From NCBI GenBank assembly GCA_025360005.1, contig JANYDA010000030.1, positions 1 through 64,000 of the forward strand: DNA of 64,000 nucleotides, given 5' to 3'. This document shows, piece after piece, positions 1 to 64,000 of the stretch. Each line of letters opens with the position of its first letter. Positions within the stretch are counted from its first letter, which is position 1. The notes under the pieces are model-generated. The model saw nothing but the letters and a program-made list of their open reading frames with translations. It did no database searches and was not told the origin of the DNA. The position numbers and the translations under genes were made by a program. This DNA is from Fibrobacteria bacterium. Lineage in GTDB: Bacteria > Fibrobacterota > Fibrobacteria > UBA11236.

Positions 1-257
1 CCCGCCGGAGTTGAACATTGCCGGAAATTTCCCAGTCGAATGTACCGAAATTATAGGAAAAATGTGTGTCCGTGATCCCTATAAACCTGGGATTCCCGAG
101 GACGGGAAAAACCCGTACCGTGCGGCCGCGATCGCGTCCCGCCGTCGGCATGGCGCGCGTTCGCCCGCTGGGGTCACCGCTTATTCGCGCCATATCAACG
201 GCTTGGCCCGGCTGGAGCTTCCCGGCCGCGGTCCCGTGTTGCTACCTTCTCCAATCC

Positions 258-2006
258 ATGATCAGCCGTTACGGTCGTTACGAAGTGCTGTACAAGCTGG
301 GGCAGGGCGCCATGGCACAGGTATTCCTGGCGCGGGATCCGGTGCTTTCCCGTTTCGTGGCGGTGAAGGTTCTGCATGCGGAACTGGCGGCGCGCAAAGA
401 TGTGCTGCAGCGTTTCTTCAATGAAGCCCGCACCGTGGCCGCCGTGCGCAATCCGCATGTGGTGGAGGTCTTCGACTTCGGGCAGGAGGGAAGGGATCTC
501 TACCTGGTAATGGAGTTCGTGGACGGATTGTCCTTGCACGGCATATTGCGGCAACTGCCCGGTCGCGATCCGGCGGCCGGCCGGGAACCGCGGGCCGGGC
601 ATGCAAGCGGGGTCGCCCCGACATCCGCTCCCTTGGATATCGCCATCACGGCTTCCCTTATCTGCCATGCCGCGGAAGGCCTTTCCGTGGCCGCCCAGCA
701 TGGCGTGGTGCATCGCGATATAAAGCCGGAAAACCTGATGATCAACCAACAGGGCTACCTTAAGATTTCCGATTTCGGCATCGCGCATGTCCAGGACGAA
801 AGCATCACCAAGACGGGCGCGGTATTGGGTTCCCCGCTGTATATGTCCCCGGAACAGGCGCGCGGGTTGAAGCCCATCACCTCCCAGGCGGACATGTTTT
901 CCCTGGGCGCGGTATTCTATTCCTGCCTGACCGGGCATCCGCCCTTCCGGGGCCGCACCGTCACGGAGCTGTTCCGCAAGATAGCGTCCGAAGCGCATAC
1001 TCCCGTGCGGCGGATCCGGCCGGATTTGGATCCCGCCCTGGGTAACCTCGTCGATACCCTGCTGCATAAGGATCCTAGCCAACGCGGCGGCGGGCCCCGC
1101 TGGCTGCATAGGCAACTCAAAGGTTACCTGATGGCTTTGGGGGTAGTCGATCCGGCGGAAACCATCGCGGCCTATCTGCAGGGGATTTCCGCTCTGGGCG
1201 TGCAAACCACGTGGCGCATGGACTCGCCCGATCCCTGGCGCGCGGATACCTTGCCTGCCGGTACCCTGCCCTTGGGATCCGGTTATCCCGGTGATCCGCG
1301 CGCCGGCGCGGCCGACCCGGGCCGTGTCCTCGGCGCCGGCGCGGATGCCATGACCGCCGCCGGCGGGGGCGGTTCCGGAGCCACGCTACCCTTGGCATCC
1401 GGGTTCGCCGGGGAGCCGGGCGTGGGTATGCCACGTGCCGCCTTGGGCGCGGTTTTACTGGTGCTGGTGCTGGCGTTGGCCGCCGGAGCCGGGTGGTGGG
1501 GCTTCCGGCACATGATGAAAGGGCCGCCGCGGGACGCGCGGGCGCATTTGGAGATCGGATCCCGTACCCGGGGTAACCTGCCGGGTACCTGGGAAACCGG
1601 AGCGGCGATAGGGACTGATTCCGCGGCGCGGGAGCCCGCCGGGGGGGAAAGGATCGGGGCGGCCGAAGCCGATTCGTCACAACAGGGTTTCGTCCATTCC
1701 GCCGATCCGTATTTCCCGGACAGCGCGACCGGGAAATCGCCCACGCCGGGAGAGGGCTTGGGCTTGGTCACGCTGAAAAGCTCGCCGCCTTTCGCGGAAG
1801 CCTTCCTGGACGGGCATTACCTGGGCGTGACTCCCGTCCACCTGGGTGGACTGTTCCCCGGCCGGCACCGGATCACGCTGAAGGCGAAGCATTCCCCGGC
1901 TCTGGACACCGTGCTTATGATCCGGCCGGGAACCCAGGGTTTCAAGTTCAACCTGGAAGCGGGTTTACCCTCCCGCTTGGCGGTCACGCCGGAAGCAACG
2001 CCCTGA
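258..2006 (+). CDS. Membrane Ser/Thr protein kinase with C-terminal PEGA domain
   Basis: Hanks-type Ser/Thr kinase, 582 residues from the ATG at 258. The glycine loop is GQGAMAQV (residues 15-22), the ATP-binding Lys is K37 (VAVKVL), the catalytic loop is VVHRDIKPENL with Asp 153, and DFG begins at Asp 172, followed by SPLYMSPEQ. A Gly/Pro-rich insert lies at about 101-125, between the N and C lobes. One transmembrane helix (about 394-416) separates the cytoplasmic kinase from an extracytoplasmic linker and a PEGA domain (about 503-568). The linker before the helix repeats TLPLGSGY / TLPLASGF. The frame is open back to 66, but the kinase fold begins directly after 258, so the upstream codons are probably untranslated. 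I see no clear Shine-Dalgarno. Its 3' end overlaps the convergent aminotransferase gene by 23 bp. Substrates are unknown; the FHA protein at 9975 is one possible partner (inference). Confidence 0.9.
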   Translation: MISRYGRYEVLYKLGQGAMAQVFLARDPVLSRFVAVKVLHAELAARKDVLQRFFNEARTVAAVRNPHVVEVFDFGQEGRDLYLVMEFVDGLSLHGILRQLPGRDPAAGREPRAGHASGVAPTSAPLDIAITASLICHAAEGLSVAAQHGVVHRDIKPENLMINQQGYLKISDFGIAHVQDESITKTGAVLGSPLYMSPEQARGLKPITSQADMFSLGAVFYSCLTGHPPFRGRTVTELFRKIASEAHTPVRRIRPDLDPALGNLVDTLLHKDPSQRGGGPRWLHRQLKGYLMALGVVDPAETIAAYLQGISALGVQTTWRMDSPDPWRADTLPAGTLPLGSGYPGDPRAGAADPGRVLGAGADAMTAAGGGGSGATLPLASGFAGEPGVGMPRAALGAVLLVLVLALAAGAGWWGFRHMMKGPPRDARAHLEIGSRTRGNLPGTWETGAAIGTDSAAREPAGGERIGAAEADSSQQGFVHSADPYFPDSATGKSPTPGEGLGLVTLKSSPPFAEAFLDGHYLGVTPVHLGGLFPGRHRITLKAKHSPALDTVLMIRPGTQGFKFNLEAGLPSRLAVTPEATP

Positions 2007-3186
2007 AGCCCTTTTCCAGTCTGTCCAAAGCGGCGTCCAAGGCTTCCAGGCCGTTGGCGAAGGAAATGCGCATGAATCCTTCCAAGCCGAAACTGCTGCC
2101 GGGCACGGTGGCCAGTAAATGTTCGTCCAACAGGTATTCGCAAATGTCCATGGAAGTGGCCATGGTTTTGCCCCGATAGCTGGCGCCCAGGTAGGCATGC
2201 AGATTGAAGAAGGCGTAGAAGGCCCCGGCAGGCGGGAAAACCAGCAGGCCGGGGATGGCGGCCAACCGGCGCAAGGCCAACTCGCGGCAGTCGGAAAGAT
2301 GGCTGCGCATCAAGTCCGGAAAGGATTTATCAGCGGCCAAAGCGGCGATGGCGGCGTATTGGGAGGCGTTGGCGGGATGATGGGTGCCATGGCTTTGGAT
2401 GGCTCCGATGGCGGCCGCCAAGGCCGGAGGCGCGCCCGTATAGCCGATGCGCCAACCCGTCATGGCATAAGCTTTGGACATGCCGTTGATGGTGATGGTC
2501 CGCGCGAAAATCTCCGCGCCCAGTGCCGCGATGCTGACATGCCTGGCGCCGCCGTATACGATGTACTCATAGATCTCGTCCGAGAGGCAATACAGATCGT
2601 GTTCCACCACCACGTCAGCCAAAGCGCGCAACTCGGCCTCGTCGTAAACCGCGCCGGTGGGATTGCCGGGCGAATTCAGGATGAGGAGTTTCGACTTGGG
2701 CGTCATCGCTTTCCGTAAATCCTGCGCATTCAATTTGAAACCGGAAGCCATGTCGGTGGGCAGCAGGATGGGAGCGCCTCCCAGAAAGCGCACCAGTTCC
2801 GGATAGGTCACCCAGCAGGGAGTGGGGATCAGGACTTCATCGCCTTCTTCCACCAGGGCCAGCAGGGTGTTGAACACGCAATGCTTGGCCCCCCCGGAAA
2901 TGATGATGTCCGCGGGGGGATAGCTGAGGCCATTGTCCCGCGCGAATTTCCTGCTCACCGCGTCCTTCAGTTCCGGCAGGCCGGTCACTTGGGAATACTT
3001 GGTGCGGCCCGCGCGGATGGACTCGATGGCCGCCAGTTTGGCATGCTCGGGCGTGTCGAGATCGGGTTCGCCCGCGCCCAGGCTGAGCACATCCTTTCCT
3101 TCCGCCTTCAGCCGCTTGTACTTGGCATCGATGGCGACGGTCTGGGAAGTGGAGATCCGCCCAGCGCGCCGGGCTAAGGGCTTCAT
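1984..3186 (-). CDS. Class I/II PLP-dependent aminotransferase (aspartate aminotransferase-like)
   Basis: 400-residue fold-type I aminotransferase of the AspC/AspB group; the likely reaction is aspartate plus 2-oxoglutarate to oxaloacetate plus glutamate. The signatures are complete: NSPGNPTGAV with N175, LSDEIYEYI with D203 and Y206, the PLP-lysine motif NGMSKAYAMTGWR with K238, and substrate-binding R246. The N-terminus (LSLGAGEPDLDTP) is typical of the bacterial aspartate/prephenate aminotransferase subgroup, so prephenate or aromatic substrates cannot be excluded. The start lies only 4 nt after the ilvD stop, so the two are almost certainly co-transcribed and translationally coupled. That fits a role in amino-acid biosynthesis. 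The stop codon lies inside the 3' end of the convergent kinase gene. Confidence 0.92.
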   Translation of the reverse strand: MKPLARRAGRISTSQTVAIDAKYKRLKAEGKDVLSLGAGEPDLDTPEHAKLAAIESIRAGRTKYSQVTGLPELKDAVSRKFARDNGLSYPPADIIISGGAKHCVFNTLLALVEEGDEVLIPTPCWVTYPELVRFLGGAPILLPTDMASGFKLNAQDLRKAMTPKSKLLILNSPGNPTGAVYDEAELRALADVVVEHDLYCLSDEIYEYIVYGGARHVSIAALGAEIFARTITINGMSKAYAMTGWRIGYTGAPPALAAAIGAIQSHGTHHPANASQYAAIAALAADKSFPDLMRSHLSDCRELALRRLAAIPGLLVFPPAGAFYAFFNLHAYLGASYRGKTMATSMDICEYLLDEHLLATVPGSSFGLEGFMRISFANGLEALDAALDRLEKGFRALLPA

Positions 3187-3190
3187 GCGG

Positions 3191-4867
3191 TCATTCGTCC
3201 GTCACGCAACCTTCGGAGGCCGTGCTCACCGTCTTGATGTACTTGTATAAAGTGCCTTGGGTGATCTTGTAGGGAGGCGCCTTCCATCCCTTGAACCGCG
3301 AGGCGATTTCGGCCTCGGTCAAATCCGCATCCAGGGTATTCTTGTTGGCGTCGATGGTGATCACATCGCCGTTCCTGATCACGGCCAAAAGGCCGCCCGT
3401 CTGGGCTTCCGGGGTGATATGGCCGACCACGAAACCATGCGTGCCGCCGGAGAAGCGTCCGTCGGTGATGAGCGCCACGCTCTTGCCCAGGCCGGCTCCC
3501 ATGATGGCCGACGTGACGGTCAGCATTTCGCTCATGCCGGGACCGCCCTTCGGTCCTTCGTAGCGGATCACCACCACGTCTCCGGCCTTGATTTCCTTGC
3601 GCTCCAGCGCATGCAGGCAGTCTTCCTCGGAATCGTAGCACTTGGCGGGGCCGGTAAAGGTAAGGCCCTCCTTGCCGGTGATCTTGGCCACGGCCCCTTC
3701 CTTGGCCAGGTTGCCGTAGAGAATGCGGATATGCCCGCTCTTCTTCAACGGTTCGCTCACGGGAAAGATGATCTTCTGGCCTTCCTTGAGTCCGGGCAAA
3801 TCGGCCACGTTCTCGGCCAGTGACTTGCCGGTTACCGTCATGCAGCTGCCGTCGATCAGGCCTTCCTTGATGAGGAGCTTGGTCACCGCGGGCACCCCGC
3901 CTACGCCATGCAAATCCTCCATCACGTACTTGCCGCTAGGCTTCAGATCCGCCAGATAAGGGCGCTTGTCGCTGATGCGCTGGAAATCGTCGATGGTGAG
4001 CGGCACATGCGCGGCCTTGGCCATGGCGATCAGATGCAGCACCGCGTTGGTGGATCCGCCCAGGGCGATGACCATGGTAATGGCGTTCTCGAATGCCTGC
4101 CTGGTCATGATGTCGCGCGGCTTGAGATCCAATTCCAGCAGGTGCTTGATGGCCTTGCCCACTTCCAGGCATTCGCGGAATTTCTCGTCGCTTACCGCGG
4201 GGGAGGAGGAGTCGTAGGGCAGGGACATGCCCAGGGTTTCGATCGCCGAGGCCATGGTATTGGCCGTGTACATGCCGCCGCAGGCGCCTTGGCCGGGGCA
4301 GGCCTTCTGCACCACTTCGTTCATGCCCGCCTCGCTCATGTTGCCGTTCAGGAATTGCCCGTAGGCTTCGAACGCGGAGACCACGTCCAGCTTGCGGCCG
4401 TCCAGGTAGCCCGGCAGGATGGTTCCGCCGTAGACCATGATGCTGGGACGGTTGAAGCGCGCCATGGCCATCACGGATCCCGGCATGTTCTTGTCGCAGC
4501 CCACCACGGAAACGTTGGCATCGTACCACATGGAGCAGGTGACGGTCTCGATGGAGTCGGCAATCAGATCGCGCGATTGCAAGGAAAAGTTCATGCCTTC
4601 CGTGCCCATGGAAATGCCGTCGCTCACGCTGATGGTGTTGAAGATCAATCCTACCAGGCCTTCCGCGTTGATGCCCTTCTTAATATGCGCGGCCAGATCG
4701 TTCAAGTGCATGTTGCAGGGATTGCCGTCGTAGCCGGTGCTGGCCACGCCCACTTGCGCCTTTTCCATGTCCGCATCGGTAAGGCCGATAGCGTGGAGCA
4801 TGGCTTTGGAGCCGGGCTGGGAAAGCGTCTGGGTGAGGCGGGATGAGAATTTGTTGAGCTTGGACAT
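3191..4867 (-). CDS. ilvD: Dihydroxy-acid dehydratase
   Basis: 558-residue IlvD/Edd-family dehydratase converting 2,3-dihydroxy-isovalerate (or -methylvalerate) to the 2-keto acid in valine and isoleucine biosynthesis. The three cysteines expected to hold the Fe-S cluster are present: C51 in NPCNMHL, C124 in GCDKNMPG and C196 in [13 protein letters not shown]. The C-terminal signature [20 protein letters not shown], with the catalytic Ser, is intact. The length matches the shorter bacterial IlvD class rather than the roughly 616-residue enterobacterial one. An AGAGGA ribosome site precedes the ATG. It is the first gene of a two-gene operon with the aminotransferase. No other ilv gene and no leader peptide is visible nearby. 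Confidence 0.96.
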
Positions 4868-5128
4868 TGGGATCCTCTGGGTCGATGCTTCTTTGGGGGC
4901 TGGGGATTAAGGGTCGGGGGATAGGGTAAGAAAGGAAAGATGGGCGGCTGGGTAAACCGGCAGGGCATTCACAGCCGCTTCCAAGCGGTCGGGAAAAATG
5001 CCCAGGACCAACGCCCTAACCCCAAATCCCCGGCCCTTAACCCCTCTTAATCTTTGAACCCGTGTTTTTCAAAACTAATAAACCCCGGGGAAAATGCCTC
5101 GTTCCGCCGGCCGCCCCTCCCTGCTGGC
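4868..5128. other. Intergenic region with imperfect inverted repeat
   Basis: There is no credible gene in these 261 bases between two minus-strand genes. A purine-rich arm at about 4908-4922 (TTAAGGGTCGGGGGAT) is matched by a complementary arm at about 5026-5042 (ATCCCCGGCCCTTAA), with one mismatch and one indel, about 100 nt apart. The region should hold the ilvD promoter and the 3' end of the large protein at 5129. I cannot assign either precisely. Confidence 0.4.
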
Positions 5129-8100
5129 TCACCGTTTGGAAATCACCAGCCTCAGACCCGATCTCGCCAGGATGGGTTCCCACTCGGATTGGATCTTGAC
5201 GTATTCCTCCGGCGCCGCCACAAAGGGGTCGATGCGCCAGTTTTGCTTGATGGTGATCGATTCGGGGGTATCCTGGTTGATGGAAAGCAGCCAATGCAGG
5301 TAATGCTCGGAAAGCTCCCGGTCCAGGTTGAGGGATTTCCAGCCGTATCCGGAGGGGATCTCGTACACCCATTGGGAGTTGATCTGGATTTCATGGGGGA
5401 AATACACCGGGGCCTTCCGCGAGCCGGCGCGGGGGAAGCGCAGGAAGCTGAGCTCCAGCTTGGGGAAATGTTCAAACTCCTGGAGCGCGTCATGGAAAGG
5501 GAATTTGGCCCGGTAGCGGAATACCATCACCAGGGGCAGGTCCGGATCGTTTTCGTTGAGGACGCGGAAACGTTCGTCCGCGAAAGCGGGATAGCTTTGC
5601 GCCAGCCAGCTCAGCAGGTTTTCGTACTTGGTATTGGGATTCCAATCGCGCATATGCGCCCGGAACTCCGACGCCACCTTGCCGGTCAACACCAGACTGT
5701 CCGATCCGCCCGCCGTTTGGGCGGGATCGACTTTCAGGTTGTGGAAGACCTGTACGCGGTGCTCCCCGGCGCTGTCCAGTTCCGGGATGGTGGCCATGCG
5801 CGAATTCTCATCGTCCACTATCAGCACATTCTTGCCTTCCAAGGCCAAAGGCGAACGGCGGAAGGCGTAGGATTTCTCCGTCGCGTCCAGGAAATATTGC
5901 GGCAGGCCCTTCTGCGCAGGCACGTGCACAATCATATGGTTGAACTGATGGATGCTCGGCTGATCGATGTCGCCCGCATGGTTGAGGCTCACCAGGCACA
6001 GGTGCGCCTCGATGCCGCGGGCTTTGAGCAACTGCATCAGCAGATAAGCATGGCCCTTGCAATCGGAATAGCCGTTGGTCAAAACCGTCTCGCAGCGATC
6101 GGGCACCAAGGCGTTGAGGCTGAACTCGAAATTGTTGTAGCGCACGGAATCGCGCACCAGGCGGAACAGCGTACGCACGGGATTCGCCCCCCGGTTCCTC
6201 TCGATGGCTTCCGAGGCCCGTTCCTGCACGGGCACGGGCACGGAGTCGAAATGGATGCCGGATTTCTCAAGCAGGGCCTGGTAGTTGCGGCCCACTTCCC
6301 GCCAGGTGATGAAAGGCGTGGCGGAAAAACCGGTCCCTACTTCATCGTTATAAGGACGGAAACTCTCTTCCAAGGGAGCCATCGGCTCTTCCATGCGCAC
6401 CACCAGCCGATCGGGGAGGCTGTCCACTTTGGAGTCGCCGTACGCGTTCACCAACAGATGCTTGGGCGGATGCAGGATTTCGTAGCTGCAATTCAGGACG
6501 GGGAAGGGAAAGGCATGATCATAACGCAGGTAAGGGAATTCGGAAACGGGGAGCTGGGCCTCTTCCGTGGTGATGATTTCCAGGAATTGGGCGCCGGCCT
6601 TGTTCTTGATAGGCAAGTGGACCAGCAGGTTCTCCGGATGCAAGGTGGTGTTGTGGCTTTTGGTCACGTAGAATTCGCCCACTTTCTCGTCTTCCACCAC
6701 CTTGCCGTCGGCGTCGTAAAGCCGGAAGGTATTCACGTAGTAACGCGAGTAGCCGGGATTCAATTCATAGGTCAGTTCGGAAAAACGCAGCAACTTCTTG
6801 GCGTCCCGGATATGGTAGAACTGGTGGCGGGTTTTCTTCCAGCGCGTCCTGGGCGCCCACGCATAAACGATATTCTGGGTGATGAGGGTGATGGGATACT
6901 GAGAAGCGAGCTTGAGGTTGTCCGGTTTCCGCAACAGGGCCTGGGCGGAGGCGAGCGTGCCTTTGGTCTTGAGGGGCGTGATGGGGGTCCTCAGGATCAG
7001 GTTGCTGCGGTTGCCCACCAGCGCGGCTATCTGGGTCGCCAATTGTTGGGCCTCGCGATTGGATCCGTCCAAATCCAGCGAGGCTTTCGCGGATTGCCCC
7101 GCCAGCCGGTAGAGTTTCAGGTTGAATTCGCATAGGCCCTTGAACAGGAAATTGTTGGAAGTGGCGGGAAAATTTTCTCCCAGCCCGCGCACGTATTCCA
7201 GTCCGCCTTCGTAGTCCTTCAGCCCCGTCAGCGCGCGCAGGTAATACTCCACGGACTTCTCCGTGGGTAGGGAGTCCGCATGGGTTTTGGCCAGCACCTG
7301 GCGGGCGTTCTCGTATTCCTCCAGGCCCAGGTAGGTGGAGGCCAGGTATACGGACAACCGGAAAGAGGGCTTCTCCGCGTAGCGGCGCAGGAGCACGTTC
7401 TTGGAATGCACGCGTTCGCCCAGTCCCCACAAGGCATCGGAGAGGTTGATCAACCATTCGATGTTCTCCGGATCCAACGCCAACGCTTTCAGCGCCCATT
7501 CCTTGGCTTCCTGGTACTTCCCCAGTTCTTCGAACATGGCGCCCATGGTCCCGGCCAGATCTCCGGAGGCGGTGAGCAAAGCGGGATACTGGGAGAGGAA
7601 TTCCAATCCCAACAGGTTTTCCTTTCGCACCTGGAACATGGCGGCGCAGTTCAGCAGGTAGCCGGCATTGCCGGAATCCGATTGCAGCGCGGTCTGGAAA
7701 TGCTTCATGGCCCCGTTCCAATCGGAGTCTTCCACCGCTTTGAGCCCCAAGGTGTTCTCGATGGCGGCCCGGAACGTCCGCAGACAGGAGTCGGGCGTTA
7801 TGGCCGGTTTTTGGAGCCGGTTTTGCGGCTGGTAATCCAAGCGGATATCCGGCAACTCGCCCAAGCGATCCGGGGAGATGGGCGTCTTGGACTCCACATT
7901 CACGAACAAGAGCAGGCTGTCCCGGCGCATAAGCATGCCCCAATGCTTCAGGGTATCCTGCGGGGGCTTGAACAGGTAGATGCGTGCCTGCGGAGGTTCC
8001 GCCTTTTCGGATGCGGAATCCGGATCGGCCTTGAAAAGATAGGCGAGGGCCGCCATGATCTGGCGGTGGGATTTTTCCTTGGGAAGCGCGGTTTCAAAAA

Positions 8101-8449
8101 TGGAGATTTTCAGCTTTCTGTCGCCTTCGCGTTCGCGTACCAGGGAGCGCACGGGGATGCCCATATCGGTTCGTTCACCCGGCACTTCCAACCAGGCGGG
8201 TTGCGCCGCCTGGAAATTCCAGCCCGCGCCGCTTTGGTATGCCTGGAAGAAACGGGACGATTCGCTTTTGCCCGCTACCGATGCGGGGACGGAAAAGAGG
8301 GTGGAGTCCGCGGCGGCTTTCGCGTCTTTGCCCGGATGCCTCAGCCCGGCACAATCCAGGAAGCCCGCCGCCAAAAAACACAGCGCCGCCAATCGCACGC
8401 AGAAGCCGGACAGGATGCGGTTTGGAAGGAGCGGGGATCGGTGCGCCAT
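5129..8449 (-). CDS. Large exported TPR / DUF3857 / transglutaminase-like protein
   Basis: 1106-residue protein with a hydrophobic N-terminal export signal (about 12-30). A Cys at the end of that segment (FLDCAG) has Asp at -1, so it is not a canonical lipobox. Helical repeats resembling TPRs occupy about 240-470. A DUF3857-like beta-rich region follows (about 515-690), then a transglutaminase-like domain with a complete Cys-His-Asp triad: C797 in GYSDCKGHA, H838 in QFNHMIV and D855 in FLDATEK. DUF3857 plus transglutaminase-core proteins are common in Bacteroidetes and relatives and are exported, but their substrates are largely unknown. Protein crosslinking or proteolysis in the periplasm is possible. 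It stands alone, divergent from the gene at 8550, with 100 bp between them for both promoters. Confidence 0.8.
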   Translation of the reverse strand: MAHRSPLLPNRILSGFCVRLAALCFLAAGFLDCAGLRHPGKDAKAAADSTLFSVPASVAGKSESSRFFQAYQSGAGWNFQAAQPAWLEVPGERTDMGIPVRSLVREREGDRKLKISIFETALPKEKSHRQIMAALAYLFKADPDSASEKAEPPQARIYLFKPPQDTLKHWGMLMRRDSLLLFVNVESKTPISPDRLGELPDIRLDYQPQNRLQKPAITPDSCLRTFRAAIENTLGLKAVEDSDWNGAMKHFQTALQSDSGNAGYLLNCAAMFQVRKENLLGLEFLSQYPALLTASGDLAGTMGAMFEELGKYQEAKEWALKALALDPENIEWLINLSDALWGLGERVHSKNVLLRRYAEKPSFRLSVYLASTYLGLEEYENARQVLAKTHADSLPTEKSVEYYLRALTGLKDYEGGLEYVRGLGENFPATSNNFLFKGLCEFNLKLYRLAGQSAKASLDLDGSNREAQQLATQIAALVGNRSNLILRTPITPLKTKGTLASAQALLRKPDNLKLASQYPITLITQNIVYAWAPRTRWKKTRHQFYHIRDAKKLLRFSELTYELNPGYSRYYVNTFRLYDADGKVVEDEKVGEFYVTKSHNTTLHPENLLVHLPIKNKAGAQFLEIITTEEAQLPVSEFPYLRYDHAFPFPVLNCSYEILHPPKHLLVNAYGDSKVDSLPDRLVVRMEEPMAPLEESFRPYNDEVGTGFSATPFITWREVGRNYQALLEKSGIHFDSVPVPVQERASEAIERNRGANPVRTLFRLVRDSVRYNNFEFSLNALVPDRCETVLTNGYSDCKGHAYLLMQLLKARGIEAHLCLVSLNHAGDIDQPSIHQFNHMIVHVPAQKGLPQYFLDATEKSYAFRRSPLALEGKNVLIVDDENSRMATIPELDSAGEHRVQVFHNLKVDPAQTAGGSDSLVLTGKVASEFRAHMRDWNPNTKYENLLSWLAQSYPAFADERFRVLNENDPDLPLVMVFRYRAKFPFHDALQEFEHFPKLELSFLRFPRAGSRKAPVYFPHEIQINSQWVYEIPSGYGWKSLNLDRELSEHYLHWLLSINQDTPESITIKQNWRIDPFVAAPEEYVKIQSEWEPILARSGLRLVISKR

Positions 8450-8536
8450 TTATGAGGAAACCTCAGTCTCTCCCAGGGATTATAGCATTGCGTTAATTTA
8501 CGAAACCGGCTGGAGTGCGGAACCCCCCGGACGAAT

Positions 8537-8542
8537 TATATT
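8537..8542 (+). promoter_or_regulatory. Possible -10 box for a leaderless start
   Basis: TATATT lies so that transcription would begin at about 8549-8550, exactly where the ATG of the next gene lies. There is no Shine-Dalgarno before that ATG and no recognisable -35 box. This is suggestive only. Confidence 0.25.
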
Positions 8543-8549
8543 TGCGGAT

Positions 8550-9929
8550 ATGGCAGGCGGAATCGGCGACTTCAATGTATCGATGGGCAAGGCCGCTGCG
8601 GGAAATCGGGACGGACTGTCCCAGCCCGGATCGCAAGCCTCTCCATCGCGGCAACCTTCGCAGGGAAATCCCCATTACATCGTGTTGATGAAGCGGGCCT
8701 GGGCGCAACCCGGGCCTTTGCGGTTCCATAACGGGGACCTGGAGGATCTGCGCAATCGCTTGCGCCTTACCGCCAACGTGACGCTTCCGGAAATGCCCAA
8801 CTTCTTTCCCGCCGGATCGGAAGCGGAAATGATCTTCCAGGGCCGCAATGTCCTGCATTTGGACACTGCCTTGCGGGAGCAGCCCTTGTTCGCCCACCTG
8901 GAAAGCCTGCGGGATCTGGTCCAGCGCGTGGCCGACCGTAAAGCGGCTTTTCCGGACTTCATCGACGGGCTCAACCGCATTTCCATCCCCGCCTCCTGGC
9001 GGAATGAAATCGTGAACGGCCTCTTCGAGCATGCGGAAACGGCTTCCGCTTCCGTACCGCAACCCAAGGCTCCCGGCCTTTCATCGGACATCGACAAGTT
9101 GCTGGACATGCTGGACCAGACCAACACCGGCGGATCCCAGCTGAGCCCCAGCCTGGGGAAGTTTCTGGAAGAAGTGGGACGGGACAGCACCGGTTTCACC
9201 TTGCGGGACGGGGCCGCGCGCCAATTGCATCAGGACCTGGTGCAAACACTGGCGGCATTGCGCGGCAGCCTCTTGCGTCATGGCGCGTTGGCGGACGCTT
9301 TGGGATTCATGTCCGGGCTGCAACGTTTGGCCAAGGCCGCCAAGGGGCGCGACAGGCAAACCGTGCACTTATGGTCGGAGCTTCCCGAGCACCCGGATGA
9401 TTTGCTGGTAGGGGAGAGCGCCGATCCCGGCTCCCACTTCGCGGTTGCCATGGTGCTTTTGGATCCCTTGGAGTGGGATCCCGCTTTCCTTCGCCTTGCC
9501 GGAGGGCTGGCGGCGCGGTTGGATTGTCCGCTCTTGGTGCAATTACCCGGCGAAGAAATTCCCTCCGAGACGGCCGAACCCTGTATCGCCGCGCTGGCGG
9601 AGTCCGCTCCGCGTAAACGGACTTATTTCTTTTCCGGAGGCGTGGCCTCCCGCGTCGATGGCGAGAGCTGCGTTTTCCGCCCCGCCGCGCTCGCTTTTCT
9701 GGAAGGCGTGGTCGCCTCCAAGGAAACCGTGGCGTTCTACCTGCATCGTTTCATGGTGCTGGAGGATCAGGATCTGATCACGGAAAAAGGCCAAGCCCGC
9801 GCTACCGATCGCCTGCTGGACATGGCCCAACTGGACGCTTTGCGCGCCAAGCGAGTCAATCGCGTGAACGGTGCGCGCAATCGCGGTACTGCGTCGTTTC
9901 CATTGCTCGCCGCTTGGGAGGATGCTTGA
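8550..9929 (+). CDS. Protein of unknown function (459 aa)
   Basis: I do not recognise this family. The frame is open much further upstream, but the codons before 8550 overlap the divergent gene and read as a shadow. ATG 8550 or ATG 8583 are the plausible starts. The protein looks cytoplasmic: no signal peptide and no membrane segment. It has a Ser/Gln/Pro-rich N-terminal 35 residues, a mainly helical middle, and an alternating hydrophobic segment near HFAVAMVLLDPLEWD. That segment is followed by LAARLDCPLLVQLPG and a C-terminal helix ending in LDALRAKRVNRVNGARN. The alternation of short strands and helices in the last 200 residues might suggest a sheath- or scaffold-like fold, but I have no motif to prove it. 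The FHA-transglycosylase gene follows 45 nt downstream on the same strand, so the two may be co-expressed. Confidence 0.7.
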   Translation: MAGGIGDFNVSMGKAAAGNRDGLSQPGSQASPSRQPSQGNPHYIVLMKRAWAQPGPLRFHNGDLEDLRNRLRLTANVTLPEMPNFFPAGSEAEMIFQGRNVLHLDTALREQPLFAHLESLRDLVQRVADRKAAFPDFIDGLNRISIPASWRNEIVNGLFEHAETASASVPQPKAPGLSSDIDKLLDMLDQTNTGGSQLSPSLGKFLEEVGRDSTGFTLRDGAARQLHQDLVQTLAALRGSLLRHGALADALGFMSGLQRLAKAAKGRDRQTVHLWSELPEHPDDLLVGESADPGSHFAVAMVLLDPLEWDPAFLRLAGGLAARLDCPLLVQLPGEEIPSETAEPCIAALAESAPRKRTYFFSGGVASRVDGESCVFRPAALAFLEGVVASKETVAFYLHRFMVLEDQDLITEKGQARATDRLLDMAQLDALRAKRVNRVNGARNRGTASFPLLAAWEDA

Positions 9930-9974
9930 CCTTTCCGTTTCCGCGCCCCTTAGCCAAAGGTCTTAATCCGCTGC

Positions 9975-11612
9975 ATGCCTGATTATTTCCTGCAAATCAT
10001 TTCCGGCGTCCAGGTAGGGCGCAAAATCCGCATCGCCGAAGGCGTCACCCTGGGGCGCAACCCGGAAAACACCGTCATCTTTTCCGGGCCGGACGGCACC
10101 TTGGTTTCCGGCCAACATGCCGTCATCGAAAAGCGCGGTGAGATATTGATGCTGCGCGATCTGGGCAGCACCAACGGCACCTTCATCAACGGTACCCAAA
10201 TCGCCGAGCATGCCTTGAATACGGATGAAGTGATCAGCCTGGGCGTCAGCGGTCCTAAAATGCGCATGGTGGAACGATCTTCTTCCGCCACCGATTCCAC
10301 CACCATGAAACCGGTAGGCCCGGCTTTGGGCGTTTCGTCCCAGGAGCCCCGCCAGTTGCGGACGGAGTATGAGGGTAAGCGCGCTCCGGGAAAGGCAATC
10401 ACGCCTCCCGGATTCTTCAAGTCCAAAGGCAAGGGATCGTCCGGCGGCGGAAAAGACGGAGGCTCGCAAGGAGGCGGTGATTTCGGCGGCGGGGAGGATG
10501 GGAACGCGGGCAACTATACCATGGGTTTGGCCCAGCGCCTCAAAGACGATGAGGCCGGCAATGAGGAGTTGCAGGATTTGATCAAGGACAAGCATCGGGC
10601 GCAACGCCTGGTGAAAAGCGGGGCCTTGAGCAAGCGCGACGCGATGATGATCCAATCGGCCGCGTCCATGCATTCTTCCCAGAAGAAGCGCGCCCTGATC
10701 ATACTGGGCAGCGTCTCCCTGATCGCCTTCATCATCGTCAGCATCCTGTTGTACCAGAACATGGGATACCGCGGCAAGCTCAAACAGCAGGAATCGCTTT
10801 TGTCCAACGTGCGCAACCTGGAATCGCAAATCACTTCTACGCCGGCCGCCGCCGCGGACGAGCACGAGAAGGCCCTGCTGGTGGCAAAATTGCGCGCGGC
10901 CGAACGCCAATTGATGAGCGTGCGTTCCAACCTGAAATCCTCCGACATCATCAACACCTACAAGAACCCCCTGGGCCGCGAGATCCACACCATACTGGAA
11001 GGCTTCGGCAAGCGCGACTACATCGTGCCGGACATTTTCATCAAGCAGGTGGAAAAGCATATCTACACCTTCACCAAGACATCCACGCGCAATATCATGG
11101 AGCGCTCCTTCGCCAACAGCCACAAGTACAAAGACATCATCGAGGAAGAGCTGAGCCGCCAGGGCATGCCGTTGGCTTTCTATTATCTGGCCATGCATGA
11201 GAGCTTGCTGGACTCCAACATCGTCAGTCATGCGGGAGCCCGGGGCCTTTGGCAATTCATGCCGGAAACCGCGCGCGAATACGGCCTCAAGGTTCCCGAC
11301 GGCTGGGAGAACCTGCCCGCGGAAAGGGATCAGCGCACGGACCCGCGCCTTTCCACCCAGGCGGGCGTGAAATACGTGAAAACCCTGTACGCGGAATTCG
11401 GCGACGTGGCCCTGGCGATGGCCGCCTATAACGCCGGCGAAGGCCGCATCCGCAAGGCTTTGCGCAGCATCGACGATCCCATCAACAATCGGGATTTCTG
11501 GTACATCTACCGCTTGGGCACCCTGGCCGATGAGACCAACGAATATGTGCCCAAGATTATCGCGACCATGATCATCGACAAGAACAGGAGCCGGTACGGG
11601 TTTTCCGAGTGA
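9975..11612 (+). CDS. FHA domain - transmembrane - SLT lytic transglycosylase fusion
   Basis: 545 residues with an unusual architecture. An N-terminal forkhead-associated domain (1-97) keeps the phosphothreonine-binding core: GR at 27-28, SGQH at 45-48 and STNGTFING around 65-72. A Gly/Lys-rich linker leads to one transmembrane helix (about 239-258), then a short coiled region. The C-terminal SLT domain of the MltD/Slt70 type has catalytic Glu 409 in AMHESLLDSN, then GARGLWQFMP and AAYNAGEGRIRKAL. This predicts a cytoplasmic phosphopeptide sensor attached through the inner membrane to a periplasmic peptidoglycan-cleaving domain. A Ser/Thr kinase is encoded at 258-2006, so phospho-control of wall cleavage is an attractive inference. 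The reading frame is continuous, so the fusion is not a frameshift artefact. Confidence 0.9.
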   Translation: MPDYFLQIISGVQVGRKIRIAEGVTLGRNPENTVIFSGPDGTLVSGQHAVIEKRGEILMLRDLGSTNGTFINGTQIAEHALNTDEVISLGVSGPKMRMVERSSSATDSTTMKPVGPALGVSSQEPRQLRTEYEGKRAPGKAITPPGFFKSKGKGSSGGGKDGGSQGGGDFGGGEDGNAGNYTMGLAQRLKDDEAGNEELQDLIKDKHRAQRLVKSGALSKRDAMMIQSAASMHSSQKKRALIILGSVSLIAFIIVSILLYQNMGYRGKLKQQESLLSNVRNLESQITSTPAAAADEHEKALLVAKLRAAERQLMSVRSNLKSSDIINTYKNPLGREIHTILEGFGKRDYIVPDIFIKQVEKHIYTFTKTSTRNIMERSFANSHKYKDIIEEELSRQGMPLAFYYLAMHESLLDSNIVSHAGARGLWQFMPETAREYGLKVPDGWENLPAERDQRTDPRLSTQAGVKYVKTLYAEFGDVALAMAAYNAGEGRIRKALRSIDDPINNRDFWYIYRLGTLADETNEYVPKIIATMIIDKNRSRYGFSE

Positions 11613-12954
<1,342 letters not shown>

Positions 12955-12988
12955 AGACAGGGATCCGCCGCAGGCGAGCGCTTCCGAA

Positions 12989-13022
12989 CGCCGCGGTTCC
13001 CAGGGACCGCGGCGCTTTTTTT
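12989..13022 (+). terminator. Rho-independent terminator after gap
   Basis: A perfect 9-bp GC-rich stem (CGCCGCGGT / ACCGCGGCG) with an 8-nt loop is followed by one C and seven T. It lies 35 nt after the gap stop codon. pgk starts 60 nt later, so any read-through would be attenuated. Confidence 0.9.
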
Positions 13023-13082
13023 CGGGCCCCTGCCGATTGCCGGCAAAGTGGCCTTAGCGAATCTTCAACCACGGACGAACAC

Positions 13083-14297
13083 ATGGCGAAGCTTTTCATC
13101 GAGGATCTCGCCGGGCCCCAAGGCACCGGACTCAGAGGCAAGAAGGTCATCACCCGCGTGGACTTCAACGTTCCGCTCAAGGACGGAACGGTGGAAAGCG
13201 ACAAGCGCCTGCGCGAATCGCTGCCCACCATCAAGTTCCTGATCAAGAACGGCGCCAAGACCATCCTGATGTCCCATCTGGGCCGCCCCAAGGGCGTTAC
13301 GGAATCGCTGCGTATGGCTCCCGTGGCCAAAGCCCTGTCCCTGTTGCTCGACAAGCAGGTCAAGACCGTTTCGGATTCGGTCGGCCCGGAAGTGGAGAAG
13401 GCCGTGGCCGCTTTGCAGGACGGCGAGGTGCTGCTCCTTGAGAACCTCCGCTTCTATGCCGAAGAAGAAGGCAACGATGCCGGCTTTGCCAAAAAACTCG
13501 CGTCCCTCGCCGACATCTACGTGAACGATGCGTTCGGCACCGCGCATCGCGCCCACGCTTCCACGGAAGGCATCACCCGCTTCATCCCCAAGAGCGCCAG
13601 CGGTTATCTGATGAAAAAGGAACTGGACTTCCTCGGCGGCGCCCTCGACCAGCCCAAGCGGCCCTTTGTTTCCATCATCGGCGGCTCCAAGATCTCCGGG
13701 AAGATCGATGTCATCGAAGCCATGCTCCCCAAGGTCGACAAACTGCTTATCGGCGGCGGCATGGCGTACACCTTCCTCAAGGCGCAAGGCTTCGAGATAG
13801 GCAAGTCCCTGTGCGAGAACGATAAGGTGGAACTCGCCAAATCGCTGTTGGCCCGCGCCGGCGACAAGATCCAATTGCCCATCGATTTCCTGGCCACGGA
13901 CAGTTTCGACTTCAAGGGCCGCAAGCTGGGTAAGCTCGTGACAGTCGAAAAGGGCGGCATCCCGGCCGACATGGAATCGGTGGATATCGGCCCTAAGACG
14001 GCTGCGCTATACGCTTCCATCGTCACCGGCGCCAAGACCGTGGTGTGGAACGGCCCCATGGGCGTATTTGAAATCAAGGAAAGCGCGGCCGGCACCTTCG
14101 CCGTCGCCAATGCGCTTGTGGCGGCAACTTCCAAAGGCGCCATCACCATTATCGGAGGGGGCGATTCGGCCGCCGCCATTGAACAACTGGGCCTCGAGGA
14201 AAAGGTTTCCCATGTTTCCACCGGCGGCGGCGCCTCCTTGGAATTCCTGGAAGGCAAGATCCTGCCCGGCGTCCATGCTCTCACGGAAAAGGCATAA
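13083..14297 (+). CDS. pgk: Phosphoglycerate kinase
   Basis: 404-residue PGK: 1,3-bisphosphoglycerate plus ADP to 3-phosphoglycerate plus ATP. Family signatures are VDFNVPLKDGT, the substrate loop LMSHLGRPKG, NDAFGTAHRAHAST and the nucleotide-site GGGDSAAAIEQLG near the C-terminus. The length is normal for bacterial PGK. The start is set by alignment of MAKLFIEDL with family N-termini; the frame is open upstream but runs antisense-like through gap. The Shine-Dalgarno is weak. tpiA starts 2 nt after the stop, so they are translationally coupled. Confidence 0.97.
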   Translation: MAKLFIEDLAGPQGTGLRGKKVITRVDFNVPLKDGTVESDKRLRESLPTIKFLIKNGAKTILMSHLGRPKGVTESLRMAPVAKALSLLLDKQVKTVSDSVGPEVEKAVAALQDGEVLLLENLRFYAEEEGNDAGFAKKLASLADIYVNDAFGTAHRAHASTEGITRFIPKSASGYLMKKELDFLGGALDQPKRPFVSIIGGSKISGKIDVIEAMLPKVDKLLIGGGMAYTFLKAQGFEIGKSLCENDKVELAKSLLARAGDKIQLPIDFLATDSFDFKGRKLGKLVTVEKGGIPADMESVDIGPKTAALYASIVTGAKTVVWNGPMGVFEIKESAAGTFAVANALVAATSKGAITIIGGGDSAAAIEQLGLEEKVSHVSTGGGASLEFLEGKILPGVHALTEKA

Positions 14298-14299
14298 CC

Positions 14300-15061
14300 A
14301 TGCGCAAGAAAATCATCGCCGGTAATTGGAAAATGAACAAGACCGTAGCGGAGTCCGCTCAGCTTGCCACCGATCTGGTCGCGGCCCTTAAAGGGCAATC
14401 TTACGCGGAGTCCGTTGACATCGTGGTTTGCCCCACCAGCCTGGCGCTCGATCGCGTCGCCGGCATCATCAAGGGATCGCCCATCAAACTCGGCGCCCAG
14501 GACGTGCATTGGGAAAACCAGGGCGCCTTCACGGGCAAGCTCTCGGTAGACATGCTTAAATCGGTCGGGGTAACCTACGTGATACTCGGGCATTCGGAAC
14601 CCCGAACCTTGTTCGGGGAAACGGATGCGAACGTGAACAGGAAGACGGTGAAAGTGTTGACCGAAGGCCTCATTCCCATCGTCTGCGTGGGGGAGACCCT
14701 GACGGAACGCGAAGGCGATATCACGGAAAAGGTGGTCGCCACCCAGGTCCGGGCCGCTTATCAGGGCGTGTCCGCCCAGGACGCCGCCAAAACCGTCATC
14801 GCCTATGAGCCTGTTTGGGCCATCGGTACCGGCCGCACCGCCTCCGATGAGCAGGCCCAAGCCGTCCACAAATTCATCCGCGGCCTGATGGCTGAAATGT
14901 ACGGCGCGCCCATCGCGGAAACGGTCAGGATTCAATACGGCGGGAGCATGAAAGCGGAAAATGCGGCCGGTTTGCTGAAACAGCCCGATGTGGACGGCGG
15001 TTTGATCGGCGGCGCTTCCTTGAAGGTGGATGCCTTTTTAGGTATTATTAAAGCCGCCTAA
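14300..15061 (+). CDS. tpiA: Triose-phosphate isomerase
   Basis: 253-residue TIM barrel interconverting dihydroxyacetone phosphate and glyceraldehyde-3-phosphate. N9 and K11 (GNWKMN), catalytic H98 (ILGHSE) and catalytic E170 (AYEPVWAIGTG) are all present, as is the phosphate loop GGSMKAENA. One oddity is that the usual GHSERR motif reads GHSEPR: P101 (codon CCC, 14600-14602) replaces the first of the two arginines. The enzyme is otherwise complete and sits in a glycolytic operon, so it is probably functional. Confidence 0.96.
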   Translation: MRKKIIAGNWKMNKTVAESAQLATDLVAALKGQSYAESVDIVVCPTSLALDRVAGIIKGSPIKLGAQDVHWENQGAFTGKLSVDMLKSVGVTYVILGHSEPRTLFGETDANVNRKTVKVLTEGLIPIVCVGETLTEREGDITEKVVATQVRAAYQGVSAQDAAKTVIAYEPVWAIGTGRTASDEQAQAVHKFIRGLMAEMYGAPIAETVRIQYGGSMKAENAAGLLKQPDVDGGLIGGASLKVDAFLGIIKAA

Positions 15062-15078
15062 AAAACGGGTTTATATAA

Positions 15079-15522
15079 ATGAATCATTGGTTATTCGTCG
15101 CACTGGTAGTCTTGCACATTTTCGTATGTGTCCTGCTCGTCCTTTTGATCCTTATCCAGAACGATAAAGGCGGGGGCTTGGCCGGCGCATTCGGGGGTAT
15201 GGGCGGAGGAGCCGCCTTCACCGGGAGTTCGGCCGCTACCTTCCTCACCAAACTGACCCAGGGCGTGGCCCTGGTTTCCTTCGTGCTTCTGCTCGCTTTG
15301 AACTACATGTCCACCAAGGGCATCGAGTCGGGGCGCAGGGATTCGGAGTTGAAGTCGGCCCGTAAAGGCCTTTCCAGCGTGATTCCTTCCGGTAAGCTCC
15401 CGTCCAATGGCGCATCCGAAGGTCCCGTCAAGACCATTCCCGGTTTGGGAACGGTTCCCGCGGGCGCCCCCGCTGCGGCTGGATCTGCTCCGGCCGCCCC
15501 GGAACCGGCCAAGGGTCAATAA
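15079..15522 (+). CDS. secG: Preprotein translocase subunit SecG
   Basis: 147-residue SecG, an accessory subunit of the SecYEG channel. Two transmembrane helices (about 5-25 and 55-76) flank the diagnostic cytoplasmic segment IQNDKGGGLAGAFGGMGG. The roughly 70 residues after the second helix are rich in Pro, Ala and Gly and longer than in E. coli SecG; such tails vary widely. It follows tpiA by 17 nt, the common tpiA-secG arrangement. Confidence 0.93.
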   Translation: MNHWLFVALVVLHIFVCVLLVLLILIQNDKGGGLAGAFGGMGGGAAFTGSSAATFLTKLTQGVALVSFVLLLALNYMSTKGIESGRRDSELKSARKGLSSVIPSGKLPSNGASEGPVKTIPGLGTVPAGAPAAAGSAPAAPEPAKGQ

Positions 15523-15593
15523 GGTATTCCGTTCGATGCTTCCGGGAGGATTCGGAATTCCACCCGCAGCCGGACTTGTCTTTCGCGATATTC

Positions 15594-15677
15594 GCGGTCG
15601 TGGTGAAATTGGTAGACACGCCAGCTTGAGGTGCTGGTGGGGGCAACCCCTTCGCGGTTCAAGTCCGCGCGACCGCA
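15594..15677 (+). tRNA. tRNA-Leu (anticodon GAG)
   Basis: An 84-nt class II tRNA folds fully. The acceptor stem GCGGTCG pairs with CGACCGC, with discriminator A. The D arm contains AAATTGGTAGAC. The anticodon stem is CCAGC/GCTGG with loop TTGAGGT, so GAG is at 15628-15630. There is a long variable arm (GGGG CAA CCCC) and a T arm with TTCAAGT. CCA is not encoded. It should read CUC and CUU codons. Confidence 0.95.
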
Positions 15678-15717
15678 GTTTTCTCATCCCTTCTCACTCC
15701 TGATACCCGGGGCCCCT

Positions 15718-16560
15718 TTGTTCTACCGGCTCCTGTATATACTTCCCAAAAACCTGCTCAGCCATTTCATCGGCATCCTGACGCATGCCCATTACCCTTT
15801 CGGGTTGCATACCGCAGTCAAAAACTGGTTCATAAAGCAATACAAAATCGATACCGCGGAAGCGGAGTTTCCGCTGGATAGATACCCCACCATGGGGGAT
15901 TTTTTCGTCCGCCGCCTCAAGCCGGACTCGCGGCCTATCGCTGCTTCGGCCTTGGTTTCTCCCGTTGACGGAACTTTGACGCAAGGCGGCTTTTTCCCTT
16001 CCGGAAAGGCCGTGCTCACCCAAATCAAGGGGTTGGAGTACACCCTGGCCGATTTGGCCGGGCCCGGTTGGAACCTGGAGCCTTACTCCCAGGGCGGCTT
16101 TCTCACCATTTATCTGGCGCCCTACAATTACCACCGCATCCATGCCCCTATCGATGGGCAAGTCACCCAGGTGTCCTACATTCCCGGCGCCCTTTGGCCC
16201 GTGAATACTTGGAGCGTCGGGCATATTCCCGGTCTCTTCGTTGTCAATGAGCGCATCACCGTGGAGTTATCCGGACCGGAGGGCCAGGCTCTGGTGGTCA
16301 TGGTGGGCGCCACCAATGTCGGCCGCATCACCTTGGATTTCCACGCGGGAATGGAAGGCAACAGATTTCCTCGCAATCCTGCCGGCCTGTGGCGGCCGCC
16401 CCAGCCTATCCGGCTGGCCAAGGGCCAAGGCCTGGGCTGCTTTGAATTGGGGTCTACCGTGATCCTGATCCTCTCCAAGGCGCTGATGGCCAAGGTGGAT
16501 AACGCGATGCTTTCGCCGGAGGCCAAAATCGTCCGCATGGGCCAAAGGCTCTCCCCTTGA
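15718..16560 (+). CDS. psd: Phosphatidylserine decarboxylase proenzyme
   Basis: Makes phosphatidylethanolamine from phosphatidylserine at the inner membrane. The protein self-cleaves at the LGST motif (residues 244-247; Ser 246 becomes the pyruvoyl cofactor). Other family blocks are DFFVRRLKPDSRP, SPVDGTL, YNYHRIHAP and VMVGATNVG. There is no ATG in the right place: the frame is open back into tRNA-Leu. TTG at 15718 gives a protein of 280 residues starting FYRLLYILPK, which aligns with known Psd N-termini (LQYILPK in E. coli). The stop overlaps the next gene's TTG start (TTGA). No pssA is nearby. Confidence 0.93.
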   Translation: MFYRLLYILPKNLLSHFIGILTHAHYPFGLHTAVKNWFIKQYKIDTAEAEFPLDRYPTMGDFFVRRLKPDSRPIAASALVSPVDGTLTQGGFFPSGKAVLTQIKGLEYTLADLAGPGWNLEPYSQGGFLTIYLAPYNYHRIHAPIDGQVTQVSYIPGALWPVNTWSVGHIPGLFVVNERITVELSGPEGQALVVMVGATNVGRITLDFHAGMEGNRFPRNPAGLWRPPQPIRLAKGQGLGCFELGSTVILILSKALMAKVDNAMLSPEAKIVRMGQRLSP

Positions 16561-17456
16561 GTTGGGTGGAGCGCAACCGGGATCACATCGAAAAAATCAG
16601 GTGCTATGTTTTGGGTTTCCGGAACGCCCGGCCGCCGGTATTCGATTGGCTCCAGGGCGGCCGCGAGCCCTTGTTTCCCTGGACCCCGGAATCCGATCGC
16701 GGCACAGCCTTCCTTCTCTGCTACTGCGCGTTGTGCCAGAATATCGGTCCGGAAAAACTCGTCCGTCTGCTCGCGTACCTATGGCAGGAATACGGAGATG
16801 ATTTTTTCCGGCTGAACAAGCTCTCTTTTGAAGAACTGCAAGCGCGCATCGGCAAGCATCCGGGTCTGCAAGAGTGGGTGCTATTGCCCAAGGCGCCGGG
16901 AGTGCTCCGCAGCGTTTGCGATTTCTTTTTTAAGCACGGCCGCCTGCTTCCCTGGGTGCGCTCCCAAGCGGATGGCGAAGCGAGCGTCGCGGTTCTTTGC
17001 GATGAGATTTTCATGATGGGGAAGACTTCGCCTTTCAAGTCCAAGGCGCGCTATTTCCTTTGGCTCTTGACGCAATTGCCGGGATCCGATCCCGCCGCAT
17101 TCTGGAATGAGCGCACCTTGTTGCCTATCACCCCCGGGCATATCCGTTTCCTCCGGGAGTTCGGTCCCCTGAAAAACCGCAGGCAGTCGCCGTGGCTCAC
17201 CCCGGAAGAAAAGCTCGCGTATTGCAACCGTTTTTTCAGGATGCTGCTGCCCGATCACCCCTGGTCGGTTTATACCGCCCTGGATAGTTATCTGAAGCCG
17301 AACGGTTTTTCCAAACAGCCGCAGTTCCCTATGCTGCCCACGCATGGAAAGCCATTGGACGCGGGTTCGGAAAGAAAATGGCTTTGCCGGGATCTATTAG
17401 GCGGCTGCCTACAATGTCCCCTGGCTCCGGATTGCCCGGGCCGGGAGGACCTTTGA
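16557..17456 (+). CDS. Protein with endonuclease III-type [4Fe-4S] loop (HhH-GPD-like?)
   Basis: 299 residues, starting at a TTG that overlaps the psd stop. The clearest feature is at the C-terminus: C277-x6-C284-x2-C287-x5-C293, exactly the spacing of the [4Fe-4S] cluster loop in endonuclease III/MutY-class DNA glycosylases. The rest is helical, with short blocks such as LPKAPGVLRSVCDF and SPFKSKARYFLWLL that could correspond to the helix-hairpin-helix glycosylase fold. I cannot point to the catalytic Lys/Asp pair with certainty. A role in DNA base recognition or repair is therefore an inference from the cluster loop. The overlap with psd implies co-translation, although the functions look unrelated. 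Confidence 0.75.
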   Translation: MSWVERNRDHIEKIRCYVLGFRNARPPVFDWLQGGREPLFPWTPESDRGTAFLLCYCALCQNIGPEKLVRLLAYLWQEYGDDFFRLNKLSFEELQARIGKHPGLQEWVLLPKAPGVLRSVCDFFFKHGRLLPWVRSQADGEASVAVLCDEIFMMGKTSPFKSKARYFLWLLTQLPGSDPAAFWNERTLLPITPGHIRFLREFGPLKNRRQSPWLTPEEKLAYCNRFFRMLLPDHPWSVYTALDSYLKPNGFSKQPQFPMLPTHGKPLDAGSERKWLCRDLLGGCLQCPLAPDCPGREDL

Positions 17457-17484
17457 ACAACCCACTTTTATCCCCGCCGGTACC

Positions 17485-18342
17485 ATGAAACCCTGCTTCA
17501 AGCGATCCCGTTTTTATCATTTCATCCTCCTTTTTTCCATGGCTTGGATGACAGGTTGCCGTATTGAGCCTAAGCCCGAAGCGGATCCGCTCCCGCTTTC
17601 CCGGCGGGTAACCTGGATGGGCAATTCCGCGACGCGCTTTTCCGATTCCCTTCCCGGCGCATCCGATACCGCGGGTCTTCTCGCGCCTGTCGGTTTGCAC
17701 AATTTTGAATTCCCGATATTGGACTCAGCCCGCCTGCTCCTCAAGGAATATGCTAATGCCTGGGCCGCCTATGCGGTTTTCCAGCAATCCGCTACCCCGG
17801 CGGAAATGGCGGAAGGCTTTTATCGCGAAAGGCACGCTTTGGTTTTTCCCCATGATCGCTTTGTGGGGATCTTGGAATATGCGCGCGCGGCTAATGCATC
17901 CGCGGATTTCCTGAAGGAAAACCTCAGCTTCCAGGGTGAGGAGCTTTACGCAAAGCCAAAGGAATTCTCGGCATTCCCCCTCCTGGGGCGCATCCCGCAT
18001 AGCGAACGTGTTATCCCCAGCCATTTTATGGGACGCAATTGGCAAGGTCCGGTGTTCACCATCGCATACCATTGCCATTCCGATACGGCCACCGCCTTCC
18101 GGGCCTGGAAGCAGAACCAGGACTCGGTCAAAACCTGGTTGGCGGATTGGCGCGGTAAAAGCGACACGCTTGAATGGGGACGGGAAATACATTTCCAAGG
18201 GTGGGATGAGTTCCGCCGCCCACTGATTTTTTGGTTTTTTTCGGATGGAATAATGGGTTTTTCCGGATGTTTCGACCCGGTTTTAGCGGCTGAATATGAC
18301 CAAAAAATGGAAAAAACCAATGTTTTCTGGGCCAAACCTTGA
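17485..18342 (+). CDS. Predicted lipoprotein of unknown function
   Basis: 285 residues. The N-terminus is a clear lipoprotein signal: basic FKRSR, a hydrophobic core, and lipobox WMTGC with lipidated Cys 25. The mature part has no domain I recognise. It contains a few Cys (CHSDTATAF, FSGCFDP) and many aromatics, and ends just after a Phe/Trp-rich stretch (LIFWFFSDGIMGFSGC). It follows the Fe-S loop gene by 28 nt on the same strand and may be the last gene of that unit. Confidence 0.75.
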   Translation: MKPCFKRSRFYHFILLFSMAWMTGCRIEPKPEADPLPLSRRVTWMGNSATRFSDSLPGASDTAGLLAPVGLHNFEFPILDSARLLLKEYANAWAAYAVFQQSATPAEMAEGFYRERHALVFPHDRFVGILEYARAANASADFLKENLSFQGEELYAKPKEFSAFPLLGRIPHSERVIPSHFMGRNWQGPVFTIAYHCHSDTATAFRAWKQNQDSVKTWLADWRGKSDTLEWGREIHFQGWDEFRRPLIFWFFSDGIMGFSGCFDPVLAAEYDQKMEKTNVFWAKP

Positions 18343-18368
18343 TTTTTGTGTAAAAATGCAATTTTGGT

Positions 18369-18397
18369 TTGACATTCCGCCCTTTTTGTTGCAATTT
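18369..18397 (+). promoter_or_regulatory. Putative promoter of the Hc1-like gene
   Basis: A consensus -35 box TTGACA (18369-18374) lies in an AT-rich stretch, with a weak -10 candidate CAATTT (18392-18397) 17 bp downstream. The start codon follows about 50 nt later. The -35 match is strong and the -10 match is poor. Confidence 0.45.
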
Positions 18398-18446
18398 ACA
18401 TGATCATAGGCCAATTTAAGCCACAAACAGCACCGGAGGTCGTCCA

Positions 18447-18632
18447 ATGAGCAACATCCAAGCCTTGGAAAATGAAATCGGATTACTCAAAGAAGAATAC
18501 GAGAAGTTTGAACGCGGTAATAAGTCCGCCGGAACTCGCGCCAGGAAAATCCTGCAAAATATAAAGCGGATTTCCCAGGACATTCGTGTGACTATTCAGT
18601 CCGTTAAGAAGACCGAAGAAAAGGAAGCCTAG
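18447..18632 (+). CDS. Histone H1-like Hc1 family small basic protein
   Basis: 61 residues, Lys/Arg/Glu-rich, entirely helical. The pattern KFERGNKSAGTRARKILQNI then QDIRVTIQ closely resembles the short Hc1-like (histone H1-like) proteins common in Bacteroidetes and relatives, where GNKAAGTRVRK is the core. The family is linked to nucleoid binding, but most short members are uncharacterised. A good GGAGG lies 8 nt before the ATG and a TTGACA box lies further upstream. A strong hairpin terminator follows. It is probably a monocistronic, well-expressed gene. Confidence 0.85.
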   Translation: MSNIQALENEIGLLKEEYEKFERGNKSAGTRARKILQNIKRISQDIRVTIQSVKKTEEKEA

Positions 18633-18784
18633 TCTATACTTGGAAAGCTTCAGGCTTTCTCCGCACGGGCGTGGGTTTCCGTTTCTCCTGGCAATTAAGT
18701 GAAAGAAGCGTTTTTCTTTCTCTTGATTGGGCGTCGAATTGCCTTCCGGATGCCATTTTGTTGCGTCTCCAACTCAGCTTTTAG

Positions 18785-18816
18785 AGAATCCATGAAAAGG
18801 CGTTTTCATGGATTCT
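18785..18816. terminator. Long perfect hairpin, likely bidirectional terminator
   Basis: A 14-bp perfect stem (AGAATCCATGAAAA / TTTTCATGGATTCT) with a GGCG loop lies between convergent units, the Hc1-like gene and the ABC importer. The T tract on the plus side is short (TTCATTT). Confidence 0.7.
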
Positions 18817-18822
18817 TCATTT

Positions 18823-18837
18823 ATGCCCTGCGGGCAT
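18823..18837 (-). terminator. Small hairpin just after the oppC-like stop
   Basis: A 6-bp stem (ATGCCC / GGGCAT) with a 3-nt loop lies directly downstream of the permease stop on the minus strand and next to the longer hairpin. It may contribute to termination or mRNA 3'-end stability. Confidence 0.35.
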
Positions 18838-18845
18838 AACCCTGC

Positions 18846-19730
18846 TTAATTGATTTTTGAAGTGGGATCCAAGGCATCGCGTAAGCTATCACCCAGGAAA
18901 TTCATGCAAAGCAGGCACACGGTCAAGGTCACGCCTGGCGCCACCAGCATCCACCAAGCGGTATCCATATAGTCCTTTCCTTCCGCGATCAAAACACCCC
19001 AAGTGCAATTGGAAACGTTCAACCCCAGGAAACTAAGAAACGCCTCCTGGAGGATCACGGACGGGACGGTAAGGGTAGCGTACACGATGACCACCCCCAT
19101 GACATTGGGTATCACATGCCTTAGGATGATACGGAAACTTCCCACCCCGAGTGCGCGCGCCGCTAGAATGAACTCCTCTTTCTTCAGGGCTAGTACCTGG
19201 CCTCGCACTATCCGCGCCACCGTCAGCCATTGGACCAGCCCCAAAGCCACGAAAAGCACATAGATATTCTTTCCGAATTGGAAAATCAGGATGATGACCA
19301 GAAACATATAGGGTAGGGAATACAGGATGTCGACTATCCGCATCATAGCCAGATCCAGCTTCTCGTTGAAAAAACCGGATACGCATCCGTACAGAGTCCC
19401 GATCAAAACGCTGATCAAGGTTCCCAGCAACCCGATAGCCAGAGAAAGCTGTCCGCCCTTGAGCACGCGCGCGAATACGTCGCGGCCTAGATGATCGGTG
19501 CCCATCCAATGCGCCAGGGAGGGTGGCGCCAGCTGCGCATCCAGGATCTGCTTCTCATAATCCTGCAGGAATCCGGGTCCCAGAAACACGGCAAGCCCCA
19601 ATAAGACCAGCACCAAGGCGGATCCCAGCGCGCGCTTGTCTTTGCGCAATTTCCCCAAGGCGATGGACGCGGGCGAAGCCGACCGCGGGGAATTGGAGAT
19701 TACGGGTACTGGAGCGGTGGCGGCGTCCAT
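18846..19730 (-). CDS. ABC importer permease, DppC/OppC type
   Basis: 294-residue inner-membrane permease of the peptide/nickel (PepT) ABC family. The N-terminal OppC-type extension carries the first helix (about 37-55). Five further helices follow. HWMGTDHLGRDVFAR is the typical N-terminal periplasmic block. The EAA coupling loop, which docks on the ATPase, is recognisable at AARALGVGSFRIILRHV. The ATG is 1 nt from the oppB-like stop, so they are translated together. No ATPase gene lies next to it in this window. Confidence 0.93.
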   Translation of the reverse strand: MDAATAPVPVISNSPRSASPASIALGKLRKDKRALGSALVLVLLGLAVFLGPGFLQDYEKQILDAQLAPPSLAHWMGTDHLGRDVFARVLKGGQLSLAIGLLGTLISVLIGTLYGCVSGFFNEKLDLAMMRIVDILYSLPYMFLVIILIFQFGKNIYVLFVALGLVQWLTVARIVRGQVLALKKEEFILAARALGVGSFRIILRHVIPNVMGVVIVYATLTVPSVILQEAFLSFLGLNVSNCTWGVLIAEGKDYMDTAWWMLVAPGVTLTVCLLCMNFLGDSLRDALDPTSKIN

Positions 19731-19731
19731 G

Positions 19732-20652
19732 TCATTGCATCCGGATCCGCGGATCCACGAAAGTCTGGAGGATGTCCGCCAACAGGTTCAGGAAAAGGAG
19801 GAAAATGGAATAGACGATGATAACTCCCAACGCCAGGGGAAAGTCGCGTTGAAAAACCGATTCGATGAAGTAGCGGCCCATTCCCGGTATATTGAAAATC
19901 TTTTCCACCACCAAGGTGCCGGTCAGAATGGAAGCCGTGGCGGGCGCCAGGTAATTGATCACCGGAAGAATGCTGTTGCGCAGCAGATGCTTCCAGAGGA
20001 TGCGTATTTCCGGCAGGCCCTTTGCGCGCGCGGTCCGGATATAGTCCTTGTTAAGGTTCTCCAGGAAGCTGCCGCGCGCGATTCGGGTTATATAGGCGAT
20101 ATAAGTAAGGCTTAAAGTCACCACCGGCAGCAATTTGCTGTCGAAACCGGTCCACCCCGCCACCGGAGTGACGCGCAGGCGCAGCGAGAAAAGCAGTTGC
20201 AGCAGGGAGCCCAGCACGAAATTGGGGACGGCGATCCCGATCATGGCCAAAGCCATGATGAAGCTTTCAAACCAGCGGCCGCGATAGAACGCCGAGAGCA
20301 GGCCCCAGGTAAGGCCTGCGAAGATGGCGAGCAGCAATGCGTAGCATCCGAGTTCCATGGAAACCGGCAAGGCTTCGCCGATGATCTCGAGCACGGTGGA
20401 ATTGCGATGGGAATAGGAATAGCGGAAGTCGCCGTGGAGGAGGATGCCCTTCAAATACTGACCGTAGGTGAAATCGTATTTGCGGTGCAGTTCTTCCAGC
20501 ACCTGGGGGGAAGGATCGCGTTCGGTCTCGAAAGGTTTTCCGGGCGCCGCTTTCATGATGGCGAAAGAAACCGTGATGATAATAACCAAGGTGAAGACGT
20601 TTAGGGCCAACCGTACGCCGATTCGCTTCAGGTAACCGCTGTTCCAGGTCAT
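19732..20652 (-). CDS. ABC importer permease, DppB/OppB type
   Basis: 306-residue partner permease. The N-terminal helix (FTLVIIITVSFAIMKAAPG) is followed by the OppB-type periplasmic segment, with the family block LRKYDFTYGQYLKG-like (read here as HRKYDFTYGQYLKGI). The EAA loop is at RTARAKGLPEIRILWKHLLRN. The C-terminus ends DPRIRMQ, typical for the family. It lies between the binding-protein gene (48 nt upstream) and the second permease (1 nt downstream). Confidence 0.93.
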   Translation of the reverse strand: MTWNSGYLKRIGVRLALNVFTLVIIITVSFAIMKAAPGKPFETERDPSPQVLEELHRKYDFTYGQYLKGILLHGDFRYSYSHRNSTVLEIIGEALPVSMELGCYALLLAIFAGLTWGLLSAFYRGRWFESFIMALAMIGIAVPNFVLGSLLQLLFSLRLRVTPVAGWTGFDSKLLPVVTLSLTYIAYITRIARGSFLENLNKDYIRTARAKGLPEIRILWKHLLRNSILPVINYLAPATASILTGTLVVEKIFNIPGMGRYFIESVFQRDFPLALGVIIVYSIFLLFLNLLADILQTFVDPRIRMQ

Positions 20653-20700
20653 GGGCGGGCAGCGGGGATCAAGGTAACCGGCGTGGTACTGGGGCCGCGG

Positions 20701-22263
20701 TCAAGGGGCAAGGTGGATGTCCTTCCAGGTATACATGCCCAGGGGATTGGGGACGGCATCCCGGAGTTTTGGGCTTCGCATTTCCATCAGGGAATAATAG
20801 TAGATGGGGAAGACCGGCAAATCGCCCATCAGCATGGTTTCCGCTTCCTGCAATTTCGCCAGACGCAAAGCCGGATCGGCAATGGTGAACGTGGCCTGCA
20901 CCAGCTTGTCGTATTCGGGGTTGCGATAACCGGTCCGGTTGTTGCCATTGTCGGAAGTATACAGTTCCAAGAATGAGATGGGGTCGGGAAAATCCCCTAT
21001 CCAGGAAGCCCGGGCAATCGACCGGTAGTTCAGGTTCTTGGTGTTGTCCAGGTAGACCTTCCATTCATAGTTCACCAACTCCGCGTCCAGTCCCAGGTTC
21101 TCCTTCCACATCCGCTGGACCACCTGTGCGATGTCCCGATGGACATCGGCATTGTTGTAAAGGATTTGCAGGTTGGGTGGTTGCTTGCCGGAAACATAGC
21201 CCGCCTTGGCCAAATACTCCTTTGCCTTGGCAGGATTGAATAGTTCCATGCTCACTCCAGGATACAAAGGGGTGGGGGGGACGAAACCATGGGCCGGAGT
21301 GGGTATCCCTTTCATAACCCGCTTTACGATCTGCTCCCGGTCGATGGCATAAGAAAGGGCTTTCCTCAGCTCCCGGGAATCATATCCGGGGTTTTTACAG
21401 TTCACTATGTAATAGTAGGTGCCGAACATGGGCCTGGTGAAGAACTGGGGCATGCTCTTGGCCGCTTCCAATTTGCTGGGCGGCACATTGAAGATCCAAT
21501 CCACTTCCCTGTTCATGAACATGTTGTAAGCGGTCATCTGGTCTTCTACCGGTTTTATGATCACGGTTGCCTGCTGCACATGGGTGGAATCCCAATACCT
21601 GGAGTTTTTCTCCAGGACGATTTCCACGTTATGCTTCCAACCCTTTAGGACAAACGGGCCGTTACCCACCAAATGGCCGGGTAAGGTCCACCTTTCTCCG
21701 TACTTGGCGATTGTGTCCAGGGGTACAGGGGCAAAGGGTTCGAAAGCGCAGAGGTCGAGAAAGTAAGCGACGGGGTGGTTCAGTTGGACGATGAAGGTGG
21801 AGTCGTCGGGAGCGGATACCCCCAAGGAATCCGGGGGGAGCTTTTTCTCCCGAATGGGATTTCCGTTGCGGATGATTTTCAACAGCGCCGAATATTCGCT
21901 AGCGGTCGCGGGGTCGATGAAGCGACGCCAGGATCGGACAAAGTCCCGGGAAGTAAGCTTGACGCCGTCCGACCAATAGTTGGGCCGCAGGTGGAAGGTA
22001 TAGGTCCGGGAATCGGGGGAGATATCCCATGAACGGGCGGCGCCGGGACGAACCTTGGGATCGGTCAATCCGCGGATGACCAGGCCTTCGAAAAGGGCGC
22101 CGATGATGCGGATTTCCGGTTGACCGGTGACGGCATGCAAATCCAAAGAGGCGGGTTCGGCGCTATTGGCGATCGCCAAGGGTTTGGGTCCCTTTCCGGC
22201 ACTCTTTTGGCAGCCTTGGAGCAGGAGCAAAAAAGTCAGAATTGCGCAGGCGGAAAAACTCAT
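20701..22263 (-). CDS. Extracellular solute-binding protein family 5 (OppA/DppA-like) lipoprotein
   Basis: 520 residues from the ATG at 22263, chosen because it begins a lipoprotein signal (MSFSACAILTFLLLLQGC) with lipobox LLQGC. The open frame extends 57 codons further upstream without signal-like character. Family-5 features are the early EPASLDLHAVTG, RSWDISPDSRTYTFHLR, SYAIDREQIVKRV and the C-terminal FPIYYY. This is the ligand receptor of the importer and probably binds oligopeptides. The first gene of the operon encodes the receptor, as usual. The specificity cannot be read from sequence. Confidence 0.93.
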   Translation of the reverse strand: MSFSACAILTFLLLLQGCQKSAGKGPKPLAIANSAEPASLDLHAVTGQPEIRIIGALFEGLVIRGLTDPKVRPGAARSWDISPDSRTYTFHLRPNYWSDGVKLTSRDFVRSWRRFIDPATASEYSALLKIIRNGNPIREKKLPPDSLGVSAPDDSTFIVQLNHPVAYFLDLCAFEPFAPVPLDTIAKYGERWTLPGHLVGNGPFVLKGWKHNVEIVLEKNSRYWDSTHVQQATVIIKPVEDQMTAYNMFMNREVDWIFNVPPSKLEAAKSMPQFFTRPMFGTYYYIVNCKNPGYDSRELRKALSYAIDREQIVKRVMKGIPTPAHGFVPPTPLYPGVSMELFNPAKAKEYLAKAGYVSGKQPPNLQILYNNADVHRDIAQVVQRMWKENLGLDAELVNYEWKVYLDNTKNLNYRSIARASWIGDFPDPISFLELYTSDNGNNRTGYRNPEYDKLVQATFTIADPALRLAKLQEAETMLMGDLPVFPIYYYSLMEMRSPKLRDAVPNPLGMYTWKDIHLAP

Positions 22264-22631
22264 TTTGCTTATCTTTCGGAAGTAGTGTGGAGGACGTACC
22301 GGACTGGAAAGCGGCCCACCGCTTTGGAGTTGCGTAGCAGCTTCCTGCGCTTCGCACTCGGGTGGATGGATTGAACGTCCGCCGCCGGATTTATCTTCAT
22401 TATTTTGTAGTAAGAAGATTGGGAAATAAAGCACTTTTCATCCTGTCTTTACAGGGTCTTATCGAGATGGTTCGGACACCATTTTTCGGTCGAACCCCCT
22501 AAATTTAATATTTTTAAAAACCAATTGACTTGTTCCGGTCTTGAGGATAACTTGATGCAGGACGAAGAAGACCACCGGCAGGTTCCTGCGGTGCGTGTGC
22601 CACTTTAGGAAACAAATAGGGACAAATTCAT
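22264..22631. promoter_or_regulatory. Divergent control region between ABC importer and OmpA-like cluster
   Basis: 368 bp without a gene. On the plus strand TTGACT (22525-22530) and TAACTT (22548-22553), 17 bp apart, form a plausible promoter in an AT-rich patch. It is followed by an untranslated leader with a GC-rich hairpin (arms CACCGGCAGG / CCTGCGGTG, about 22573-22595). A second inverted pair, GGTTCG / CGAACC, lies at about 22468-22495. The importer promoter on the minus strand is not obvious. Confidence 0.45.
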
Positions 22632-24110
22632 ATGCAAAGATATTTGTACGCGGCACTGGTGTGCGGCAGTTTGCTCGGGCTTGGTTCCCTCGAAGCCAAG
22701 ACCCTCAGAGTTCCCGGAGATTTCCCCACCATAAATGGTGGTCTCACCAGTGCTGATTATGGCGATACGGTCTTGGTCTCTCCCGGTCGTTATTATGAAA
22801 ACGTCACCCTCGTACAGGGCGTCATCCTCAAAGGCGTAAACCAGCTTACCACCATCATCGACGGCATGCGCAAAGCTCCGACGATTTACGCTGTTACCGG
22901 ATCGGAAATCAGCAACTTCACCATCACCAACGGCATTGACGGAATCCTCTGCGAAAATTCATCGCCTTACATCCATCACAATTGGATTTTGGACAACCAG
23001 GGCGCCGGCATAGGCGCCTTCATTTCGCTGCCCCAAATTTATGACAACGTGATCTACGGGAACCGTTGGTCCGGCATTTTGGCCTGGGGCGCAAAATCCT
23101 TGGATACGCGCATCGAGAACAACGTCGTGATGCGCAACGGCTATAGCGGACTGACCTTGAAAGGCCCTTGCCGCATCGTGATTCGCAACAATATCGTGCA
23201 GGAAAACCGTGAATACGGAATCTACTCGGATCCGGCATCGGGACAATCCCAGATTGTCTATAACAACATTTACAAGAACGTCATCCCATTCAACCGCTAT
23301 ACCAAAATCAACAAGACCAACATCTCCCATGACCCGTTGTTCCTGAGCCCCAGCCTGGGCGATCCCAACTACTTTGTAGCCGCCAAATCCCCGATGGTAC
23401 GCCGTGGCTATGGCCAGGTAGACATTGGTCTTTTGGCCAAAGATCAAGTGGTCTCCGTGGACGGCGACCGCGACAATGACGGCATCCCGGATTCCAAGGA
23501 TGTCTGCCCGGATTTGGCGGAAGACCAAGACGGATTCCAGGACGAGGACGGTTGCCCGGATTACGACAACGACAATGATGGCATACCGGACAATAAGGAC
23601 AAATGCCCGAACGAGCCGGAAGACAAAGACGGATTCGAGGATCAGGACGGTTGCCCGGACCCCGATAATGACAAGGACGGCGTGCCCGATGTCCGGGATA
23701 ATTGCCCGGATGTGGCCGGCGATGCCGCCCATAACGGCTGCCCGTATAAGACCCCCGCCAAGATCGAGGACAACTTCATCTTGGAAGGCGTGACCTTCCG
23801 GACCGGCAGCGCGGAAATCACCGAAGACTCTTTCGCCAAGCTGGACGAAGTTTACGAGCAGTTGGCGAAATATTCCGACCGCAAATATGAAATCGCCGGC
23901 CATACGGATAATACCTCTACCGATAAAATCAACATCAAGCTATCCCTGGACCGTGCCAACGCAGTCCGCGAATACCTTGTCAATCGCGGTATCGAGGGCA
24001 GCCGCCTCGTCGGCAAGGGTTTCGGTTCTTCCCGTCCGAAAGCGGACAACAAAACCGCAGCGGGCCGTTCCATCAATCGCCGCATCGAATTCTACCGGAT
24101 TAAGAAATGA
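22632..24110 (+). CDS. OmpA-family protein with beta-helix head and TSP3 repeats
   Basis: 492 residues. After a signal peptide (about 1-22) comes a right-handed parallel beta-helix of the NosD/CASH type (about 25-265; repeated NNIVQENREYGIYSD-like turns). It is followed by four acidic thrombospondin type 3 calcium-binding repeats (277-372; DNDGIPDSKDVCPD and DNDGIPDNKDKCPN patterns), then an OmpA C-terminal peptidoglycan-binding domain (about 380-492; AGHTDNTSTDK, LSLDRANAVREYL, SINRRIEFY). Such proteins anchor the outer membrane, or a complex, to the wall. It is the first gene of the envelope cluster and overlaps the next gene by ATGA. Beta-helix plus TSP3 plus OmpA is a rarer arrangement than barrel plus TSP3 plus OmpA. 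Confidence 0.92.
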   Translation: MQRYLYAALVCGSLLGLGSLEAKTLRVPGDFPTINGGLTSADYGDTVLVSPGRYYENVTLVQGVILKGVNQLTTIIDGMRKAPTIYAVTGSEISNFTITNGIDGILCENSSPYIHHNWILDNQGAGIGAFISLPQIYDNVIYGNRWSGILAWGAKSLDTRIENNVVMRNGYSGLTLKGPCRIVIRNNIVQENREYGIYSDPASGQSQIVYNNIYKNVIPFNRYTKINKTNISHDPLFLSPSLGDPNYFVAAKSPMVRRGYGQVDIGLLAKDQVVSVDGDRDNDGIPDSKDVCPDLAEDQDGFQDEDGCPDYDNDNDGIPDNKDKCPNEPEDKDGFEDQDGCPDPDNDKDGVPDVRDNCPDVAGDAAHNGCPYKTPAKIEDNFILEGVTFRTGSAEITEDSFAKLDEVYEQLAKYSDRKYEIAGHTDNTSTDKINIKLSLDRANAVREYLVNRGIEGSRLVGKGFGSSRPKADNKTAAGRSINRRIEFYRIKK

Positions 24111-26368
24111 AAAAGGGAGTGGCAGCTTTGAACTACAGATCCATATTCCTCACAGCTATGGTTGGCGCCTCGGTCTCTTTCGGCCAGCTGAAAGCCAGCC
24201 CTTATAAGCCGCATGCTTACCAGCAAAATGACTGGTTCTCGGAATTCGGTGATAATACCGCACTCTATGTTAATCCGGCTTCGATCGCGGAAAACGATCA
24301 AATCGAAGTCGCAGTCGGGTTGTTCCAGACCATTTCCGGAAAGGCCGGCCAGGAATTCATCAGCGCGGTGCATCCTTTCGGCTACAACCATTCCTTGGGT
24401 CTCACTGTATTTGAAAACGGTTCGGCCATCGATGGCAGCAATTCCGTTTACTTGGAAAACGCCTATACGGTGGGTTATGCCCTGCGCAGCCCGTTCTTCC
24501 TCCCCAATGGAATTTCCAATAAACTGGCGTTTGGCATCAACGGAACCGTCATCCAGTTCAACGCCTTTGGGGCCGTGAAAAGCCTCGGATATGGCGTCGA
24601 TTTGGGCGTAAGCTACAATCCTTTCAGCACATCCCGTTGGGGCCATCTTCAAATCGGCGCTTCCGTCCAGAATGTCCTCCAGCCCAAGGTAGAGCTGCCG
24701 GATGGAAACGGGAACTATAGTATCCCCCGTAATCTGAACACGTCTTTGTTCTGGCGCGGATTTAACAATCGTCTGGAGTTGGCGGGAGATATCAGCGTTA
24801 TCGATTTGACTCATGATCAGCTCGAGGGCACCGGTAATGGCAAGGAAATGGTGGGCTCCGTGCGAACCACCTATTATCTCAGCCCCTTGCTGGGCATCAA
24901 GGCCAAAATCACCAAGCTCGGTTATCCCGTGATCGGCGCCACCGTGAACGTCAAGCGCGTCAACCTGTTCCGCTATCTCCAGCTGGATCTGGACATGTCG
25001 CATGACCGTCTGACCACGCTAACCGGCGGCACGGATGAAGGCCGCGGCTTCGTTTGGAATTTCAAGGCCATCACCCGCGTGGGCCCCACCCGCGAAGAGC
25101 GTATCGGCGAAGCCCGTTATCGTCGCCTGAAGATCGAACCGGAAGATGCCTATCGCGAAGCCATGCGCTTGTACCTGGCCCGGAAGTTCCTGTTGGCCTC
25201 TTACGCCTTCGGCAAGGTCATCACCAAGTATCCGTCCTTCCACCTTGTCGATCAGGCCGCCTTCTATAAAGGCAAGTCCTTTGAAAACCTGCGTATGCAC
25301 CAGGCCGCCCGCGACGTCTATAACGATGCCCTCAAGCGGTATACGGATTCCGATCAACGCCCCAAATACATGTTCCAGCTGATGAACATCGATTACAAAG
25401 AAGGCAAGTTCGACGAGGCAACCAAGCGTTACCAGCAAATCGTCAACTTGTACCCGGAATCGGATGTCAAGTCGGACGCCGACTATGTCATGGGCCAGAT
25501 GCGGTATATCCAAAAAGATTATCACGGGGCGATTTCCCTGTTGTCGCCCATCCTTCCGGGCAACGCCAACTACATCTACGCCCGTTTCACCTTGGGTATG
25601 TCCTATGTCAATCTGAAGAAATACAAGGAAGCGGAAACCGCCTTCCAGGACATCATGGAAAGCAAACCCTCCAATGCTTCCGAGCAGGAAATGAAGGAAG
25701 TCACTGCCGTGAAGCTGGGCCATATCAATTTCGGCAAGGAACCGCCGCAGTTGGTCAAAGCCGCAGAATTTTACGGATCGGTATCTCCTTCCAGCTCCAA
25801 GTATGACGAAGCGTTGTTGGGTCTGGCCTGGTCCTTTATCAAGGTGCAACGGCCCAAGGAAGCCGCCGGATATGCCCAGGACATCATTTCCAAGACCCCC
25901 AACAGCCTCTTGGTGCCGGAAGCGCATCTTCTGCTTGGCTATTGCGCCTACTTCGACAAGGATTATGACAAGTCCATCAAGGAGTTCGATAACGCCATCG
26001 AATTGGCGGAAAAGAAGGCTGTCGCCGTAGCCGACATCCAGAAGAAGAAGGAAGAGAATATGGCGAACAGCGTGGACTTCCAGGCCGTGCAAAAGGAAGC
26101 CTTATTGCTCTCCAACCAGTTGCCAACGCCCCGGGTGATGGAGAAACGCGATCAGCTGCGCCCCAAGTTTGAAGAGATCCATAAGAAGATCGAGGCCTAT
26201 CTGGAATTCCTCCGCGAAGTGGAACAGATCGAGAAGTTCCTCCAGAATAAGGATCGTATCATCAAGGACGCGAAATTCACCAAGGCCACCGTGATCAACA
26301 TCAGGGGCGGCGCGGGCGAGAAGAGCGGGCCTTCCAAGCAAGAGCTTGAAAATCTGGATGTGAAGTAA
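24107..26368 (+). CDS. PorV/PorQ-like barrel fused to TPR region
   Basis: 753 residues with a signal peptide (1 to about 28). The first 330 residues look like an outer-membrane barrel of the PorV/PorQ/FadL-like type: DNTALYVNPASIA near the N-terminus, then many amphipathic strands of alternating polarity. From about 335 to 640 there are TPR-like helical pairs (FLLASYAFGKVITKYPSF, RYQQIVNLYPESDVKSDADY, AETAFQDIMESKPSN), followed by a coiled coil (about 640-730). The start codon overlaps the OmpA-like stop (ATGA), so the two are translationally coupled. A barrel carrying a periplasmic TPR arm would suit a docking platform for the OmpA-like and TPR neighbours (inference). Confidence 0.82.
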   Translation: MKKGVAALNYRSIFLTAMVGASVSFGQLKASPYKPHAYQQNDWFSEFGDNTALYVNPASIAENDQIEVAVGLFQTISGKAGQEFISAVHPFGYNHSLGLTVFENGSAIDGSNSVYLENAYTVGYALRSPFFLPNGISNKLAFGINGTVIQFNAFGAVKSLGYGVDLGVSYNPFSTSRWGHLQIGASVQNVLQPKVELPDGNGNYSIPRNLNTSLFWRGFNNRLELAGDISVIDLTHDQLEGTGNGKEMVGSVRTTYYLSPLLGIKAKITKLGYPVIGATVNVKRVNLFRYLQLDLDMSHDRLTTLTGGTDEGRGFVWNFKAITRVGPTREERIGEARYRRLKIEPEDAYREAMRLYLARKFLLASYAFGKVITKYPSFHLVDQAAFYKGKSFENLRMHQAARDVYNDALKRYTDSDQRPKYMFQLMNIDYKEGKFDEATKRYQQIVNLYPESDVKSDADYVMGQMRYIQKDYHGAISLLSPILPGNANYIYARFTLGMSYVNLKKYKEAETAFQDIMESKPSNASEQEMKEVTAVKLGHINFGKEPPQLVKAAEFYGSVSPSSSKYDEALLGLAWSFIKVQRPKEAAGYAQDIISKTPNSLLVPEAHLLLGYCAYFDKDYDKSIKEFDNAIELAEKKAVAVADIQKKKEENMANSVDFQAVQKEALLLSNQLPTPRVMEKRDQLRPKFEEIHKKIEAYLEFLREVEQIEKFLQNKDRIIKDAKFTKATVINIRGGAGEKSGPSKQELENLDVK

Positions 26369-26397
26369 GGGGATCGATCCCCTGAAATAGGTTAACA

Positions 26398-29300
26398 ATG
26401 GAGACAGTTGTGACGAAATCGACCCTTTTCCTCCGATTGGCCCTCGCCGGGGCTGTCGGGCTTTTGTCCGCCACTCAGTCGCATGCCGATGGCAAGCTTC
26501 AAGAGCTGAAGAAGCGCAAGATGGAACTCGACCAGGCCGCAGCAAAGTGCGATGCGATGGATGAGTCGGATAAAGCGGACTGCATGGCCAAGCGGCAGAA
26601 GAAGGTGGACAAGTACAAGGAAGAGTTGGAAGCCTACAAAACCGATTTGGCCAAGGAGCAGTCCAAGAACGCCCAACGGGAAGCCAAGGACAATCCGGCC
26701 GATTTCAGCGCCAAGATCCAAAGCCGCGAGCAGAGCATCAAGGAATTCCAGGATTACGTCAACAGTTGCACGGATAAGACCGATCGCTGCGCATCGGCCT
26801 TGTTCCAGGTAGCCAACCTAACCTACCAGAATGAGGAGGATGGCTTCCTCATCAAGCAGACCAAGTATGAGGCCGATTTCACCAAGTGGGAAGATCGGGA
26901 TAAGAAAGGCGCTGAACCGGTGCAACCCCGCCGGGATCATAAAAATTCCATTCGATATTTTGAACGCTTCCTCAAGGAATATCCCAATCACAAACAGGTT
27001 CCCGAAGCGCTGGTGCGCGCCGCCTTCATCGCCGACATGCTGGGAAGCGAAGACCGCGCTTACGAATACCTGAACCTTCTCGTCACCCGCTTTCCCGATC
27101 ATCCTCTCAACATCCAGGCTCATCTGCGCTTGGGTGAATACTGGCTCTTGAAGAGGAAATACCTCAAGGCCATTGAGCAATACGAGAAGGTACCCTTGGA
27201 TTACCCGGGGAATGAAGCCGGCTTGGCGCTTTATCACCGCGCTGAGTCCTATTACAACCTCGCTGATTTCGAGAATGCCGCGAAATGGTATTACGAATAC
27301 GTGGTCCGGGCCGATGCCGGCAAGCTGAAGGCCGATCTTCGCGACGAAGCCATGTCCTTCATGGCCGCCAGCTGGGCGGATATGGACAATGGCTTCGATG
27401 TAGCCGAGAAATTCCTACGCGCCCATGGAAATCCGAAATGGGAAAAGGATGTGTATTACGAAATAGGCCTCAAGAACAAAGCGCATGATCGCCTTGATGA
27501 AGCCGTTAAATCCTTCAAATTCTTATTGGAAAAGGATCCGGCTTATCCCAAGGCTCCTACCGCGGACCTGAACATCGTAGAGGTCCTGGTGTTGCAAAAG
27601 AAGGCCGAGGAAGCGCAACAGGCCAGAGTGGATTTGGTCAAGCGTTACGAGTCCAATTCGGAATGGTCCAGCAAGAATTCCGGCAATGCGGAAGCCACGG
27701 CTGAGGCCCAAAAGGCCATCAAACTGGCCATGTACCATATCCCCGTTTATTATCATCAGAAGGGCGATGAAGGCAAAGGCGATCCGGATATGCTTCATAA
27801 AGCCGAAGAAGGCTACCGCAATTATCTGTCCCGTTACAGCAATGAACAGTCTTGGGATGTATACCAAGTCCACCAGAATCTAGCCGTGCTTTACAACAAG
27901 CTGAAGGACTTCAAGCATTCCGCCGATGAATGGCAATGGTGCGCTTCCGCGAATACCGATCGATTTGGAAAGCTGCCTTCGGAAAAGAAGGACATCGTAA
28001 GCAAAGGCGATGCGGCCTACAATGCCGTGCTGATGATGGATGAGAACCGGAAGTTGGCGTTGGCCCGGGCCAAGGGCGACACCGTAGCGGCGTACAATTC
28101 GCAAGAGACGAAGGATTATTTCGGAGCCGTCGAAAAATACATGGGCCAATACGGAAAGTCCAATTCGGCGCCCGAGCTCGCCTACAATGCGGCTTTCGTG
28201 GATTACCAGGCCAAGCAATACAAGGAAGCCATCCAGAGCCTTTCCAAATTGGCGGAGGCCTTTCCGAATCATGAGCACAATGTGCTGATCCGCCGCGCCC
28301 TGGCCCAGAGCCTCTTGGAAGACGGGCAATACGATATGGCGGAGAAGCAGTTCACGGTCTTGAAGAACAAGCTTTGCCCTTCCGACAAGCAATGCCCCGA
28401 AATCAAGAAAGCCTTGGCTTCCACGATCTTCAAGCAGGCCGATACCAAAGCCAAGGCAGGGGATCATGCCACCGCCGCCCAGAAGTACTTGCAGTTGGCC
28501 CGTGATTTTCGCGACGTCGACATCGCCGACAAGGCCTTGTTCGAGGCCGGCACTAATTTCGATTCCGCCGGCCGCACGGAAGACGGCGTCCGTACCTTGC
28601 TGCGGATCCATGCCGAATACCCCAAATCCGAATTGCGCACCAAGTCCATCTTGAAGGGCGCTTCCATGTACATGGCCAAGAAGAAGTACCGCGAAGCGGG
28701 TGAGACCTTCCTTCTCATCCAGAAGAACTATCCGGATGATTCGCTCGGTTTCCAGTCCATTGCCTGGGCCGCGGATGCCTATGAGAAGGTTCCGGATCCC
28801 CACAGGGCCGGCCAGACCTACGAATCCGCTTTCCGCCTTTACCCCACCAACATGAAGACGGCGTCCTACCTGTACAACGCCGGCCAGCTCTACGAGAACA
28901 ACAAGGAGTACGGCGATGCCATCGCCGTGTACAAGCTCATCGGCGAGAAATATCCCAAGAGCCAATACGCCATCGAAGCCATCTTCTCCGTTCCCCTCTT
29001 GCTTGAGAAGCGGGGCGATTATGCCAAAGCCGCGGCCGCTTATGAAGACTTCGTCCGCGAGTACGAGAACGATAAGAACAAGTTGATCCGCGCCCACCTC
29101 GGCGCCGGCAAGAACTACGAAGCTTTGGGCAATGAAACCAAGGCCCTGGATCATTTCGGTAAGGCAATCGCCATACAGAAGAAGGATGGCGAGAAGGCAT
29201 TGATCCCTCCCGCCATCGCTGCGGAAGCAGCTTACCGCGCGGGCGATATCTACTTCAAGAAGATCAAGAAGGTCCGCTTGGACGGAACCAAGGGCCAGAA

Positions 29301-30141
29301 CGCCCAGCGCGTTACCGAGATGCAGAAGAGCCTGGTTCCTTCCATCCAGTTCTACGCCAAGTCCGTGGAGATGGCGGAAGAAGAATGGGCGTTGCGTTCC
29401 ACCATGCGCATGGGCGATCTCTTCTACGCCATCGCTTCCATTTCGGACAATGAACGTGCCGCAGGACTTTCCGGTGACGATCGCATCCGCGCCAAGATCG
29501 AGAGCAAAGCCGGCATTCCCGGGTATCTGGAGAAGGCCACGGAACTTTATAAGAAGAATCTGGAGGTCGCCAACAACCAGGGAATCGAAAGCCCCTGGAT
29601 CGACAGCTCCGGCGTGCGTTTGATGCAGGCCTATGCTTTCAAGGGCGAAGCCTTGGAAGACTTGAGTAAGCTGTTCCTGCAAGTGCCCCTTCCCAAAAAG
29701 GCCGGGGAAGATGAGAAGAACCAGTTGAAGCAGGCCTCGGAAGAAACGAAGGAAAAGGCCATAGCCAACTATAAGGAAGGCTTACTGGCGGCCCAGACCT
29801 ACCACATCGACAACGGCGACCGGCAAAAGATCGTTTCCAATCTGCGTGCATTGCAAGCGGATGCCCCCGAACTTAACGCGCAGGTTACCGCGCGCCCCAA
29901 AGCCGCTCCCCAGGACGCGCAAGCCGCAACGCCCGGAAGGCCCGCCGACAGCACGCCTGCGGCTGAATTCAAGGATGCCAAGTACGATGCGAATATGAAG
30001 CGCATCTCCAAGATTTATGAGAACTCATCGTTGAGCGAAGATCAAAAGGTCGAACTGTTGTTGCAGATGGAAACGGAAGCCAAGCGCGAGATCAGCGAGA
30101 TGAATGCTGAGATGGCGAATACGCCTTCCGACGGAAACTAA
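26398..30141 (+). CDS. Giant periplasmic TPR protein (1247 aa)
   Basis: The signal peptide (about 1-31, ending SHADG) is followed by a charged coiled segment (about 32-110). From about 125 to 1130 there is an almost continuous array of tetratricopeptide-like repeats, recognisable from recurring A..Y..AI..Y..-(I/L)...YP patterns (AIEQYEKVPLDYPGNEAG, AIAVYKLIGEKYPKSQYA, AAAYEDFVREYENDKNK). The tail is Ala/Pro-rich and charged. TPR arrays bind partner proteins. In myxobacterial gliding and Tol-like systems similar large TPR proteins sit in the periplasm next to TolQR-type motors. It follows the PorV-like gene by 29 nt and is followed by a terminator-like hairpin before the tolQ-like gene. It is far longer than YbgF/CpoB, so orthology to that protein is unlikely. 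Confidence 0.85.
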   Translation: METVVTKSTLFLRLALAGAVGLLSATQSHADGKLQELKKRKMELDQAAAKCDAMDESDKADCMAKRQKKVDKYKEELEAYKTDLAKEQSKNAQREAKDNPADFSAKIQSREQSIKEFQDYVNSCTDKTDRCASALFQVANLTYQNEEDGFLIKQTKYEADFTKWEDRDKKGAEPVQPRRDHKNSIRYFERFLKEYPNHKQVPEALVRAAFIADMLGSEDRAYEYLNLLVTRFPDHPLNIQAHLRLGEYWLLKRKYLKAIEQYEKVPLDYPGNEAGLALYHRAESYYNLADFENAAKWYYEYVVRADAGKLKADLRDEAMSFMAASWADMDNGFDVAEKFLRAHGNPKWEKDVYYEIGLKNKAHDRLDEAVKSFKFLLEKDPAYPKAPTADLNIVEVLVLQKKAEEAQQARVDLVKRYESNSEWSSKNSGNAEATAEAQKAIKLAMYHIPVYYHQKGDEGKGDPDMLHKAEEGYRNYLSRYSNEQSWDVYQVHQNLAVLYNKLKDFKHSADEWQWCASANTDRFGKLPSEKKDIVSKGDAAYNAVLMMDENRKLALARAKGDTVAAYNSQETKDYFGAVEKYMGQYGKSNSAPELAYNAAFVDYQAKQYKEAIQSLSKLAEAFPNHEHNVLIRRALAQSLLEDGQYDMAEKQFTVLKNKLCPSDKQCPEIKKALASTIFKQADTKAKAGDHATAAQKYLQLARDFRDVDIADKALFEAGTNFDSAGRTEDGVRTLLRIHAEYPKSELRTKSILKGASMYMAKKKYREAGETFLLIQKNYPDDSLGFQSIAWAADAYEKVPDPHRAGQTYESAFRLYPTNMKTASYLYNAGQLYENNKEYGDAIAVYKLIGEKYPKSQYAIEAIFSVPLLLEKRGDYAKAAAAYEDFVREYENDKNKLIRAHLGAGKNYEALGNETKALDHFGKAIAIQKKDGEKALIPPAIAAEAAYRAGDIYFKKIKKVRLDGTKGQNAQRVTEMQKSLVPSIQFYAKSVEMAEEEWALRSTMRMGDLFYAIASISDNERAAGLSGDDRIRAKIESKAGIPGYLEKATELYKKNLEVANNQGIESPWIDSSGVRLMQAYAFKGEALEDLSKLFLQVPLPKKAGEDEKNQLKQASEETKEKAIANYKEGLLAAQTYHIDNGDRQKIVSNLRALQADAPELNAQVTARPKAAPQDAQAATPGRPADSTPAAEFKDAKYDANMKRISKIYENSSLSEDQKVELLLQMETEAKREISEMNAEMANTPSDGN

Positions 30142-30149
30142 TTCGGATT

Positions 30150-30175
30150 GGCGGGCTGGACACTCGCCGTTTTTT
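30150..30175 (+). terminator. Likely Rho-independent terminator
   Basis: A short GC stem (GGCGGG with CTCGCC, one G-T pair, 7-nt loop) is followed by G and six T. It lies 8 nt after the TPR gene stop. The stem is modest, so some read-through into the tolQ-like gene is likely. Confidence 0.55.
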
Positions 30176-30493
30176 GGACTTGTTAAAGCGGGTAGGACAC
30201 CTGCTCCAGCTTCCCAAATCTGCGGGGTCAAACCCGCGAACTGATCCTGGATTTCCCGGGATCAGCAAGTGGTTTGTGATGGATTTTATTCGGGAAATAC
30301 CGTGAAAAACCAGGAAATAAACCATAAAAATAGCCAGCGCAAAGCAAAAGTCGAATATATCTTTATCTCGGACGCAAAAGACCACTCCGGTTTTTTGAAA
30401 TGAAATCCTGCAGAGTCAGTAGACCCTGAACCGGCGGATATCTCAGACCAGGCTTAAAAACCCTAACTCATTTGTTATAGAGAGGACATTGAA
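30176..30493 (+). promoter_or_regulatory. Leader/promoter region of the TolQ-like operon
   Basis: About 320 bp with no gene. A hairpin with arms CTGATCC (30241-30247) and GGATCAG (30259-30265) lies near the start. The rest is AT-rich. GAGAGGA at 30480-30486 is the ribosome site for the ATG at 30494. The -35/-10 pair is not clear; TTATAG near 30475 is too close to the start codon to be the main promoter. Confidence 0.35.
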
Positions 30494-31105
30494 ATGGAAC
30501 TGATTTTAAAGGGCTTTCAAGGCGAGGGAAAATTCTACATGTCGGTGATCTTGTGCCTGGGGATTATCTCCCTGGCCATCATCGCGGAGCGCTTCTACTA
30601 CATCTATGTGAAGTCCTCCGCCGGTCGCGCGAACTTCATGCGCAACATCGCCCAGCTGCTCCAGACCGGTCGCGTTGCCGAAGCCGGCCATCTGGCCGCC
30701 AGCCAGAACTTCCCTCTCGCCAAGATCATTTCCGCCGTGTTGCAGAACAAGGCTAAAGGACAGGCCGCGATTGAGAAGGCCGTGGATGAGGTCTACTTGA
30801 CCGAAGCCCCCCGCATCAACCGTTACCTGAACCTGCTGCCCGCCTTCGCCAATATCGCGATGCTTTGCGGCCTGCTGGGCACCATCTTCGGTCTGATTCT
30901 GGCTTTTGACGCCGTTGCCAATCTTCCGGCCGCCCAGCGTCCCCAGGCCCTCGCCTCCGGTATCTCCATCGTTATGGTGAACACCTGGTCCGGCTTGGCC
31001 ACCGCCATTCCCATCTTGCTGCTGCACGGATTGCTGTCCATGCAGTCCGAACGTCTTCAGGAAGAGATGGAAGAAAAGGCCGTGAAGGTGATGAACCTCC
31101 TCTAA
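30494..31105 (+). CDS. TolQ/ExbB/MotA-family proton channel subunit
   Basis: 203 residues with three transmembrane helices in the TolQ/ExbB arrangement: one near the N-terminus (about 16-37, VILCLGIISLAIIAERFYYI), a long cytoplasmic loop, then two (about 112-140 and 152-183). The family block ANIAMLCGLLGTIFGLILAFDAV, containing the conserved GLLGT helix start, and GISIVMVNTWSGLATAIP, carrying the conserved Thr/Ala face, are intact. This is the pentameric stator that, with TolR/ExbD-type partners, converts proton flow into movement of a periplasmic effector. It heads a run of four genes ending in the AgmX-like effector. Confidence 0.92.
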   Translation: MELILKGFQGEGKFYMSVILCLGIISLAIIAERFYYIYVKSSAGRANFMRNIAQLLQTGRVAEAGHLAASQNFPLAKIISAVLQNKAKGQAAIEKAVDEVYLTEAPRINRYLNLLPAFANIAMLCGLLGTIFGLILAFDAVANLPAAQRPQALASGISIVMVNTWSGLATAIPILLLHGLLSMQSERLQEEMEEKAVKVMNLL

Positions 31106-31163
31106 GAAGAAGCGTGGGACCCGCGATGCGCGGGTCCTTTACACTTTTTTAAAAGGCAAGGGT

Positions 31164-31976
31164 ATGAAAAAAGCAAGAACGAAAAAACACCATAGCAAAG
31201 AACTCGATCTGATTCCGGTCATGAATCTGTTCTCGATTCTGGTGGTCACGGTTATCTCCATGGCCCAGTTTGAAAAACTGGGCGTATTGGAACTGTGGTT
31301 GCCCGAACGCGGCGCACCGAATCCGGAGCAGCAGAAGACCGACATCGATGAAGGCCTCCTCAATCTGACCGTGATCATTACCGATAAAGGCGTGACCATC
31401 GGCGCTGGCGGCGGTTTCCAACCCACTATCTATTATCAGGAAGAAGTAGAGTATCGCAGCCGCTCCGACCAGAAGGTATTCCGAAAGGTGTACGTTGCCG
31501 GTGAAGAGGTGAAGTCTCCCACGGACGGAAAGGTCATGACGCCTTACGAACGCGAGACCATCATGCTGAACTCAGTCATCAAGAAGGACTCCGCGGATCC
31601 CGGCACGTACCAGTACGCCGCCATCGATCCCGAGGGCAACGCGATGATTGACACGGCCGGTAACTGGTACGCTACCGTACCCGCCAATGGCGCCCTTTAC
31701 CGGGTGGTCGGCGACGAGACCTTGAAGCACATGGATCCCCGGAGCGCGGCGTTCTGCAAGGTGGAAAAGCTTTCCGCCTACCAGGAAGTGGCCAAGACCC
31801 TGGAAAAGATCCACATGCTGTATAGCCAAAGGGATCCCCTCCCCGCGGACGTGGACGACGTGGTTATTCTCGCCGACGAGAATGTCATTTATGACAAGGT
31901 CATCCAGATGATGGATGCCTGCAAGTCCGCCGGGTTCGACCGCGTGGCCTTGTCCTTGATTGGAGGATCGGTTTAA
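31164..31976 (+). CDS. TolR/ExbD-like protein lacking the transmembrane Asp, enlarged periplasmic domain
   Basis: 270 residues. The N-terminal basic segment, then ELDLIPVMNLFSILVVTVIS, matches the TolR/ExbD membrane signature, in which the residue after P-(L/V)-(I/M) is normally the proton-carrying Asp. Here it is Asn 21 (codon AAT, 31224-31226). The periplasmic part starts ExbD-like (LNLTVIITDKGVTIGAGG), is interrupted by about 110 extra residues, then returns to the family C-terminal fold (VVILADENVIYDKVIQMMDACKSAGF). It overlaps the next, Asp-containing, paralog by 1 nt (TAATG). I infer that the two form a hetero-oligomer in which only one subunit carries protons. Confidence 0.85.
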   Translation: MKKARTKKHHSKELDLIPVMNLFSILVVTVISMAQFEKLGVLELWLPERGAPNPEQQKTDIDEGLLNLTVIITDKGVTIGAGGGFQPTIYYQEEVEYRSRSDQKVFRKVYVAGEEVKSPTDGKVMTPYERETIMLNSVIKKDSADPGTYQYAAIDPEGNAMIDTAGNWYATVPANGALYRVVGDETLKHMDPRSAAFCKVEKLSAYQEVAKTLEKIHMLYSQRDPLPADVDDVVILADENVIYDKVIQMMDACKSAGFDRVALSLIGGSV

Positions 31977-32464
31977 TGGCCAAGCGTAAGATCAAAAGAC
32001 AGCCGGAGGCGGCCCTTATCATCACGTCGCTCGTGGACGTGTTCGTTATCGTGCTGGTATTCCTTTTGCGTTCGGTTTCTTCCGAAGGCAATCTGATGAC
32101 CTCGGCAGATAACCTGGTGCTTCCCATGTCGCAACGCTCCAAATCGCCGACCGAGGTTTCCTTGACCATCATCGGCGATCAAAAGCACATCACGGTGGAT
32201 GACCAGGTGCTGATGGACACGGAATTGGTACGCAAGCAGGACAGCCTGTTGGTGAAACCCGTTCTCGATGTGCTTTCTAAAAAGCGCGATGAGGAACGCA
32301 AAGCCGAAGTGCTGGGCCTCATCAAGGAAGCCACCGGCAAGGTGGTAGTGCAATTCGACAAGAACACTCCGTATGATATCGTCACCAAGATCATGGCGAC
32401 CTGCGGCTACGCGGGTTACAACAACATCAAGTTCGCCGTGACCAAGAAGAACGAGGAGGGCTAA
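31976..32464 (+). CDS. TolR/ExbD-family proton-conducting subunit
   Basis: 162 residues: a basic N-terminus, one transmembrane helix with the conserved Asp (D21 in ITSLVDVFVIVLVFLL), and a periplasmic ExbD/TolR domain (VSLTIIGDQKHITVDDQVL ... YDIVTKIMATCGYAGYNNIKFAV). This is the partner that should line the proton path with the TolQ-like protein. The start overlaps the preceding stop (TAATG) and the next gene starts directly after its stop (TAAATG), so the stoichiometry is probably controlled by translational coupling. Confidence 0.92.
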   Translation: MAKRKIKRQPEAALIITSLVDVFVIVLVFLLRSVSSEGNLMTSADNLVLPMSQRSKSPTEVSLTIIGDQKHITVDDQVLMDTELVRKQDSLLVKPVLDVLSKKRDEERKAEVLGLIKEATGKVVVQFDKNTPYDIVTKIMATCGYAGYNNIKFAVTKKNEEG

Positions 32465-33427
32465 ATGGCGCAAGATTTTTCAGCGCCCAAGGGCGCAGTT
32501 CAAGATCCGCTCATCGCCAAGATGGAAGTGGAATCCGATAAGCGTCTCGGTAAGTTCCTCGGTGTTTTCGCGATCTTCGGCGGCGCCCTCGTGGGTTATG
32601 CCTTGACTGTGGAAGTGATGATTCCGGTGGCGCTTTACGCGACCACTAAGGATGATACTTCGCAAGTGGTGATGAAACTCGCCGACGTGGAAAAGAAGAA
32701 GGATGAAGAGAAGAAGAAGCTGAAGAACGCTCCGCCCAAACCCCGGAAAAAATCCGGCGGCGGCGGAAAGCCGCACGGACGGGGCAACCCCAACGCGCCG
32801 GTAACGCAGGCGGCTTTGAAGCTGATCACTTCCCGGACCACTTCCTCATCCTTGTCCAGCTACGACTTGATGAATCAGAAGTTCGCCAAGGATCTCGATA
32901 AGGTCATCAACAACGTTTCCGGTCTCACCAAAACGGGGCAAACCCGTCTCGGCGGCCGGCGCGGAAAAGTCGACGGAGGCTGGAATGACGGTTACGCCGT
33001 CGGCGGTTCCGGAGGCGTCGATGATCTGTTGGGCGGTCTTTGGGGCGGAGATGCCGGTCCTCTCGGGGTGAAAGCCAAGGGCGGTCTGGGATTGAAAGCG
33101 CCTTCGGCTTCCGATATTGACATGGGTCAGGAAAGCGGCCAGCGTTCCACGGAGTCTATTCTCCGCGTTATTCGGCAGCATACTCCCGGCTTGCGTCAGA
33201 CGTACAACAAGTTCCTGAAGACCAATCCCGGCTTCAAAGGCAAGATCACCTTGAAGTTCGCGATTGCTCCGAGCGGTTCCATTGTGGAGCTCACGGTGAT
33301 GGGAACGACCACGGGCGTTGCCGAGTTCGATTCCGAGATCCGCGAGAGAGTCAGGACGTGGAGATTCGAACCCGTCAAGGGCAAGTCGAACGACGTCGTG
33401 ACCGTACCGTTTACGTTCTCGGAATAA
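32465..33427 (+). CDS. AgmX/PglI C-terminal domain, TonB-like energy transducer
   Basis: 320 residues built like TonB: a cytoplasmic N-terminus, one transmembrane helix (about 32-56), a charged Lys/Glu then Pro/Lys/Gly-rich extension (KKKDEEKKKLKNAPPKPRKK), a Gly-rich flexible stretch (about 170-215), and an AgmX/PglI-type C-terminal domain (about 225-320). Blocks in that domain include ILRVIRQHTPGLRQTYNKFL, GKITLKFAIAPSGSIVEL and REDSEIRERV-like RTWRFEPV. In Myxococcus such proteins belong to the gliding apparatus. More generally the domain is a TonB/TolA-like periplasmic head pulled by a TolQR-type motor. It closes the motor operon and a strong terminator follows. The outer-membrane partner may be the barrel at 33554 or the PorV-like protein at 24107 (inference). 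Confidence 0.9.
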   Translation: MAQDFSAPKGAVQDPLIAKMEVESDKRLGKFLGVFAIFGGALVGYALTVEVMIPVALYATTKDDTSQVVMKLADVEKKKDEEKKKLKNAPPKPRKKSGGGGKPHGRGNPNAPVTQAALKLITSRTTSSSLSSYDLMNQKFAKDLDKVINNVSGLTKTGQTRLGGRRGKVDGGWNDGYAVGGSGGVDDLLGGLWGGDAGPLGVKAKGGLGLKAPSASDIDMGQESGQRSTESILRVIRQHTPGLRQTYNKFLKTNPGFKGKITLKFAIAPSGSIVELTVMGTTTGVAEFDSEIRERVRTWRFEPVKGKSNDVVTVPFTFSE

Positions 33428-33448
33428 CCCCAGCATACTTCTCAGCCT

Positions 33449-33482
33449 AAAACCGATGTCCTTCCAAGGGCATCGGTTTTTT
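33449..33482 (+). terminator. Rho-independent terminator after the AgmX-like gene
   Basis: A 13-bp stem (AAAACCGATG + TCC / GGG + CATCGGTTTT, one G-T pair) with loop TTCCAA runs directly into a T run. It ends the motor operon. Confidence 0.9.
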
Positions 33483-33553
33483 ATTTTCCTCCCCGGCTAA
33501 TTGCAACCAAGGCCATTTTAATGTTAAATTTTGCGGAAACAGGAGAGTAACCC

Positions 33554-34819
33554 ATGGTTCATAATCGGCTCAAGCTCACGGCGCTGGGATTCCTCGTTTT
33601 TGGAACGGTCCAGACCTCATGGGCAACGTATTCCCGCGTCGAATCGATGGGGAAGCGGGCCGATTTTTTCATGGACGATATCAGCATTTTCGATAACCCG
33701 GCCAACATGAATATCTTTCCCAACTTCCTAATCGGAGAGTTGGGTGTTTATCGGCAGGGTGCGGGGGACACCTCCGCCAACGTGCGCCGCAATGCGGACC
33801 CCGCCAATAGCTGGTTCGGCGGCATTTTCTCCTATTCGCTGTCCAAGAATAAAGAGTCCGGGAACCTGTATCCGCAGATCAGTTTGGGTGGCGCTTTTAA
33901 TCGCGTGGATGAAGAACTCGCGGCCATTATCCCGGATATCGCGGACGGATACGCCGTACCCAAGCCGGCCACCAATTTCGACGGCTTTTTAGGAATGACG
34001 CTTTCCAACGGCGGCATGCTGGGCTCCCACGTTTACGTGGCGATGCAGGAAGGCGCCAATCTTACCAACGGATCCATCCAAGGTCAGGCCGATCCGAACA
34101 TCAATGTGTATGCCTTGCGCGGTGACTTGGGCGTGAACTGGCCCATTGCACGCAATGTGGACGGCGAACTTTCCTTAGGAACAGCCTCCATCAGCTATGG
34201 ACCCCAGTCCATTGATCCGGAGATGTCCTATTTCGTCAAGGGACGTGCCTTCTCGACTTTGGAAATCATCAATGGCGAATTGGTGCCCATCTTCAACTAC
34301 AGCGTCCTGAAGGCTCCGGGAAGGGAATTGACCAAGCTGCATTTCGGTTTGGGCGTCAATGTCTCGCTGGATCGCGGTTTCTTCTGGCTGGGCGCGCAAG
34401 GCCTTTTCGATGAGGACGACAAGAGCGGTATGGATACCACGGCGGGAGGATTGGTCCGGTACGACTCCCATTCGACCGCCAAGACCAATCAGAGCATTCG
34501 CGGCGGCCTGGTTTCATTCGGCATTGAACGCAATGTCTGGTGGGATTGGCTGGTTCTCCGCGTTGGTGGCCAAAAGGAAATCACTTATCGCGATCAATCC
34601 AGCAATCAGACGAACCAGACTTACAATTTCATCTATACCAATCCGACCAACGACGGGTCCATCAATGATGCGGTCGGTTTCGGTATCGGCATCAACATCG
34701 AGGAAAAGCTCAAGGTGGATGCCACCCTGGCGGAGGATCTTCCCTACACCTTCGGTAATCTCTTCTCGGGCCCCATCCATCATTTGATCTCGCGCATTTC
34801 CGCCACCTATTCCTTTTAG
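33554..34819 (+). CDS. Outer-membrane beta-barrel protein (PorV-like N-terminus)
   Basis: 421 residues with a signal peptide (about 1-25, ending SWA). AGGAGA lies 8 nt before the ATG. The mature protein opens with FFMDDISIFDNPANMNIFPN, an NPA turn like that of PorV/PorQ/FadL-type barrels, and continues with about 14 amphipathic strands. The last residues, HLISRISATYSF, end in an aromatic as expected for a BAM-targeted barrel. The gene is separated from the motor operon by a terminator but lies next to it on the same strand. Function unknown; transport or a docking site for the motor head are possible. Confidence 0.85.
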   Translation: MVHNRLKLTALGFLVFGTVQTSWATYSRVESMGKRADFFMDDISIFDNPANMNIFPNFLIGELGVYRQGAGDTSANVRRNADPANSWFGGIFSYSLSKNKESGNLYPQISLGGAFNRVDEELAAIIPDIADGYAVPKPATNFDGFLGMTLSNGGMLGSHVYVAMQEGANLTNGSIQGQADPNINVYALRGDLGVNWPIARNVDGELSLGTASISYGPQSIDPEMSYFVKGRAFSTLEIINGELVPIFNYSVLKAPGRELTKLHFGLGVNVSLDRGFFWLGAQGLFDEDDKSGMDTTAGGLVRYDSHSTAKTNQSIRGGLVSFGIERNVWWDWLVLRVGGQKEITYRDQSSNQTNQTYNFIYTNPTNDGSINDAVGFGIGINIEEKLKVDATLAEDLPYTFGNLFSGPIHHLISRISATYSF

Positions 34820-34960
34820 TATCTTCGGGCCATGACCCGATTGCGCGGCTTCCGGAATGCGTTTCGTTGGGGTTTGCGGCTCCGCAGGAACGCACATCCG
34901 ATAGGGAAGGGATTCTTCCGGAAAAACGCCGTTCTCCCCGAAATTGGAATTCTAGCCAAG

Positions 34961-35380
34961 ATGAATACCGGTTTCCTCAAGTTCCGGCCATTCCGGTTGG
35001 GCGCGTTCCTCCTTGCCTTCGCGTGCGGTTGCGCGGTTCTTCTGGCAGGGTGCGGATCCTCCACCAAGACCATGCAAAAGAACCTTGAGGAGATCGCAGG
35101 GGAGGACCTGCAGGATATCGTGAAGGAGATTCCCACTCCGGCCAAGGCATCTTTACTGGCGAAACCGTATTTCAAGGTGGACGAGTTCCAGGAGTTCCAT
35201 GGAGACACGGCGATTGTGTACCAAGCCAAGGCCACTTTGGTGTTTTTCTATCTCGATCCCTCGCTGGATCTCTGCCAAGTCCGCAAGTACCGCTACAAGA
35301 CCTCTTCGGGTCTATGGGACAGGTACGACGTAAAGCTGATGCACTTCCCGAAAAAATATTCTGGCCTTGCATCCCAATAG
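34961..35380 (+). CDS. Small lipoprotein of unknown function
   Basis: 139 residues from the ATG at 34961. This start gives a proper lipoprotein signal ending in lipobox LLAGC (Cys at about residue 30). The open frame reaches back to 34832, but that extension is Arg-rich and unlikely to be translated. The mature part is short and mixed: a helical segment (KNLEEIAGEDLQDIVKEIP), then a beta-rich C-terminus (TAIVYQAKATLVFFYLDPS, QVRKYRYKTSSGLWDRYDV). No family recognised. It is the last gene before mreB. Confidence 0.7.
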   Translation: MNTGFLKFRPFRLGAFLLAFACGCAVLLAGCGSSTKTMQKNLEEIAGEDLQDIVKEIPTPAKASLLAKPYFKVDEFQEFHGDTAIVYQAKATLVFFYLDPSLDLCQVRKYRYKTSSGLWDRYDVKLMHFPKKYSGLASQ

Positions 35381-35396
35381 TTTTTTAGAATACACT
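35367..35396 (+). promoter_or_regulatory. Putative promoter of the mre operon
   Basis: TTGCAT (35367-35372) and TACACT (35391-35396) are separated by 18 bp and lie partly inside the end of the preceding lipoprotein gene, about 70 nt upstream of mreB. AAGGAGGG at 35447-35454 is the ribosome site. Confidence 0.45.
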
Positions 35397-35463
35397 GGAA
35401 CAGGGAAACATTAGTTTCTAGATTTTTTTGATGTCCCCTACGATTTAAGGAGGGATTCCCCCT

Positions 35464-36486
35464 TTGTTTGGCTTCCTTTCCAGCGATATCGGCATTGATT
35501 TAGGCACCGCGAACACCTTGGTCCACGTAAGCGGTCGTGGCATAGTCATCAACGAGCCCTCGGTGGTAGCCGTTGAGCGGCGTACCAATAAGGTCCTGGC
35601 CATCGGGTCCGAGGCAAAGCGTATGCTCGGCCGCACACCCGGTGAGATCATCGCCGTCCGGCCCATGAAGGACGGCGTAATCGCGGACTTCCAGATGGTG
35701 GAAAGTCTCTTGACCAGGCTCATCCAGATCGCCCAAAAATACCCATTGTTCTTCCTCCGGCCACGAATTGTGGTGGGGGTTCCTTCCGGCATCACGGAAG
35801 TAGAAAAGCGGGCCGTTCTGGAGTCCGCCCAGAAGGCGGGCGCTCGTGAGGTCTACCTGGTGGCGGAGCCCATGGCCGCCGCCATCGGCATGGGTATCCC
35901 GGTCGAGGATCCCAGTGGCAACATGATTATCGATATCGGCGGCGGTACGTCCGAAATCGCCGTGATCGCCCTCTACGGCATCGTCTGCGACGCCTCCGTG
36001 CGCGTGGGCGGGGACGAGATGGACGAGGCCATCATCAATTACCTGAAGAAGAATTACAATCTCCTGGTCGGCGAAGGCACGGCAGAGAAGATCAAAATGC
36101 AAATCGGCTCCGCCTATCCGCTCGACCATGAGTTGGAGATGGAAGTGCGCGGCCGCGACCTGATGGCGGGAATCCCGCATACTTTGAAAATCACCTCGGC
36201 GGAAATCCGGGAGGCCTTGGCCGAGCCGGTCAATGCCATCGTCGAGGCCGTGAAACGCGCCCTGGAGCAAACGCCTCCCGAATTGTCGGCGGACATCCTG
36301 GAAAAAGGAATCGTAATGACCGGCGGCGGATCGCAATTGCGCGGCCTGGATGAACTGCTCCGCCAGGAGACCAATCTTCCCGTGAACGTGATCGATGATC
36401 CCCTGGTCTGCGTGTGCAAGGGCACGGCGCGCATCTTGGAAGACATGGACAAGTATTACAAGGTGTTGATGGAGGCGAGCCGGTAG
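35464..36486 (+). CDS. mreB: Rod shape-determining protein MreB
   Basis: 340-residue bacterial actin. Nucleotide-binding blocks: phosphate-1 [14 protein letters not shown], phosphate-2 [17 protein letters not shown] and the adenosine motif [17 protein letters not shown]. The start is TTG, chosen because a perfect AAGGAGGG lies 9 nt upstream and the protein then begins [15 protein letters not shown], as in the family; there is no in-frame ATG near. MreB filaments guide the elongasome, whose other parts (MreC, MreD, PBP2, RodA) follow in the same operon. This implies a rod-shaped cell. Confidence 0.97.
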
Positions 36487-36588
36487 AATGGCAACGGTCC
36501 TTGCGAGCGCGGGAAGCGCTCGACGGAACGCTTCATTCAAAATTCTCATACCTTCACCCCAGCATCAATACCTCTCCGGAACCGCACT

Positions 36589-37413
36589 GTGAGCATCATC
36601 GACTGGTTTCTCCGGCTCTTCACGTTGGGGAAGGGCAGCATTTCCCTTCTCCTCTCCATCGTCTTCTGCGCGGTCTTGATTTCGCTCAAGCCTCCGGAAA
36701 GGCAAACCTTCCACGACGTGATGATCAGCACCTTCCTGTATCCCGCCCAAGCCATCCTTTCCCGCCTCAACCGCACCATCCGGGTGTTCAAGGAAAATGA
36801 CGAGCTGAAACAACAGAACTCCGCCCTGAGACTGGAGAACGATTACTTGGTGCAGGCCATCAAGGAACTGCCGCGCGTCCAGGAAATGGAAGCCTTCGGC
36901 GAACGCAGCAAGCTGAAGCTGAAGATGGCGCAGATCAGCGCGGCCGATCCGGGCCGCTATTCCACCAATTGGGTCATCAACCTGGGCCGCGAGGATTCCG
37001 TCGACGTGAACATGCCCATCATGACCTCGTTCGGCGTAGTGGGCCAGACGGCCAAATGCTACCGCAGCCATTGCCTGGTACAGGGGTTGAGCGATCCCAG
37101 CTGCAAGGTTTCCGTATTATGCAGCCGCACCCGCGTGAACGGTATGCTGGAAGCCTGGCCCGGCGGCCGTTTGGTGGCGCGCTTTTCCGTGGATGCGGAC
37201 ATTCTGGCAGGCGACACCCTGGTGACCTCGGGCATGGGCGGGGTCTACCCCAAGGGGCTTTTGGTGGGTGTGGTTTCCGGCGATCACCAGGATGCCAGCG
37301 AAGGCGGGGACATCCTGAAAGGCATGGAAGTCAAACCGTTCCAGAATCCGCATCGGGTGGAAGAAGTATTCGTGCTGATACGCCCGGATTCCTGGACCCT
37401 GGGGAAGGAATGA
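36589..37413 (+). CDS. mreC: Rod shape-determining protein MreC
   Basis: 274 residues: one N-terminal membrane helix (about 17-36), a coiled coil (about 62-100; FKENDELKQQNSALRLENDY), then the two-lobed MreC beta domain (NWVINLGREDSVDVNMPI, GVVGQTAKC, DTLVTSGMGGVYPKGLLVG). The start codon is GTG at 36589, about 100 nt after the mreB stop, with a weak ribosome site. The stop overlaps the mreD start (ATGA). MreC links MreB filaments to PBP2-RodA. Confidence 0.95.
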   Translation: MSIIDWFLRLFTLGKGSISLLLSIVFCAVLISLKPPERQTFHDVMISTFLYPAQAILSRLNRTIRVFKENDELKQQNSALRLENDYLVQAIKELPRVQEMEAFGERSKLKLKMAQISAADPGRYSTNWVINLGREDSVDVNMPIMTSFGVVGQTAKCYRSHCLVQGLSDPSCKVSVLCSRTRVNGMLEAWPGGRLVARFSVDADILAGDTLVTSGMGGVYPKGLLVGVVSGDHQDASEGGDILKGMEVKPFQNPHRVEEVFVLIRPDSWTLGKE

Positions 37414-37889
37414 TCAATTTCCTGAAGAGCATGAGTTTTTTGGTGCTGGCACTGATCCTGCAACAAACCTTGGTGCAGATCATCGCCATCGGATCCATCA
37501 AGCCGGATTTGATGATGGTGGTATTGGTGGCGGTTTCCATGCGTTACGGATCCGTGGTAGGGGTTTTCAGCGGACTAACCATCGGCCTGATCCAGGATGT
37601 CTATACCATCGAAGCGCTGGGAGCCAACGCCATGGCCAAATGCCTGGTGGGCTATTTTACCGGCCTGTTGGATGAAAAAGTGATCAAGGTGATGCCGGCC
37701 ACCAAAGTGCTGTTCCTGGCCGTGGCTTTCATCGTCCATGACACCGTTTACGGATTGGCCGCCGGGTTCCATGGATCCATGTTCTTCCAGGCTTTGCTGA
37801 ACAAGACGGTCCCTTCCGGCATCTATACCTTGCTGGTGGGTTCCCTGGTCTTCTACTTCCTGGTAGCCCCCTCCCGAGCGGAGGCCTGA
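37410..37889 (+). CDS. mreD: Rod shape-determining protein MreD
   Basis: 159 residues with five or six transmembrane helices and the typical segment GSIKPDLMMVVLVAVSMRYG, then GVFSGLTIGLIQDV. The start is the ATG overlapping the mreC stop (ATGA), preceded by GGGGAAGGA; in-frame codons further upstream are shadow of mreC. The gene order is canonical and the next start follows 1 nt after its stop. Confidence 0.92.
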   Translation: MINFLKSMSFLVLALILQQTLVQIIAIGSIKPDLMMVVLVAVSMRYGSVVGVFSGLTIGLIQDVYTIEALGANAMAKCLVGYFTGLLDEKVIKVMPATKVLFLAVAFIVHDTVYGLAAGFHGSMFFQALLNKTVPSGIYTLLVGSLVFYFLVAPSRAEA

Positions 37890-37890
37890 C

Positions 37891-39771
37891 TTGCAATCGA
37901 ATCCGTCTTCCCGGTTGGATGACCCCTTCTACCGGGGAGCCATCGGCCGGAACATCGTCATCATCTTCGGTTGCATGCTGCTGGGCCTCACCTCGCGCCT
38001 GTTCTATCTGCAGATCATCAAGGGCTCGTACCACCAAAAGCTTTCCGAACAGAATTCCATGCGCTTGCAGGTGGTGCATGCGCCGCGCGGGCTCATCTAT
38101 GATCGCAATGGCGCCTTGATCGCGCGCAACCGGCCGTCTTACCAGGTGGCTATCCTGCCCACCCGCTTGAAGGAACCCAAACGAGTCCTGGCGAACCTGA
38201 TGCGTTTCCACGACAGCGCCGGCACGCGGATTTTCGATTCCGTGCTGGTCCTTTGGAGCATGGAGCGCGGAAAGTGGAAGAAGTTCCAACCGCTGGTAAT
38301 CCTGGAGGACGCTTCGCCGGAAATCGTAGCCATGGTGGAGGAACACCAATTGGACTTGCCCGGCGTGGTGACGGTGATGGATTCGCGGCGTTCCTATCCC
38401 TTCGGGTACAATGGAGCGCATGTCATCGGCTACATGGATGAGATCAAGGAAGATGAGTTGGACTCGTACGTCTCCCGCAAAGAGGAGTCCGGCGACAGCC
38501 TGCCATACGCCAAAGGCGATCGCATCGGGCGCAAGGGATTGGAAAAGACTTACGAGCCCATCTTCCGCGGAAAGGACGGCGTCCGCTATATCAAGGTGAA
38601 CGCCTTCGGGAAGGAAATGGAGGTCATCAAGGAGATGCCGCAGGTCAACCCCGTTCCCGGCAGCAACCTGATCACCACCTTGGACATGCACCTGCAATGC
38701 CTGGCGGAATCCCTGATGGCGGACACGGTCCGCGGAGCCGTGGTGGCCATCGATCCGCGCAACGGTGAGGTGCTGGTAATGGCCTCCAGCCCGCGCATGG
38801 ACGCCAACATCTTCTCCCTGTCGAAGGAGCGCAGATCCAAGGAATGGGCCAAGCTGGCCTTGGATCCCTCCATGCCGCTGAACAATCGCGCCACCGTGGG
38901 CGGATATGAACCCGGTTCCACCTGGAAGGCGATCATGAATATCGCCGGACTGCAATCCGGCAAGATCGAAGTGAATGAGAAAATGCCCAAGGCCTGCACC
39001 GGAGGCTACCGCTTCGGCAACCGGTTCTGGCATTGCTGGGATCCCAAGGGCCACGGATCGATTGCCATGATCGACGCCTTCACCCAGTCCTGCGACACTT
39101 ACTACTACCAAGTGGGCCTTGTCATCGGCATGGACATCATCAATCGGGTGGCGCGCGAATTCGGCTTCGGGGATACCACCGGCATCGATATCGACGAGGA
39201 ACGCTCCGGCATGCTGGTGGACTCCGCCAGTTATACCAAGAAATTCCATCGCCGCGGTTGGACTTGGACGCGCGGCCTGGTCCTGAACCTTTCCATCGGC
39301 CAAGGCCAAATAGCCACGCCCCTGCAATTGGCCAATTATGCGGCGGGATTGGGGAACGGCAAAGTCCTTTACAAGCCCCACCTTATCAAAGAGGTGCGCG
39401 ATCGGGCCGGACATACGCTGGAGACGTACCAACCCGAAATAATGCGGGAGCTGGACATGACGCAGGAGCAGCACGAGATAGTGCTGAAGGCGATGGAGGC
39501 GGTAGTCAACTCCCCGCGCGGCACGGGCGGAAGGGCCCGGCTCACGGACGTGATCGTGGGAGGCAAGACCGGCTCCGCCGAAAACAACCATGGGGGGAAG
39601 ACCAACGCTTTGTTCATCGGCGTGGCGCCCTTGTACCAACCGGAAATCGCGATTGCGGTTGTCCTCGAAAACGTAGGCCACGGAGGTTCCATTGCGGCAC
39701 CTATTGCAGGGGCGATTTTCCGCGAATACTTCAAGCGGAAGATGGCAGGAGAAAAGCAGCAAGTCCTTTGA
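37891..39771 (+). CDS. mrdA: Penicillin-binding protein 2 (elongasome transpeptidase)
   Basis: 626-residue class B PBP. A membrane anchor (about 22-42) is followed by the PBP dimerisation domain (APRGLIYDRNGALIARNRPS) and the transpeptidase domain with all three motifs: S343-T-W-K (EPGSTWKA), S400-C-D (QSCDTYYYQ) and K559-T-G (GGKTGSAEN). The start is TTG at 37891, 1 nt after the mreD stop and 6 nt after CGGAGG. It crosslinks peptidoglycan during side-wall growth together with RodA. The position in the mre operon separates it from the divisome homolog FtsI. Confidence 0.96.
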   Translation: MQSNPSSRLDDPFYRGAIGRNIVIIFGCMLLGLTSRLFYLQIIKGSYHQKLSEQNSMRLQVVHAPRGLIYDRNGALIARNRPSYQVAILPTRLKEPKRVLANLMRFHDSAGTRIFDSVLVLWSMERGKWKKFQPLVILEDASPEIVAMVEEHQLDLPGVVTVMDSRRSYPFGYNGAHVIGYMDEIKEDELDSYVSRKEESGDSLPYAKGDRIGRKGLEKTYEPIFRGKDGVRYIKVNAFGKEMEVIKEMPQVNPVPGSNLITTLDMHLQCLAESLMADTVRGAVVAIDPRNGEVLVMASSPRMDANIFSLSKERRSKEWAKLALDPSMPLNNRATVGGYEPGSTWKAIMNIAGLQSGKIEVNEKMPKACTGGYRFGNRFWHCWDPKGHGSIAMIDAFTQSCDTYYYQVGLVIGMDIINRVAREFGFGDTTGIDIDEERSGMLVDSASYTKKFHRRGWTWTRGLVLNLSIGQGQIATPLQLANYAAGLGNGKVLYKPHLIKEVRDRAGHTLETYQPEIMRELDMTQEQHEIVLKAMEAVVNSPRGTGGRARLTDVIVGGKTGSAENNHGGKTNALFIGVAPLYQPEIAIAVVLENVGHGGSIAAPIAGAIFREYFKRKMAGEKQQVL

Positions 39772-40954
39772 CGTCCCCATGTTGGTGACGTTGGGCCTGA
39801 TCACCTTGATCGGGCTCTCGGTGGTGTATTCCGCCACCTGGGACGAGCCTGGGAAACATTGGCTCAAACAGGCCATGTACGTGGTGATGGGCATCATCGC
39901 CATGGGGACCATTTATCTGTTCCCGCCCAAGGTTTTCTATGCCATGGCCTATCCCGCCTGGGCGGTCTCCCTGTTCCCGCTGCTGTATATCATCATCTTC
40001 AAGGCCAATTCCGTGGAGCGCTGGATAGCGCTTCCGGGCGGTTTCAATCTTCAGCCTTCGGAGTTGACCAAGGTGGCTCTGCTGTTGGCCATGGCGCGGC
40101 TGCTTTCTTTCCAGCCCATCACCCTGAAGCGGCCTAAAACCGTGATAGCGCCGTTCCTGCTGTTCATCTTTCCCTTCATCCTGGTCCTGAACCAGCCGAA
40201 TCTGAGCACGGCGCTTTCCTTCGTGGCCATGACCACGGTGATGGCCTATTATTCCGGGCTCACTTTCCGCGAGATTTTCCTGCTGGCTTCGCCGGTATTG
40301 TCGGTAGCCTTGACCTTCCACCAAGTTGCCTGGGCCCTGATGTTCATCGTACTCATCGCCATCATCGTGGTGAGCCGCATCAACCTGAAGGTGGCCACCT
40401 TACTGCTGTTGGTCAACATCATTGCGGGATACGGCGCCATCTTCGTGTGGAACAAGGTCCTATACGAGCATCAGCGCGGGCGCATCAAGACCTTCATGGA
40501 TCCGCAGCGCGATCCCCTGGGGGCCGGATACCAGGTGCTGCAATCCAAGGTGGCGATAGGATCCGGCGGTTTGCTGGGGAAAGGATTTTTGAACGGGACC
40601 CAGACCAACCTGAGTTTCCTGCCCGAAGAGCATACCGATTTCATCTTCTCCGTTCTGGGAGAGCAATTCGGATTCCTGGGTTGCACGGGGGTGCTCACTC
40701 TCTACCTCTTCTTATTGCATCGCATCCTCCGCGTGGGGGCCGATGTCCGCAATCGCTTCGTAAGCCTGGTCGCCGTGGGGGTGGCGGGCATTTTGGGATT
40801 CCATATCATCGTGAATGTGTCCATGACCATAGGCTTGATGCCCGTGACGGGATTACCTTTGCCTTTCATGTCGTACGGAGGATCATTTCTGATTTCCTGC
40901 CTGATCATGATCGGACTTTTGGTGAACCTGCGCGCCCATGGCCATAACCTTTAG
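39692..40954 (+). CDS. rodA: Peptidoglycan glycosyltransferase RodA
   Basis: SEDS-family polymerase with about ten transmembrane helices; blocks GFNLQPSELTKVALLLAMARL, FLPEEHTDFIFSVLGEQFG and TGLPLPFMSYGGSFLISC are diagnostic. Two starts are possible. TTG at 39692 has GGAGG 5 nt upstream, gives a 29-residue cytoplasmic N-terminus and overlaps mrdA by 80 nt. ATG at 39779 sits 7 nt after the mrdA stop but has no ribosome site and begins inside the segment that aligns with the family (FDVPMLVTLGL). I prefer 39692. It works with PBP2, encoded just before it. Confidence 0.93.
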   Translation: MRHLLQGRFSANTSSGRWQEKSSKSFDVPMLVTLGLITLIGLSVVYSATWDEPGKHWLKQAMYVVMGIIAMGTIYLFPPKVFYAMAYPAWAVSLFPLLYIIIFKANSVERWIALPGGFNLQPSELTKVALLLAMARLLSFQPITLKRPKTVIAPFLLFIFPFILVLNQPNLSTALSFVAMTTVMAYYSGLTFREIFLLASPVLSVALTFHQVAWALMFIVLIAIIVVSRINLKVATLLLLVNIIAGYGAIFVWNKVLYEHQRGRIKTFMDPQRDPLGAGYQVLQSKVAIGSGGLLGKGFLNGTQTNLSFLPEEHTDFIFSVLGEQFGFLGCTGVLTLYLFLLHRILRVGADVRNRFVSLVAVGVAGILGFHIIVNVSMTIGLMPVTGLPLPFMSYGGSFLISCLIMIGLLVNLRAHGHNL

Positions 40955-41834
40955 GGCTTTGCGCTTTAAGGCGGTACGGCGCGGCCCTCCCGGTGAAGAG
41001 GGCAAGCGAAATGTACCGCGCGGCAACGGACCCGTGCGGCGAGGTTGGGAAGCCCGGTGGCGCCTGCGGACGCTGCCCGTTTGGCGCGCTGTTGCATTCC
41101 ATATATCCGCCTGGTTCATGCCTGCGCTTTGCGTGCATTGCCGGCGCGATCGCTGGAGGGGGACGCCACTGTGCCTTGCTTGCCTCCGCAAGGCAGCCCC
41201 TTTGCGCCATCCCGTGTGCGCCGTGTGCGGCCTGCCTGAATGCGGGGAAGACCACGCGGCGAGCGATCATCCCTTCGCTTCCTTGCGCTGCCTGTTCCGC
41301 ATTGGACCGCAACTTTCCACCTTGATCCACGGGTTCAAATACCGCCACCAGCAAAGGCATATCCGTTTCCTCTGCGCATACCTGCGCTATCGGCCGGATA
41401 TCGCGGCATGGGCGCGTACCTTCGATGCCATGGTTCCCGTGCCCATCCATCGGGTACGGCGCCGGGAGCGCGGCTATAACCAAGCCGAGAAGATAGCGGT
41501 GGAAGCGGCCGCCTATCTGGCATTGCCGGTTTTGCCCGGCGCCTTGATCCGAACCCGGGCCACGGGTTCGCAGACGAAATTGAATCGCCGGGAACGCAGC
41601 GGTAATCTGGAAAAGGCTTTCGCTTGCAACCTGCCGCACAAGGTGCGCGGGAAGCGCATTCTGATAGTGGACGACGTGTTCACAACGGGGGCGACGGTGG
41701 GCCGTTGCGCGGAGTTGCTGTTGGCGGCAGGGGCGTTGGAAGTCGGCGTGCTGGCGCTGGCGCGCGTGGAGACCGCCGCGGACATGGATGATTTCGCTTT
41801 GGAAATGGAAGCGGTTTCCAGCTACGCCGCCTGA
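40938..41834 (+). CDS. comF: ComF-family phosphoribosyltransferase-like protein
   Basis: 298 residues. An N-terminal zinc-finger-like set of cysteines (LCVHCRRDRWRGTPLCLAC ... CAVCGLPECG) is followed by a type I PRTase fold with PRPP loop ILIVDDVFTTGATVG and the ComF block PVPIHRVRRRERGYNQAE. ComF takes part in DNA uptake in naturally competent bacteria, but homologs occur widely and the role elsewhere is unclear. The first 60 residues are Arg-rich and atypical; GTG 41034 or ATG 41118 are alternative starts, with the zinc finger starting right after 41118. The ATG at 40938 overlaps the rodA end by 17 nt. Confidence 0.88.
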   Translation: MAITFRALRFKAVRRGPPGEEGKRNVPRGNGPVRRGWEARWRLRTLPVWRAVAFHISAWFMPALCVHCRRDRWRGTPLCLACLRKAAPLRHPVCAVCGLPECGEDHAASDHPFASLRCLFRIGPQLSTLIHGFKYRHQQRHIRFLCAYLRYRPDIAAWARTFDAMVPVPIHRVRRRERGYNQAEKIAVEAAAYLALPVLPGALIRTRATGSQTKLNRRERSGNLEKAFACNLPHKVRGKRILIVDDVFTTGATVGRCAELLLAAGALEVGVLALARVETAADMDDFALEMEAVSSYAA

Positions 41835-41882
41835 AGGGGACGGACGCGCCCAGGGCTCAGCAGAGCCCTGGAGCATCATGAT

Positions 41883-41964
41883 CGGAGGGTGAGGGATTCG
41901 AACCCCCAAGCCTTTTGGGCGGCGGTTTTCAAGACCGCTGACTTGCCAGTTAGCCTAACCCTCC
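41883..41964 (-). tRNA. tRNA-Ser (anticodon TGA)
   Basis: Read on the minus strand this is an 82-nt class II tRNA. The acceptor stem GGAGGGT pairs with ACCCTCC, with discriminator G. The anticodon stem is GCGGT/ACCGC with loop CTTGAAA (anticodon TGA). It has a long variable arm and a T loop TTCGAAT. CCA is not encoded. It lies between comF and the Ig-like gene. Confidence 0.95.
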
Positions 41965-42079
41965 AGGCCTGCAAACTTGCCCAAAAGCTAATTCAACGGC
42001 CGATATAGCGCAATGGCGGGGGAGCATCTTCCTCTCCGCGGTCTCAATCTTTTTAAGGAAACCGCTCCGGCGTTTGGGC

Positions 42080-42085
42080 TATAAT
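42080..42085 (+). promoter_or_regulatory. Consensus -10 box upstream of the Ig-like gene
   Basis: A perfect TATAAT lies 55 nt before the ATG at 42141. No good -35 box is seen at 16-18 bp. AAGGAG (42129-42134) serves the start. Confidence 0.4.
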
Positions 42086-42140
42086 GGTCCTGGATTGACT
42101 ATCGACAGGCCAATGGCCATGGCTTTATAAGGAGAGCGTG

Positions 42141-44951
42141 ATGCTAATTTTCACCCCCAAGCGGAACCCGTTGCTGTTACCCTCAGTGCTTCTGACGGCC
42201 CTGGCCCTGATGTTTTGCGAGCCCGGGAAGTCCCTGGACCCCACGCCGGCCCCGGTGATAACGCCCGCGGATACCGGCAAGGTCGCCAAGATCGAGTTGA
42301 TCGCTGCGCCCGCCAGCGTATTGCCCACCGATACGGCGACCGTATCCGTGGCGGTTTCCGACACCGCTACCGGCACAGCCATCAAAGGGGCCCGGCTTTC
42401 CATCACCAGCACCCAGTTCTCCATCCTGTCCGCTTCTTCCAATACCTTATTCGCCCTGGATTCGGTTCCGGATGACGGTAAGGTCACCTTCCGGATAGCC
42501 GGCAGCACGCCGGGCACCGGTACTGTTAACGTGCGGGTTACCTCCGGCAACAAGATCCGCAGCCTTTCCATCCCGGTCATCATCACGGAGAAGCCGGTGC
42601 CCCCCAAGGTGGTGGAAACCCTGCCCAAGACGGTGGCGGCCAAGGAGACCACCATGGTAGCGTTCACCATCGTCGATTCGGCCCAAGAAAAACCCCTGGC
42701 CAACGCCGTAATCACCTTGACCAGTTCCAATTATTCCGTGTTCGCTGCGAAGGGATCGGACACCACGTCCACGGACACCACCGGGCCGGACGGCAAGGTC
42801 GCCTACCGCATCTACACGGATGTCAAGGATGGCGCCGGAACCTTGCAGGTTAAAGTCAAAACGGCGGCCGGCATCAGCCGCGCGGTGTCGTACACATTGC
42901 AGATAACCCAGGACTCCGCCCAGGACAGGCCTCGTAAGATGGTCTTTACCGCGCTTCGATCCAGTCTGCGGGCGGACGGCACCGATTCCACCGAACTGCG
43001 CGTGCTCGTCAAGGATGACAACAACAATCCGCTATCCGGCGAAAAGCTGACCTTCACCGCCACCGGCGGCGTGGTCCGCGCTTCTGCGATTACGGATTCA
43101 TGGGGCACCGCTGCCACCGTGCTGAAATCCGAACGGGTCAACAAATCCGTCATCGTTACCGCCACCCTGGAAAAGACCGGGGCCACGGCCCAGCAGACGG
43201 TTTCCTTCGACGGCGTGACCATTTCCATCCTGCCCTCCAAGCACGTGCTCATGAAGGACAGCATCGACCCGATAGTCTTTGAATTGCGCGACGGCGGCAA
43301 CGTCCCCATGTCCGGGGATTCGGTGGAGATCATCGCCCGCGGGGCCTACAAAGGCTTCGACCTGAAAGGACCCGACTCCCTGTTGATCGTCACGGATACC
43401 AAGGGCCAATATCATACCAGCATCTCCAGCGACAAGGCCCAGGATATCATCGTCGTGGCCAAAGCCTTGGGCGCGCGCTCGGAGGACACCGTCACCTATT
43501 CCAACAAGATCCTGGCCCTCACCGCCTCCAAGGCCAGCCTAAGCGGCGACGGAACCGACCAAATGACGATCACGGCAACCCTGAGGAACGGTTCCAACGA
43601 AGCCATCAGCGATGCGGAAGTGCGTTGGACCACCACTTTCGGATCCTTCCCCACCACGCCCTTCACGTCTACCGACGGAAGCGGCAAGACCAGCATCGCG
43701 TTGCAGAGCCCGCACGGTTCCGGCATGGCCATCGTGAACGTCGAAGCCTATAGCAAGGACAACGGTTCGCGGGTGTTGGCGGCCAGCGGGAACATCAGCA
43801 TACCGATCACCGGCCTGAAAGTGGCGCGCTTGGTTTTAACGGTGACTCCGGACAACATTCCCGTCAAAACCGGACAGACCCGCTTGGTGGCGCAGGCTTT
43901 CGACAGCTCCAATAATTACATGGCCGGGGTGCTGGTGGGATTCAAGATGGTAAAAGGAGCCGGCGGCGGCGATGAAAGCATTACGCCTCCGGTCGACTAT
44001 ACCAAGGCCGGCCAGGCCGAAGCCACCTTCAAAGCCGGCGGGGTCATCAGCCTGTACCGAGGCGTCAAGTTGGCGGCCGTGGCGCTCGACATCTCCGGCG
44101 CGGACACCCTGGTGATAGCATCCTCGGATACCATCGGCCTGACGGTTTCCGGCCCGCCCAACCGTATCAGCGTGGGCGTGAACATCCTCAAGGGCGAGAA
44201 TCCCAATGACGGAACCTTCTCCCTGCCGGCCGCGGCCGTGGTCACCGACGTGAACGGAAACCTGGTGGCGGACGGAACTCCGGTCAACTTCAGCACCACT
44301 CCCACGGCGGCCTATTATTTCGGGGAGAGCTGGAAACCCAGCAACGATTGGCCCTATTACATGCTGGGCGATACCGTTTGGTACCGCTTGCCCTGGTCCG
44401 ACTACAACAACAATAAAAAGCTGGACCCCGATGAAGAGCTCAGCTCATTCGATTTGACCCGCAGCAAGCCCGCGCGCGGAGAAGACCGGGATGGAAATGG
44501 CGTCATCAATTTCCCTCCGGAAACCTTCATCGATCTGAACGGTAACGGAGTCTGGGACTCGGCCAACGCGGAACCCCTGGTCCAGGGCCCTACGGATACG
44601 TCCAGGGCCGCCCCCGGGTTCGTCGATTTCAACAAGAACGGGAAACGGGATACCGTAGAGTTTTTCTATGACTATAACGGGGACGGCAAATGCCAATGCG
44701 CCGGCCAGAGGGACGCGCAGGGTAACCTGTACGAGACGACTTATTTCGGGAGCACGGCCAACCATCCGTTCCCGGGCGAGGCCTCCGTGGGCATCCCCCG
44801 CTCCATCAACACCGAGGGCGGCAAGGCCACCACCAAGATCACCTACGTGCAATCCATGGCGCGGCACGTGGAGGTAAGGGTCACGGCGGAATCCAACGGC
44901 ATCCAATCCTTCGTGGACGTATGGCTGCCCATCGTTTCGGACAGCAAGTGA
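42141..44951 (+). CDS. Secreted Ig-like (Big_1/invasin-type) repeat protein with EF-hand-like loops
   Basis: 936 residues from the ATG at 42141 (AAGGAG 6 nt upstream). The hydrophobic export signal ends near ALMFCEPG; Phe at -1 makes it a poor lipobox. The body is a string of about six bacterial Ig-like domains with the Big_1 pattern (TDTATVSVAVSDTATGTAIKGA, ADGTDSTELRVLVKDDNNNPL, GDGTDQMTITATLRNGSNEAI, and conserved D-G-(K/T)-(V/A/T) turns). At about 750-850 the last domain is interrupted by five Asp/Asn-rich loops (DRDGNGVIN, DLNGNGVWD, DFNKNGKRD, DYNGDGKCQ, DYNNNKKLD) resembling EF-hand/dockerin-type calcium loops. A surface adhesin or structural role is likely. The barrel gene follows 7 nt downstream. 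Confidence 0.85.
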   Translation: MLIFTPKRNPLLLPSVLLTALALMFCEPGKSLDPTPAPVITPADTGKVAKIELIAAPASVLPTDTATVSVAVSDTATGTAIKGARLSITSTQFSILSASSNTLFALDSVPDDGKVTFRIAGSTPGTGTVNVRVTSGNKIRSLSIPVIITEKPVPPKVVETLPKTVAAKETTMVAFTIVDSAQEKPLANAVITLTSSNYSVFAAKGSDTTSTDTTGPDGKVAYRIYTDVKDGAGTLQVKVKTAAGISRAVSYTLQITQDSAQDRPRKMVFTALRSSLRADGTDSTELRVLVKDDNNNPLSGEKLTFTATGGVVRASAITDSWGTAATVLKSERVNKSVIVTATLEKTGATAQQTVSFDGVTISILPSKHVLMKDSIDPIVFELRDGGNVPMSGDSVEIIARGAYKGFDLKGPDSLLIVTDTKGQYHTSISSDKAQDIIVVAKALGARSEDTVTYSNKILALTASKASLSGDGTDQMTITATLRNGSNEAISDAEVRWTTTFGSFPTTPFTSTDGSGKTSIALQSPHGSGMAIVNVEAYSKDNGSRVLAASGNISIPITGLKVARLVLTVTPDNIPVKTGQTRLVAQAFDSSNNYMAGVLVGFKMVKGAGGGDESITPPVDYTKAGQAEATFKAGGVISLYRGVKLAAVALDISGADTLVIASSDTIGLTVSGPPNRISVGVNILKGENPNDGTFSLPAAAVVTDVNGNLVADGTPVNFSTTPTAAYYFGESWKPSNDWPYYMLGDTVWYRLPWSDYNNNKKLDPDEELSSFDLTRSKPARGEDRDGNGVINFPPETFIDLNGNGVWDSANAEPLVQGPTDTSRAAPGFVDFNKNGKRDTVEFFYDYNGDGKCQCAGQRDAQGNLYETTYFGSTANHPFPGEASVGIPRSINTEGGKATTKITYVQSMARHVEVRVTAESNGIQSFVDVWLPIVSDSK

Positions 44952-44958
44952 GGGTGGC

Positions 44959-45771
44959 ATGAAACGTCGCATTTCCATCCTGCCCCTGTTGGTCCCGGCT
45001 TTGGGTCTTTGTTTCCCCCCCGGGGCGCCGATGTCCGATTTCGGGCCGTCGCAGGTTTCCCTGTCCGCCTTCTTCGATCATAGCGGACAGGATCTTTTCA
45101 GTGACGAGGATCAGACGGCTTCCGTCCTCAATTCAACGGGACTGAGCCTGGACTACGGTCCCTGGCAATGCCTGCAGTTCGGGCTCTTCGGCGGCGTCAC
45201 GGAGTTCGACGTGGCCCTGCCGGATTCCCGCCTGGGGGACACCGCCGCCTTCGCGTACAACTCGGATTATACCTTTTCCGGAGGCGCGTCTCTAAAGCTC
45301 GCCACGCCCCGCTTCGCATCCGGGACCACGCGCCTGGTGGCATTCGGATCCTTGACATATATCAACAGCAAGGATGTGCCGGGGAACTCCAAAACCGGAT
45401 TGATATACGATGGCGGAGCCTCCATCCAATACCTGTTCCTCGATCGCATCAACCTGGTGCTGGGCGGGGAATTCTACACCGTATACGGGGATCAGAAACG
45501 CGCGTCGGACGGGCGGATGCAGCCCTTCGGCACCTCCAATCCTTCCGGGTTGGTCGATTATTTCCGGGGGCTGGTGGGTCTGGAATATTATTTCAAAGGC
45601 AAGAACCACCCGTTCCTCAGCATCGCCTTCCGCCCCACCGGCAATATCGGATGGCAGGATCAGCTTGGGTTGCGCAACGCTTCCATCTCCGTATCCCTAG
45701 GGGCCATGGCGACCTTGGGCAAGGAAAAGCAGGATACCGGCGACGAGGATGCCGGCATGATCGATCAATAG
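44959..45771 (+). CDS. Predicted outer-membrane beta-barrel protein
   Basis: 270 residues with a signal peptide (about 1-24) and roughly ten amphipathic strands (LGLFGGVTEFDVAL-type alternation; YTFSGGASLKLATP, LVAFGSLTYINSK, RGLVGLEYYFKGKN, ISVSLGAMATLG). The C-terminal 12 residues are acidic and not a typical barrel end, so the last strand may lie before them. The start is 7 nt after the Ig-like gene stop, so the two are co-transcribed. The barrel may anchor or export the Ig-like protein (inference only). Confidence 0.72.
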   Translation: MKRRISILPLLVPALGLCFPPGAPMSDFGPSQVSLSAFFDHSGQDLFSDEDQTASVLNSTGLSLDYGPWQCLQFGLFGGVTEFDVALPDSRLGDTAAFAYNSDYTFSGGASLKLATPRFASGTTRLVAFGSLTYINSKDVPGNSKTGLIYDGGASIQYLFLDRINLVLGGEFYTVYGDQKRASDGRMQPFGTSNPSGLVDYFRGLVGLEYYFKGKNHPFLSIAFRPTGNIGWQDQLGLRNASISVSLGAMATLGKEKQDTGDEDAGMIDQ

Positions 45772-45821
45772 CCTGAGCCGCCGGCGCCATTGGGGAAACC
45801 GGGGGAGGGGAAACCTGCCGG

Positions 45822-46925
45822 TTACCCGTTATTGAGGAGCCAATCCTCTACCACGTCCAGGAACAATTCCCCGTCCCGCTTCCCGCATTCGATCAATTCC
45901 TTGGCGTATTCGCCGTCGAACAGCAGGTAACTCAGGAGTTCCGAGGAAATCCAGCCGCCGAAAAGGTAGCGCAGGGTCTTGGGGAAGCGCTTGCGGTACT
46001 TGGCGGCGATGAGGCTGAAATCCAGCATCGGCCCCACGCGGCACAGGTCGATGACGCGCACGTCGCGGTCCGCCTCGTTGACCTTGGTGGCCAACAGGTT
46101 GATGCGGTTCATGAATTGGGAATCGATATCCACCGCGTCCAGGAACATGGAGTCCAGCATGGTGGCGGCGATGCGGCCTAAGGTGGGGGCCACGTCCGTC
46201 TTCTGCTGGTAGGAGTCGCCGCGCAGGCTGATATTGATGATGCGTTCCGCGCCCAGTCGGATGGCGGCATTCAGCGGCGTCATGTTGCGCAGGGAGCCGT
46301 CGCCGTAATAATGCTTGTCCATGACCACGGGAGGGAAGATGAGGGGGACCGCACAGGAAGCCATGATATGTTCCGTGGTCAGCGAGGTGCGCACGCCGCG
46401 GACGGTGGGCCGCTCCCAGGAGGGGCATACTTCCCGGGTCTGGAAAAACGTGACGTTCTTCATATCCGTATAGTCGAAGCAGCTCAGGGCCAGGGAATGG
46501 TCCGGCAAGGTGCGCAGGCGCTGTTGCACCTGGCCCATATCGGTGTTGCGGCGCAGGAAGTCGTGCAAGGGCGCCGTATTCAGCATGGCGTTGACCAGGG
46601 AGGTTTCCGACCCGTGGTTGCGCTGGTGGCGCGAGGATCGCAGCAGGCGCATCAGGTTCTTCACCACCGCCTTTAGATCCGATTCAAAAATCTGATCCGG
46701 GGTGAGGGTGGACCAGATATGCGTGATGGCTTCCACTCCGCTGGCGTAGTTGGGGGCCGATTGCATCAGGCGCACGGCGTTGATGGCCCCGGCGGAAACG
46801 CCCACGATGATCTCGATCTGCCCGTTGCGGCGGAAGATATCCTGCCAGGCGCTGAGGATGCCGGCCTGGTATGCGCCCCGGGCCCCGCCTCCGCTCAAGA
46901 TCAATGCGACCTTTTTCCTGGCCAT
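45822..46925 (-). CDS. Patatin-like phospholipase
   Basis: 367 residues from the ATG at 46925, which places the oxyanion motif SGGGARGAYQAG at the very N-terminus as in the family; a start 12 codons upstream is possible. The catalytic dyad is S44 in GVSAGA and D209 in YYGDGSLRN. There is no signal peptide, so it should be cytosolic, like RssA/YlbK-type proteins, unless secreted by a patatin-specific route. The likely reaction is hydrolysis of fatty acyl esters of membrane lipids. The PBP gene ends 33 nt upstream on the same strand. Confidence 0.92.
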   Translation of the reverse strand: MARKKVALILSGGGARGAYQAGILSAWQDIFRRNGQIEIIVGVSAGAINAVRLMQSAPNYASGVEAITHIWSTLTPDQIFESDLKAVVKNLMRLLRSSRHQRNHGSETSLVNAMLNTAPLHDFLRRNTDMGQVQQRLRTLPDHSLALSCFDYTDMKNVTFFQTREVCPSWERPTVRGVRTSLTTEHIMASCAVPLIFPPVVMDKHYYGDGSLRNMTPLNAAIRLGAERIINISLRGDSYQQKTDVAPTLGRIAATMLDSMFLDAVDIDSQFMNRINLLATKVNEADRDVRVIDLCRVGPMLDFSLIAAKYRKRFPKTLRYLFGGWISSELLSYLLFDGEYAKELIECGKRDGELFLDVVEDWLLNNG

Positions 46926-46957
46926 CTTATCCGTCCGTCCCGCGCGCGACCATGCTG

Positions 46958-48325
46958 TCAAGCCGCCCGGTAAGCCACTACCGCGCTGCGCTGCTTTTGG
47001 GCGCGTATGCGGGCCGCCTTTTCATGGGCGAGGAGCCAATCTCGGATCAGCAATGCCGCCAATTGGCTGGCGTGGATGCTGGAGTATTCCCGATGCACGA
47101 GCATGATGGAAAAGGCCAGGCCCTGGGAAGGTTCTTCCTTCAATTTCACATAGCCGATGAACCAGTCGAAACGGCCGCGGGTTTCCTCGCCGTCCAGCGA
47201 TCCGGTCTTGCCGCCCGCTTCGATCTTTTCCAAATGGGCGGCCTTGAGCACGGAGTGGAAACCCTTGCGCGCGGTACCGGTGCGCACGGTGGCCTGCATA
47301 AAGCCTTGCAGCCTGGGGAGGTTCTCCGCGGAGACGAACCGGCAGCCGGTGTCCGGAGCCGGCGGGATATGTTTTCCGGTCGCGAGTTCCAGGATGGTTT
47401 GCGAGAAAGGGCAGGCGCGCAAGCGGCCGTCATCGCCCGCGCCGCGCGCGATTTCCAGGGCATGCCAGGGTGAGATGGTGGTCTTGGCCGTAAAGCCGCA
47501 GGAGGCTTCCGCCAGCGGGAATCCCGAATCCGGGAATTCGATATGGCTCTTGGCCACGCAGGATGGCAGCAGCGCCTGATTGAAACCCATGTGCGCGGCC
47601 GTGCTCCGCAAGGCGCCGGGACCCATGGAAAGGCCCAGCATGCCGAAAGCGGGATTCACGGATTTGGAGAAGGCTTCCTCCAGGGTGATCTTAGGGTAAT
47701 GGCGGCCTTCCGTCTTCAATTGGCGCTTATACAAGGTATGATAGCCTCCCAATTGGGGGATGCTATCCGTCAATTCCTTGGCCTTGCATTCCAGCGCCGC
47801 AGTGGCGGTCAGGATTTTAATCAGGGATGCGGCCGGGAAACCGCCTCCGCCGTAGGCGAGCTTGGGGGTGGCCGTGATCAAACTATCCTGCCGTTCCCCC
47901 ATGGCCAGTACATGGCCCGAGCGCAAATCCGCGATCATGATGACGCCGGTTTCCGGACGGTAGCGTTGCAGGTATACGTTGATCCTGGCGTTCAGGAGCG
48001 AGTCCGGAGCGTAGTCCGCTTCCATGGCGTTGCCCTGGTAGCTGAAGGTGTCCGGCCGCGGGTAGTTGCGCATGGGAGCTTGCCACTCCAAGGCGGCGGA
48101 AACCAAGATGGGCCCTGTGCCGATGGGCTGGATCGCCGCCGTCATATCCTTTTGCGGCGGGGCTGGGGCGGGCAAGGCTTCCGGCTTGGTAGGCGCGATG
48201 GCCGCTTTGCCGGTGCGCGTATCCTTGGCGGGGTCCGCAGCTTGGATCAGGGATGGCCCCGCATGCGCATGCCCGGAAAATTTCTTGAGGGCGAGCAAGG
48301 CCGCGGCGATGCATAGAAGGCCCAA
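46958..48325 (-). CDS. Penicillin-binding protein transpeptidase-domain protein
   Basis: At least 455 residues. The transpeptidase fold has S167-L-I-K (FPAASLIKI), the SVN triad (SKSVNPAFG) and the K-T-G box in GGKTGSLDG. A long Pro/Ala-rich linker joins it to a membrane anchor. It lacks a class A glycosyltransferase domain and the class B dimerisation domain, so it is a compact D,D-transpeptidase-like or carboxypeptidase-like enzyme. The TTG start at 48325 lies inside the anchor helix. The same frame continues upstream through a basic segment to CTG 48412 or ATA 48418, where a GGAGGA ribosome site lies 7 nt away. The real start is therefore probably upstream at a rare codon. Patatin follows. 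Confidence 0.87.
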   Translation of the reverse strand: MGLLCIAAALLALKKFSGHAHAGPSLIQAADPAKDTRTGKAAIAPTKPEALPAPAPPQKDMTAAIQPIGTGPILVSAALEWQAPMRNYPRPDTFSYQGNAMEADYAPDSLLNARINVYLQRYRPETGVIMIADLRSGHVLAMGERQDSLITATPKLAYGGGGFPAASLIKILTATAALECKAKELTDSIPQLGGYHTLYKRQLKTEGRHYPKITLEEAFSKSVNPAFGMLGLSMGPGALRSTAAHMGFNQALLPSCVAKSHIEFPDSGFPLAEASCGFTAKTTISPWHALEIARGAGDDGRLRACPFSQTILELATGKHIPPAPDTGCRFVSAENLPRLQGFMQATVRTGTARKGFHSVLKAAHLEKIEAGGKTGSLDGEETRGRFDWFIGYVKLKEEPSQGLAFSIMLVHREYSSIHASQLAALLIRDWLLAHEKAARIRAQKQRSAVVAYRAA

Positions 48326-48488
48326 GCCCGCCAGGATTTGGCTGCGCCGGTTTTTCCGTCCCGGATGCGTGGACCGTTGGCGATAAGGCCCGCCGAAATC
48401 ATAACGCTGCAGTTTTATGGCACAATCCTCCGGGCAATCGAACGCCGCGCAGCGGTTAGGGATCCAGGCGCGATGCTTTCAGTTTATG

Positions 48489-48508
48489 ATTTTTCCGGTC
48501 GGAAAAAT
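48489..48508 (-). terminator. AT-rich hairpin after orn
   Basis: An 8-bp perfect stem (ATTTTTCC / GGAAAAAT) with a GGTC loop lies 23 nt downstream of the orn stop and before the PBP gene. The T tract is part of the stem, so termination is possible but uncertain. Confidence 0.4.
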
Positions 48509-48530
48509 AGGAATAAATGCCCGGGACTCC

Positions 48531-49109
48531 CTATGCGGAAGGCTGTCCGGCCGCGGGCAAGACGTTGGGCAAGACGCCGGACAAAAAGAAGGAGCGGCGA
48601 TAATAGCGGAGCTCCTCCAGGGACTCGCGGATATCGGCGAGGGCCAGATGGGTTTCCTTTTTGGCGAGCGGAGGCAGATTGGGATACCAGCGCCGCGCCA
48701 ATTCCTTGATGGAGCTGACATCGATGATGCGATAGTGAAAGTACTTGTTCAAGTCCGGCATCAAGCGATCGAGAAAGCGGCGATCCTGCCAGACGGAGTT
48801 GCCGCAGAGCGGGGACGTCTTGGCTTTGCAATGCAGGGCCACGAACTCTAGGGTTTTCTTCTCCGCGGAAGCCACCGTTTCCGCGGATGCGCGTACGCGA
48901 TCCAACAAACCGGAGCTGCCATGATGGCTTTGGTTCCATTCATCCATCAGGCTCAGCACGGCCTCCGGCTGGTGTACCGCCAGGTTGGGCCCTTCCGCTA
49001 TGATGTTCAGTTCCGAATCGGTGACCAAGGTAGCGATCTCCAGAATCTGGTCCTTTAACGGGTCCAGGCCCGTCATTTCCATGTCCACCCAGACCAGGTT
49101 GTTTTCCAC
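48531..49109 (-). CDS. orn: Oligoribonuclease
   Basis: 192-residue DEDDh 3'-5' exoribonuclease that removes the last di- to pentanucleotides of RNA decay and, in many bacteria, degrades pGpG from cyclic di-GMP. Exo [12 protein letters not shown] (D9, E11), the family block [18 protein letters not shown] and the C-terminal [17 protein letters not shown] with the catalytic His/Asp are all present. The length is typical, with about 10 extra residues at the C-terminus. The gene is divergent from fabF with 89 bp between them. Confidence 0.95.
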
Positions 49110-49198
49110 TTTCCGCCCCTTTTCCTATCTTTTCTAGCCGCCAAACGCCTTTGCGGATGCGGTGGGTGGTAAACATAGCAAGGCCTGCAAGGGACAAA

Positions 49199-50443
49199 AT
49201 GGACAAGCATAGAGAAGTGGTCATCACCGGAATGGGGGTAGCCAGCCCGTTGGGGCATTCCCCGGAAACCTTTTTCGCCAACCTGTTGGAAGGCCGCTCC
49301 GGGATTTCGAACATAACGCGCTTCGACACTTCCGCTTACGCGGTTCATTTCGCGGGCGAGATCAAGGAATTCGACGGCTCCGCCTATTTCGACGCCAAGG
49401 AAATCGGGCGCACCAGCCGCTTTATCCAATACATGGTTCATGCGGCCATGACCGCGGTGCAAAACTCCGGATTGAACGGCGGCAAATTGGATATCACACG
49501 CGCCGGTATGGTGCTGGGCTCCGGCATGGGCGGCATCGAAGTATTCTCGGAGAACGCGGCCGTGCTGGATTCCAAAGGACCCAGGCGCGTGTCCCCCTTT
49601 TTCATCCCCATGTCCATCACCAATATGGCCAGCGGCATGGTGGCCATGCGGCTGGGCTGGCGGGGACCCAATTGGTCCGTATCTTCCGCCTGCGCCACCG
49701 GCAACCACGCCTTCGGAAGCGCCGCGGATCAGATCCGCCTGGGGCGAGCCGATGTGATGCTGGCGGGCGGGGCGGAAGAGGCCGTTTGCGCCGCCTCCCT
49801 CTCCGGTTTCGCGAGCATGCGGGCATTGTCCCGCCGCAATGACGATCCCGCCACGGCTTCCCGCCCGTTCGATTCCGATCGGGACGGGTTTGTGCTGGGC
49901 GAAGGCGCGGGCGTGCTGGTGCTGGAAGCGCGCGAACATGCGGAACGGCGCGGCGCCAGGATCCTGGGGGTGCTGCGGGGATTCGGAAATAGTTGCGATG
50001 CCTACCATATGTCCGCGCCTCTGGAAACGGGGGAGGGCGTTTGCCAGGCCATCGAGATGGCGATCCAGGAAGCGGGCGTTCCCAAATCGGAGATCGGCGT
50101 CGTTAACGCCCATGCCACCTCTACGCCGCTAGGGGACGTGGCCGAGGTAAGGGCCTTGGGCAAGGTGTTCGGCGATCATCTCAAGTCGATGAAGGTGCAT
50201 TCGACCAAGTCCATGACCGGGCATTTATTGGGCGGGGCCTCCGCCATCGAAGCCGTGGCGCTGATCATGACTTTGAATTCCGGCGACGTGCATCCCACCA
50301 TCAATGTGGTGAACCAGGATCCGGAAATCCGGATCGATTGCGTGCCGAACAAGCGCTCGCGCACTTCGGCGCGGTTCGGGATCAGCAACAGCTTCGGGTT
50401 CGGGGGGCACAATTCGTGCATCGTGATCGAAAAGGGCGCATAG
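49199..50443 (+). CDS. fabF: Beta-ketoacyl-ACP synthase II
   Basis: 414-residue KAS II elongating acyl-ACP with malonyl-ACP in fatty-acid synthesis. The catalytic triad is complete: C165 in SSACATGNHAFG, H305 in NAHATSTPLGD and H342 in KSMTGHLLGG, with K337. The start ATG 49199 gives MDKHREVVITGMGVASPLG, the usual N-terminus; upstream in-frame codons are not family-like. No acpP or fabG is adjacent. A strong shared terminator separates it from the convergent fba. Confidence 0.96.
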   Translation: MDKHREVVITGMGVASPLGHSPETFFANLLEGRSGISNITRFDTSAYAVHFAGEIKEFDGSAYFDAKEIGRTSRFIQYMVHAAMTAVQNSGLNGGKLDITRAGMVLGSGMGGIEVFSENAAVLDSKGPRRVSPFFIPMSITNMASGMVAMRLGWRGPNWSVSSACATGNHAFGSAADQIRLGRADVMLAGGAEEAVCAASLSGFASMRALSRRNDDPATASRPFDSDRDGFVLGEGAGVLVLEAREHAERRGARILGVLRGFGNSCDAYHMSAPLETGEGVCQAIEMAIQEAGVPKSEIGVVNAHATSTPLGDVAEVRALGKVFGDHLKSMKVHSTKSMTGHLLGGASAIEAVALIMTLNSGDVHPTINVVNQDPEIRIDCVPNKRSRTSARFGISNSFGFGGHNSCIVIEKGA

Positions 50444-50518
50444 TTCCGGAATTCCTGCTCCGCGGCGTGCGGGAAAGTTCCCTGACGGGACATTAGCAAA
50501 ACGCGAATCCCGAAAATG

Positions 50519-50552
50519 AAAAAGACCCCGAGGTTTCCCCCGGGGTCTTTTT
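50519..50552. terminator. Bidirectional terminator between fabF and fba
   Basis: A 12-bp perfect stem (AAAAAGACCCCG / CGGGGTCTTTTT) with a 10-nt loop has A and T runs on both sides, suited to end both convergent transcripts. Confidence 0.93.
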
Positions 50553-50598
50553 GCGATTTCATGATCAACCGCCTGGCTAGGCGGCCGGGACCGCTTCC

Positions 50599-51627
50599 TT
50601 AAGCGCTGAACAGGGTTTTACCGGACGACTTTAAATCGTCGCAGGCTTCCTTGATACGCTTGGCCATGCCCTTTTCGCCGGCTTTGAGATAGGAGCGGGG
50701 ATCGTAGGCTTTCTTGTTGCCCACTTCGCCGTCGATCTTGAGGACGCCATCGTAGTTCTTGAAGAAGTGTTCCGCAATGGGGCGGGTGAAGGTGTACTGG
50801 GTATCCGTGTCCACGTTCATCTTGATGACGCCGTATTCCAGGGTCTCGGCGATTTCCTCTTTGCTGGAGCCGGAGCCGCCGTGGAAGACCAGGTCGAAGC
50901 GGGCGTTGAACTTGGATTTGAGGGCGTCCTGGCCTTCTTTAAGGATGATGGGCTTGAGCTTGACGTTGCCCGGCTTGTACACGCCATGCACGTTGCCGAA
51001 AGTGGCGGCGAACATGTAGCGGCCGCCCGGAACCGTACTCAGGGCCTTGTACACCTCCAGCATATCTTCCGGAGTGGTGTAGAGCTTGTCCGCAGCGACG
51101 CCGGAAGTGTCATGGCCATCCTCTTCGCCGCCGACCACGCCGGCCTCCACTTCCAGGATGATCTCGTTCTTGGCGCACAGGGCCATCAGTTCCTTGGCGA
51201 TCTTCATGTTGGCGTCGATGGCCAATTCCGAACCATCGAACATATGGCTGTTGAAGAGGTTCTTCTCGCCTTTGGCGCGGCGGCGTTCCGTCTCGGCGAT
51301 GAGGGGTTTGAGGAAGGTATCCACCTTCTTGGGCTGGCAATGATCGGTATGCAGCGCGATGTATACGTTGTACTTGGCGGCCATCAAGTGCACATGGTTG
51401 GCCAGGGAGATGGCGCCGATCACCATGTCTTTGACGCCGGTGCCGGAAGCATGTTCGCCGCCGCCGGTGGAAACCTGGATGATGCCGTCGGACTTCGCTT
51501 CGGCGAAGCCGGCCAGGGCCGCGTTGGCGGTCTCCATGCTGGAAACGTTGATGGCCGGGTAGGCGTACTTGTTCTTGTTGGCGCTGTCCAACATCTTGTT
51601 ATAGGTTTTGAAATCCACTATCGGCAT
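50599..51627 (-). CDS. fba: Class II fructose-bisphosphate aldolase
   Basis: 342-residue zinc-dependent aldolase (fructose-1,6-bisphosphate to DHAP plus glyceraldehyde-3-phosphate). Metal and catalytic residues are visible: H93-x-D95-H96 (ALHTDHC), the Glu-rich loop EVEAGVVGGEEDG, the zinc His in FGNVHGVYKPGN, and LVFHGGSGSS with NVDTDTQYTF. This pattern is that of the class IIA (FbaA) group. AAGGAG lies 8 nt before the ATG and a good promoter lies further upstream. It is monocistronic and lies far from gap-pgk-tpiA. Confidence 0.96.
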   Translation of the reverse strand: MPIVDFKTYNKMLDSANKNKYAYPAINVSSMETANAALAGFAEAKSDGIIQVSTGGGEHASGTGVKDMVIGAISLANHVHLMAAKYNVYIALHTDHCQPKKVDTFLKPLIAETERRRAKGEKNLFNSHMFDGSELAIDANMKIAKELMALCAKNEIILEVEAGVVGGEEDGHDTSGVAADKLYTTPEDMLEVYKALSTVPGGRYMFAATFGNVHGVYKPGNVKLKPIILKEGQDALKSKFNARFDLVFHGGSGSSKEEIAETLEYGVIKMNVDTDTQYTFTRPIAEHFFKNYDGVLKIDGEVGNKKAYDPRSYLKAGEKGMAKRIKEACDDLKSSGKTLFSA

Positions 51628-51669
51628 TGCTCGGCTCCTTCTCGGCGATATGACTTTGAGTAGGCGGTA

Positions 51670-51698
51670 AATTTACATTGGACCCGGGATAAGTGCAA
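51670..51698 (-). promoter_or_regulatory. Sigma70-like promoter of fba
   Basis: On the minus strand TTGCAC (51698-51693) and TAAATT (51675-51670) are 17 bp apart, about 43 nt before the ATG. The -35 box is identical to that of gap. Confidence 0.6.
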
Positions 51699-51783
51699 GC
51701 TCCGGGCCTTGTATGGCCGGGCTTTCACGGCTTTTCCCACCGGACGCGCGGGACGGAAACTTTTAATTTTTAGTTTTGCCTGG

Positions 51784-53325
51784 ATGGGAACGGACCTGCC
51801 AAAACATGACACTGAAGCGGGACCCAAGGTTTTTTCCATTACCCAGTACAGCCGCAGCGTGGAGCGATTGCTCAAGGCGCAAGTGCCGAGAATATGGGTC
51901 AAGGGCGTCATCACCCAATTGAACCAAAGGGGGAAGATAGCTTATCTGACCTTGGGTGAATTCGAGGAAGGCGATGCGAGGCCGCGCGCGGTGCTGGAAG
52001 CGACGATGTGGACCTCCGAGCTTGAGATCTACAATTTCCGTTTCGCCAACCTCGCCATCCCGCTTGCTTTGCGCGTGGATTTGAAAGTGGCGTTGCTGCT
52101 GGAGGCCAACTTCTACGTGCCTTCGGGCCGTTTCCAACCCAGGGTGGTCGACATCGACGAGAAGTTCACCATCGGGGAGCTGAGTCTGACGCGGCAGAAA
52201 ATCCTGGAACGATTGCATAAGGATGGCTTGGTGCAACGCAACAAAACCAGGGCCTTGATCGATTGGCCCCTGCGGATAGGTCTGATCACCGCTCCCGGAT
52301 CCGCGGCCTACCAGGATTTCACTACGATACTGCTGCAATCCGGCTTCTCGTTCCGCATCGCCTTCGCGGGCGCCAAGATGCAGGGCGAGGCCACCGAACC
52401 CACGGTATTGCATGCTTTGACGCGCTTGCAAAAGCTTCGATTGGACGTCATTTGCATCGTACGCGGCGGCGGCGCGAAAACCGATCTGGTCTATTTCGAC
52501 AGCGAGAACATCTGCCGCGCCATCGCAGGATGCGCGGTCCCGGTTCTCACCGGCATCGGACATGAAATCGACAATTCCCTGGCGGATCTGGTCGCGTATG
52601 CGAACAAGATCACGCCCACAGATTGCGCCCAATTCCTGGAGGCCAGGGTGGGCGAGTGCTACGGGCGCCTGGGTGAAATGGCGGGATCGCTTGCGGAGAC
52701 ATGGCGGATGGAATGCCAGCAGAATTGGCACGACCTGTCCCAGCGCGCTTTCGCGCTGAAGCACAACTGGGAAGGCCGGCGAGCCACGGAGGAATTGCGC
52801 TGCCGGGAGCAGGCGCGCATGTTGGGCTCCGGAAGCAGGCAGTCGCTGCGCGGGGAAAGCGATCGGCTGGAACGGAATCGCATAGGCCTGATCCGCGGGC
52901 CCAGGAAAATCCTGCGCATGCAAAGGCTTAGGTTCTCGAATAAAACCCAGGCCCTGGATTATGCCTGGCGACGCTTGCGGGCGGACAGCGCGTACGGGCT
53001 GCGCGAGAAATACCTGCGCCTGCGGGAAAAATCGGAACGCCTGCTGGCGCGCGAAACGGAAAGCCGATCGCAGATGCGGCGGATGGTGAAATCCTGGTGG
53101 CGCCAGGGATTGCTGGCGGGCAAGGAAGCCTTGGCCCTCAAGGATAGGCTCATCCATGCCGCCGATCCCGCGCGCATACTGGCGCTGGGGTTCAGCCTCT
53201 TACGCGGCAAGGACGGGAAGGCGATCCGCAGCATCGCCCAGGTGGCGCCCGGAGATACGATCATAAGTCAACTCGGGGACGGCGCGGTGGAGAGCCGCGT
53301 GGTTTCCAAAAAGGAGTCCGGATGA
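51784..53325 (+). CDS. xseA: Exodeoxyribonuclease VII large subunit
   Basis: 513 residues from the ATG at 51784. An N-terminal OB-fold tRNA_anti-like domain (about 15-125: FSITQYSRSVERLLKAQ, IWVKGVITQLNQ) is followed by the catalytic domain with RIGLITAPGSAAYQDF, CIVRGGGAKTDLVYFDSE and LTGIGHEIDNSLADLVAY, then a long Arg-rich helical arm and a C-terminal lobe (LGFSLLRGKDGKAIRS). It degrades single-stranded DNA with XseB. An in-frame start at 51709 is possible but lies in the divergent fba promoter area and adds no family sequence. It is slightly longer than E. coli XseA (456). It overlaps xseB. Confidence 0.95.
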   Translation: MGTDLPKHDTEAGPKVFSITQYSRSVERLLKAQVPRIWVKGVITQLNQRGKIAYLTLGEFEEGDARPRAVLEATMWTSELEIYNFRFANLAIPLALRVDLKVALLLEANFYVPSGRFQPRVVDIDEKFTIGELSLTRQKILERLHKDGLVQRNKTRALIDWPLRIGLITAPGSAAYQDFTTILLQSGFSFRIAFAGAKMQGEATEPTVLHALTRLQKLRLDVICIVRGGGAKTDLVYFDSENICRAIAGCAVPVLTGIGHEIDNSLADLVAYANKITPTDCAQFLEARVGECYGRLGEMAGSLAETWRMECQQNWHDLSQRAFALKHNWEGRRATEELRCREQARMLGSGSRQSLRGESDRLERNRIGLIRGPRKILRMQRLRFSNKTQALDYAWRRLRADSAYGLREKYLRLREKSERLLARETESRSQMRRMVKSWWRQGLLAGKEALALKDRLIHAADPARILALGFSLLRGKDGKAIRSIAQVAPGDTIISQLGDGAVESRVVSKKESG

Positions 53326-53570
53326 AGGAAGACAAGAGGACCTACAGCGACGCCATCGCCCGCCTGGACGCGATCCTGGAGGATATCGATCAGAGCAAGG
53401 TGCCTATCGACGTGTTGGCGGAAAGGGTGGTGGAAGCGGCGGCCCTGCTCAAGCGCTGCAAAAGCGTTTTGACGGAAACGGAAGCCAAGGTCAAGGACGT
53501 GCTCCAGGATCTGGACAAGGAGTTCGGGGACGCGGAGGACGGCGATGATCAGGATGATGAGGAGGCATAA
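53322..53570 (+). CDS. xseB: Exodeoxyribonuclease VII small subunit
   Basis: 82-residue XseB: a helical hairpin with the family pattern YSDAIARLDAILEDIDQSKV, then LLKRCKSVLTETEAKV, and an acidic tail. Several copies bind each XseA. The start overlaps the xseA stop (ATGA), so expression is coupled. Confidence 0.95.
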   Translation: MKEDKRTYSDAIARLDAILEDIDQSKVPIDVLAERVVEAAALLKRCKSVLTETEAKVKDVLQDLDKEFGDAEDGDDQDDEEA

Positions 53571-53599
53571 CCCTGGCCTCCCGGAATCCCGATCCCGTA

Positions 53600-54115
53600 A
53601 TGCCCTTGCCGGACCGGCTGGCCGCGGATGTTTTCCGGAAATCCTACCGCCGCTTTCTGGAGCTTAAGCCCACGCATTATCGTTGGAGCCACCTGGCCCC
53701 GCAGAGCGTGGGTCACTTACAGGTTTCCTGCGATGAACATTGGTCGCCGGAAAAACTGGCGGATTACCTGCATTGCGCGCCGGACGAGGCGCAAGCCTGC
53801 CTAAAGAGGTTCACCATGTCGAAGAAAGTGAATGCCGGGGATACCACCGCCGCGCGCCTGCGTCGGGCCGTGTTCGAGTGGATAAGCGAAGTTGCTGATC
53901 TGGACGAAGCCACGCGGCGGAAGTTGGCGGACGATCTCGCCAAACAAGTGGGAAACCAATTGTTCCTGGCCGCGCAAGCCAAGGAAGATCTGCTGCGGCT
54001 TTCCATGGAACTGGAAGGCGCGGAGCCCGATTCCGCACCCGGCACGGCTGCTAGGAGCCTTCCCGAAGCGGCCGCGGAGGAGCCGCCCAAATGGGGGCCG
54101 CAGTGGAAGGACTGA
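53600..54115 (+). CDS. Protein of unknown function (171 aa)
   Basis: No family recognised. It is soluble and helical, with no signal. The first 60 residues contain FRKSYRRFLELKPTHYRWSHL and a helix-turn-helix-like stretch (SPEKLADYLHCAPDEAQACLKRF) that could bind nucleic acid; this is a guess from spacing only. The C-terminus is Pro/Ala/Glu-rich, ending WGPQWKD. It lies 29 nt after xseB on the same strand and may be the third gene of that operon. Confidence 0.65.
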   Translation: MPLPDRLAADVFRKSYRRFLELKPTHYRWSHLAPQSVGHLQVSCDEHWSPEKLADYLHCAPDEAQACLKRFTMSKKVNAGDTTAARLRRAVFEWISEVADLDEATRRKLADDLAKQVGNQLFLAAQAKEDLLRLSMELEGAEPDSAPGTAARSLPEAAAEEPPKWGPQWKD

Positions 54116-54260
54116 TCTTTCCGCGGCGGCGGCGCTTTTGCGCGCTCGCCTGCAAACTCCACCATTGAAACGCATGCAGGTGATCGCTGTCGCGCCGCAT
54201 TCCAATCCTCTGGAATGGCGATTGACTTCGCAAAAATCGGGGTGCTAAAATGTCACCATA

Positions 54261-55883
54261 ATGCATGTAAACCCCGTGGCGGTGAGATTCAAATCCCGCG
54301 CCTGCCTGGTTTTTTCGATCGCATGTCTCCTGGCCTGCCAGAAAAAACAATCCGACTCCCCTTCCGTTCCCGCCCATGGACCCATAGCCGACAGCGTTCC
54401 CGCAAATGGCGCCGGCAAGACCGCCGCGACACCGGACTCAACGGCAACGGATTCAGGCCCCGCCGCTAGCCCGGCTCCGGTCGCTCCGGGCAAACTGGAA
54501 TTCGTTTCCCATCCGCCCCTCAAGGCATATCCGGGGAAGGCCTACGCCTATCGACCCGCGCTGTCGCGTCCGGGCGCTTTCCAACTCAAGGTCACGCAAG
54601 GACCGGACTCCTCCTTTAGGACCGATAAGGGCCAGGTGACTTGGCTCCCCCTTAAGGAAGGCCGCTACCCCATCGTCCTGGAAGCCGCGCTCGCAGCCGG
54701 AACCGGCAATGAGAATAAGGCCAGGCAGAGCTTCACCCTGAACGTCGAAAAGGTGCTGACCCTGGTTTTGAAACCCTTTCCCGCCCAAGTGGGCAAAGGC
54801 GATAGCGTGACTTTCGATTTGCGTGGATCGGTCTTTCCCGCTTGGGCCGCCGCTGCGTTGACGGTGCGTTTCGACTATGACGGAGATGGGAAATGGGATA
54901 CCGAGGTCCTCCCGCTGGCGGCCAACCTGGCGCATCGCCATGCCTATGCAAGCATCGGAAAGTACGCCCCTAAGGTGGAGGCGCGATACAAGGATCTGGA
55001 AACCCGCGCCGCGGAGGGCACGCTTGCGGTTGTGAGTGCGGTAACGGCGGCGCTGAAAATTTCCCCGGACACGGTGGAGCCAGGGGGAACCATTACCGTG
55101 GACGCTTCCGCTTCCAAAGGCGACGGCCGTCTTGTCTATGCATTGGATGCGGACGGGGACGGCAAACCGGATTGGACGGATTCGTCGGGCGGTAAAGGAA
55201 CGCTTAAGGCTCCCGGCTCCGGCAAATACCTTGCCCTGCTGACCGTGAGGAATGCGATGGGGCAGGAAGGCAAGGCATCGGCCCCTTTATGCGTCAACGC
55301 CATGCCCAAGCTGGAGTTCAAGGTACGCAATCCTCGGGAGAACATGGCCGCTTTGGTGGAACTCAAGGCCCGCGCCAAGGATGCGGACGATTCCCTGGCC
55401 CAGGTGCGCGTCAACTATACCGGTGAACGTGATGATTGGGAAGTCCGCAAAGCGCCGCCCGACAGCGTGGTCAACGCGCACGAGTGGTGGCTGCGCTTCA
55501 AGCATGCCTATAAAAAGGTGGGGAAATATTCCCCCGCCGTCTGCGTCAGCGCCAAGGACAGCCGCGAGACCTGCCAGAAGCTGGCGGTGGAGATCTTCAA
55601 TGCGCCTCCGGTTTGCCAGCCCGGCCCCGATCTGCGCGCCACTCTGGGCAAGCCGTTGGAAATAGACGGAACCGGAGTCGACCCGGACGGGAAAATCGTG
55701 AAGTGGGAATGGGATCTGGACGGCGACGGCAAGTACGATCTCGTTTCATCCGCCAACGGGAAATTCCAATATACGTTCAGCAAGCTGGGGATATTCCCCT
55801 TGGTCCTCAGGGTCACCACCGCCGACGGGGCCACGGCTACCGGGAGCCGGAAGGTGGAAGTGAGGAAAAAGTGGAAGGGCTGA
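54261..55883 (+). CDS. Lipoprotein with PKD-type domains
   Basis: 540 residues with a lipoprotein signal ending in lipobox CLLAC (Cys at about residue 26) and a Ser/Pro/Ala-rich linker to about 75. Four or five beta-sandwich units follow. Several have the PKD look: FDYDGDGKWDTE ... HRHAYASIGKYAPKVE, ALDADGDGKPDWTD, and KWEWDLDGDGKYDLVS ... YTFSKLGIFPLVLRV. The DxDGDGxxD strings resemble calcium loops. It is the first gene of a tight four-gene unit that encodes a FecR-like protein, a barrel and a giant repeat protein, and it is probably displayed at the cell surface. Confidence 0.83.
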   Translation: MHVNPVAVRFKSRACLVFSIACLLACQKKQSDSPSVPAHGPIADSVPANGAGKTAATPDSTATDSGPAASPAPVAPGKLEFVSHPPLKAYPGKAYAYRPALSRPGAFQLKVTQGPDSSFRTDKGQVTWLPLKEGRYPIVLEAALAAGTGNENKARQSFTLNVEKVLTLVLKPFPAQVGKGDSVTFDLRGSVFPAWAAAALTVRFDYDGDGKWDTEVLPLAANLAHRHAYASIGKYAPKVEARYKDLETRAAEGTLAVVSAVTAALKISPDTVEPGGTITVDASASKGDGRLVYALDADGDGKPDWTDSSGGKGTLKAPGSGKYLALLTVRNAMGQEGKASAPLCVNAMPKLEFKVRNPRENMAALVELKARAKDADDSLAQVRVNYTGERDDWEVRKAPPDSVVNAHEWWLRFKHAYKKVGKYSPAVCVSAKDSRETCQKLAVEIFNAPPVCQPGPDLRATLGKPLEIDGTGVDPDGKIVKWEWDLDGDGKYDLVSSANGKFQYTFSKLGIFPLVLRVTTADGATATGSRKVEVRKKWKG

Positions 55884-55918
55884 ACCCGGCGCGCCGAGCG
55901 GCGGGCATCTGTCCGCTC

Positions 55919-56788
55919 ATGCTGCGGCTGTTGTTGGCCTTGGGGCTGGGAGCCCAAACCGTTTGTGCGGACAGGTTGGTGCTCAAGAGCGGCGAGGTTC
56001 TGTTCGGCTCCATCACCGATGAACGCGATTCCCTGATCCGCTATTTCGATCGCTTCGACCGGCCGCGCCGCATCGCCGCGGCCATGGTGGATACGATTAA
56101 CTACGACTCCAGGGACGTGCAGGGCCCGGTCAAGGTGGCATTCCGGAAAGGGCAGCCGAAGGACCGCAGCGGCTATTTCCGCATCCGCCATTCGGAAGAG
56201 CTGGATCTGGAAGTGGAGTACAAGACGGATTCTGCGGCCGAGCTCGATCTCTTCTTCCGAGACAACGTGCACGTGCGGGTGCTGCCGGGTTCGCGATTCC
56301 GGATCACCAAGGCGCCCAAGTCCGCCAAGGATCCGCTCGTCATCCAATTGTATGCAGGACGGATATTGGCCACGTCTTCCCAGGAGGAAGCGCTGGTGCG
56401 CATCGTTACGCCTTGGGGCATCTCGGTGGGCCGAGGCAATTTCCAATTCGGGGTGGTTTCCTCCGGCGCGGACTCCTCGGTCCAGACCATGTGCCTGCGC
56501 GGCCTGACTGGAGTGCAGGAATCCCAGGAAAGCCCGGGAGAGCTGGTTGTGGAGGAAGGAAAATCCGTGAACCTGTTCAAGCAGGAAGGCGTTCTGAACC
56601 GCAGGGAACCGGACGCCGGCGAGGAGAAGAGATTCCTGGCCCTGGCCGCCAATATGGGCCATTATCTTTTTTCCGCCATCGAATATCCCAGGATAGGCTA
56701 TCTGCCCAAAGCCATTACGGGCCTAGGCTTCATGGTCTTTTTCTACGGTACCGCCATCGGGATCCTGGATTATGTCAACCATATCTGA
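55919..56788 (+). CDS. Exported FecR-like domain protein with C-terminal membrane helix
   Basis: 289 residues from the ATG at 55919. It has a signal peptide (about 1-21, ending VCADR). The segment LKSGEVLFGSITDERDSLIRYF is like the short beta modules found before FecR domains. The FecR-like region (about 110-225: NVHVRVLPGSRFRITKAP, GRILATSSQEEALVRIVTPWG, GVVSS then GELVVEEGKSVNLF) is clear. A hydrophobic helix lies close to the C-terminus (GLGFMVFFYGTAIGILDYV). FecR domains sense or scaffold in the periplasm, but no sigma/anti-sigma pair is present, so a structural role is likelier. A GTG 16 codons upstream is an alternative start. It overlaps the next gene by 17 nt. Confidence 0.75.
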   Translation: MLRLLLALGLGAQTVCADRLVLKSGEVLFGSITDERDSLIRYFDRFDRPRRIAAAMVDTINYDSRDVQGPVKVAFRKGQPKDRSGYFRIRHSEELDLEVEYKTDSAAELDLFFRDNVHVRVLPGSRFRITKAPKSAKDPLVIQLYAGRILATSSQEEALVRIVTPWGISVGRGNFQFGVVSSGADSSVQTMCLRGLTGVQESQESPGELVVEEGKSVNLFKQEGVLNRREPDAGEEKRFLALAANMGHYLFSAIEYPRIGYLPKAITGLGFMVFFYGTAIGILDYVNHI

Positions 56789-58364
56789 AACCCGCAGGTT
56801 ACCCTCCGGCGGCTTTGGATCCGCGGCTTTTCCGGCTTCCATCCTGGTCCGGCTCGCCTGTGTTACCGGATTTTTGTGCGCCGCCGGAGTGCGGGCGCAG
56901 TTCACGGATTTCCAGGGCGGCAAGCTATATCTGAAGATGGAAGGCAACATGTCCCCCTTCGCGCTGGCCAGCAATACCGGCGCCCGCGGCGCCATGAGCA
57001 ACGTAACTTCCATGTACCCTTCCGCCAGCTCCCTCTTCGGCAACCCCGCCGCCCTGGCCCGCCTGCAGGGAATGGACGTGCAGACGGATTTCTTCCTGCC
57101 CGGACTGGGTCTGGGAGTGAGCAGCGAGAGGACCAAGCTGTTGCGCAACAACCTGCGCACTCCCATCCAGGCTTTCCTGGACGGCGACAATAACCGCGTG
57201 GAGCACCCCGTCTATCCGGACGTGAACCTGGGACTTTACCAATCCACCAGCCTGGGCGGATTTTCCGTGGCGGCCGGCGGGCCATCCGCCTCCGTGGCCG
57301 CGGGCGTGCAGCAACCCTTCCGGGGGGCTCTCGATTTCGCCCTGGGCGGCATGCGCCTGGGATTGGGGATTCCCGAAGACGCAACCGATCCGGCTTCGGA
57401 CAGCATCAAGATATTGCTTTCCGCGGACGCCTTCGCGCGCTTCTCGGCGGAGTTGAACGATTTCTCCCTGGGGCTGGCCGGGCAACCCTGGCCCGGCGTC
57501 TATCTCGGGGTTGCCTATCAGCGCTATACCCTGGACATGCTGCTGGAAGCGGGCGCGCGCGTGGACGGCATCCTGCAAAGGGCCGGCCAGGAATCCTTCT
57601 TCCATGGGGAAGGCGTCAACTACCACGACGATCTGGACGCCAAGGGTAACGGCGCCGTTACCGGGTCCGCCCACGGGGTGCGCCTGGGAGCTACCTGGCA
57701 ATTCTCCAAGCATTTCGGCGCGGACGCGATGATAAGCCTGGCCGAAACCATGTACCTGAAGGGCTCCCTGGCTTGGGAATACAATACCTTGCCGTCGCTG
57801 GATTTCAGCAGCGACAAGATCCTGGATCCGGCCAAGATGAATCCCACCAAGCTCACTTTGACGACGCGCTCCAAGACCGAGATCCGGGACATGCGCGTGA
57901 ACCTTCCCTGGGAAGGCGCGCTGTCCCTGCATTCCCAATGGGAGAACTTCCGCGTCAACCTGGACTATTCCTATTTCCTGCGCGGGATGTCCGTGCATTA
58001 CACCCTCATCGACAGCGTGGACGCGTTCGATTCGTCGTCCAAGGATGTTTACAAGACAGCCTACGGCGAGGACTCGGTGGAGGTGACGCAAAGCGCCAAC
58101 CAATTCCGTTTGGGACTGGAGCAGCAATTCGCGCTGGGCTTGCAGATATACCAGGTATTCGTGCAGGTGGGCGGCATCTTCTATACCGTGACCCAGGGCG
58201 ATTTGCTGACGGAGGCGGCCGCATACCGGCCTTCGGCCCTGCCGTTCCTGCCTACCATGAACGTAGGCTACTACTTCCCGATCGGGCCCAATTTCACCGC
58301 CACCGTTTCCCTGGTCGCGTTCCCGGTTTCGCTTTTCAAAACCAGCGTGGAGTACCGTTACTGA
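56772..58364 (+). CDS. PorV-like outer-membrane barrel protein
   Basis: 530 residues with a signal peptide (about 1-43, ending VRA, with an unusually long n-region; an internal start is possible). The mature N-terminus has YPSASSLFGNPAALARLQGM, the NPA turn of PorV/PorQ/FadL-like barrels. The rest alternates amphipathic strands and long loops and ends SVEYRY, an aromatic terminal residue as in BAM substrates. The gene overlaps the FecR-like gene by 17 nt and is followed after 1 nt by the giant repeat protein. By analogy with PorV in type IX secretion it could shuttle or anchor that protein, but no PorN/K/L/M/U genes are present here (inference). Confidence 0.83.
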   Translation: MSTISETRRLPSGGFGSAAFPASILVRLACVTGFLCAAGVRAQFTDFQGGKLYLKMEGNMSPFALASNTGARGAMSNVTSMYPSASSLFGNPAALARLQGMDVQTDFFLPGLGLGVSSERTKLLRNNLRTPIQAFLDGDNNRVEHPVYPDVNLGLYQSTSLGGFSVAAGGPSASVAAGVQQPFRGALDFALGGMRLGLGIPEDATDPASDSIKILLSADAFARFSAELNDFSLGLAGQPWPGVYLGVAYQRYTLDMLLEAGARVDGILQRAGQESFFHGEGVNYHDDLDAKGNGAVTGSAHGVRLGATWQFSKHFGADAMISLAETMYLKGSLAWEYNTLPSLDFSSDKILDPAKMNPTKLTLTTRSKTEIRDMRVNLPWEGALSLHSQWENFRVNLDYSYFLRGMSVHYTLIDSVDAFDSSSKDVYKTAYGEDSVEVTQSANQFRLGLEQQFALGLQIYQVFVQVGGIFYTVTQGDLLTEAAAYRPSALPFLPTMNVGYYFPIGPNFTATVSLVAFPVSLFKTSVEYRY

Positions 58365-58365
58365 C

Positions 58366-61300
58366 ATGCCATCCCGCCCGCGTATCATGAAGGCTACGGC
58401 CCGTTTCCTTCCCATCGCCTTACTCGGGCTGGCCTTGGGTATTTCCCAGGCCGCCCTGGTCCTGACCCAGGCGCCTTCCGGAATGCGGAAGCAGAGCGCG
58501 GATATCACCTTGGGCTGGACGGGAGGAAAGGGGAGGGTGCACTTGCGCGCTTCCACCGTGCCCGGCGGGGCCCAGGGAGCGCTTTCCCATTACGATTCCC
58601 TGCACCTTCCCAGCCAATTGGACAACGGCAGTTTCACCTTCAAGATCAATCCGGATATTCCCGCGGCCTACCGCAATACCGATCTCCGCTTCGGCATCAA
58701 CTATTGCATCCTCAGCGACGGCATCCAGGCTTCACCGGAGTTCATCATCATCATCGAATCCGGAAATGCTCCCGTGCTGGGGTCGCCCGCCAACGCGGCA
58801 TCCATCCAGGATCTCACGCCCACCTTTTCCTGGACCGGGGACGCGCCTTTCTACGCCATTCTGGTCTCCGACGAGCCCTTCAAGATAGGCGCCGACGGCA
58901 CGGTCTCCGGCGTGAGCGCAATCTGGCAGGCCATCACGCCCTTCACCACCATTCGTTATGGTGATCCGGATCCCTCCGGATACAATACCGTGACCGCGCC
59001 GCCTTTGATCTCCGGGAAGACTTACAACTGGCTGGTGCTAAACAATTACGGCAACAACAGCGCTTCCACTTCCAAGGTCGCCCCCGTGCCGGCCTCCTTC
59101 GTCTATTCGCCCTCAGCGCCTTTGCCCTCCGCGTTGTTGCTTGAGCCAAAGGACAAGGACACTATTCCCGGCGACGATAGGATCCTGTTCCGCTGGGCCC
59201 AGGTGGACGGCGCGGTCAGCTACAAGATCGAATTGCTGGAAGAGGATCTGGTGGACGGCAGCCAGGCGGATATCGCGCTTTGGAAGGCCGGCTCCACCGG
59301 AGGCCAGGTAATCCTGGACAATGCCACCGGGCTCTTACGGCGGTACAACTATAAATGGCGGGTCTATGCCGTGGGCGGCAACGGCGCCGCTTCCTTGTCC
59401 GAAAAGCGGAGCTTCTTCTACGCCATCGACGTGGGGGAGATCTCCCTGAACGTCAAGAATCAGGCCGGGCAGAAGGTGGCCTATGCCCCGGTGAAGTTGA
59501 ACCGCTTGGGAGGCGCGTCCTCGGCCGTATTCCAAGGCGGTTCCACCGATAACGACGGCAACCTTTCCGTCAAGAACGCCCTCCTGGGCGGTTATGAGAT
59601 CCGCATAGAGAATCTGGACGGTTATCTGCCCCAAGTGGATACCCTCATCCACAACTCCACGGGTGTTTCCCGCAAGACCATTACCTTGAGCCCCGTGCCG
59701 GGAAAAATCCTGGGGAAGATTTCCGCTGCGGGATCGGGAACCGGCGTGCTGAACGCTAAGGTAACGATAACGGGAACGGATGGATCGCAGTGGAACGTAG
59801 TCAGCAATTCCCAGGGCAACTATTCCCTGGGAGTCCCCTTGGGCAATTGGCAGGTGTCCGCGCAAGCCGACGGCTACACGGCTTCCGCTCCCGCCAGCGC
59901 TTCCTTGAACGCGGGCGCGCCCGCGAAGACCGTCGACTTTCCGCTCATCGCCAATAAATTCACCTTGTCCGGCACGGTGCAGAACTCCTTCACGCGCCAG
60001 GGAATCTTCGGCGCCGTGGTCACGGTGACGCAAGGGGCGGATACCCGTTCGGTCCGGACGGACGGCAACGGGGGCTTTTCCTTTTCCGTTCCCGGAGGCG
60101 CCGTGGGCTTGCGGGTCTCCAGCACCGGATTCGCTTCTCCGGAGCCGCTGGCGGTCAGCGTGGACGGCGACAAATCGGTGAATCTGCCGCTCGATCCCAA
60201 CGCCTCCATCCTTTCCGGCCGGACCCGGGACGCTTCCGGCACCGCGGTGGCAAAGGCGCTGGTGCTGGCCACGCCCAAGGCGGGACCGGTGCGCAGCGTG
60301 ATCAGCGACGGACTGGGAGCGTATGAGCTGAGCCTCCCGGCGGGCGATTGGATCCTGAGCGGATCCGCCAAGGGTTACACGTCGGTTACCTCGCGAAAAT
60401 TCCTGCTGGACGTTTCCAAGACCGTGCAAGGGGTGGATTTCGAGTTCGCGGCCAATCGATCCATCCTGGGCGGACGCGTGACCGTCAACGGCGCCGGCCT
60501 GGCGGGGGCGCGCGTCTCCGCCTCCGACGCCTGGGTCCTTTCCGACAATTCCGGGTATTATCAGCTGGCGCTCAACGCCGGAACGCAGTCCGTCTCGGCG
60601 GCCAAGGACGGCTTTCTGATACCCAGGGTCTATTCGGTGCCGGTCAATCAGGGGGATACGGTGACGGGCATCGATTTCGCGGCCTCGGGGAATGCGGGCT
60701 TGGTCAAGGGCAAGGCTCTGGCCGGCGGCGCGGGCGTGGTGGGCGCGGTGATCCAGGCCGTGAACCAATCCAACGGGGAATCCTTCCGCAGGAGCACGGA
60801 TGGCGATGGCGCCTATTCCTTGTCGCTCCCCGGAGCGGACTATCGCGTTACGGCGTCCAAGGAGGGGTTCGCCCAGGATCGGCCGGTGGCCTTTTCCCTT
60901 CCCGCCGGCGGCACCTTGCTGGACGTGGATCTCCGCCTCATCCCGGACCAGGGTAACATCACGGGTACGGTCGGCAGCGGCAATGCCTCCTTGGGGGGAT
61001 GCGAGCTGGCTTACCGGAACGCAACCAACCCGGCTTTGGCGGGGAAGACGGTCACGGATCCCCAGGGACGTTATTCCCTATCGTTGCAGGCCGGATCCGC
61101 TTACGCTTTGACGGCCTCCTGCCCGGGTTACCAGGTCGCCTCCGGCATGTCGGCGGCCTTGGCGCGGGGCGGCCTGCTCAGCCAGGATTTCAATCTCGCC
61201 AAGGCGGGAGCGGTCCTCAGGGGATCGGTGGTCGATCCGCATGGCGCCGCGCTGGCGGGCGTCAAGGTCACCGCGGAGAAAGGCGGGGAAGCCGTTGCCG

Positions 61301-64000
61301 TAGCCACCGATTTCTCGGGGGCCTTCGCGTTTTCCCTGGGGGCGGGAACCTATTCGCTCTCCTTAGCCAAGACGGGTTACCGCAGCGTTACCCGTTCCGC
61401 GCAACTGGCCTTGGGCGATAATAACGCGGCGCCGGATACGCTGGCGGCCTCGGTGGGCCGCCTGGCCGGACGGGTGCTTTCCGAGGGCGCCGGGGTGGCG
61501 GGGGCCTTCCTAACCCTGGCGGGCATTTCTCCCGAAGCGGGCGGCGGTACCTTCACGGCGGATGCGGACGGGCGCTTCGCGGGCGATAACCTGCCGGCCG
61601 GCACCTACGCCCTTACGGCCTCGGCGGACGGGTACTCGGACGGCAAGCTCGCCTCCTTAAGCCTTCCATCGGGCGGATTGGCGAATGCGGAACTGACCTT
61701 GATCCCAAATCGCGGGTCCCTGGCCGGCACGGTGAAAACCGCTGGGACGGCCGCCGCCAACGTGACGGTGGCGGCCAATGCCTACGGAGTCTCCCGCTCC
61801 GCCGTATCGGGGGCCGACGGGACCTACCGCATCGACAAACTGCCCGCCGGGGTGTTTTCCGTCGCCGCTTCGCTGGCGGGCTTCAGCCCCGATCGGTCCT
61901 ATGCGGACCAGACCCTGGCGGCGGACGCTGCCCTGGCCGGCCTGGATTTCAACCTGGCGCCGAACCTAGGTAGCCTGAACGGTACGGTAACCGGCACGTC
62001 AACGGCTGCCGGGATCCGCGTCTCCCTGGCCGGGAAGAAAGGCGGCCGGGCCTACGCCAGCTGCGACGGTTCCGGGAAATTCTCCTTCCCTTCCCTGGCC
62101 GCGGATACCTACACGCTTTCGCTCTCCGCCCCCGGCTACAAGCTTGCCGGCGCCACCCAGACTCCGGACATCGCCGTTACCGGACCCGCAGAATACAACC
62201 CCGCCTTGCTTCCCGCGGTATTCCGTCTGGAAGGGAAGCTCTTAAACCAAGCCGGCGCAGGCATCGCGGGCGTGCCGATGGAACTGCGCGTTTCCCAGGA
62301 CAAATTGAAATCCGTTTCCGGGGCGGACGGTTCCTATGCCTTTACGGACGTACCCGCGGGGCAGGATTACCAGCTCGCCTGCAAACCGCCCACTGCCGAC
62401 TACGATGCGCGCGACACTTCCTTTTCCCTGGACGTCTCCGCTCCCGCACAGGTGACCGCCAATCTCGCCACGCTTTCCCGCCAGGCCGCCGTTTCCGGCA
62501 TCGTGCTGCTCGACGATGTCCCCGTGGAAGGGGCCACCTTGCGGCTTACCGGCAACGGCAACAACCTGGCGGGCATAAGCCAACCCAACGGCGTATTCAA
62601 GCTGCCGGGCGTGGCCGGATCCGCTTCAGCCGTGAATATCTCCCTCTCCAAGGCCGGCGCCGCCACTTTGGACACGACGGTGAGCGTGAACGTGGCCGAA
62701 GCGAAAACGGGACTGATCCTGAAATTTAAAACGCTGAAGCTGGCCTTGACGGTGGCGATGCGGAGCTCCGAAGGCAAGCCCCTGGCCGCGGCCAAACTGG
62801 TGGTGGCCTCGCCGGGACGCCTGGACACTTCGGTTTCCGGATCGGACGGATCCATCGCCATTTCCGGGATCCCGGCCAACCAGACTCTCACGCTGGCCAC
62901 CTTGCTGGCCAGGGATCTTTACGACAATGCGGAAACCTCCGTTTTCCTCAAGGAACACGACACCACCGCGACCATCACCGCCGCCATCCACGCCTCCGTG
63001 GCCACGGTGGAAGTCCGCGATCAGGATGGGGCGGCCGTGAACGGCGCGGAAGTCCTCTTGAACGGCAGGAGCCAGGGGGCCGCCTCGCAGGGCAAAGCTG
63101 TATTCCGGAATCTCGCGGCGGGCACGTACCGGTTCGCCGCCGGCAAAGGGGCCTACAAGAGCGGGGCGGATCAGATCCTCACCTTTTCCGGGGATACCGC
63201 GGTCACGCTTACCTTGCCTCTGACCAAGGTGGAAGGCGGGCTCTACGGTAGCGTGCGTGATACGGGACTGGACGCGGGCGCGGGGGGACCCGTGGCCCGT
63301 TCCCTTCCGGGCGCCGTGGTGACGGCCATTGCGGGGACGGATACCTTGCGGGATACGGTGAATTCGCTTGGGCAGTATTTCCTCGCCGGCCTCTCCGATG
63401 GCCGCCGCTACGCCATCTCCCTTTCCCTGCCCGGGTATATGCCGTTGCAGGATTCCGTGCCGGGGACGCCCCAGGCCCAGAACCGCGACCTGCGCATGCT
63501 ACCTTTTCCGGGAACCGTGCTCGGCCGCGTGGAATCCGGATCCGCGGGCGTGGCCGTCGTCCTGTCCCATTCCGCCAGCGGGCAGGTCTCCATTTTCACC
63601 ACCAAGGCCGGGGGGTATTACGCCTTCACTGGCCTGCAGAACCGCAGCGACTATACCCTGCAAGCCATCGCCGGCCCGTCAAGCTCCCCGGCCGTTTCCT
63701 TCCAGGCCAACGGAAGCGCGGCCAAGCGGATCGATCCCGCGCTGGACCGCTGGGGTGGGGTAACGGGTACGATACGGGGGGGCGCCGCTCCGGGATCCGT
63801 TTTGGCGGGCGCCTTGGTCTCCGGCCGCAACGTTTTGACCGGCGGCCTCACGTGGACGCTTTCGGACTCGCTGGGAAAATACGCTTTGGCGGGCCTGGCC
63901 TCCGGATCCCATGAGATTTCCGTGGATCGCATAGGCTACCGTTCCCCCAAACCGGGTAACTTGGCCGTTACTAAGGGTATACTCGCCGCGGGCCAGGATT
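58366..64000 (+). CDS. Giant secreted protein of tandem carboxypeptidase-regulatory-like modules (3' end outside window)
   Basis: An open frame of at least 1878 codons runs off the right edge without a stop. The ATG at 58366 (1 nt after the barrel stop) gives a signal peptide with basic n-region MPSRPRIMK and core FLPIALLGLALG; ATG 58387 is an alternative. An N-terminal beta region and two fibronectin-III-like units (about 130-360; PTFSWTGDAPFYAILVSD, ILFRWAQVDGAVSYKIELLE) precede about 18 consecutive modules of about 75-90 residues. These have the CarboxypepD_reg pattern: a (G)xV(x)G..V...A, then a turn such as SDGLGAYELSLPAG, TDGNGGFSFSVPGG or SGADGTYRIDKLPAG, then a strand YxLSxxxxGY. Such beta-sandwich strings make long extracellular stalks. 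It is the last visible gene of the PKD-FecR-barrel unit. Confidence 0.9.
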   Translation, partial: MPSRPRIMKATARFLPIALLGLALGISQAALVLTQAPSGMRKQSADITLGWTGGKGRVHLRASTVPGGAQGALSHYDSLHLPSQLDNGSFTFKINPDIPAAYRNTDLRFGINYCILSDGIQASPEFIIIIESGNAPVLGSPANAASIQDLTPTFSWTGDAPFYAILVSDEPFKIGADGTVSGVSAIWQAITPFTTIRYGDPDPSGYNTVTAPPLISGKTYNWLVLNNYGNNSASTSKVAPVPASFVYSPSAPLPSALLLEPKDKDTIPGDDRILFRWAQVDGAVSYKIELLEEDLVDGSQADIALWKAGSTGGQVILDNATGLLRRYNYKWRVYAVGGNGAASLSEKRSFFYAIDVGEISLNVKNQAGQKVAYAPVKLNRLGGASSAVFQGGSTDNDGNLSVKNALLGGYEIRIENLDGYLPQVDTLIHNSTGVSRKTITLSPVPGKILGKISAAGSGTGVLNAKVTITGTDGSQWNVVSNSQGNYSLGVPLGNWQVSAQADGYTASAPASASLNAGAPAKTVDFPLIANKFTLSGTVQNSFTRQGIFGAVVTVTQGADTRSVRTDGNGGFSFSVPGGAVGLRVSSTGFASPEPLAVSVDGDKSVNLPLDPNASILSGRTRDASGTAVAKALVLATPKAGPVRSVISDGLGAYELSLPAGDWILSGSAKGYTSVTSRKFLLDVSKTVQGVDFEFAANRSILGGRVTVNGAGLAGARVSASDAWVLSDNSGYYQLALNAGTQSVSAAKDGFLIPRVYSVPVNQGDTVTGIDFAASGNAGLVKGKALAGGAGVVGAVIQAVNQSNGESFRRSTDGDGAYSLSLPGADYRVTASKEGFAQDRPVAFSLPAGGTLLDVDLRLIPDQGNITGTVGSGNASLGGCELAYRNATNPALAGKTVTDPQGRYSLSLQAGSAYALTASCPGYQVASGMSAALARGGLLSQDFNLAKAGAVLRGSVVDPHGAALAGVKVTAEKGGEAVAVATDFSGAFAFSLGAGTYSLSLAKTGYRSVTRSAQLALGDNNAAPDTLAASVGRLAGRVLSEGAGVAGAFLTLAGISPEAGGGTFTADADGRFAGDNLPAGTYALTASADGYSDGKLASLSLPSGGLANAELTLIPNRGSLAGTVKTAGTAAANVTVAANAYGVSRSAVSGADGTYRIDKLPAGVFSVAASLAGFSPDRSYADQTLAADAALAGLDFNLAPNLGSLNGTVTGTSTAAGIRVSLAGKKGGRAYASCDGSGKFSFPSLAADTYTLSLSAPGYKLAGATQTPDIAVTGPAEYNPALLPAVFRLEGKLLNQAGAGIAGVPMELRVSQDKLKSVSGADGSYAFTDVPAGQDYQLACKPPTADYDARDTSFSLDVSAPAQVTANLATLSRQAAVSGIVLLDDVPVEGATLRLTGNGNNLAGISQPNGVFKLPGVAGSASAVNISLSKAGAATLDTTVSVNVAEAKTGLILKFKTLKLALTVAMRSSEGKPLAAAKLVVASPGRLDTSVSGSDGSIAISGIPANQTLTLATLLARDLYDNAETSVFLKEHDTTATITAAIHASVATVEVRDQDGAAVNGAEVLLNGRSQGAASQGKAVFRNLAAGTYRFAAGKGAYKSGADQILTFSGDTAVTLTLPLTKVEGGLYGSVRDTGLDAGAGGPVARSLPGAVVTAIAGTDTLRDTVNSLGQYFLAGLSDGRRYAISLSLPGYMPLQDSVPGTPQAQNRDLRMLPFPGTVLGRVESGSAGVAVVLSHSASGQVSIFTTKAGGYYAFTGLQNRSDYTLQAIAGPSSSPAVSFQANGSAAKRIDPALDRWGGVTGTIRGGAAPGSVLAGALVSGRNVLTGGLTWTLSDSLGKYALAGLASGSHEISVDRIGYRSPKPGNLAVTKGILAAGQD

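Follow-up and report, generated by a model that had tools for sequence, protein, structure and literature searches.

The window (the whole stretch of 64,000 nucleotides analysed here) encodes a protein that joins an FHA domain, via a single transmembrane (TM) helix, to a lytic transglycosylase (LT) similar to MltD, and that belongs to a family, hereafter FHA-LT, spread over several phyla. We give about an even chance to the overall reading in which this protein is an inner-membrane LT that serves as the output of a Thr phosphorylation pathway, uses a linker Thr as a latch, and opens the wall for a T6SS-type machine. The features concerned are the following.

66-2006, + strand: Hanks-type Ser/Thr kinase with a PEGA domain and one TM segment (residues 458-476); Pkinase 154.6 bits, PEGA 25.1 bits (cut-off 20.8)
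8550-9929, + strand: divergent TssB-TssC-like (T6SS sheath-like) gene, 46 bp upstream of the FHA-LT gene; profile, hhalign and conservation in the genus
9975-11612, + strand: FHA-TM-LT protein of 545 amino acids; open reading frame (ORF), Pfam, residue alignment and AlphaFold2 model
10044-10244, + strand: FHA domain, residues 24-90; Pfam 57 bits, fold at about residues 1-102, VIA-align Z 17-18
10518-10520, + strand: codon of Thr182 within GNYTMGL, a candidate for the phospho-Thr bound by the FHA domain; linker conservation, phosphorylation putative
10695-10751, + strand: TM helix, residues 241-259; hydropathy 2.96, within a predicted continuous helix 220-288
11136-11468, + strand: SLT domain, MltD-like, residues 388-498; Pfam 90.3 bits, VIA-align
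11199-11201, + strand: codon of the catalytic Glu409, invariant in 29 of 29 aligned relatives

Architecture and membrane topology

A previous sequence-only reading had described the ORF at 9975-11612 as an FHA domain fused through the membrane to a lytic transglycosylase, and coordinates, Pfam matches and hydropathy all agree with this description. Both domains exceed their Pfam cut-offs (20.7 bits for FHA, 21.3 bits for SLT), and the N-terminus M-x-DYFLQIISG is kept within the genus, consistent with the start of the ORF. The consensus pocket of FHA domains consists of G-R, S-x-x-H and N. The window protein has G27-R28, S45-x-x-H48 and S65-T66-N67 as well as Glu409, exactly where the GR/SxxH/STNG pocket and the catalytic residue had been placed, and G27, R28, S45, H48, S65, N67, G68 and E409 are invariant among 29 aligned FHA-LT relatives. 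The segment at 241-259, between FHA and SLT, is the only hydrophobic one, as had also been claimed. No LysM match was obtained with Pfam, and two NCBIfam models remained below threshold, namely the MltD equivalog PRK10783 (93.6 bits, cut-off 508) and the T6SS Fha/TagH model TIGR03354 (30 bits, cut-off 120.25).

In the AlphaFold2 model, calculated from a 17-row alignment (pLDDT 78), FHA occupies about 4-100 and is followed by a linker that is disordered over 103-179; helices begin at 178, one of them unbroken and containing the TM segment, and the LT extends to residue 536. VIA-align rows, which cover model residues 1-102 and 354-540 only and barely touch the linker and coiled coil, matched the LT part with MltD of P. 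aeruginosa (8rhe_A, Z 20.9, rmsd 2.7 over 185 residues, 32% identity) and the FHA part with GarA (6i2r_B, Z 18.0), OdhI (4qcj, Z 17.8) and DgcB (6hc0_D, Z 17.2). By fold and pocket residues, the window protein is a member of the FHA domain family with putative phospho-Thr binding, and it has an MltD-type SLT catalytic domain with its Glu and an MltD-like fold.

Pfam Yop-YscD_cpl also matches the FHA region (35.0 bits, cut-off 33.2), which would fit a fold that is a structural leftover devoid of phospho-Thr binding, as in the T3SS ring protein YscD/EscD, and a purely structural role was weighed for the FHA domain of EscD (PMC1084347). This is very improbable in view of pocket residues that do not vary among the 29 aligned relatives, the linkage to kinase genes described below, and the fit to GarA and OdhI at Z of about 18. 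As for the other end of the protein, the LT domain might act chiefly by anchoring a membrane machine to peptidoglycan, with cutting as a secondary activity, as has been proposed for Myxococcus AgmT, which links focal adhesions to peptidoglycan (PMC11444678). However, no variation is found at Glu409 or in the MltD-type motifs, as would be expected of an active enzyme, and we consider such an anchor improbable.

Exactly one TM segment is present in 74 of the 77 FHA-LT proteins measured, and Lys and Arg are in excess on the FHA side in 45 of these 77, fewer in 13 and tied in 19. As the window protein has no N-terminal hydrophobic stretch, the simplest order of the chain is FHA inside, helix, LT outside. 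Moreover, in two Myxococcota relatives a complete kinase domain replaces FHA on the same side of the membrane, giving kinase-TM-SLT fusions in a single ORF (L186:4609-6537, + strand; L193:1826-3889, - strand). Since kinase activity requires cytoplasmic ATP, these fusions also favour a cytoplasmic FHA side. Judging from these sequence features, the FHA domain very probably resides in the cytoplasm and the LT on the outer side of the inner membrane, so that the topology on which the sequence-only reading had made its proposal depend most likely holds. Each of the two kinase-TM-SLT ORFs is adjoined by a second SLT gene coding for 228-237 amino acids.

Spread and origin of the family

Profile A1 gave matches below 1e-100 in 39 of 167 Fibrobacterota genomes, followed by a gap down to 1e-57, where ordinary MltD-like proteins start. 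FHA and SLT are found in one ORF in 36 of these 39 genomes, and one further case is truncated by a contig end, leaving two outside the FHA count. The large family f4, for which we use the inferred name Fibrobacter, has the MltD-like form only. FHA-LTs are also present in 15 of 195 genomes (22 loci) from the phylum of a Myxococcota genome, and in eight of 247 from the phylum of an Ignavibacteria genome (G173), with FHA and SLT in all eight. In Acidobacteriota (the phylum of a Holophagales genome), the TM-LT part occurs in eight of 347 genomes, with an FHA that is intact in four, degenerate in one and undetected in three; in the Acidobacteriota loci L188, L189 and L191, FHA is lost or a remnant and TM and LT are retained. 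Among 191 Bdellovibrionota genomes, none had a full match at E<=1e-72, apart from one MltD-like match.

The chance origin of this architecture is excluded because it is retained across phyla at 25-45% identity, and we regard the FHA-TM-LT architecture as real, with hardly any room for doubt. A one-off fusion is rejected by the breadth of the family over several phyla, and a restriction to Fibrobacterota was dropped when the Acidobacteriota copies turned up. FHA is not a general feature of MltD-like LTs either, as a family-tuned profile detected it in none of the 64 best LT relatives from other phyla (set A2; best E 1.3), 53 of which have LysM, and it is absent from the 25 of 32 Pfam families listed for them. 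Concerning convergent fusions, the LT-domain tree does not reject a single origin (p-AU 0.69), a result to be read as non-rejection only. A role in anti-phage defence was also discarded, PADLOC giving no match for FHA-LT and generic matches for the kinases.

Genome searches with profiles recover a family in Fibrobacterota, Acidobacteriota, Myxococcota and the phylum of G173, and neither a characterised case nor a description of the architecture was found in the open-access literature. The breadth of the family, the conserved linker Thr and the T6SS-type context described below were all absent from the sequence-only reading. The window genome also has a second FHA-TM-LT (G000:C12:30066-31589; L006, L144) of about 42% identity, and such a second copy exists in all six members of the window genus examined.

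Kinase genes and the juxtamembrane Thr

The PEGA-domain Ser/Thr kinase reported about 8 kb away is indeed present: its ORF has HRD at 216 and DFG at 236, and ends 7,968 bp upstream of the FHA-LT gene, a spacing also observed in L041 and L042. It is one of 16 kinase matches in the window genome, and a possible partner of the FHA-LT. The path proposed earlier from phosphorylation to peptidoglycan is supported in part, as regards the likely opposite sides of the membrane and, strongly, a family-wide link to Ser/Thr kinases; this particular kinase would be one candidate partner, and PEGA kinases do occur in FHA-LT operons of G173's phylum.

A Hanks-type kinase gene is found within 2 kb of FHA-LT in 26 of 78 loci, where we estimate that chance would account for a few per cent (18 genomes have 8-31 kinase matches each); these counts are not independent, since many loci are related and flank lengths are uneven, but the arrangements do differ. 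Such proximity is observed for 16 of 22 main copies of Fibrobacterota other than the window genus and for none of five in that genus, for none of six second copies in the genus and two of three elsewhere, for none of seven short termite-gut forms, for one of five loci in Acidobacteriota and one of 22 in Myxococcota, and for six of eight in G173's phylum. In 14 of the 22 main loci of non-genus Fibrobacterota, the kinase gene directly precedes FHA-LT on the same strand, and it is a CHASE2 kinase in all three Fibrobacterota loci scanned with Pfam, in the one-strand arrangement FecR gene, CHASE2 kinase, FHA-LT. The FecR genes are conserved immediately ahead of the CHASE2 kinase (L045:6519-7607, also with LysM; L049:2990-3973; and equivalents), and could be envelope sensors. 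Further arrangements are a divergent kinase 181 bp from FHA-LT (L140), convergent kinases at 10-12 bp (L151, L152), a kinase 3 bp downstream in Acidobacteriota (L161), and a TPR kinase 6 bp upstream in Myxococcota (L175).

In six of the eight loci of G173's phylum (L195, L196, L198-L201), the gene order is FHA-LT, PP2C, kinase; Pfam, run on part of these six, found PEGA in the kinases of L196 and L200 and did not report it in that of L199. A PppA-like partner is not seen in the Fibrobacterota genomes searched, because PP2C searches were nearly all blank there (PF13672 in none of five genomes tested, PF00481 in one of nine, G154), the window genome having no PP2C match. Overall, the gene neighbourhoods, the kinase-LT fusions and the FHA-LT/PP2C/kinase operons indicate that the family is likely under the control of a Thr-kinase pathway.

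Position 182 is Thr in at least 90% of alignment A1, in a linker that is otherwise variable and in which this Thr and the hydrophobic residue at +3 are kept close to the membrane. Of the 68 proteins in which FHA is intact and the linker could be measured, 55 show Thr-x-x-hydrophobic at the expected site against 15.6 expected from linker shuffling, a looser pattern that was defined after the alignments had been viewed and of which two matches, in the short forms L156 and L159, appear fortuitous; the strict pattern T-[MILVF]-x-[MILVF] is found in 44 of 66 linkers, against 18.2 expected. The motif reads GNYTMGL in the window, SKTIEFEKK and similar in Chitinispirillia, SGQTMFIMADTL in Myxococcota, and AGERTMMIRRAF-like in Acidobacteriota and G173's phylum, positions in Acidobacteriota being taken relative to TM as MAFFT misplaced the Thr site there. 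Its distance from TM is constant even in linkers of about 560-590 residues (L198, L199, L201).

The Thr motif is absent from the six second copies of the window genus, most short termite-gut forms, L185 and the kinase-LT fusions, and is retained in L187 and L188 despite a degenerate or missing FHA. In place of the Thr182 site, these six second copies have a Thr-rich patch, R-[EQD]-T-T-[STA] (R-E-T-T-S-M after the FHA domain in the window genome), which we take to resemble the ETTS phospho-site of GarA/OdhI. FHA domains demand phospho-Thr, with pTxx[I/L/V] as one of two listed motif classes (PMC8786283), and by analogy the linker Thr-x-x-hydrophobic would match this class of ligands. Helix capping would be a plainer explanation for an invariant Thr at this site, as the model has a helix beginning at 178.

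A self-binding latch, where FHA would bind the phospho-Thr of the linker, is a hypothesis whose chances, in our view, fall just short of even. In an alternative reading, the linker Thr is uninvolved and FHA serves only to position the LT, by binding to a phospho-Thr of a partner protein (the kinase itself, TssL or a different envelope protein); FHA domains generally act as recruiters. The Fha of Agrobacterium binds phospho-Thr14 of TssL (PMC3953482), and we grant positioning alone an appreciable chance, if clearly below even. Against it, the juxtamembrane Thr-x-x-hydrophobic is kept across phyla in a variable linker, and FHA self-ligands are known, DgcB being activated by its own N-terminal region (PMC6733907).

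According to the latch reading, a Hanks-type kinase would phosphorylate a Thr, most likely the juxtamembrane Thr182, either in the FHA-LT molecule itself or in an adjacent one, and the FHA domain would capture it. The resulting change in assembly or position would be transmitted via the continuous juxtamembrane-TM-coiled-coil helix to control the activity or position of the LT, and the periplasmic MltD-like domain would confine its cleavage of peptidoglycan to the times and sites of pathway activity. In the window lineage, the likely use would be wall opening for a T6SS-type contractile machine.

T6SS-type context and comparison with known systems

The ORF upstream of the window FHA-LT gene opens at 8055, with a likely start at 8550. 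It matched a profile of TssB-TssC fusions (cbc) with E 2e-10 among 10,252 ORFs, and hhalign gave a probability of 97.8% over 358 columns (E 1.1e-12), whereas five controls with shuffled columns reached 0.1-1.3%. Its position next to FHA-LT is kept in the genus (window and four homologues). Pfam was blank at E<=1. The AlphaFold model (mean pLDDT 53) is neutral, since Foldseek found nothing at E<=0.001 and ranked a T6SS sheath chain 23rd (E 0.46). Window positions 5129-8449 (- strand) hold a gene for 1106 amino acids in which TPR repeats exceed their cut-off, while a weak transglutaminase-like match falls below its own.

In six Fibrobacterota loci (L133, L135, L137, L138, L139, L155), tss genes adjoin FHA-LT: TssA, TssB and TssC are present in all six, Pfam having been run on one cluster, and Hcp and TssF in all but L133, of which the copy L048 also shows Hcp. 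A TssB-TssC fusion gene lies directly upstream in six of eight loci of G173's phylum (VipA and VipB by Pfam on one), and RHS-repeat and DUF2169 genes immediately precede it at L195:3-3961. TssBC-like genes are upstream at 11 further loci, the window counted, where the divergent ORFs stand directly before the FHA-LT or FecR-kinase-FHA-LT unit; two of those in Chitinispirillia exceed the Pfam VipA cut-off. Run on 4,941 flank ORFs at E<0.1, the fusion profile otherwise found only canonical TssB/TssC and divergent upstream ORFs. In total, T6SS genes or a TssB-TssC-like sheath gene occur at 23 of 78 FHA-LT loci, and five (L195, L196, L198, L199, L201) combine kinase, PP2C, FHA and T6SS genes; the window locus has its kinase 8 kb off, the TssBC-like gene upstream, and no PP2C found. 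In Chitinispirillia, a radical SAM gene is kept directly after FHA-LT (L045:11642-12649, L050:11674-12702).

The family might instead serve wall growth or division in general, as an LT under kinase control, T6SS adjacency being operon drift limited to some lineages. Around the 27 copies from Myxococcota and Acidobacteriota, of which two have a kinase within 2 kb, no T6SS genes were detected, and the neighbours of some Myxococcota FHA-LTs are AAA ATPase and DUF1257 genes in the place of T6SS genes (L169:3096-6196, L181:8520-9329). In the window genome, one T6SS cluster (TssA, TssB, TssC, Hcp, TssF, TssG) was found in a search of about one third of the sequence (1.65 Mb of slices, overlaps counted), on a different contig (C32) and unlinked to FHA-LT. 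Drift is nevertheless difficult to reconcile with TssBC-like or tss genes recurring in several separate lineages and arrangements, and with solitary divergent TssBC-like genes holding the directly upstream position, and we consider a general wall role rather unlikely. We therefore lean towards a tie between FHA-LT and a T6SS-type machine in the window lineage, as suggested by gene context; service to such a machine is most likely in Fibrobacterota and G173's phylum, and Myxococcota and Acidobacteriota may use their FHA-LTs differently. The most general form of the proposal, with FHA-LTs as one-protein transmembrane phospho-switches of several phyla that, by cis or intersubunit capture, license cuts originally or chiefly for a T6SS sheath machine, is decidedly tentative.

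The broader question is how bacteria restrict peptidoglycan opening to the time and site of envelope-machine assembly. If the reading proposed here is true, FHA-LT would give T6SS an LT of its own that is gated by phosphorylation, and would be a rare transmembrane output for Hanks-type kinases, in phyla where genetics is almost absent. As a phospho-Thr reader is joined to a wall-cutting enzyme, the link from kinase to wall opening would be directly testable by point mutants of R28, S45, T182 and E409, and relatives are available in Myxococcota and G173's phylum.

The T6SS Thr phosphorylation pathway has as parts the PpkA kinase, the PppA PP2C phosphatase and Fha1 (PMC10433429, PMC10482370). 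Peptidoglycan opening in T6SS is described as relying on MltE, recruited by TssM, or on TagX, enteroaggregative E. coli borrowing MltE, and specialised LTs as the exception in T6SS clusters (PMC10433429). We read the FHA-LT family as phosphorylation-gated wall openers because its FHA, kinase and PP2C genes beside sheath genes are the parts of that pathway, because specialised T6SS LTs are exceptional, and because E. coli borrows MltE. The scheme would thus merge the PpkA/PppA/Fha logic with a dedicated LT. Unlike in that pathway, where a cytoplasmic Fha or TssL is the target, the FHA protein is here itself a membrane-anchored LT, which we read as the new element, and PP2C was not found for the window genome. 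In contrast to MltE, which has housekeeping functions, and to the endopeptidase TagX, FHA-LT would be a dedicated LT with a phospho-sensor.

DgcB of Bdellovibrio (FHA-GGDEF) is also a fusion of FHA to an enzyme, self-activated by an N-terminal phosphopeptide (PMC6733907), but its output is a cyclase rather than a cell-wall enzyme across the membrane. MltD of P. aeruginosa (8rhe) and E. coli shares the catalytic fold and motifs with FHA-LT, which differs in having no LysM, in scoring below the equivalog cut-off, and in carrying FHA and TM at its N-terminal side. Among Hanks kinase pathways, PknB-CwlM reportedly acts on a cell-wall hydrolase-type protein. In C. difficile, the Hanks kinase PrkC phosphorylates CwlA, and the export of CwlA changes (PMC8262956). 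Both pathways resemble the present proposal in the action of a Hanks kinase on hydrolase-type proteins, and what distinguishes FHA-LT from them is the fusion of FHA and enzyme across the membrane.

Follow-up and report, generated by a model that had tools for sequence, protein, structure and literature searches.

Current models of rotation in MotAB, ExbBD and TolQR assume two equivalent, alternating aspartates, each acting in turn and turning the motor by 36 degrees per proton (PMC9389320, PMC12215075). A locus of a Fibrobacteria bacterium raises the question of what such a motor becomes when one of two TolR-like subunits lacks this residue. The window (the whole stretch of 64,000 nucleotides that was analysed) carries on its forward strand two adjacent genes, tolR1 (31164–31976, 270 aa) and tolR2 (31976–32464, 162 aa), the stop codon of the former overlapping the start codon of the latter in TAATG. 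Both products score above the PF02472 (ExbD/TolR) cut-off of 25.4 bits (43.7 and 52.4 bits, respectively). Residue 21 is Asn in TolR1 (AAT, 31224–31226) and Asp in TolR2 (GAC, 32036–32038), and family-wide alignments place both in one column, that of the proton-carrying Asp. The codons and alignments thus confirm an earlier note on this DNA, which had assigned the two residues to equivalent sites of the membrane helix. Because the proton-carrying helix Asp is missing, we class TolR1 as an Asp-less homologue and not as a functional ExbD/TolR.

The same note had credited TolR1 with about 110 extra periplasmic residues, and the length difference is indeed 108 aa. The AlphaFold2 model of TolR1 (mean pLDDT 86.4) shows a helix at residues 17–34 and a TolR-like periplasmic fold, within which an insert of about 120 residues (approximately 83–203; 31410–31772) is modelled as a confident, beta-rich block (pLDDT 88–98; 30 sequences). 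This insert does not appear to be a known domain, a question left by the note: it has no Pfam domain, and no fold in the PDB matched it at E ≤ 0.001, although the TolR core itself was recognised. The best PDB fold matches were MreB/Hsp70-like, had TM-scores of about 0.25 with E > 0.001, and were rejected as untrusted. The TolR2 model (mean pLDDT 79.6) matched the periplasmic domains of ExbD and TolR with a probability of 1.00. Comparison of the TolR1 and TolR2 sequences with those of solved structures gave no trusted match, and no viral relatives were found.

To assess the Asn within the phylum, we searched Fibrobacterota with two queries, TolR1 and its counterpart from another tandem pair of the same genome (contig C56), and scored the complete TolQ-TolR-TolR loci. 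In 114 distinct tandem pairs, the first TolR had N (78), G (25), S (5), A (5) or C (1) at the site and the second had D (114). Asp is therefore absent from the first subunit of every relative in the phylum, where the site varies among five non-acidic residues; the earlier note had named Asp in close relatives as a refutation, and this does not apply. The solo ExbD/TolR genes of the same genome all encode Asp at this site. Between two species of the genus, the dN/dS of tolR1 was 0.062/0.873, or about 0.07, a value indicative of purifying selection. Drift, a sequencing error and a pseudogene were considered as origins of Asn21 and were ruled out by the 114/114 conservation, the low dN/dS and a published proteome (see below). 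The gene order TolQ-TolR1-TolR2 was constant across loci. First-subunit ORFs of Fibrobacterota fall into at least three length classes (160–200, 260–330 and 430–450 aa), the longest of which occurs in other families of the phylum (loci L109–L118).

Outside Fibrobacterota, genome contigs were scanned with aligned second paralogs, the Asp-bearing ones, as the query, which left the first paralog unselected; the scan yielded 511 relatives, of which 80 loci were retained. All of its pairs from KSB1, Calditrichota, Fermentibacterota and Gammaproteobacteria were Asn/Asp. In further, targeted searches with the second paralog, the pairs were Asn/Asp in 30/30 cases from Gammaproteobacteria and in 30/30 from Calditrichota/KSB1, where the second paralog was matched in 76 of 82 genomes. 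The first paralog had Asn in all eight loci of Fermentibacterota. Asp/Asp pairs were limited, among the loci sampled, to Myxococcota (18 of the 22 scored) and Bdellovibrionota (5 of 6), and the second paralog carried Asp in every sampled case, within and outside Fibrobacterota. Judged from these sequences, the asymmetry is far wider than one genome or phylum. One myxobacterial contig (G170, C335:10383–11866) contains three consecutive ExbD/TolR genes.

The history of the pair was examined on a tree of 144 rows from which the trait column had been removed. First paralogs, second paralogs and solo genes separated with 2 changes, compared with a mean of 52.6 for shuffled labels, and the firsts and seconds formed two clades with matching sub-clades, as expected of an obligate pair. 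The two TolR types thus represent two ancient clades born of an ancient duplication. On a concatenated tree of 68 pairs, the first paralog changed between Asp and non-Asp 3 times, always in a 16-row branch that holds Myxococcota and Bdellovibrionota, and column 21 of the second paralog did not change at all. Column 15 of the first paralog, six residues before the site, underwent 12 acid/non-acid changes on the same tree. Outside the 16-row branch, column 21 of the first paralog shifted among N, G, S and A and was never acidic over about 40 substitutions per site, even though a single step would turn its Asn codons into Asp codons.

The pore subunit encoded immediately 5′ of the pair is a TolQ/ExbB/AglR-like protein (30494–31105, 203 aa; PF01618, 78.3 bits, above the cut-off). 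With the E. coli TolQ numbering checked against a PDB chain, it retains the equivalents of T145 and T178, which are invariant in 162/162 Asp-less-first loci, so the pore of these loci still looks proton-conducting. The equivalent of Glu173 (ExbB E176) is Ile in the window, and this Glu is lost in 156 of the 162 loci; it is kept in AglQ-type loci (10/10) and in standard ExbD-type loci (11/11). Of the other myxobacterial D/D loci, 22 of 47 have Lys at this position, and the D/D loci of bdellovibrios have a hydrophobic residue. With these D/D exceptions and 3 phylogenetically independent comparisons, the pattern is not independent of ancestry, and we did not retain a co-evolved compensation by TolQ. 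If both subunits were active, a second acid or a water wire would have to carry protons along TolR1. An acid does lie 8 residues before the site in 61/68 first paralogs, and the loss of Glu173 could mean that the path has been rebuilt; the same acid, however, is shared by standard ExbD and by first paralogs of the Asp type, sits at the cytoplasmic edge, and leaves no acid inside the helix, while that 6 residues before the site interchanges freely with Asn. We regard such a route as hardly credible. The earlier note had allowed that another helix acid might take over from the lost Asp, and the column counts rule this replacement out.

The surrounding genes for which coordinates are given here lie, like tolQ and the tolR pair, on the forward strand. 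Directly 3′ lies the gene of a TonB/GltG-like putative force transducer with an AgmX/PglI C-terminal domain (32465–33427, 320 aa), which scores 73.7 bits with NCBIfam NF033768 (cut-off 40), 79 bits with the GltG model, whose cut-off of 650 is not reached, and 24.0 bits with TonB_C, under the Pfam cut-off of 24.6. It is followed by a PopA-like outer-membrane porin gene (33554–34819, 421 aa; NF053618, 33.9 bits, below the cut-off), which adjoins the TonB-like gene in most Fibrobacterota loci checked, and then by mreB, mreC, mreD, a PBP gene and rodA. In the class, the motor operon, usually with the porin gene, stands directly 5′ of this mreB-mreC-mreD-PBP-rodA cluster (33554–40954 in the window); elsewhere in Fibrobacterota the porin linkage is kept and the mreB linkage is lost. 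In M. xanthus, AglZ foci depend on MreB. On the 5′ side of the motor genes are those of an outer-membrane OmpA-domain protein (22632–24110, 492 aa; PF00691, PF13229, PF02412), which combines a right-handed beta-helix, TSP3 repeats and an OmpA domain in one chain; of a 753-aa TPR protein (24107–26368; TPR families at residues 344–660), whose beta-barrel-like N-terminal half resembles PorV only weakly at its N terminus (E 0.022); and of a large periplasmic TPR protein (26398–30141, 1247 aa; TPR families). Their positions and sizes match FSU_2396, FSU_2397 and FSU_2398, respectively, of Fibrobacter succinogenes, a correspondence drawn from Fibrobacter synteny and masses.

Published data from this species show that the proteins are made. 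The membrane proteome of strain S85 lists FSU_2396 (OmpA), FSU_2397 and FSU_2398 (TPR), FSU_2400 (TolQ), FSU_2401 (ExbD, 32.44 kDa, pI 4.72), FSU_2402 (ExbD, 18.24 kDa) and FSU_2403 (TonB), the last three of which were detected on cellulose only (PMC4619616). A multi-protein complex that contains cellulases is reported to include FSU_2396 and FSU_2397 as well. FSU_2400–2403, a predicted operon, were more abundant on cellulose (1.50, 1.46, 1.73 and 1.22, respectively; PMC6851124). In two Fibrobacter loci of our set (L037 and L038), the first subunit has Gly at the site and a mass and pI of 32.44 kDa and 4.72, exactly those of FSU_2401, and the second has the 18.24-kDa mass of FSU_2402. As FSU_2401 is seen in the proteome and raised on cellulose, the Asp-less subunit is a real and regulated protein.

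The cellulose induction has been interpreted as that of a TonB-type cellodextrin importer (PMC6851124), in which case the operon would be an ordinary TonB-ExbB-ExbD energiser. The C-terminal similarity of the transducer to TonB agrees with this, although TonB_C stays below its Pfam cut-off and the gliding-type AgmX/PglI domain scores well above its own. An importer also sits poorly with two unlike TolR genes, with ExbD and TolR equivalog scores of 27.3 and 22.6 bits (cut-off 127.3, not reached), and with neighbours that are TPR, OmpA-domain and porin proteins. No TonB-dependent receptor was present among the operon genes examined, and the cellodextrin-import study itself found no MalA-like receptor (PMC6851124). 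We consider the importer very improbable.

Between tolQ and tolR1, a strong hairpin with a T-rich tract (31117–31151; MFE -25.5 kcal/mol, z -4.5) forms a candidate attenuator that might set the TolQ:TolR ratio; it is absent from the program's list of terminator-like sites. In the nearest species (G004), a hairpin of equal strength and unlike sequence occupies the same position, and in Fibrobacter the hairpin is not conserved. These features bear on a reading in which TolQ pentamers hold mixed homo- and heterodimers and the Asp-less TolR1 is a dosage brake, setting through its amount what share of the motors conducts. In this genus, the hairpin could control the relative expression of TolR, and on cellulose the tolR2 product of F. 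succinogenes rises slightly more than that of tolR1 (1.73 vs 1.46). But the hairpin lies 5′ of both tolR genes and, as noted, is not shared by Fibrobacter, and the strict 1:1 tandem in every phylum, with its ancient pairing, suggests a fixed partner. A dosage brake is improbable, if slightly less so than the importer.

We next compared the locus with known motors. The closest likeness is to AglRQS of Myxococcus, which serves Agl-Glt gliding and the Agl-Nfs spore coat: both have a TolQ-like gene followed by two unlike TolR-like genes, and a GltG/AgmX-type transducer with TPR and outer-membrane partners is present at the window as well. Of the Glt core, the window offers two TPR proteins, and no Glt-specific model (GltC, GltD, GltE) was matched. 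AglQ and AglS both carry Asp (PMC9389320), whereas the AglQ-position subunit is N, G, S, A or C in the window and most non-myxobacterial loci; the TolR1 insert of about 120 aa is a further difference. In M. xanthus, the AglQ D28N substitution abolished conductance and motility (PMC3858216). Because its first subunit is non-acidic, whereas the Asp of AglQ is essential, we do not file the locus as AglRQS itself. Luciano et al. 2011 (PMC3169522) list homologues of AglR/Q/S and of the Glt core in Gammaproteobacteria and in a single Fibrobacteres genome; the searched part of that text does not mention the loss of Asp, and it gives the length of AglQ as 162 aa. In myxobacterial genome G209, the first of two successive TolR proteins has 162 aa and an Asp28, and we take it to be the probable AglQ by length, residue and gene order. 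In a tree including it, this AglQ candidate falls at the base of the first side on a long branch (weak first-clade support, 64) and AglS on the second, so that an ancestral and a regained Asp both fit. With AglQ left out, the trees would be read most simply as a regain of Asp in Myxococcota and Bdellovibrionota.

Other motors are more distant. The window shares with the 5:2 complexes TolQR-TolA and ExbBD-TonB of E. coli the TolQ fold, the invariant pore threonines, single-helix TolR-like subunits with a periplasmic domain and a TonB-like transducer; in E. coli, however, TolR or ExbD is a homodimer with two Asp, whereas in the window the two subunits differ, just one of them has the Asp, and TolQ Glu173 is replaced. 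GldLM/PorLM of the type IX secretion system is also a proton-driven 5:2 motor linked to surface machinery, but shows no clear sequence relation to these motors (PMC9389320), whereas the Fibrobacterota TolR pairs are PF02472 proteins. 'Heterologous' axle-type gene pairs (TolR or vWA) beside a TolQ-like gene, including TolR pairs in PVC bacteria, were noted in 2025 in PVC bacteria and Proteobacteria (PMC12204202); the section consulted emphasises that the axle helices of the vWA proteins conserve an Asp, and describes no Asp-less partner. In the open-access literature, we found no prior statement of an Asp-less subunit.

Taken together, the locus probably encodes an Agl/Glt-type 5:2 motor in which a TolR1/TolR2 heterodimer forms the axle of a TolQ pentamer with a single proton-site Asp. 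The earlier note had suggested just such an asymmetric dimer, one subunit conducting and the other structural, and the findings support it in part. It would be the inner-membrane motor of an AglRQS-like trans-envelope machine, with TolR1 and TolR2 contributing the central two-helix axle and TolR2 alone bearing the proton-shuttling Asp. Each TolQ subunit would then give one power stroke, that is, five 72-degree steps and about 5 protons per turn, compared with the ten 36-degree steps and about 10 protons proposed for symmetric motors; half the protons would yield half the work per turn. The polarity of the axle would be permanent, the TolR2 arm driving and the TolR1 arm, with its extra periplasmic domain, being reserved for structure or output. 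Onward transmission of the force to the cell surface would fall to the TonB/GltG-like protein, the TPR and OmpA-domain proteins and the porin; in Fibrobacter, the setting would be growth on cellulose.

The main objection to the heterodimer, by analogy, is that AglQ D28N, with the Asp of AglS intact, mimics the natural N/D state and yet kills the M. xanthus motor, so that one Asp would be insufficient there unless other changes compensate. Either the M. xanthus lineage needs two sites, or N/D motors are compensated, or TolR1 lies outside the pore. A review leaves it unsettled if AglQ and AglS pair with each other or each with itself (PMC9389320). The third option would have a TolR2 homodimer with two Asp fill the TolQ pore, and TolR1 would be a membrane-anchored accessory, binding peptidoglycan or TPR proteins outside the pore and freed from the need for Asp. 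The large insert and the variation of residue 21 among non-acids (N, G, S, A, C) are what a repurposed subunit might show, and D28N demonstrates that a motor can fail in the mixed N/D state. Nevertheless, TolR1 retains a TolR-type helix, with a near-invariant P-x-M-[N] and a Pro 7 residues on in 57/68 first paralogs; an acid at its site is excluded rather than neutral; the matching sub-clades and the fixed gene order of the pair speak against an accessory; and AglQ, its D-type homologue, needs Asp for conductance, which places AglQ at the proton site. We therefore judge an accessory TolR1 unlikely.

If the heterodimeric axle is correct, it breaks the two-site symmetry assumed for MotAB/ExbBD/TolQR-type motors, and a deeply conserved one-Asp motor provides a natural experiment on protons and strokes per turn. 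The paradox is that Fibrobacterota, KSB1/Calditrichota, Fermentibacterota and the sampled Gammaproteobacteria normally have a state that is lethal in M. xanthus. More tentatively, and with the balance somewhat against it, the pairs may form a widespread class of 5:2 motors with one proton site per heterodimeric axle (a turn made in 72-degree steps and costing about 5 protons), within which the nested two-Asp pairs of Myxococcota and Bdellovibrionota regained their second Asp. For F. succinogenes, a major rumen cellulose degrader, the reading of the cellulose-induced operon would shift from a nutrient importer to a force-generating surface machine.

The window-type operon was not found in 3 of 6 species of its own genus (G001, G002 and G005, one of them 98% complete); the C56-type pair is present in 6/6. 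The C56 copy of the window genome (G000 contig C56, L039:3651–9560, minus strand) is a second TolQ-TolR(N)-TolR(D)-TonB operon, and it is followed by Wza-like (Poly_export/SLBB) and Wzc-like (GNVR) genes, so that an Asp-less motor there adjoins polysaccharide export genes.
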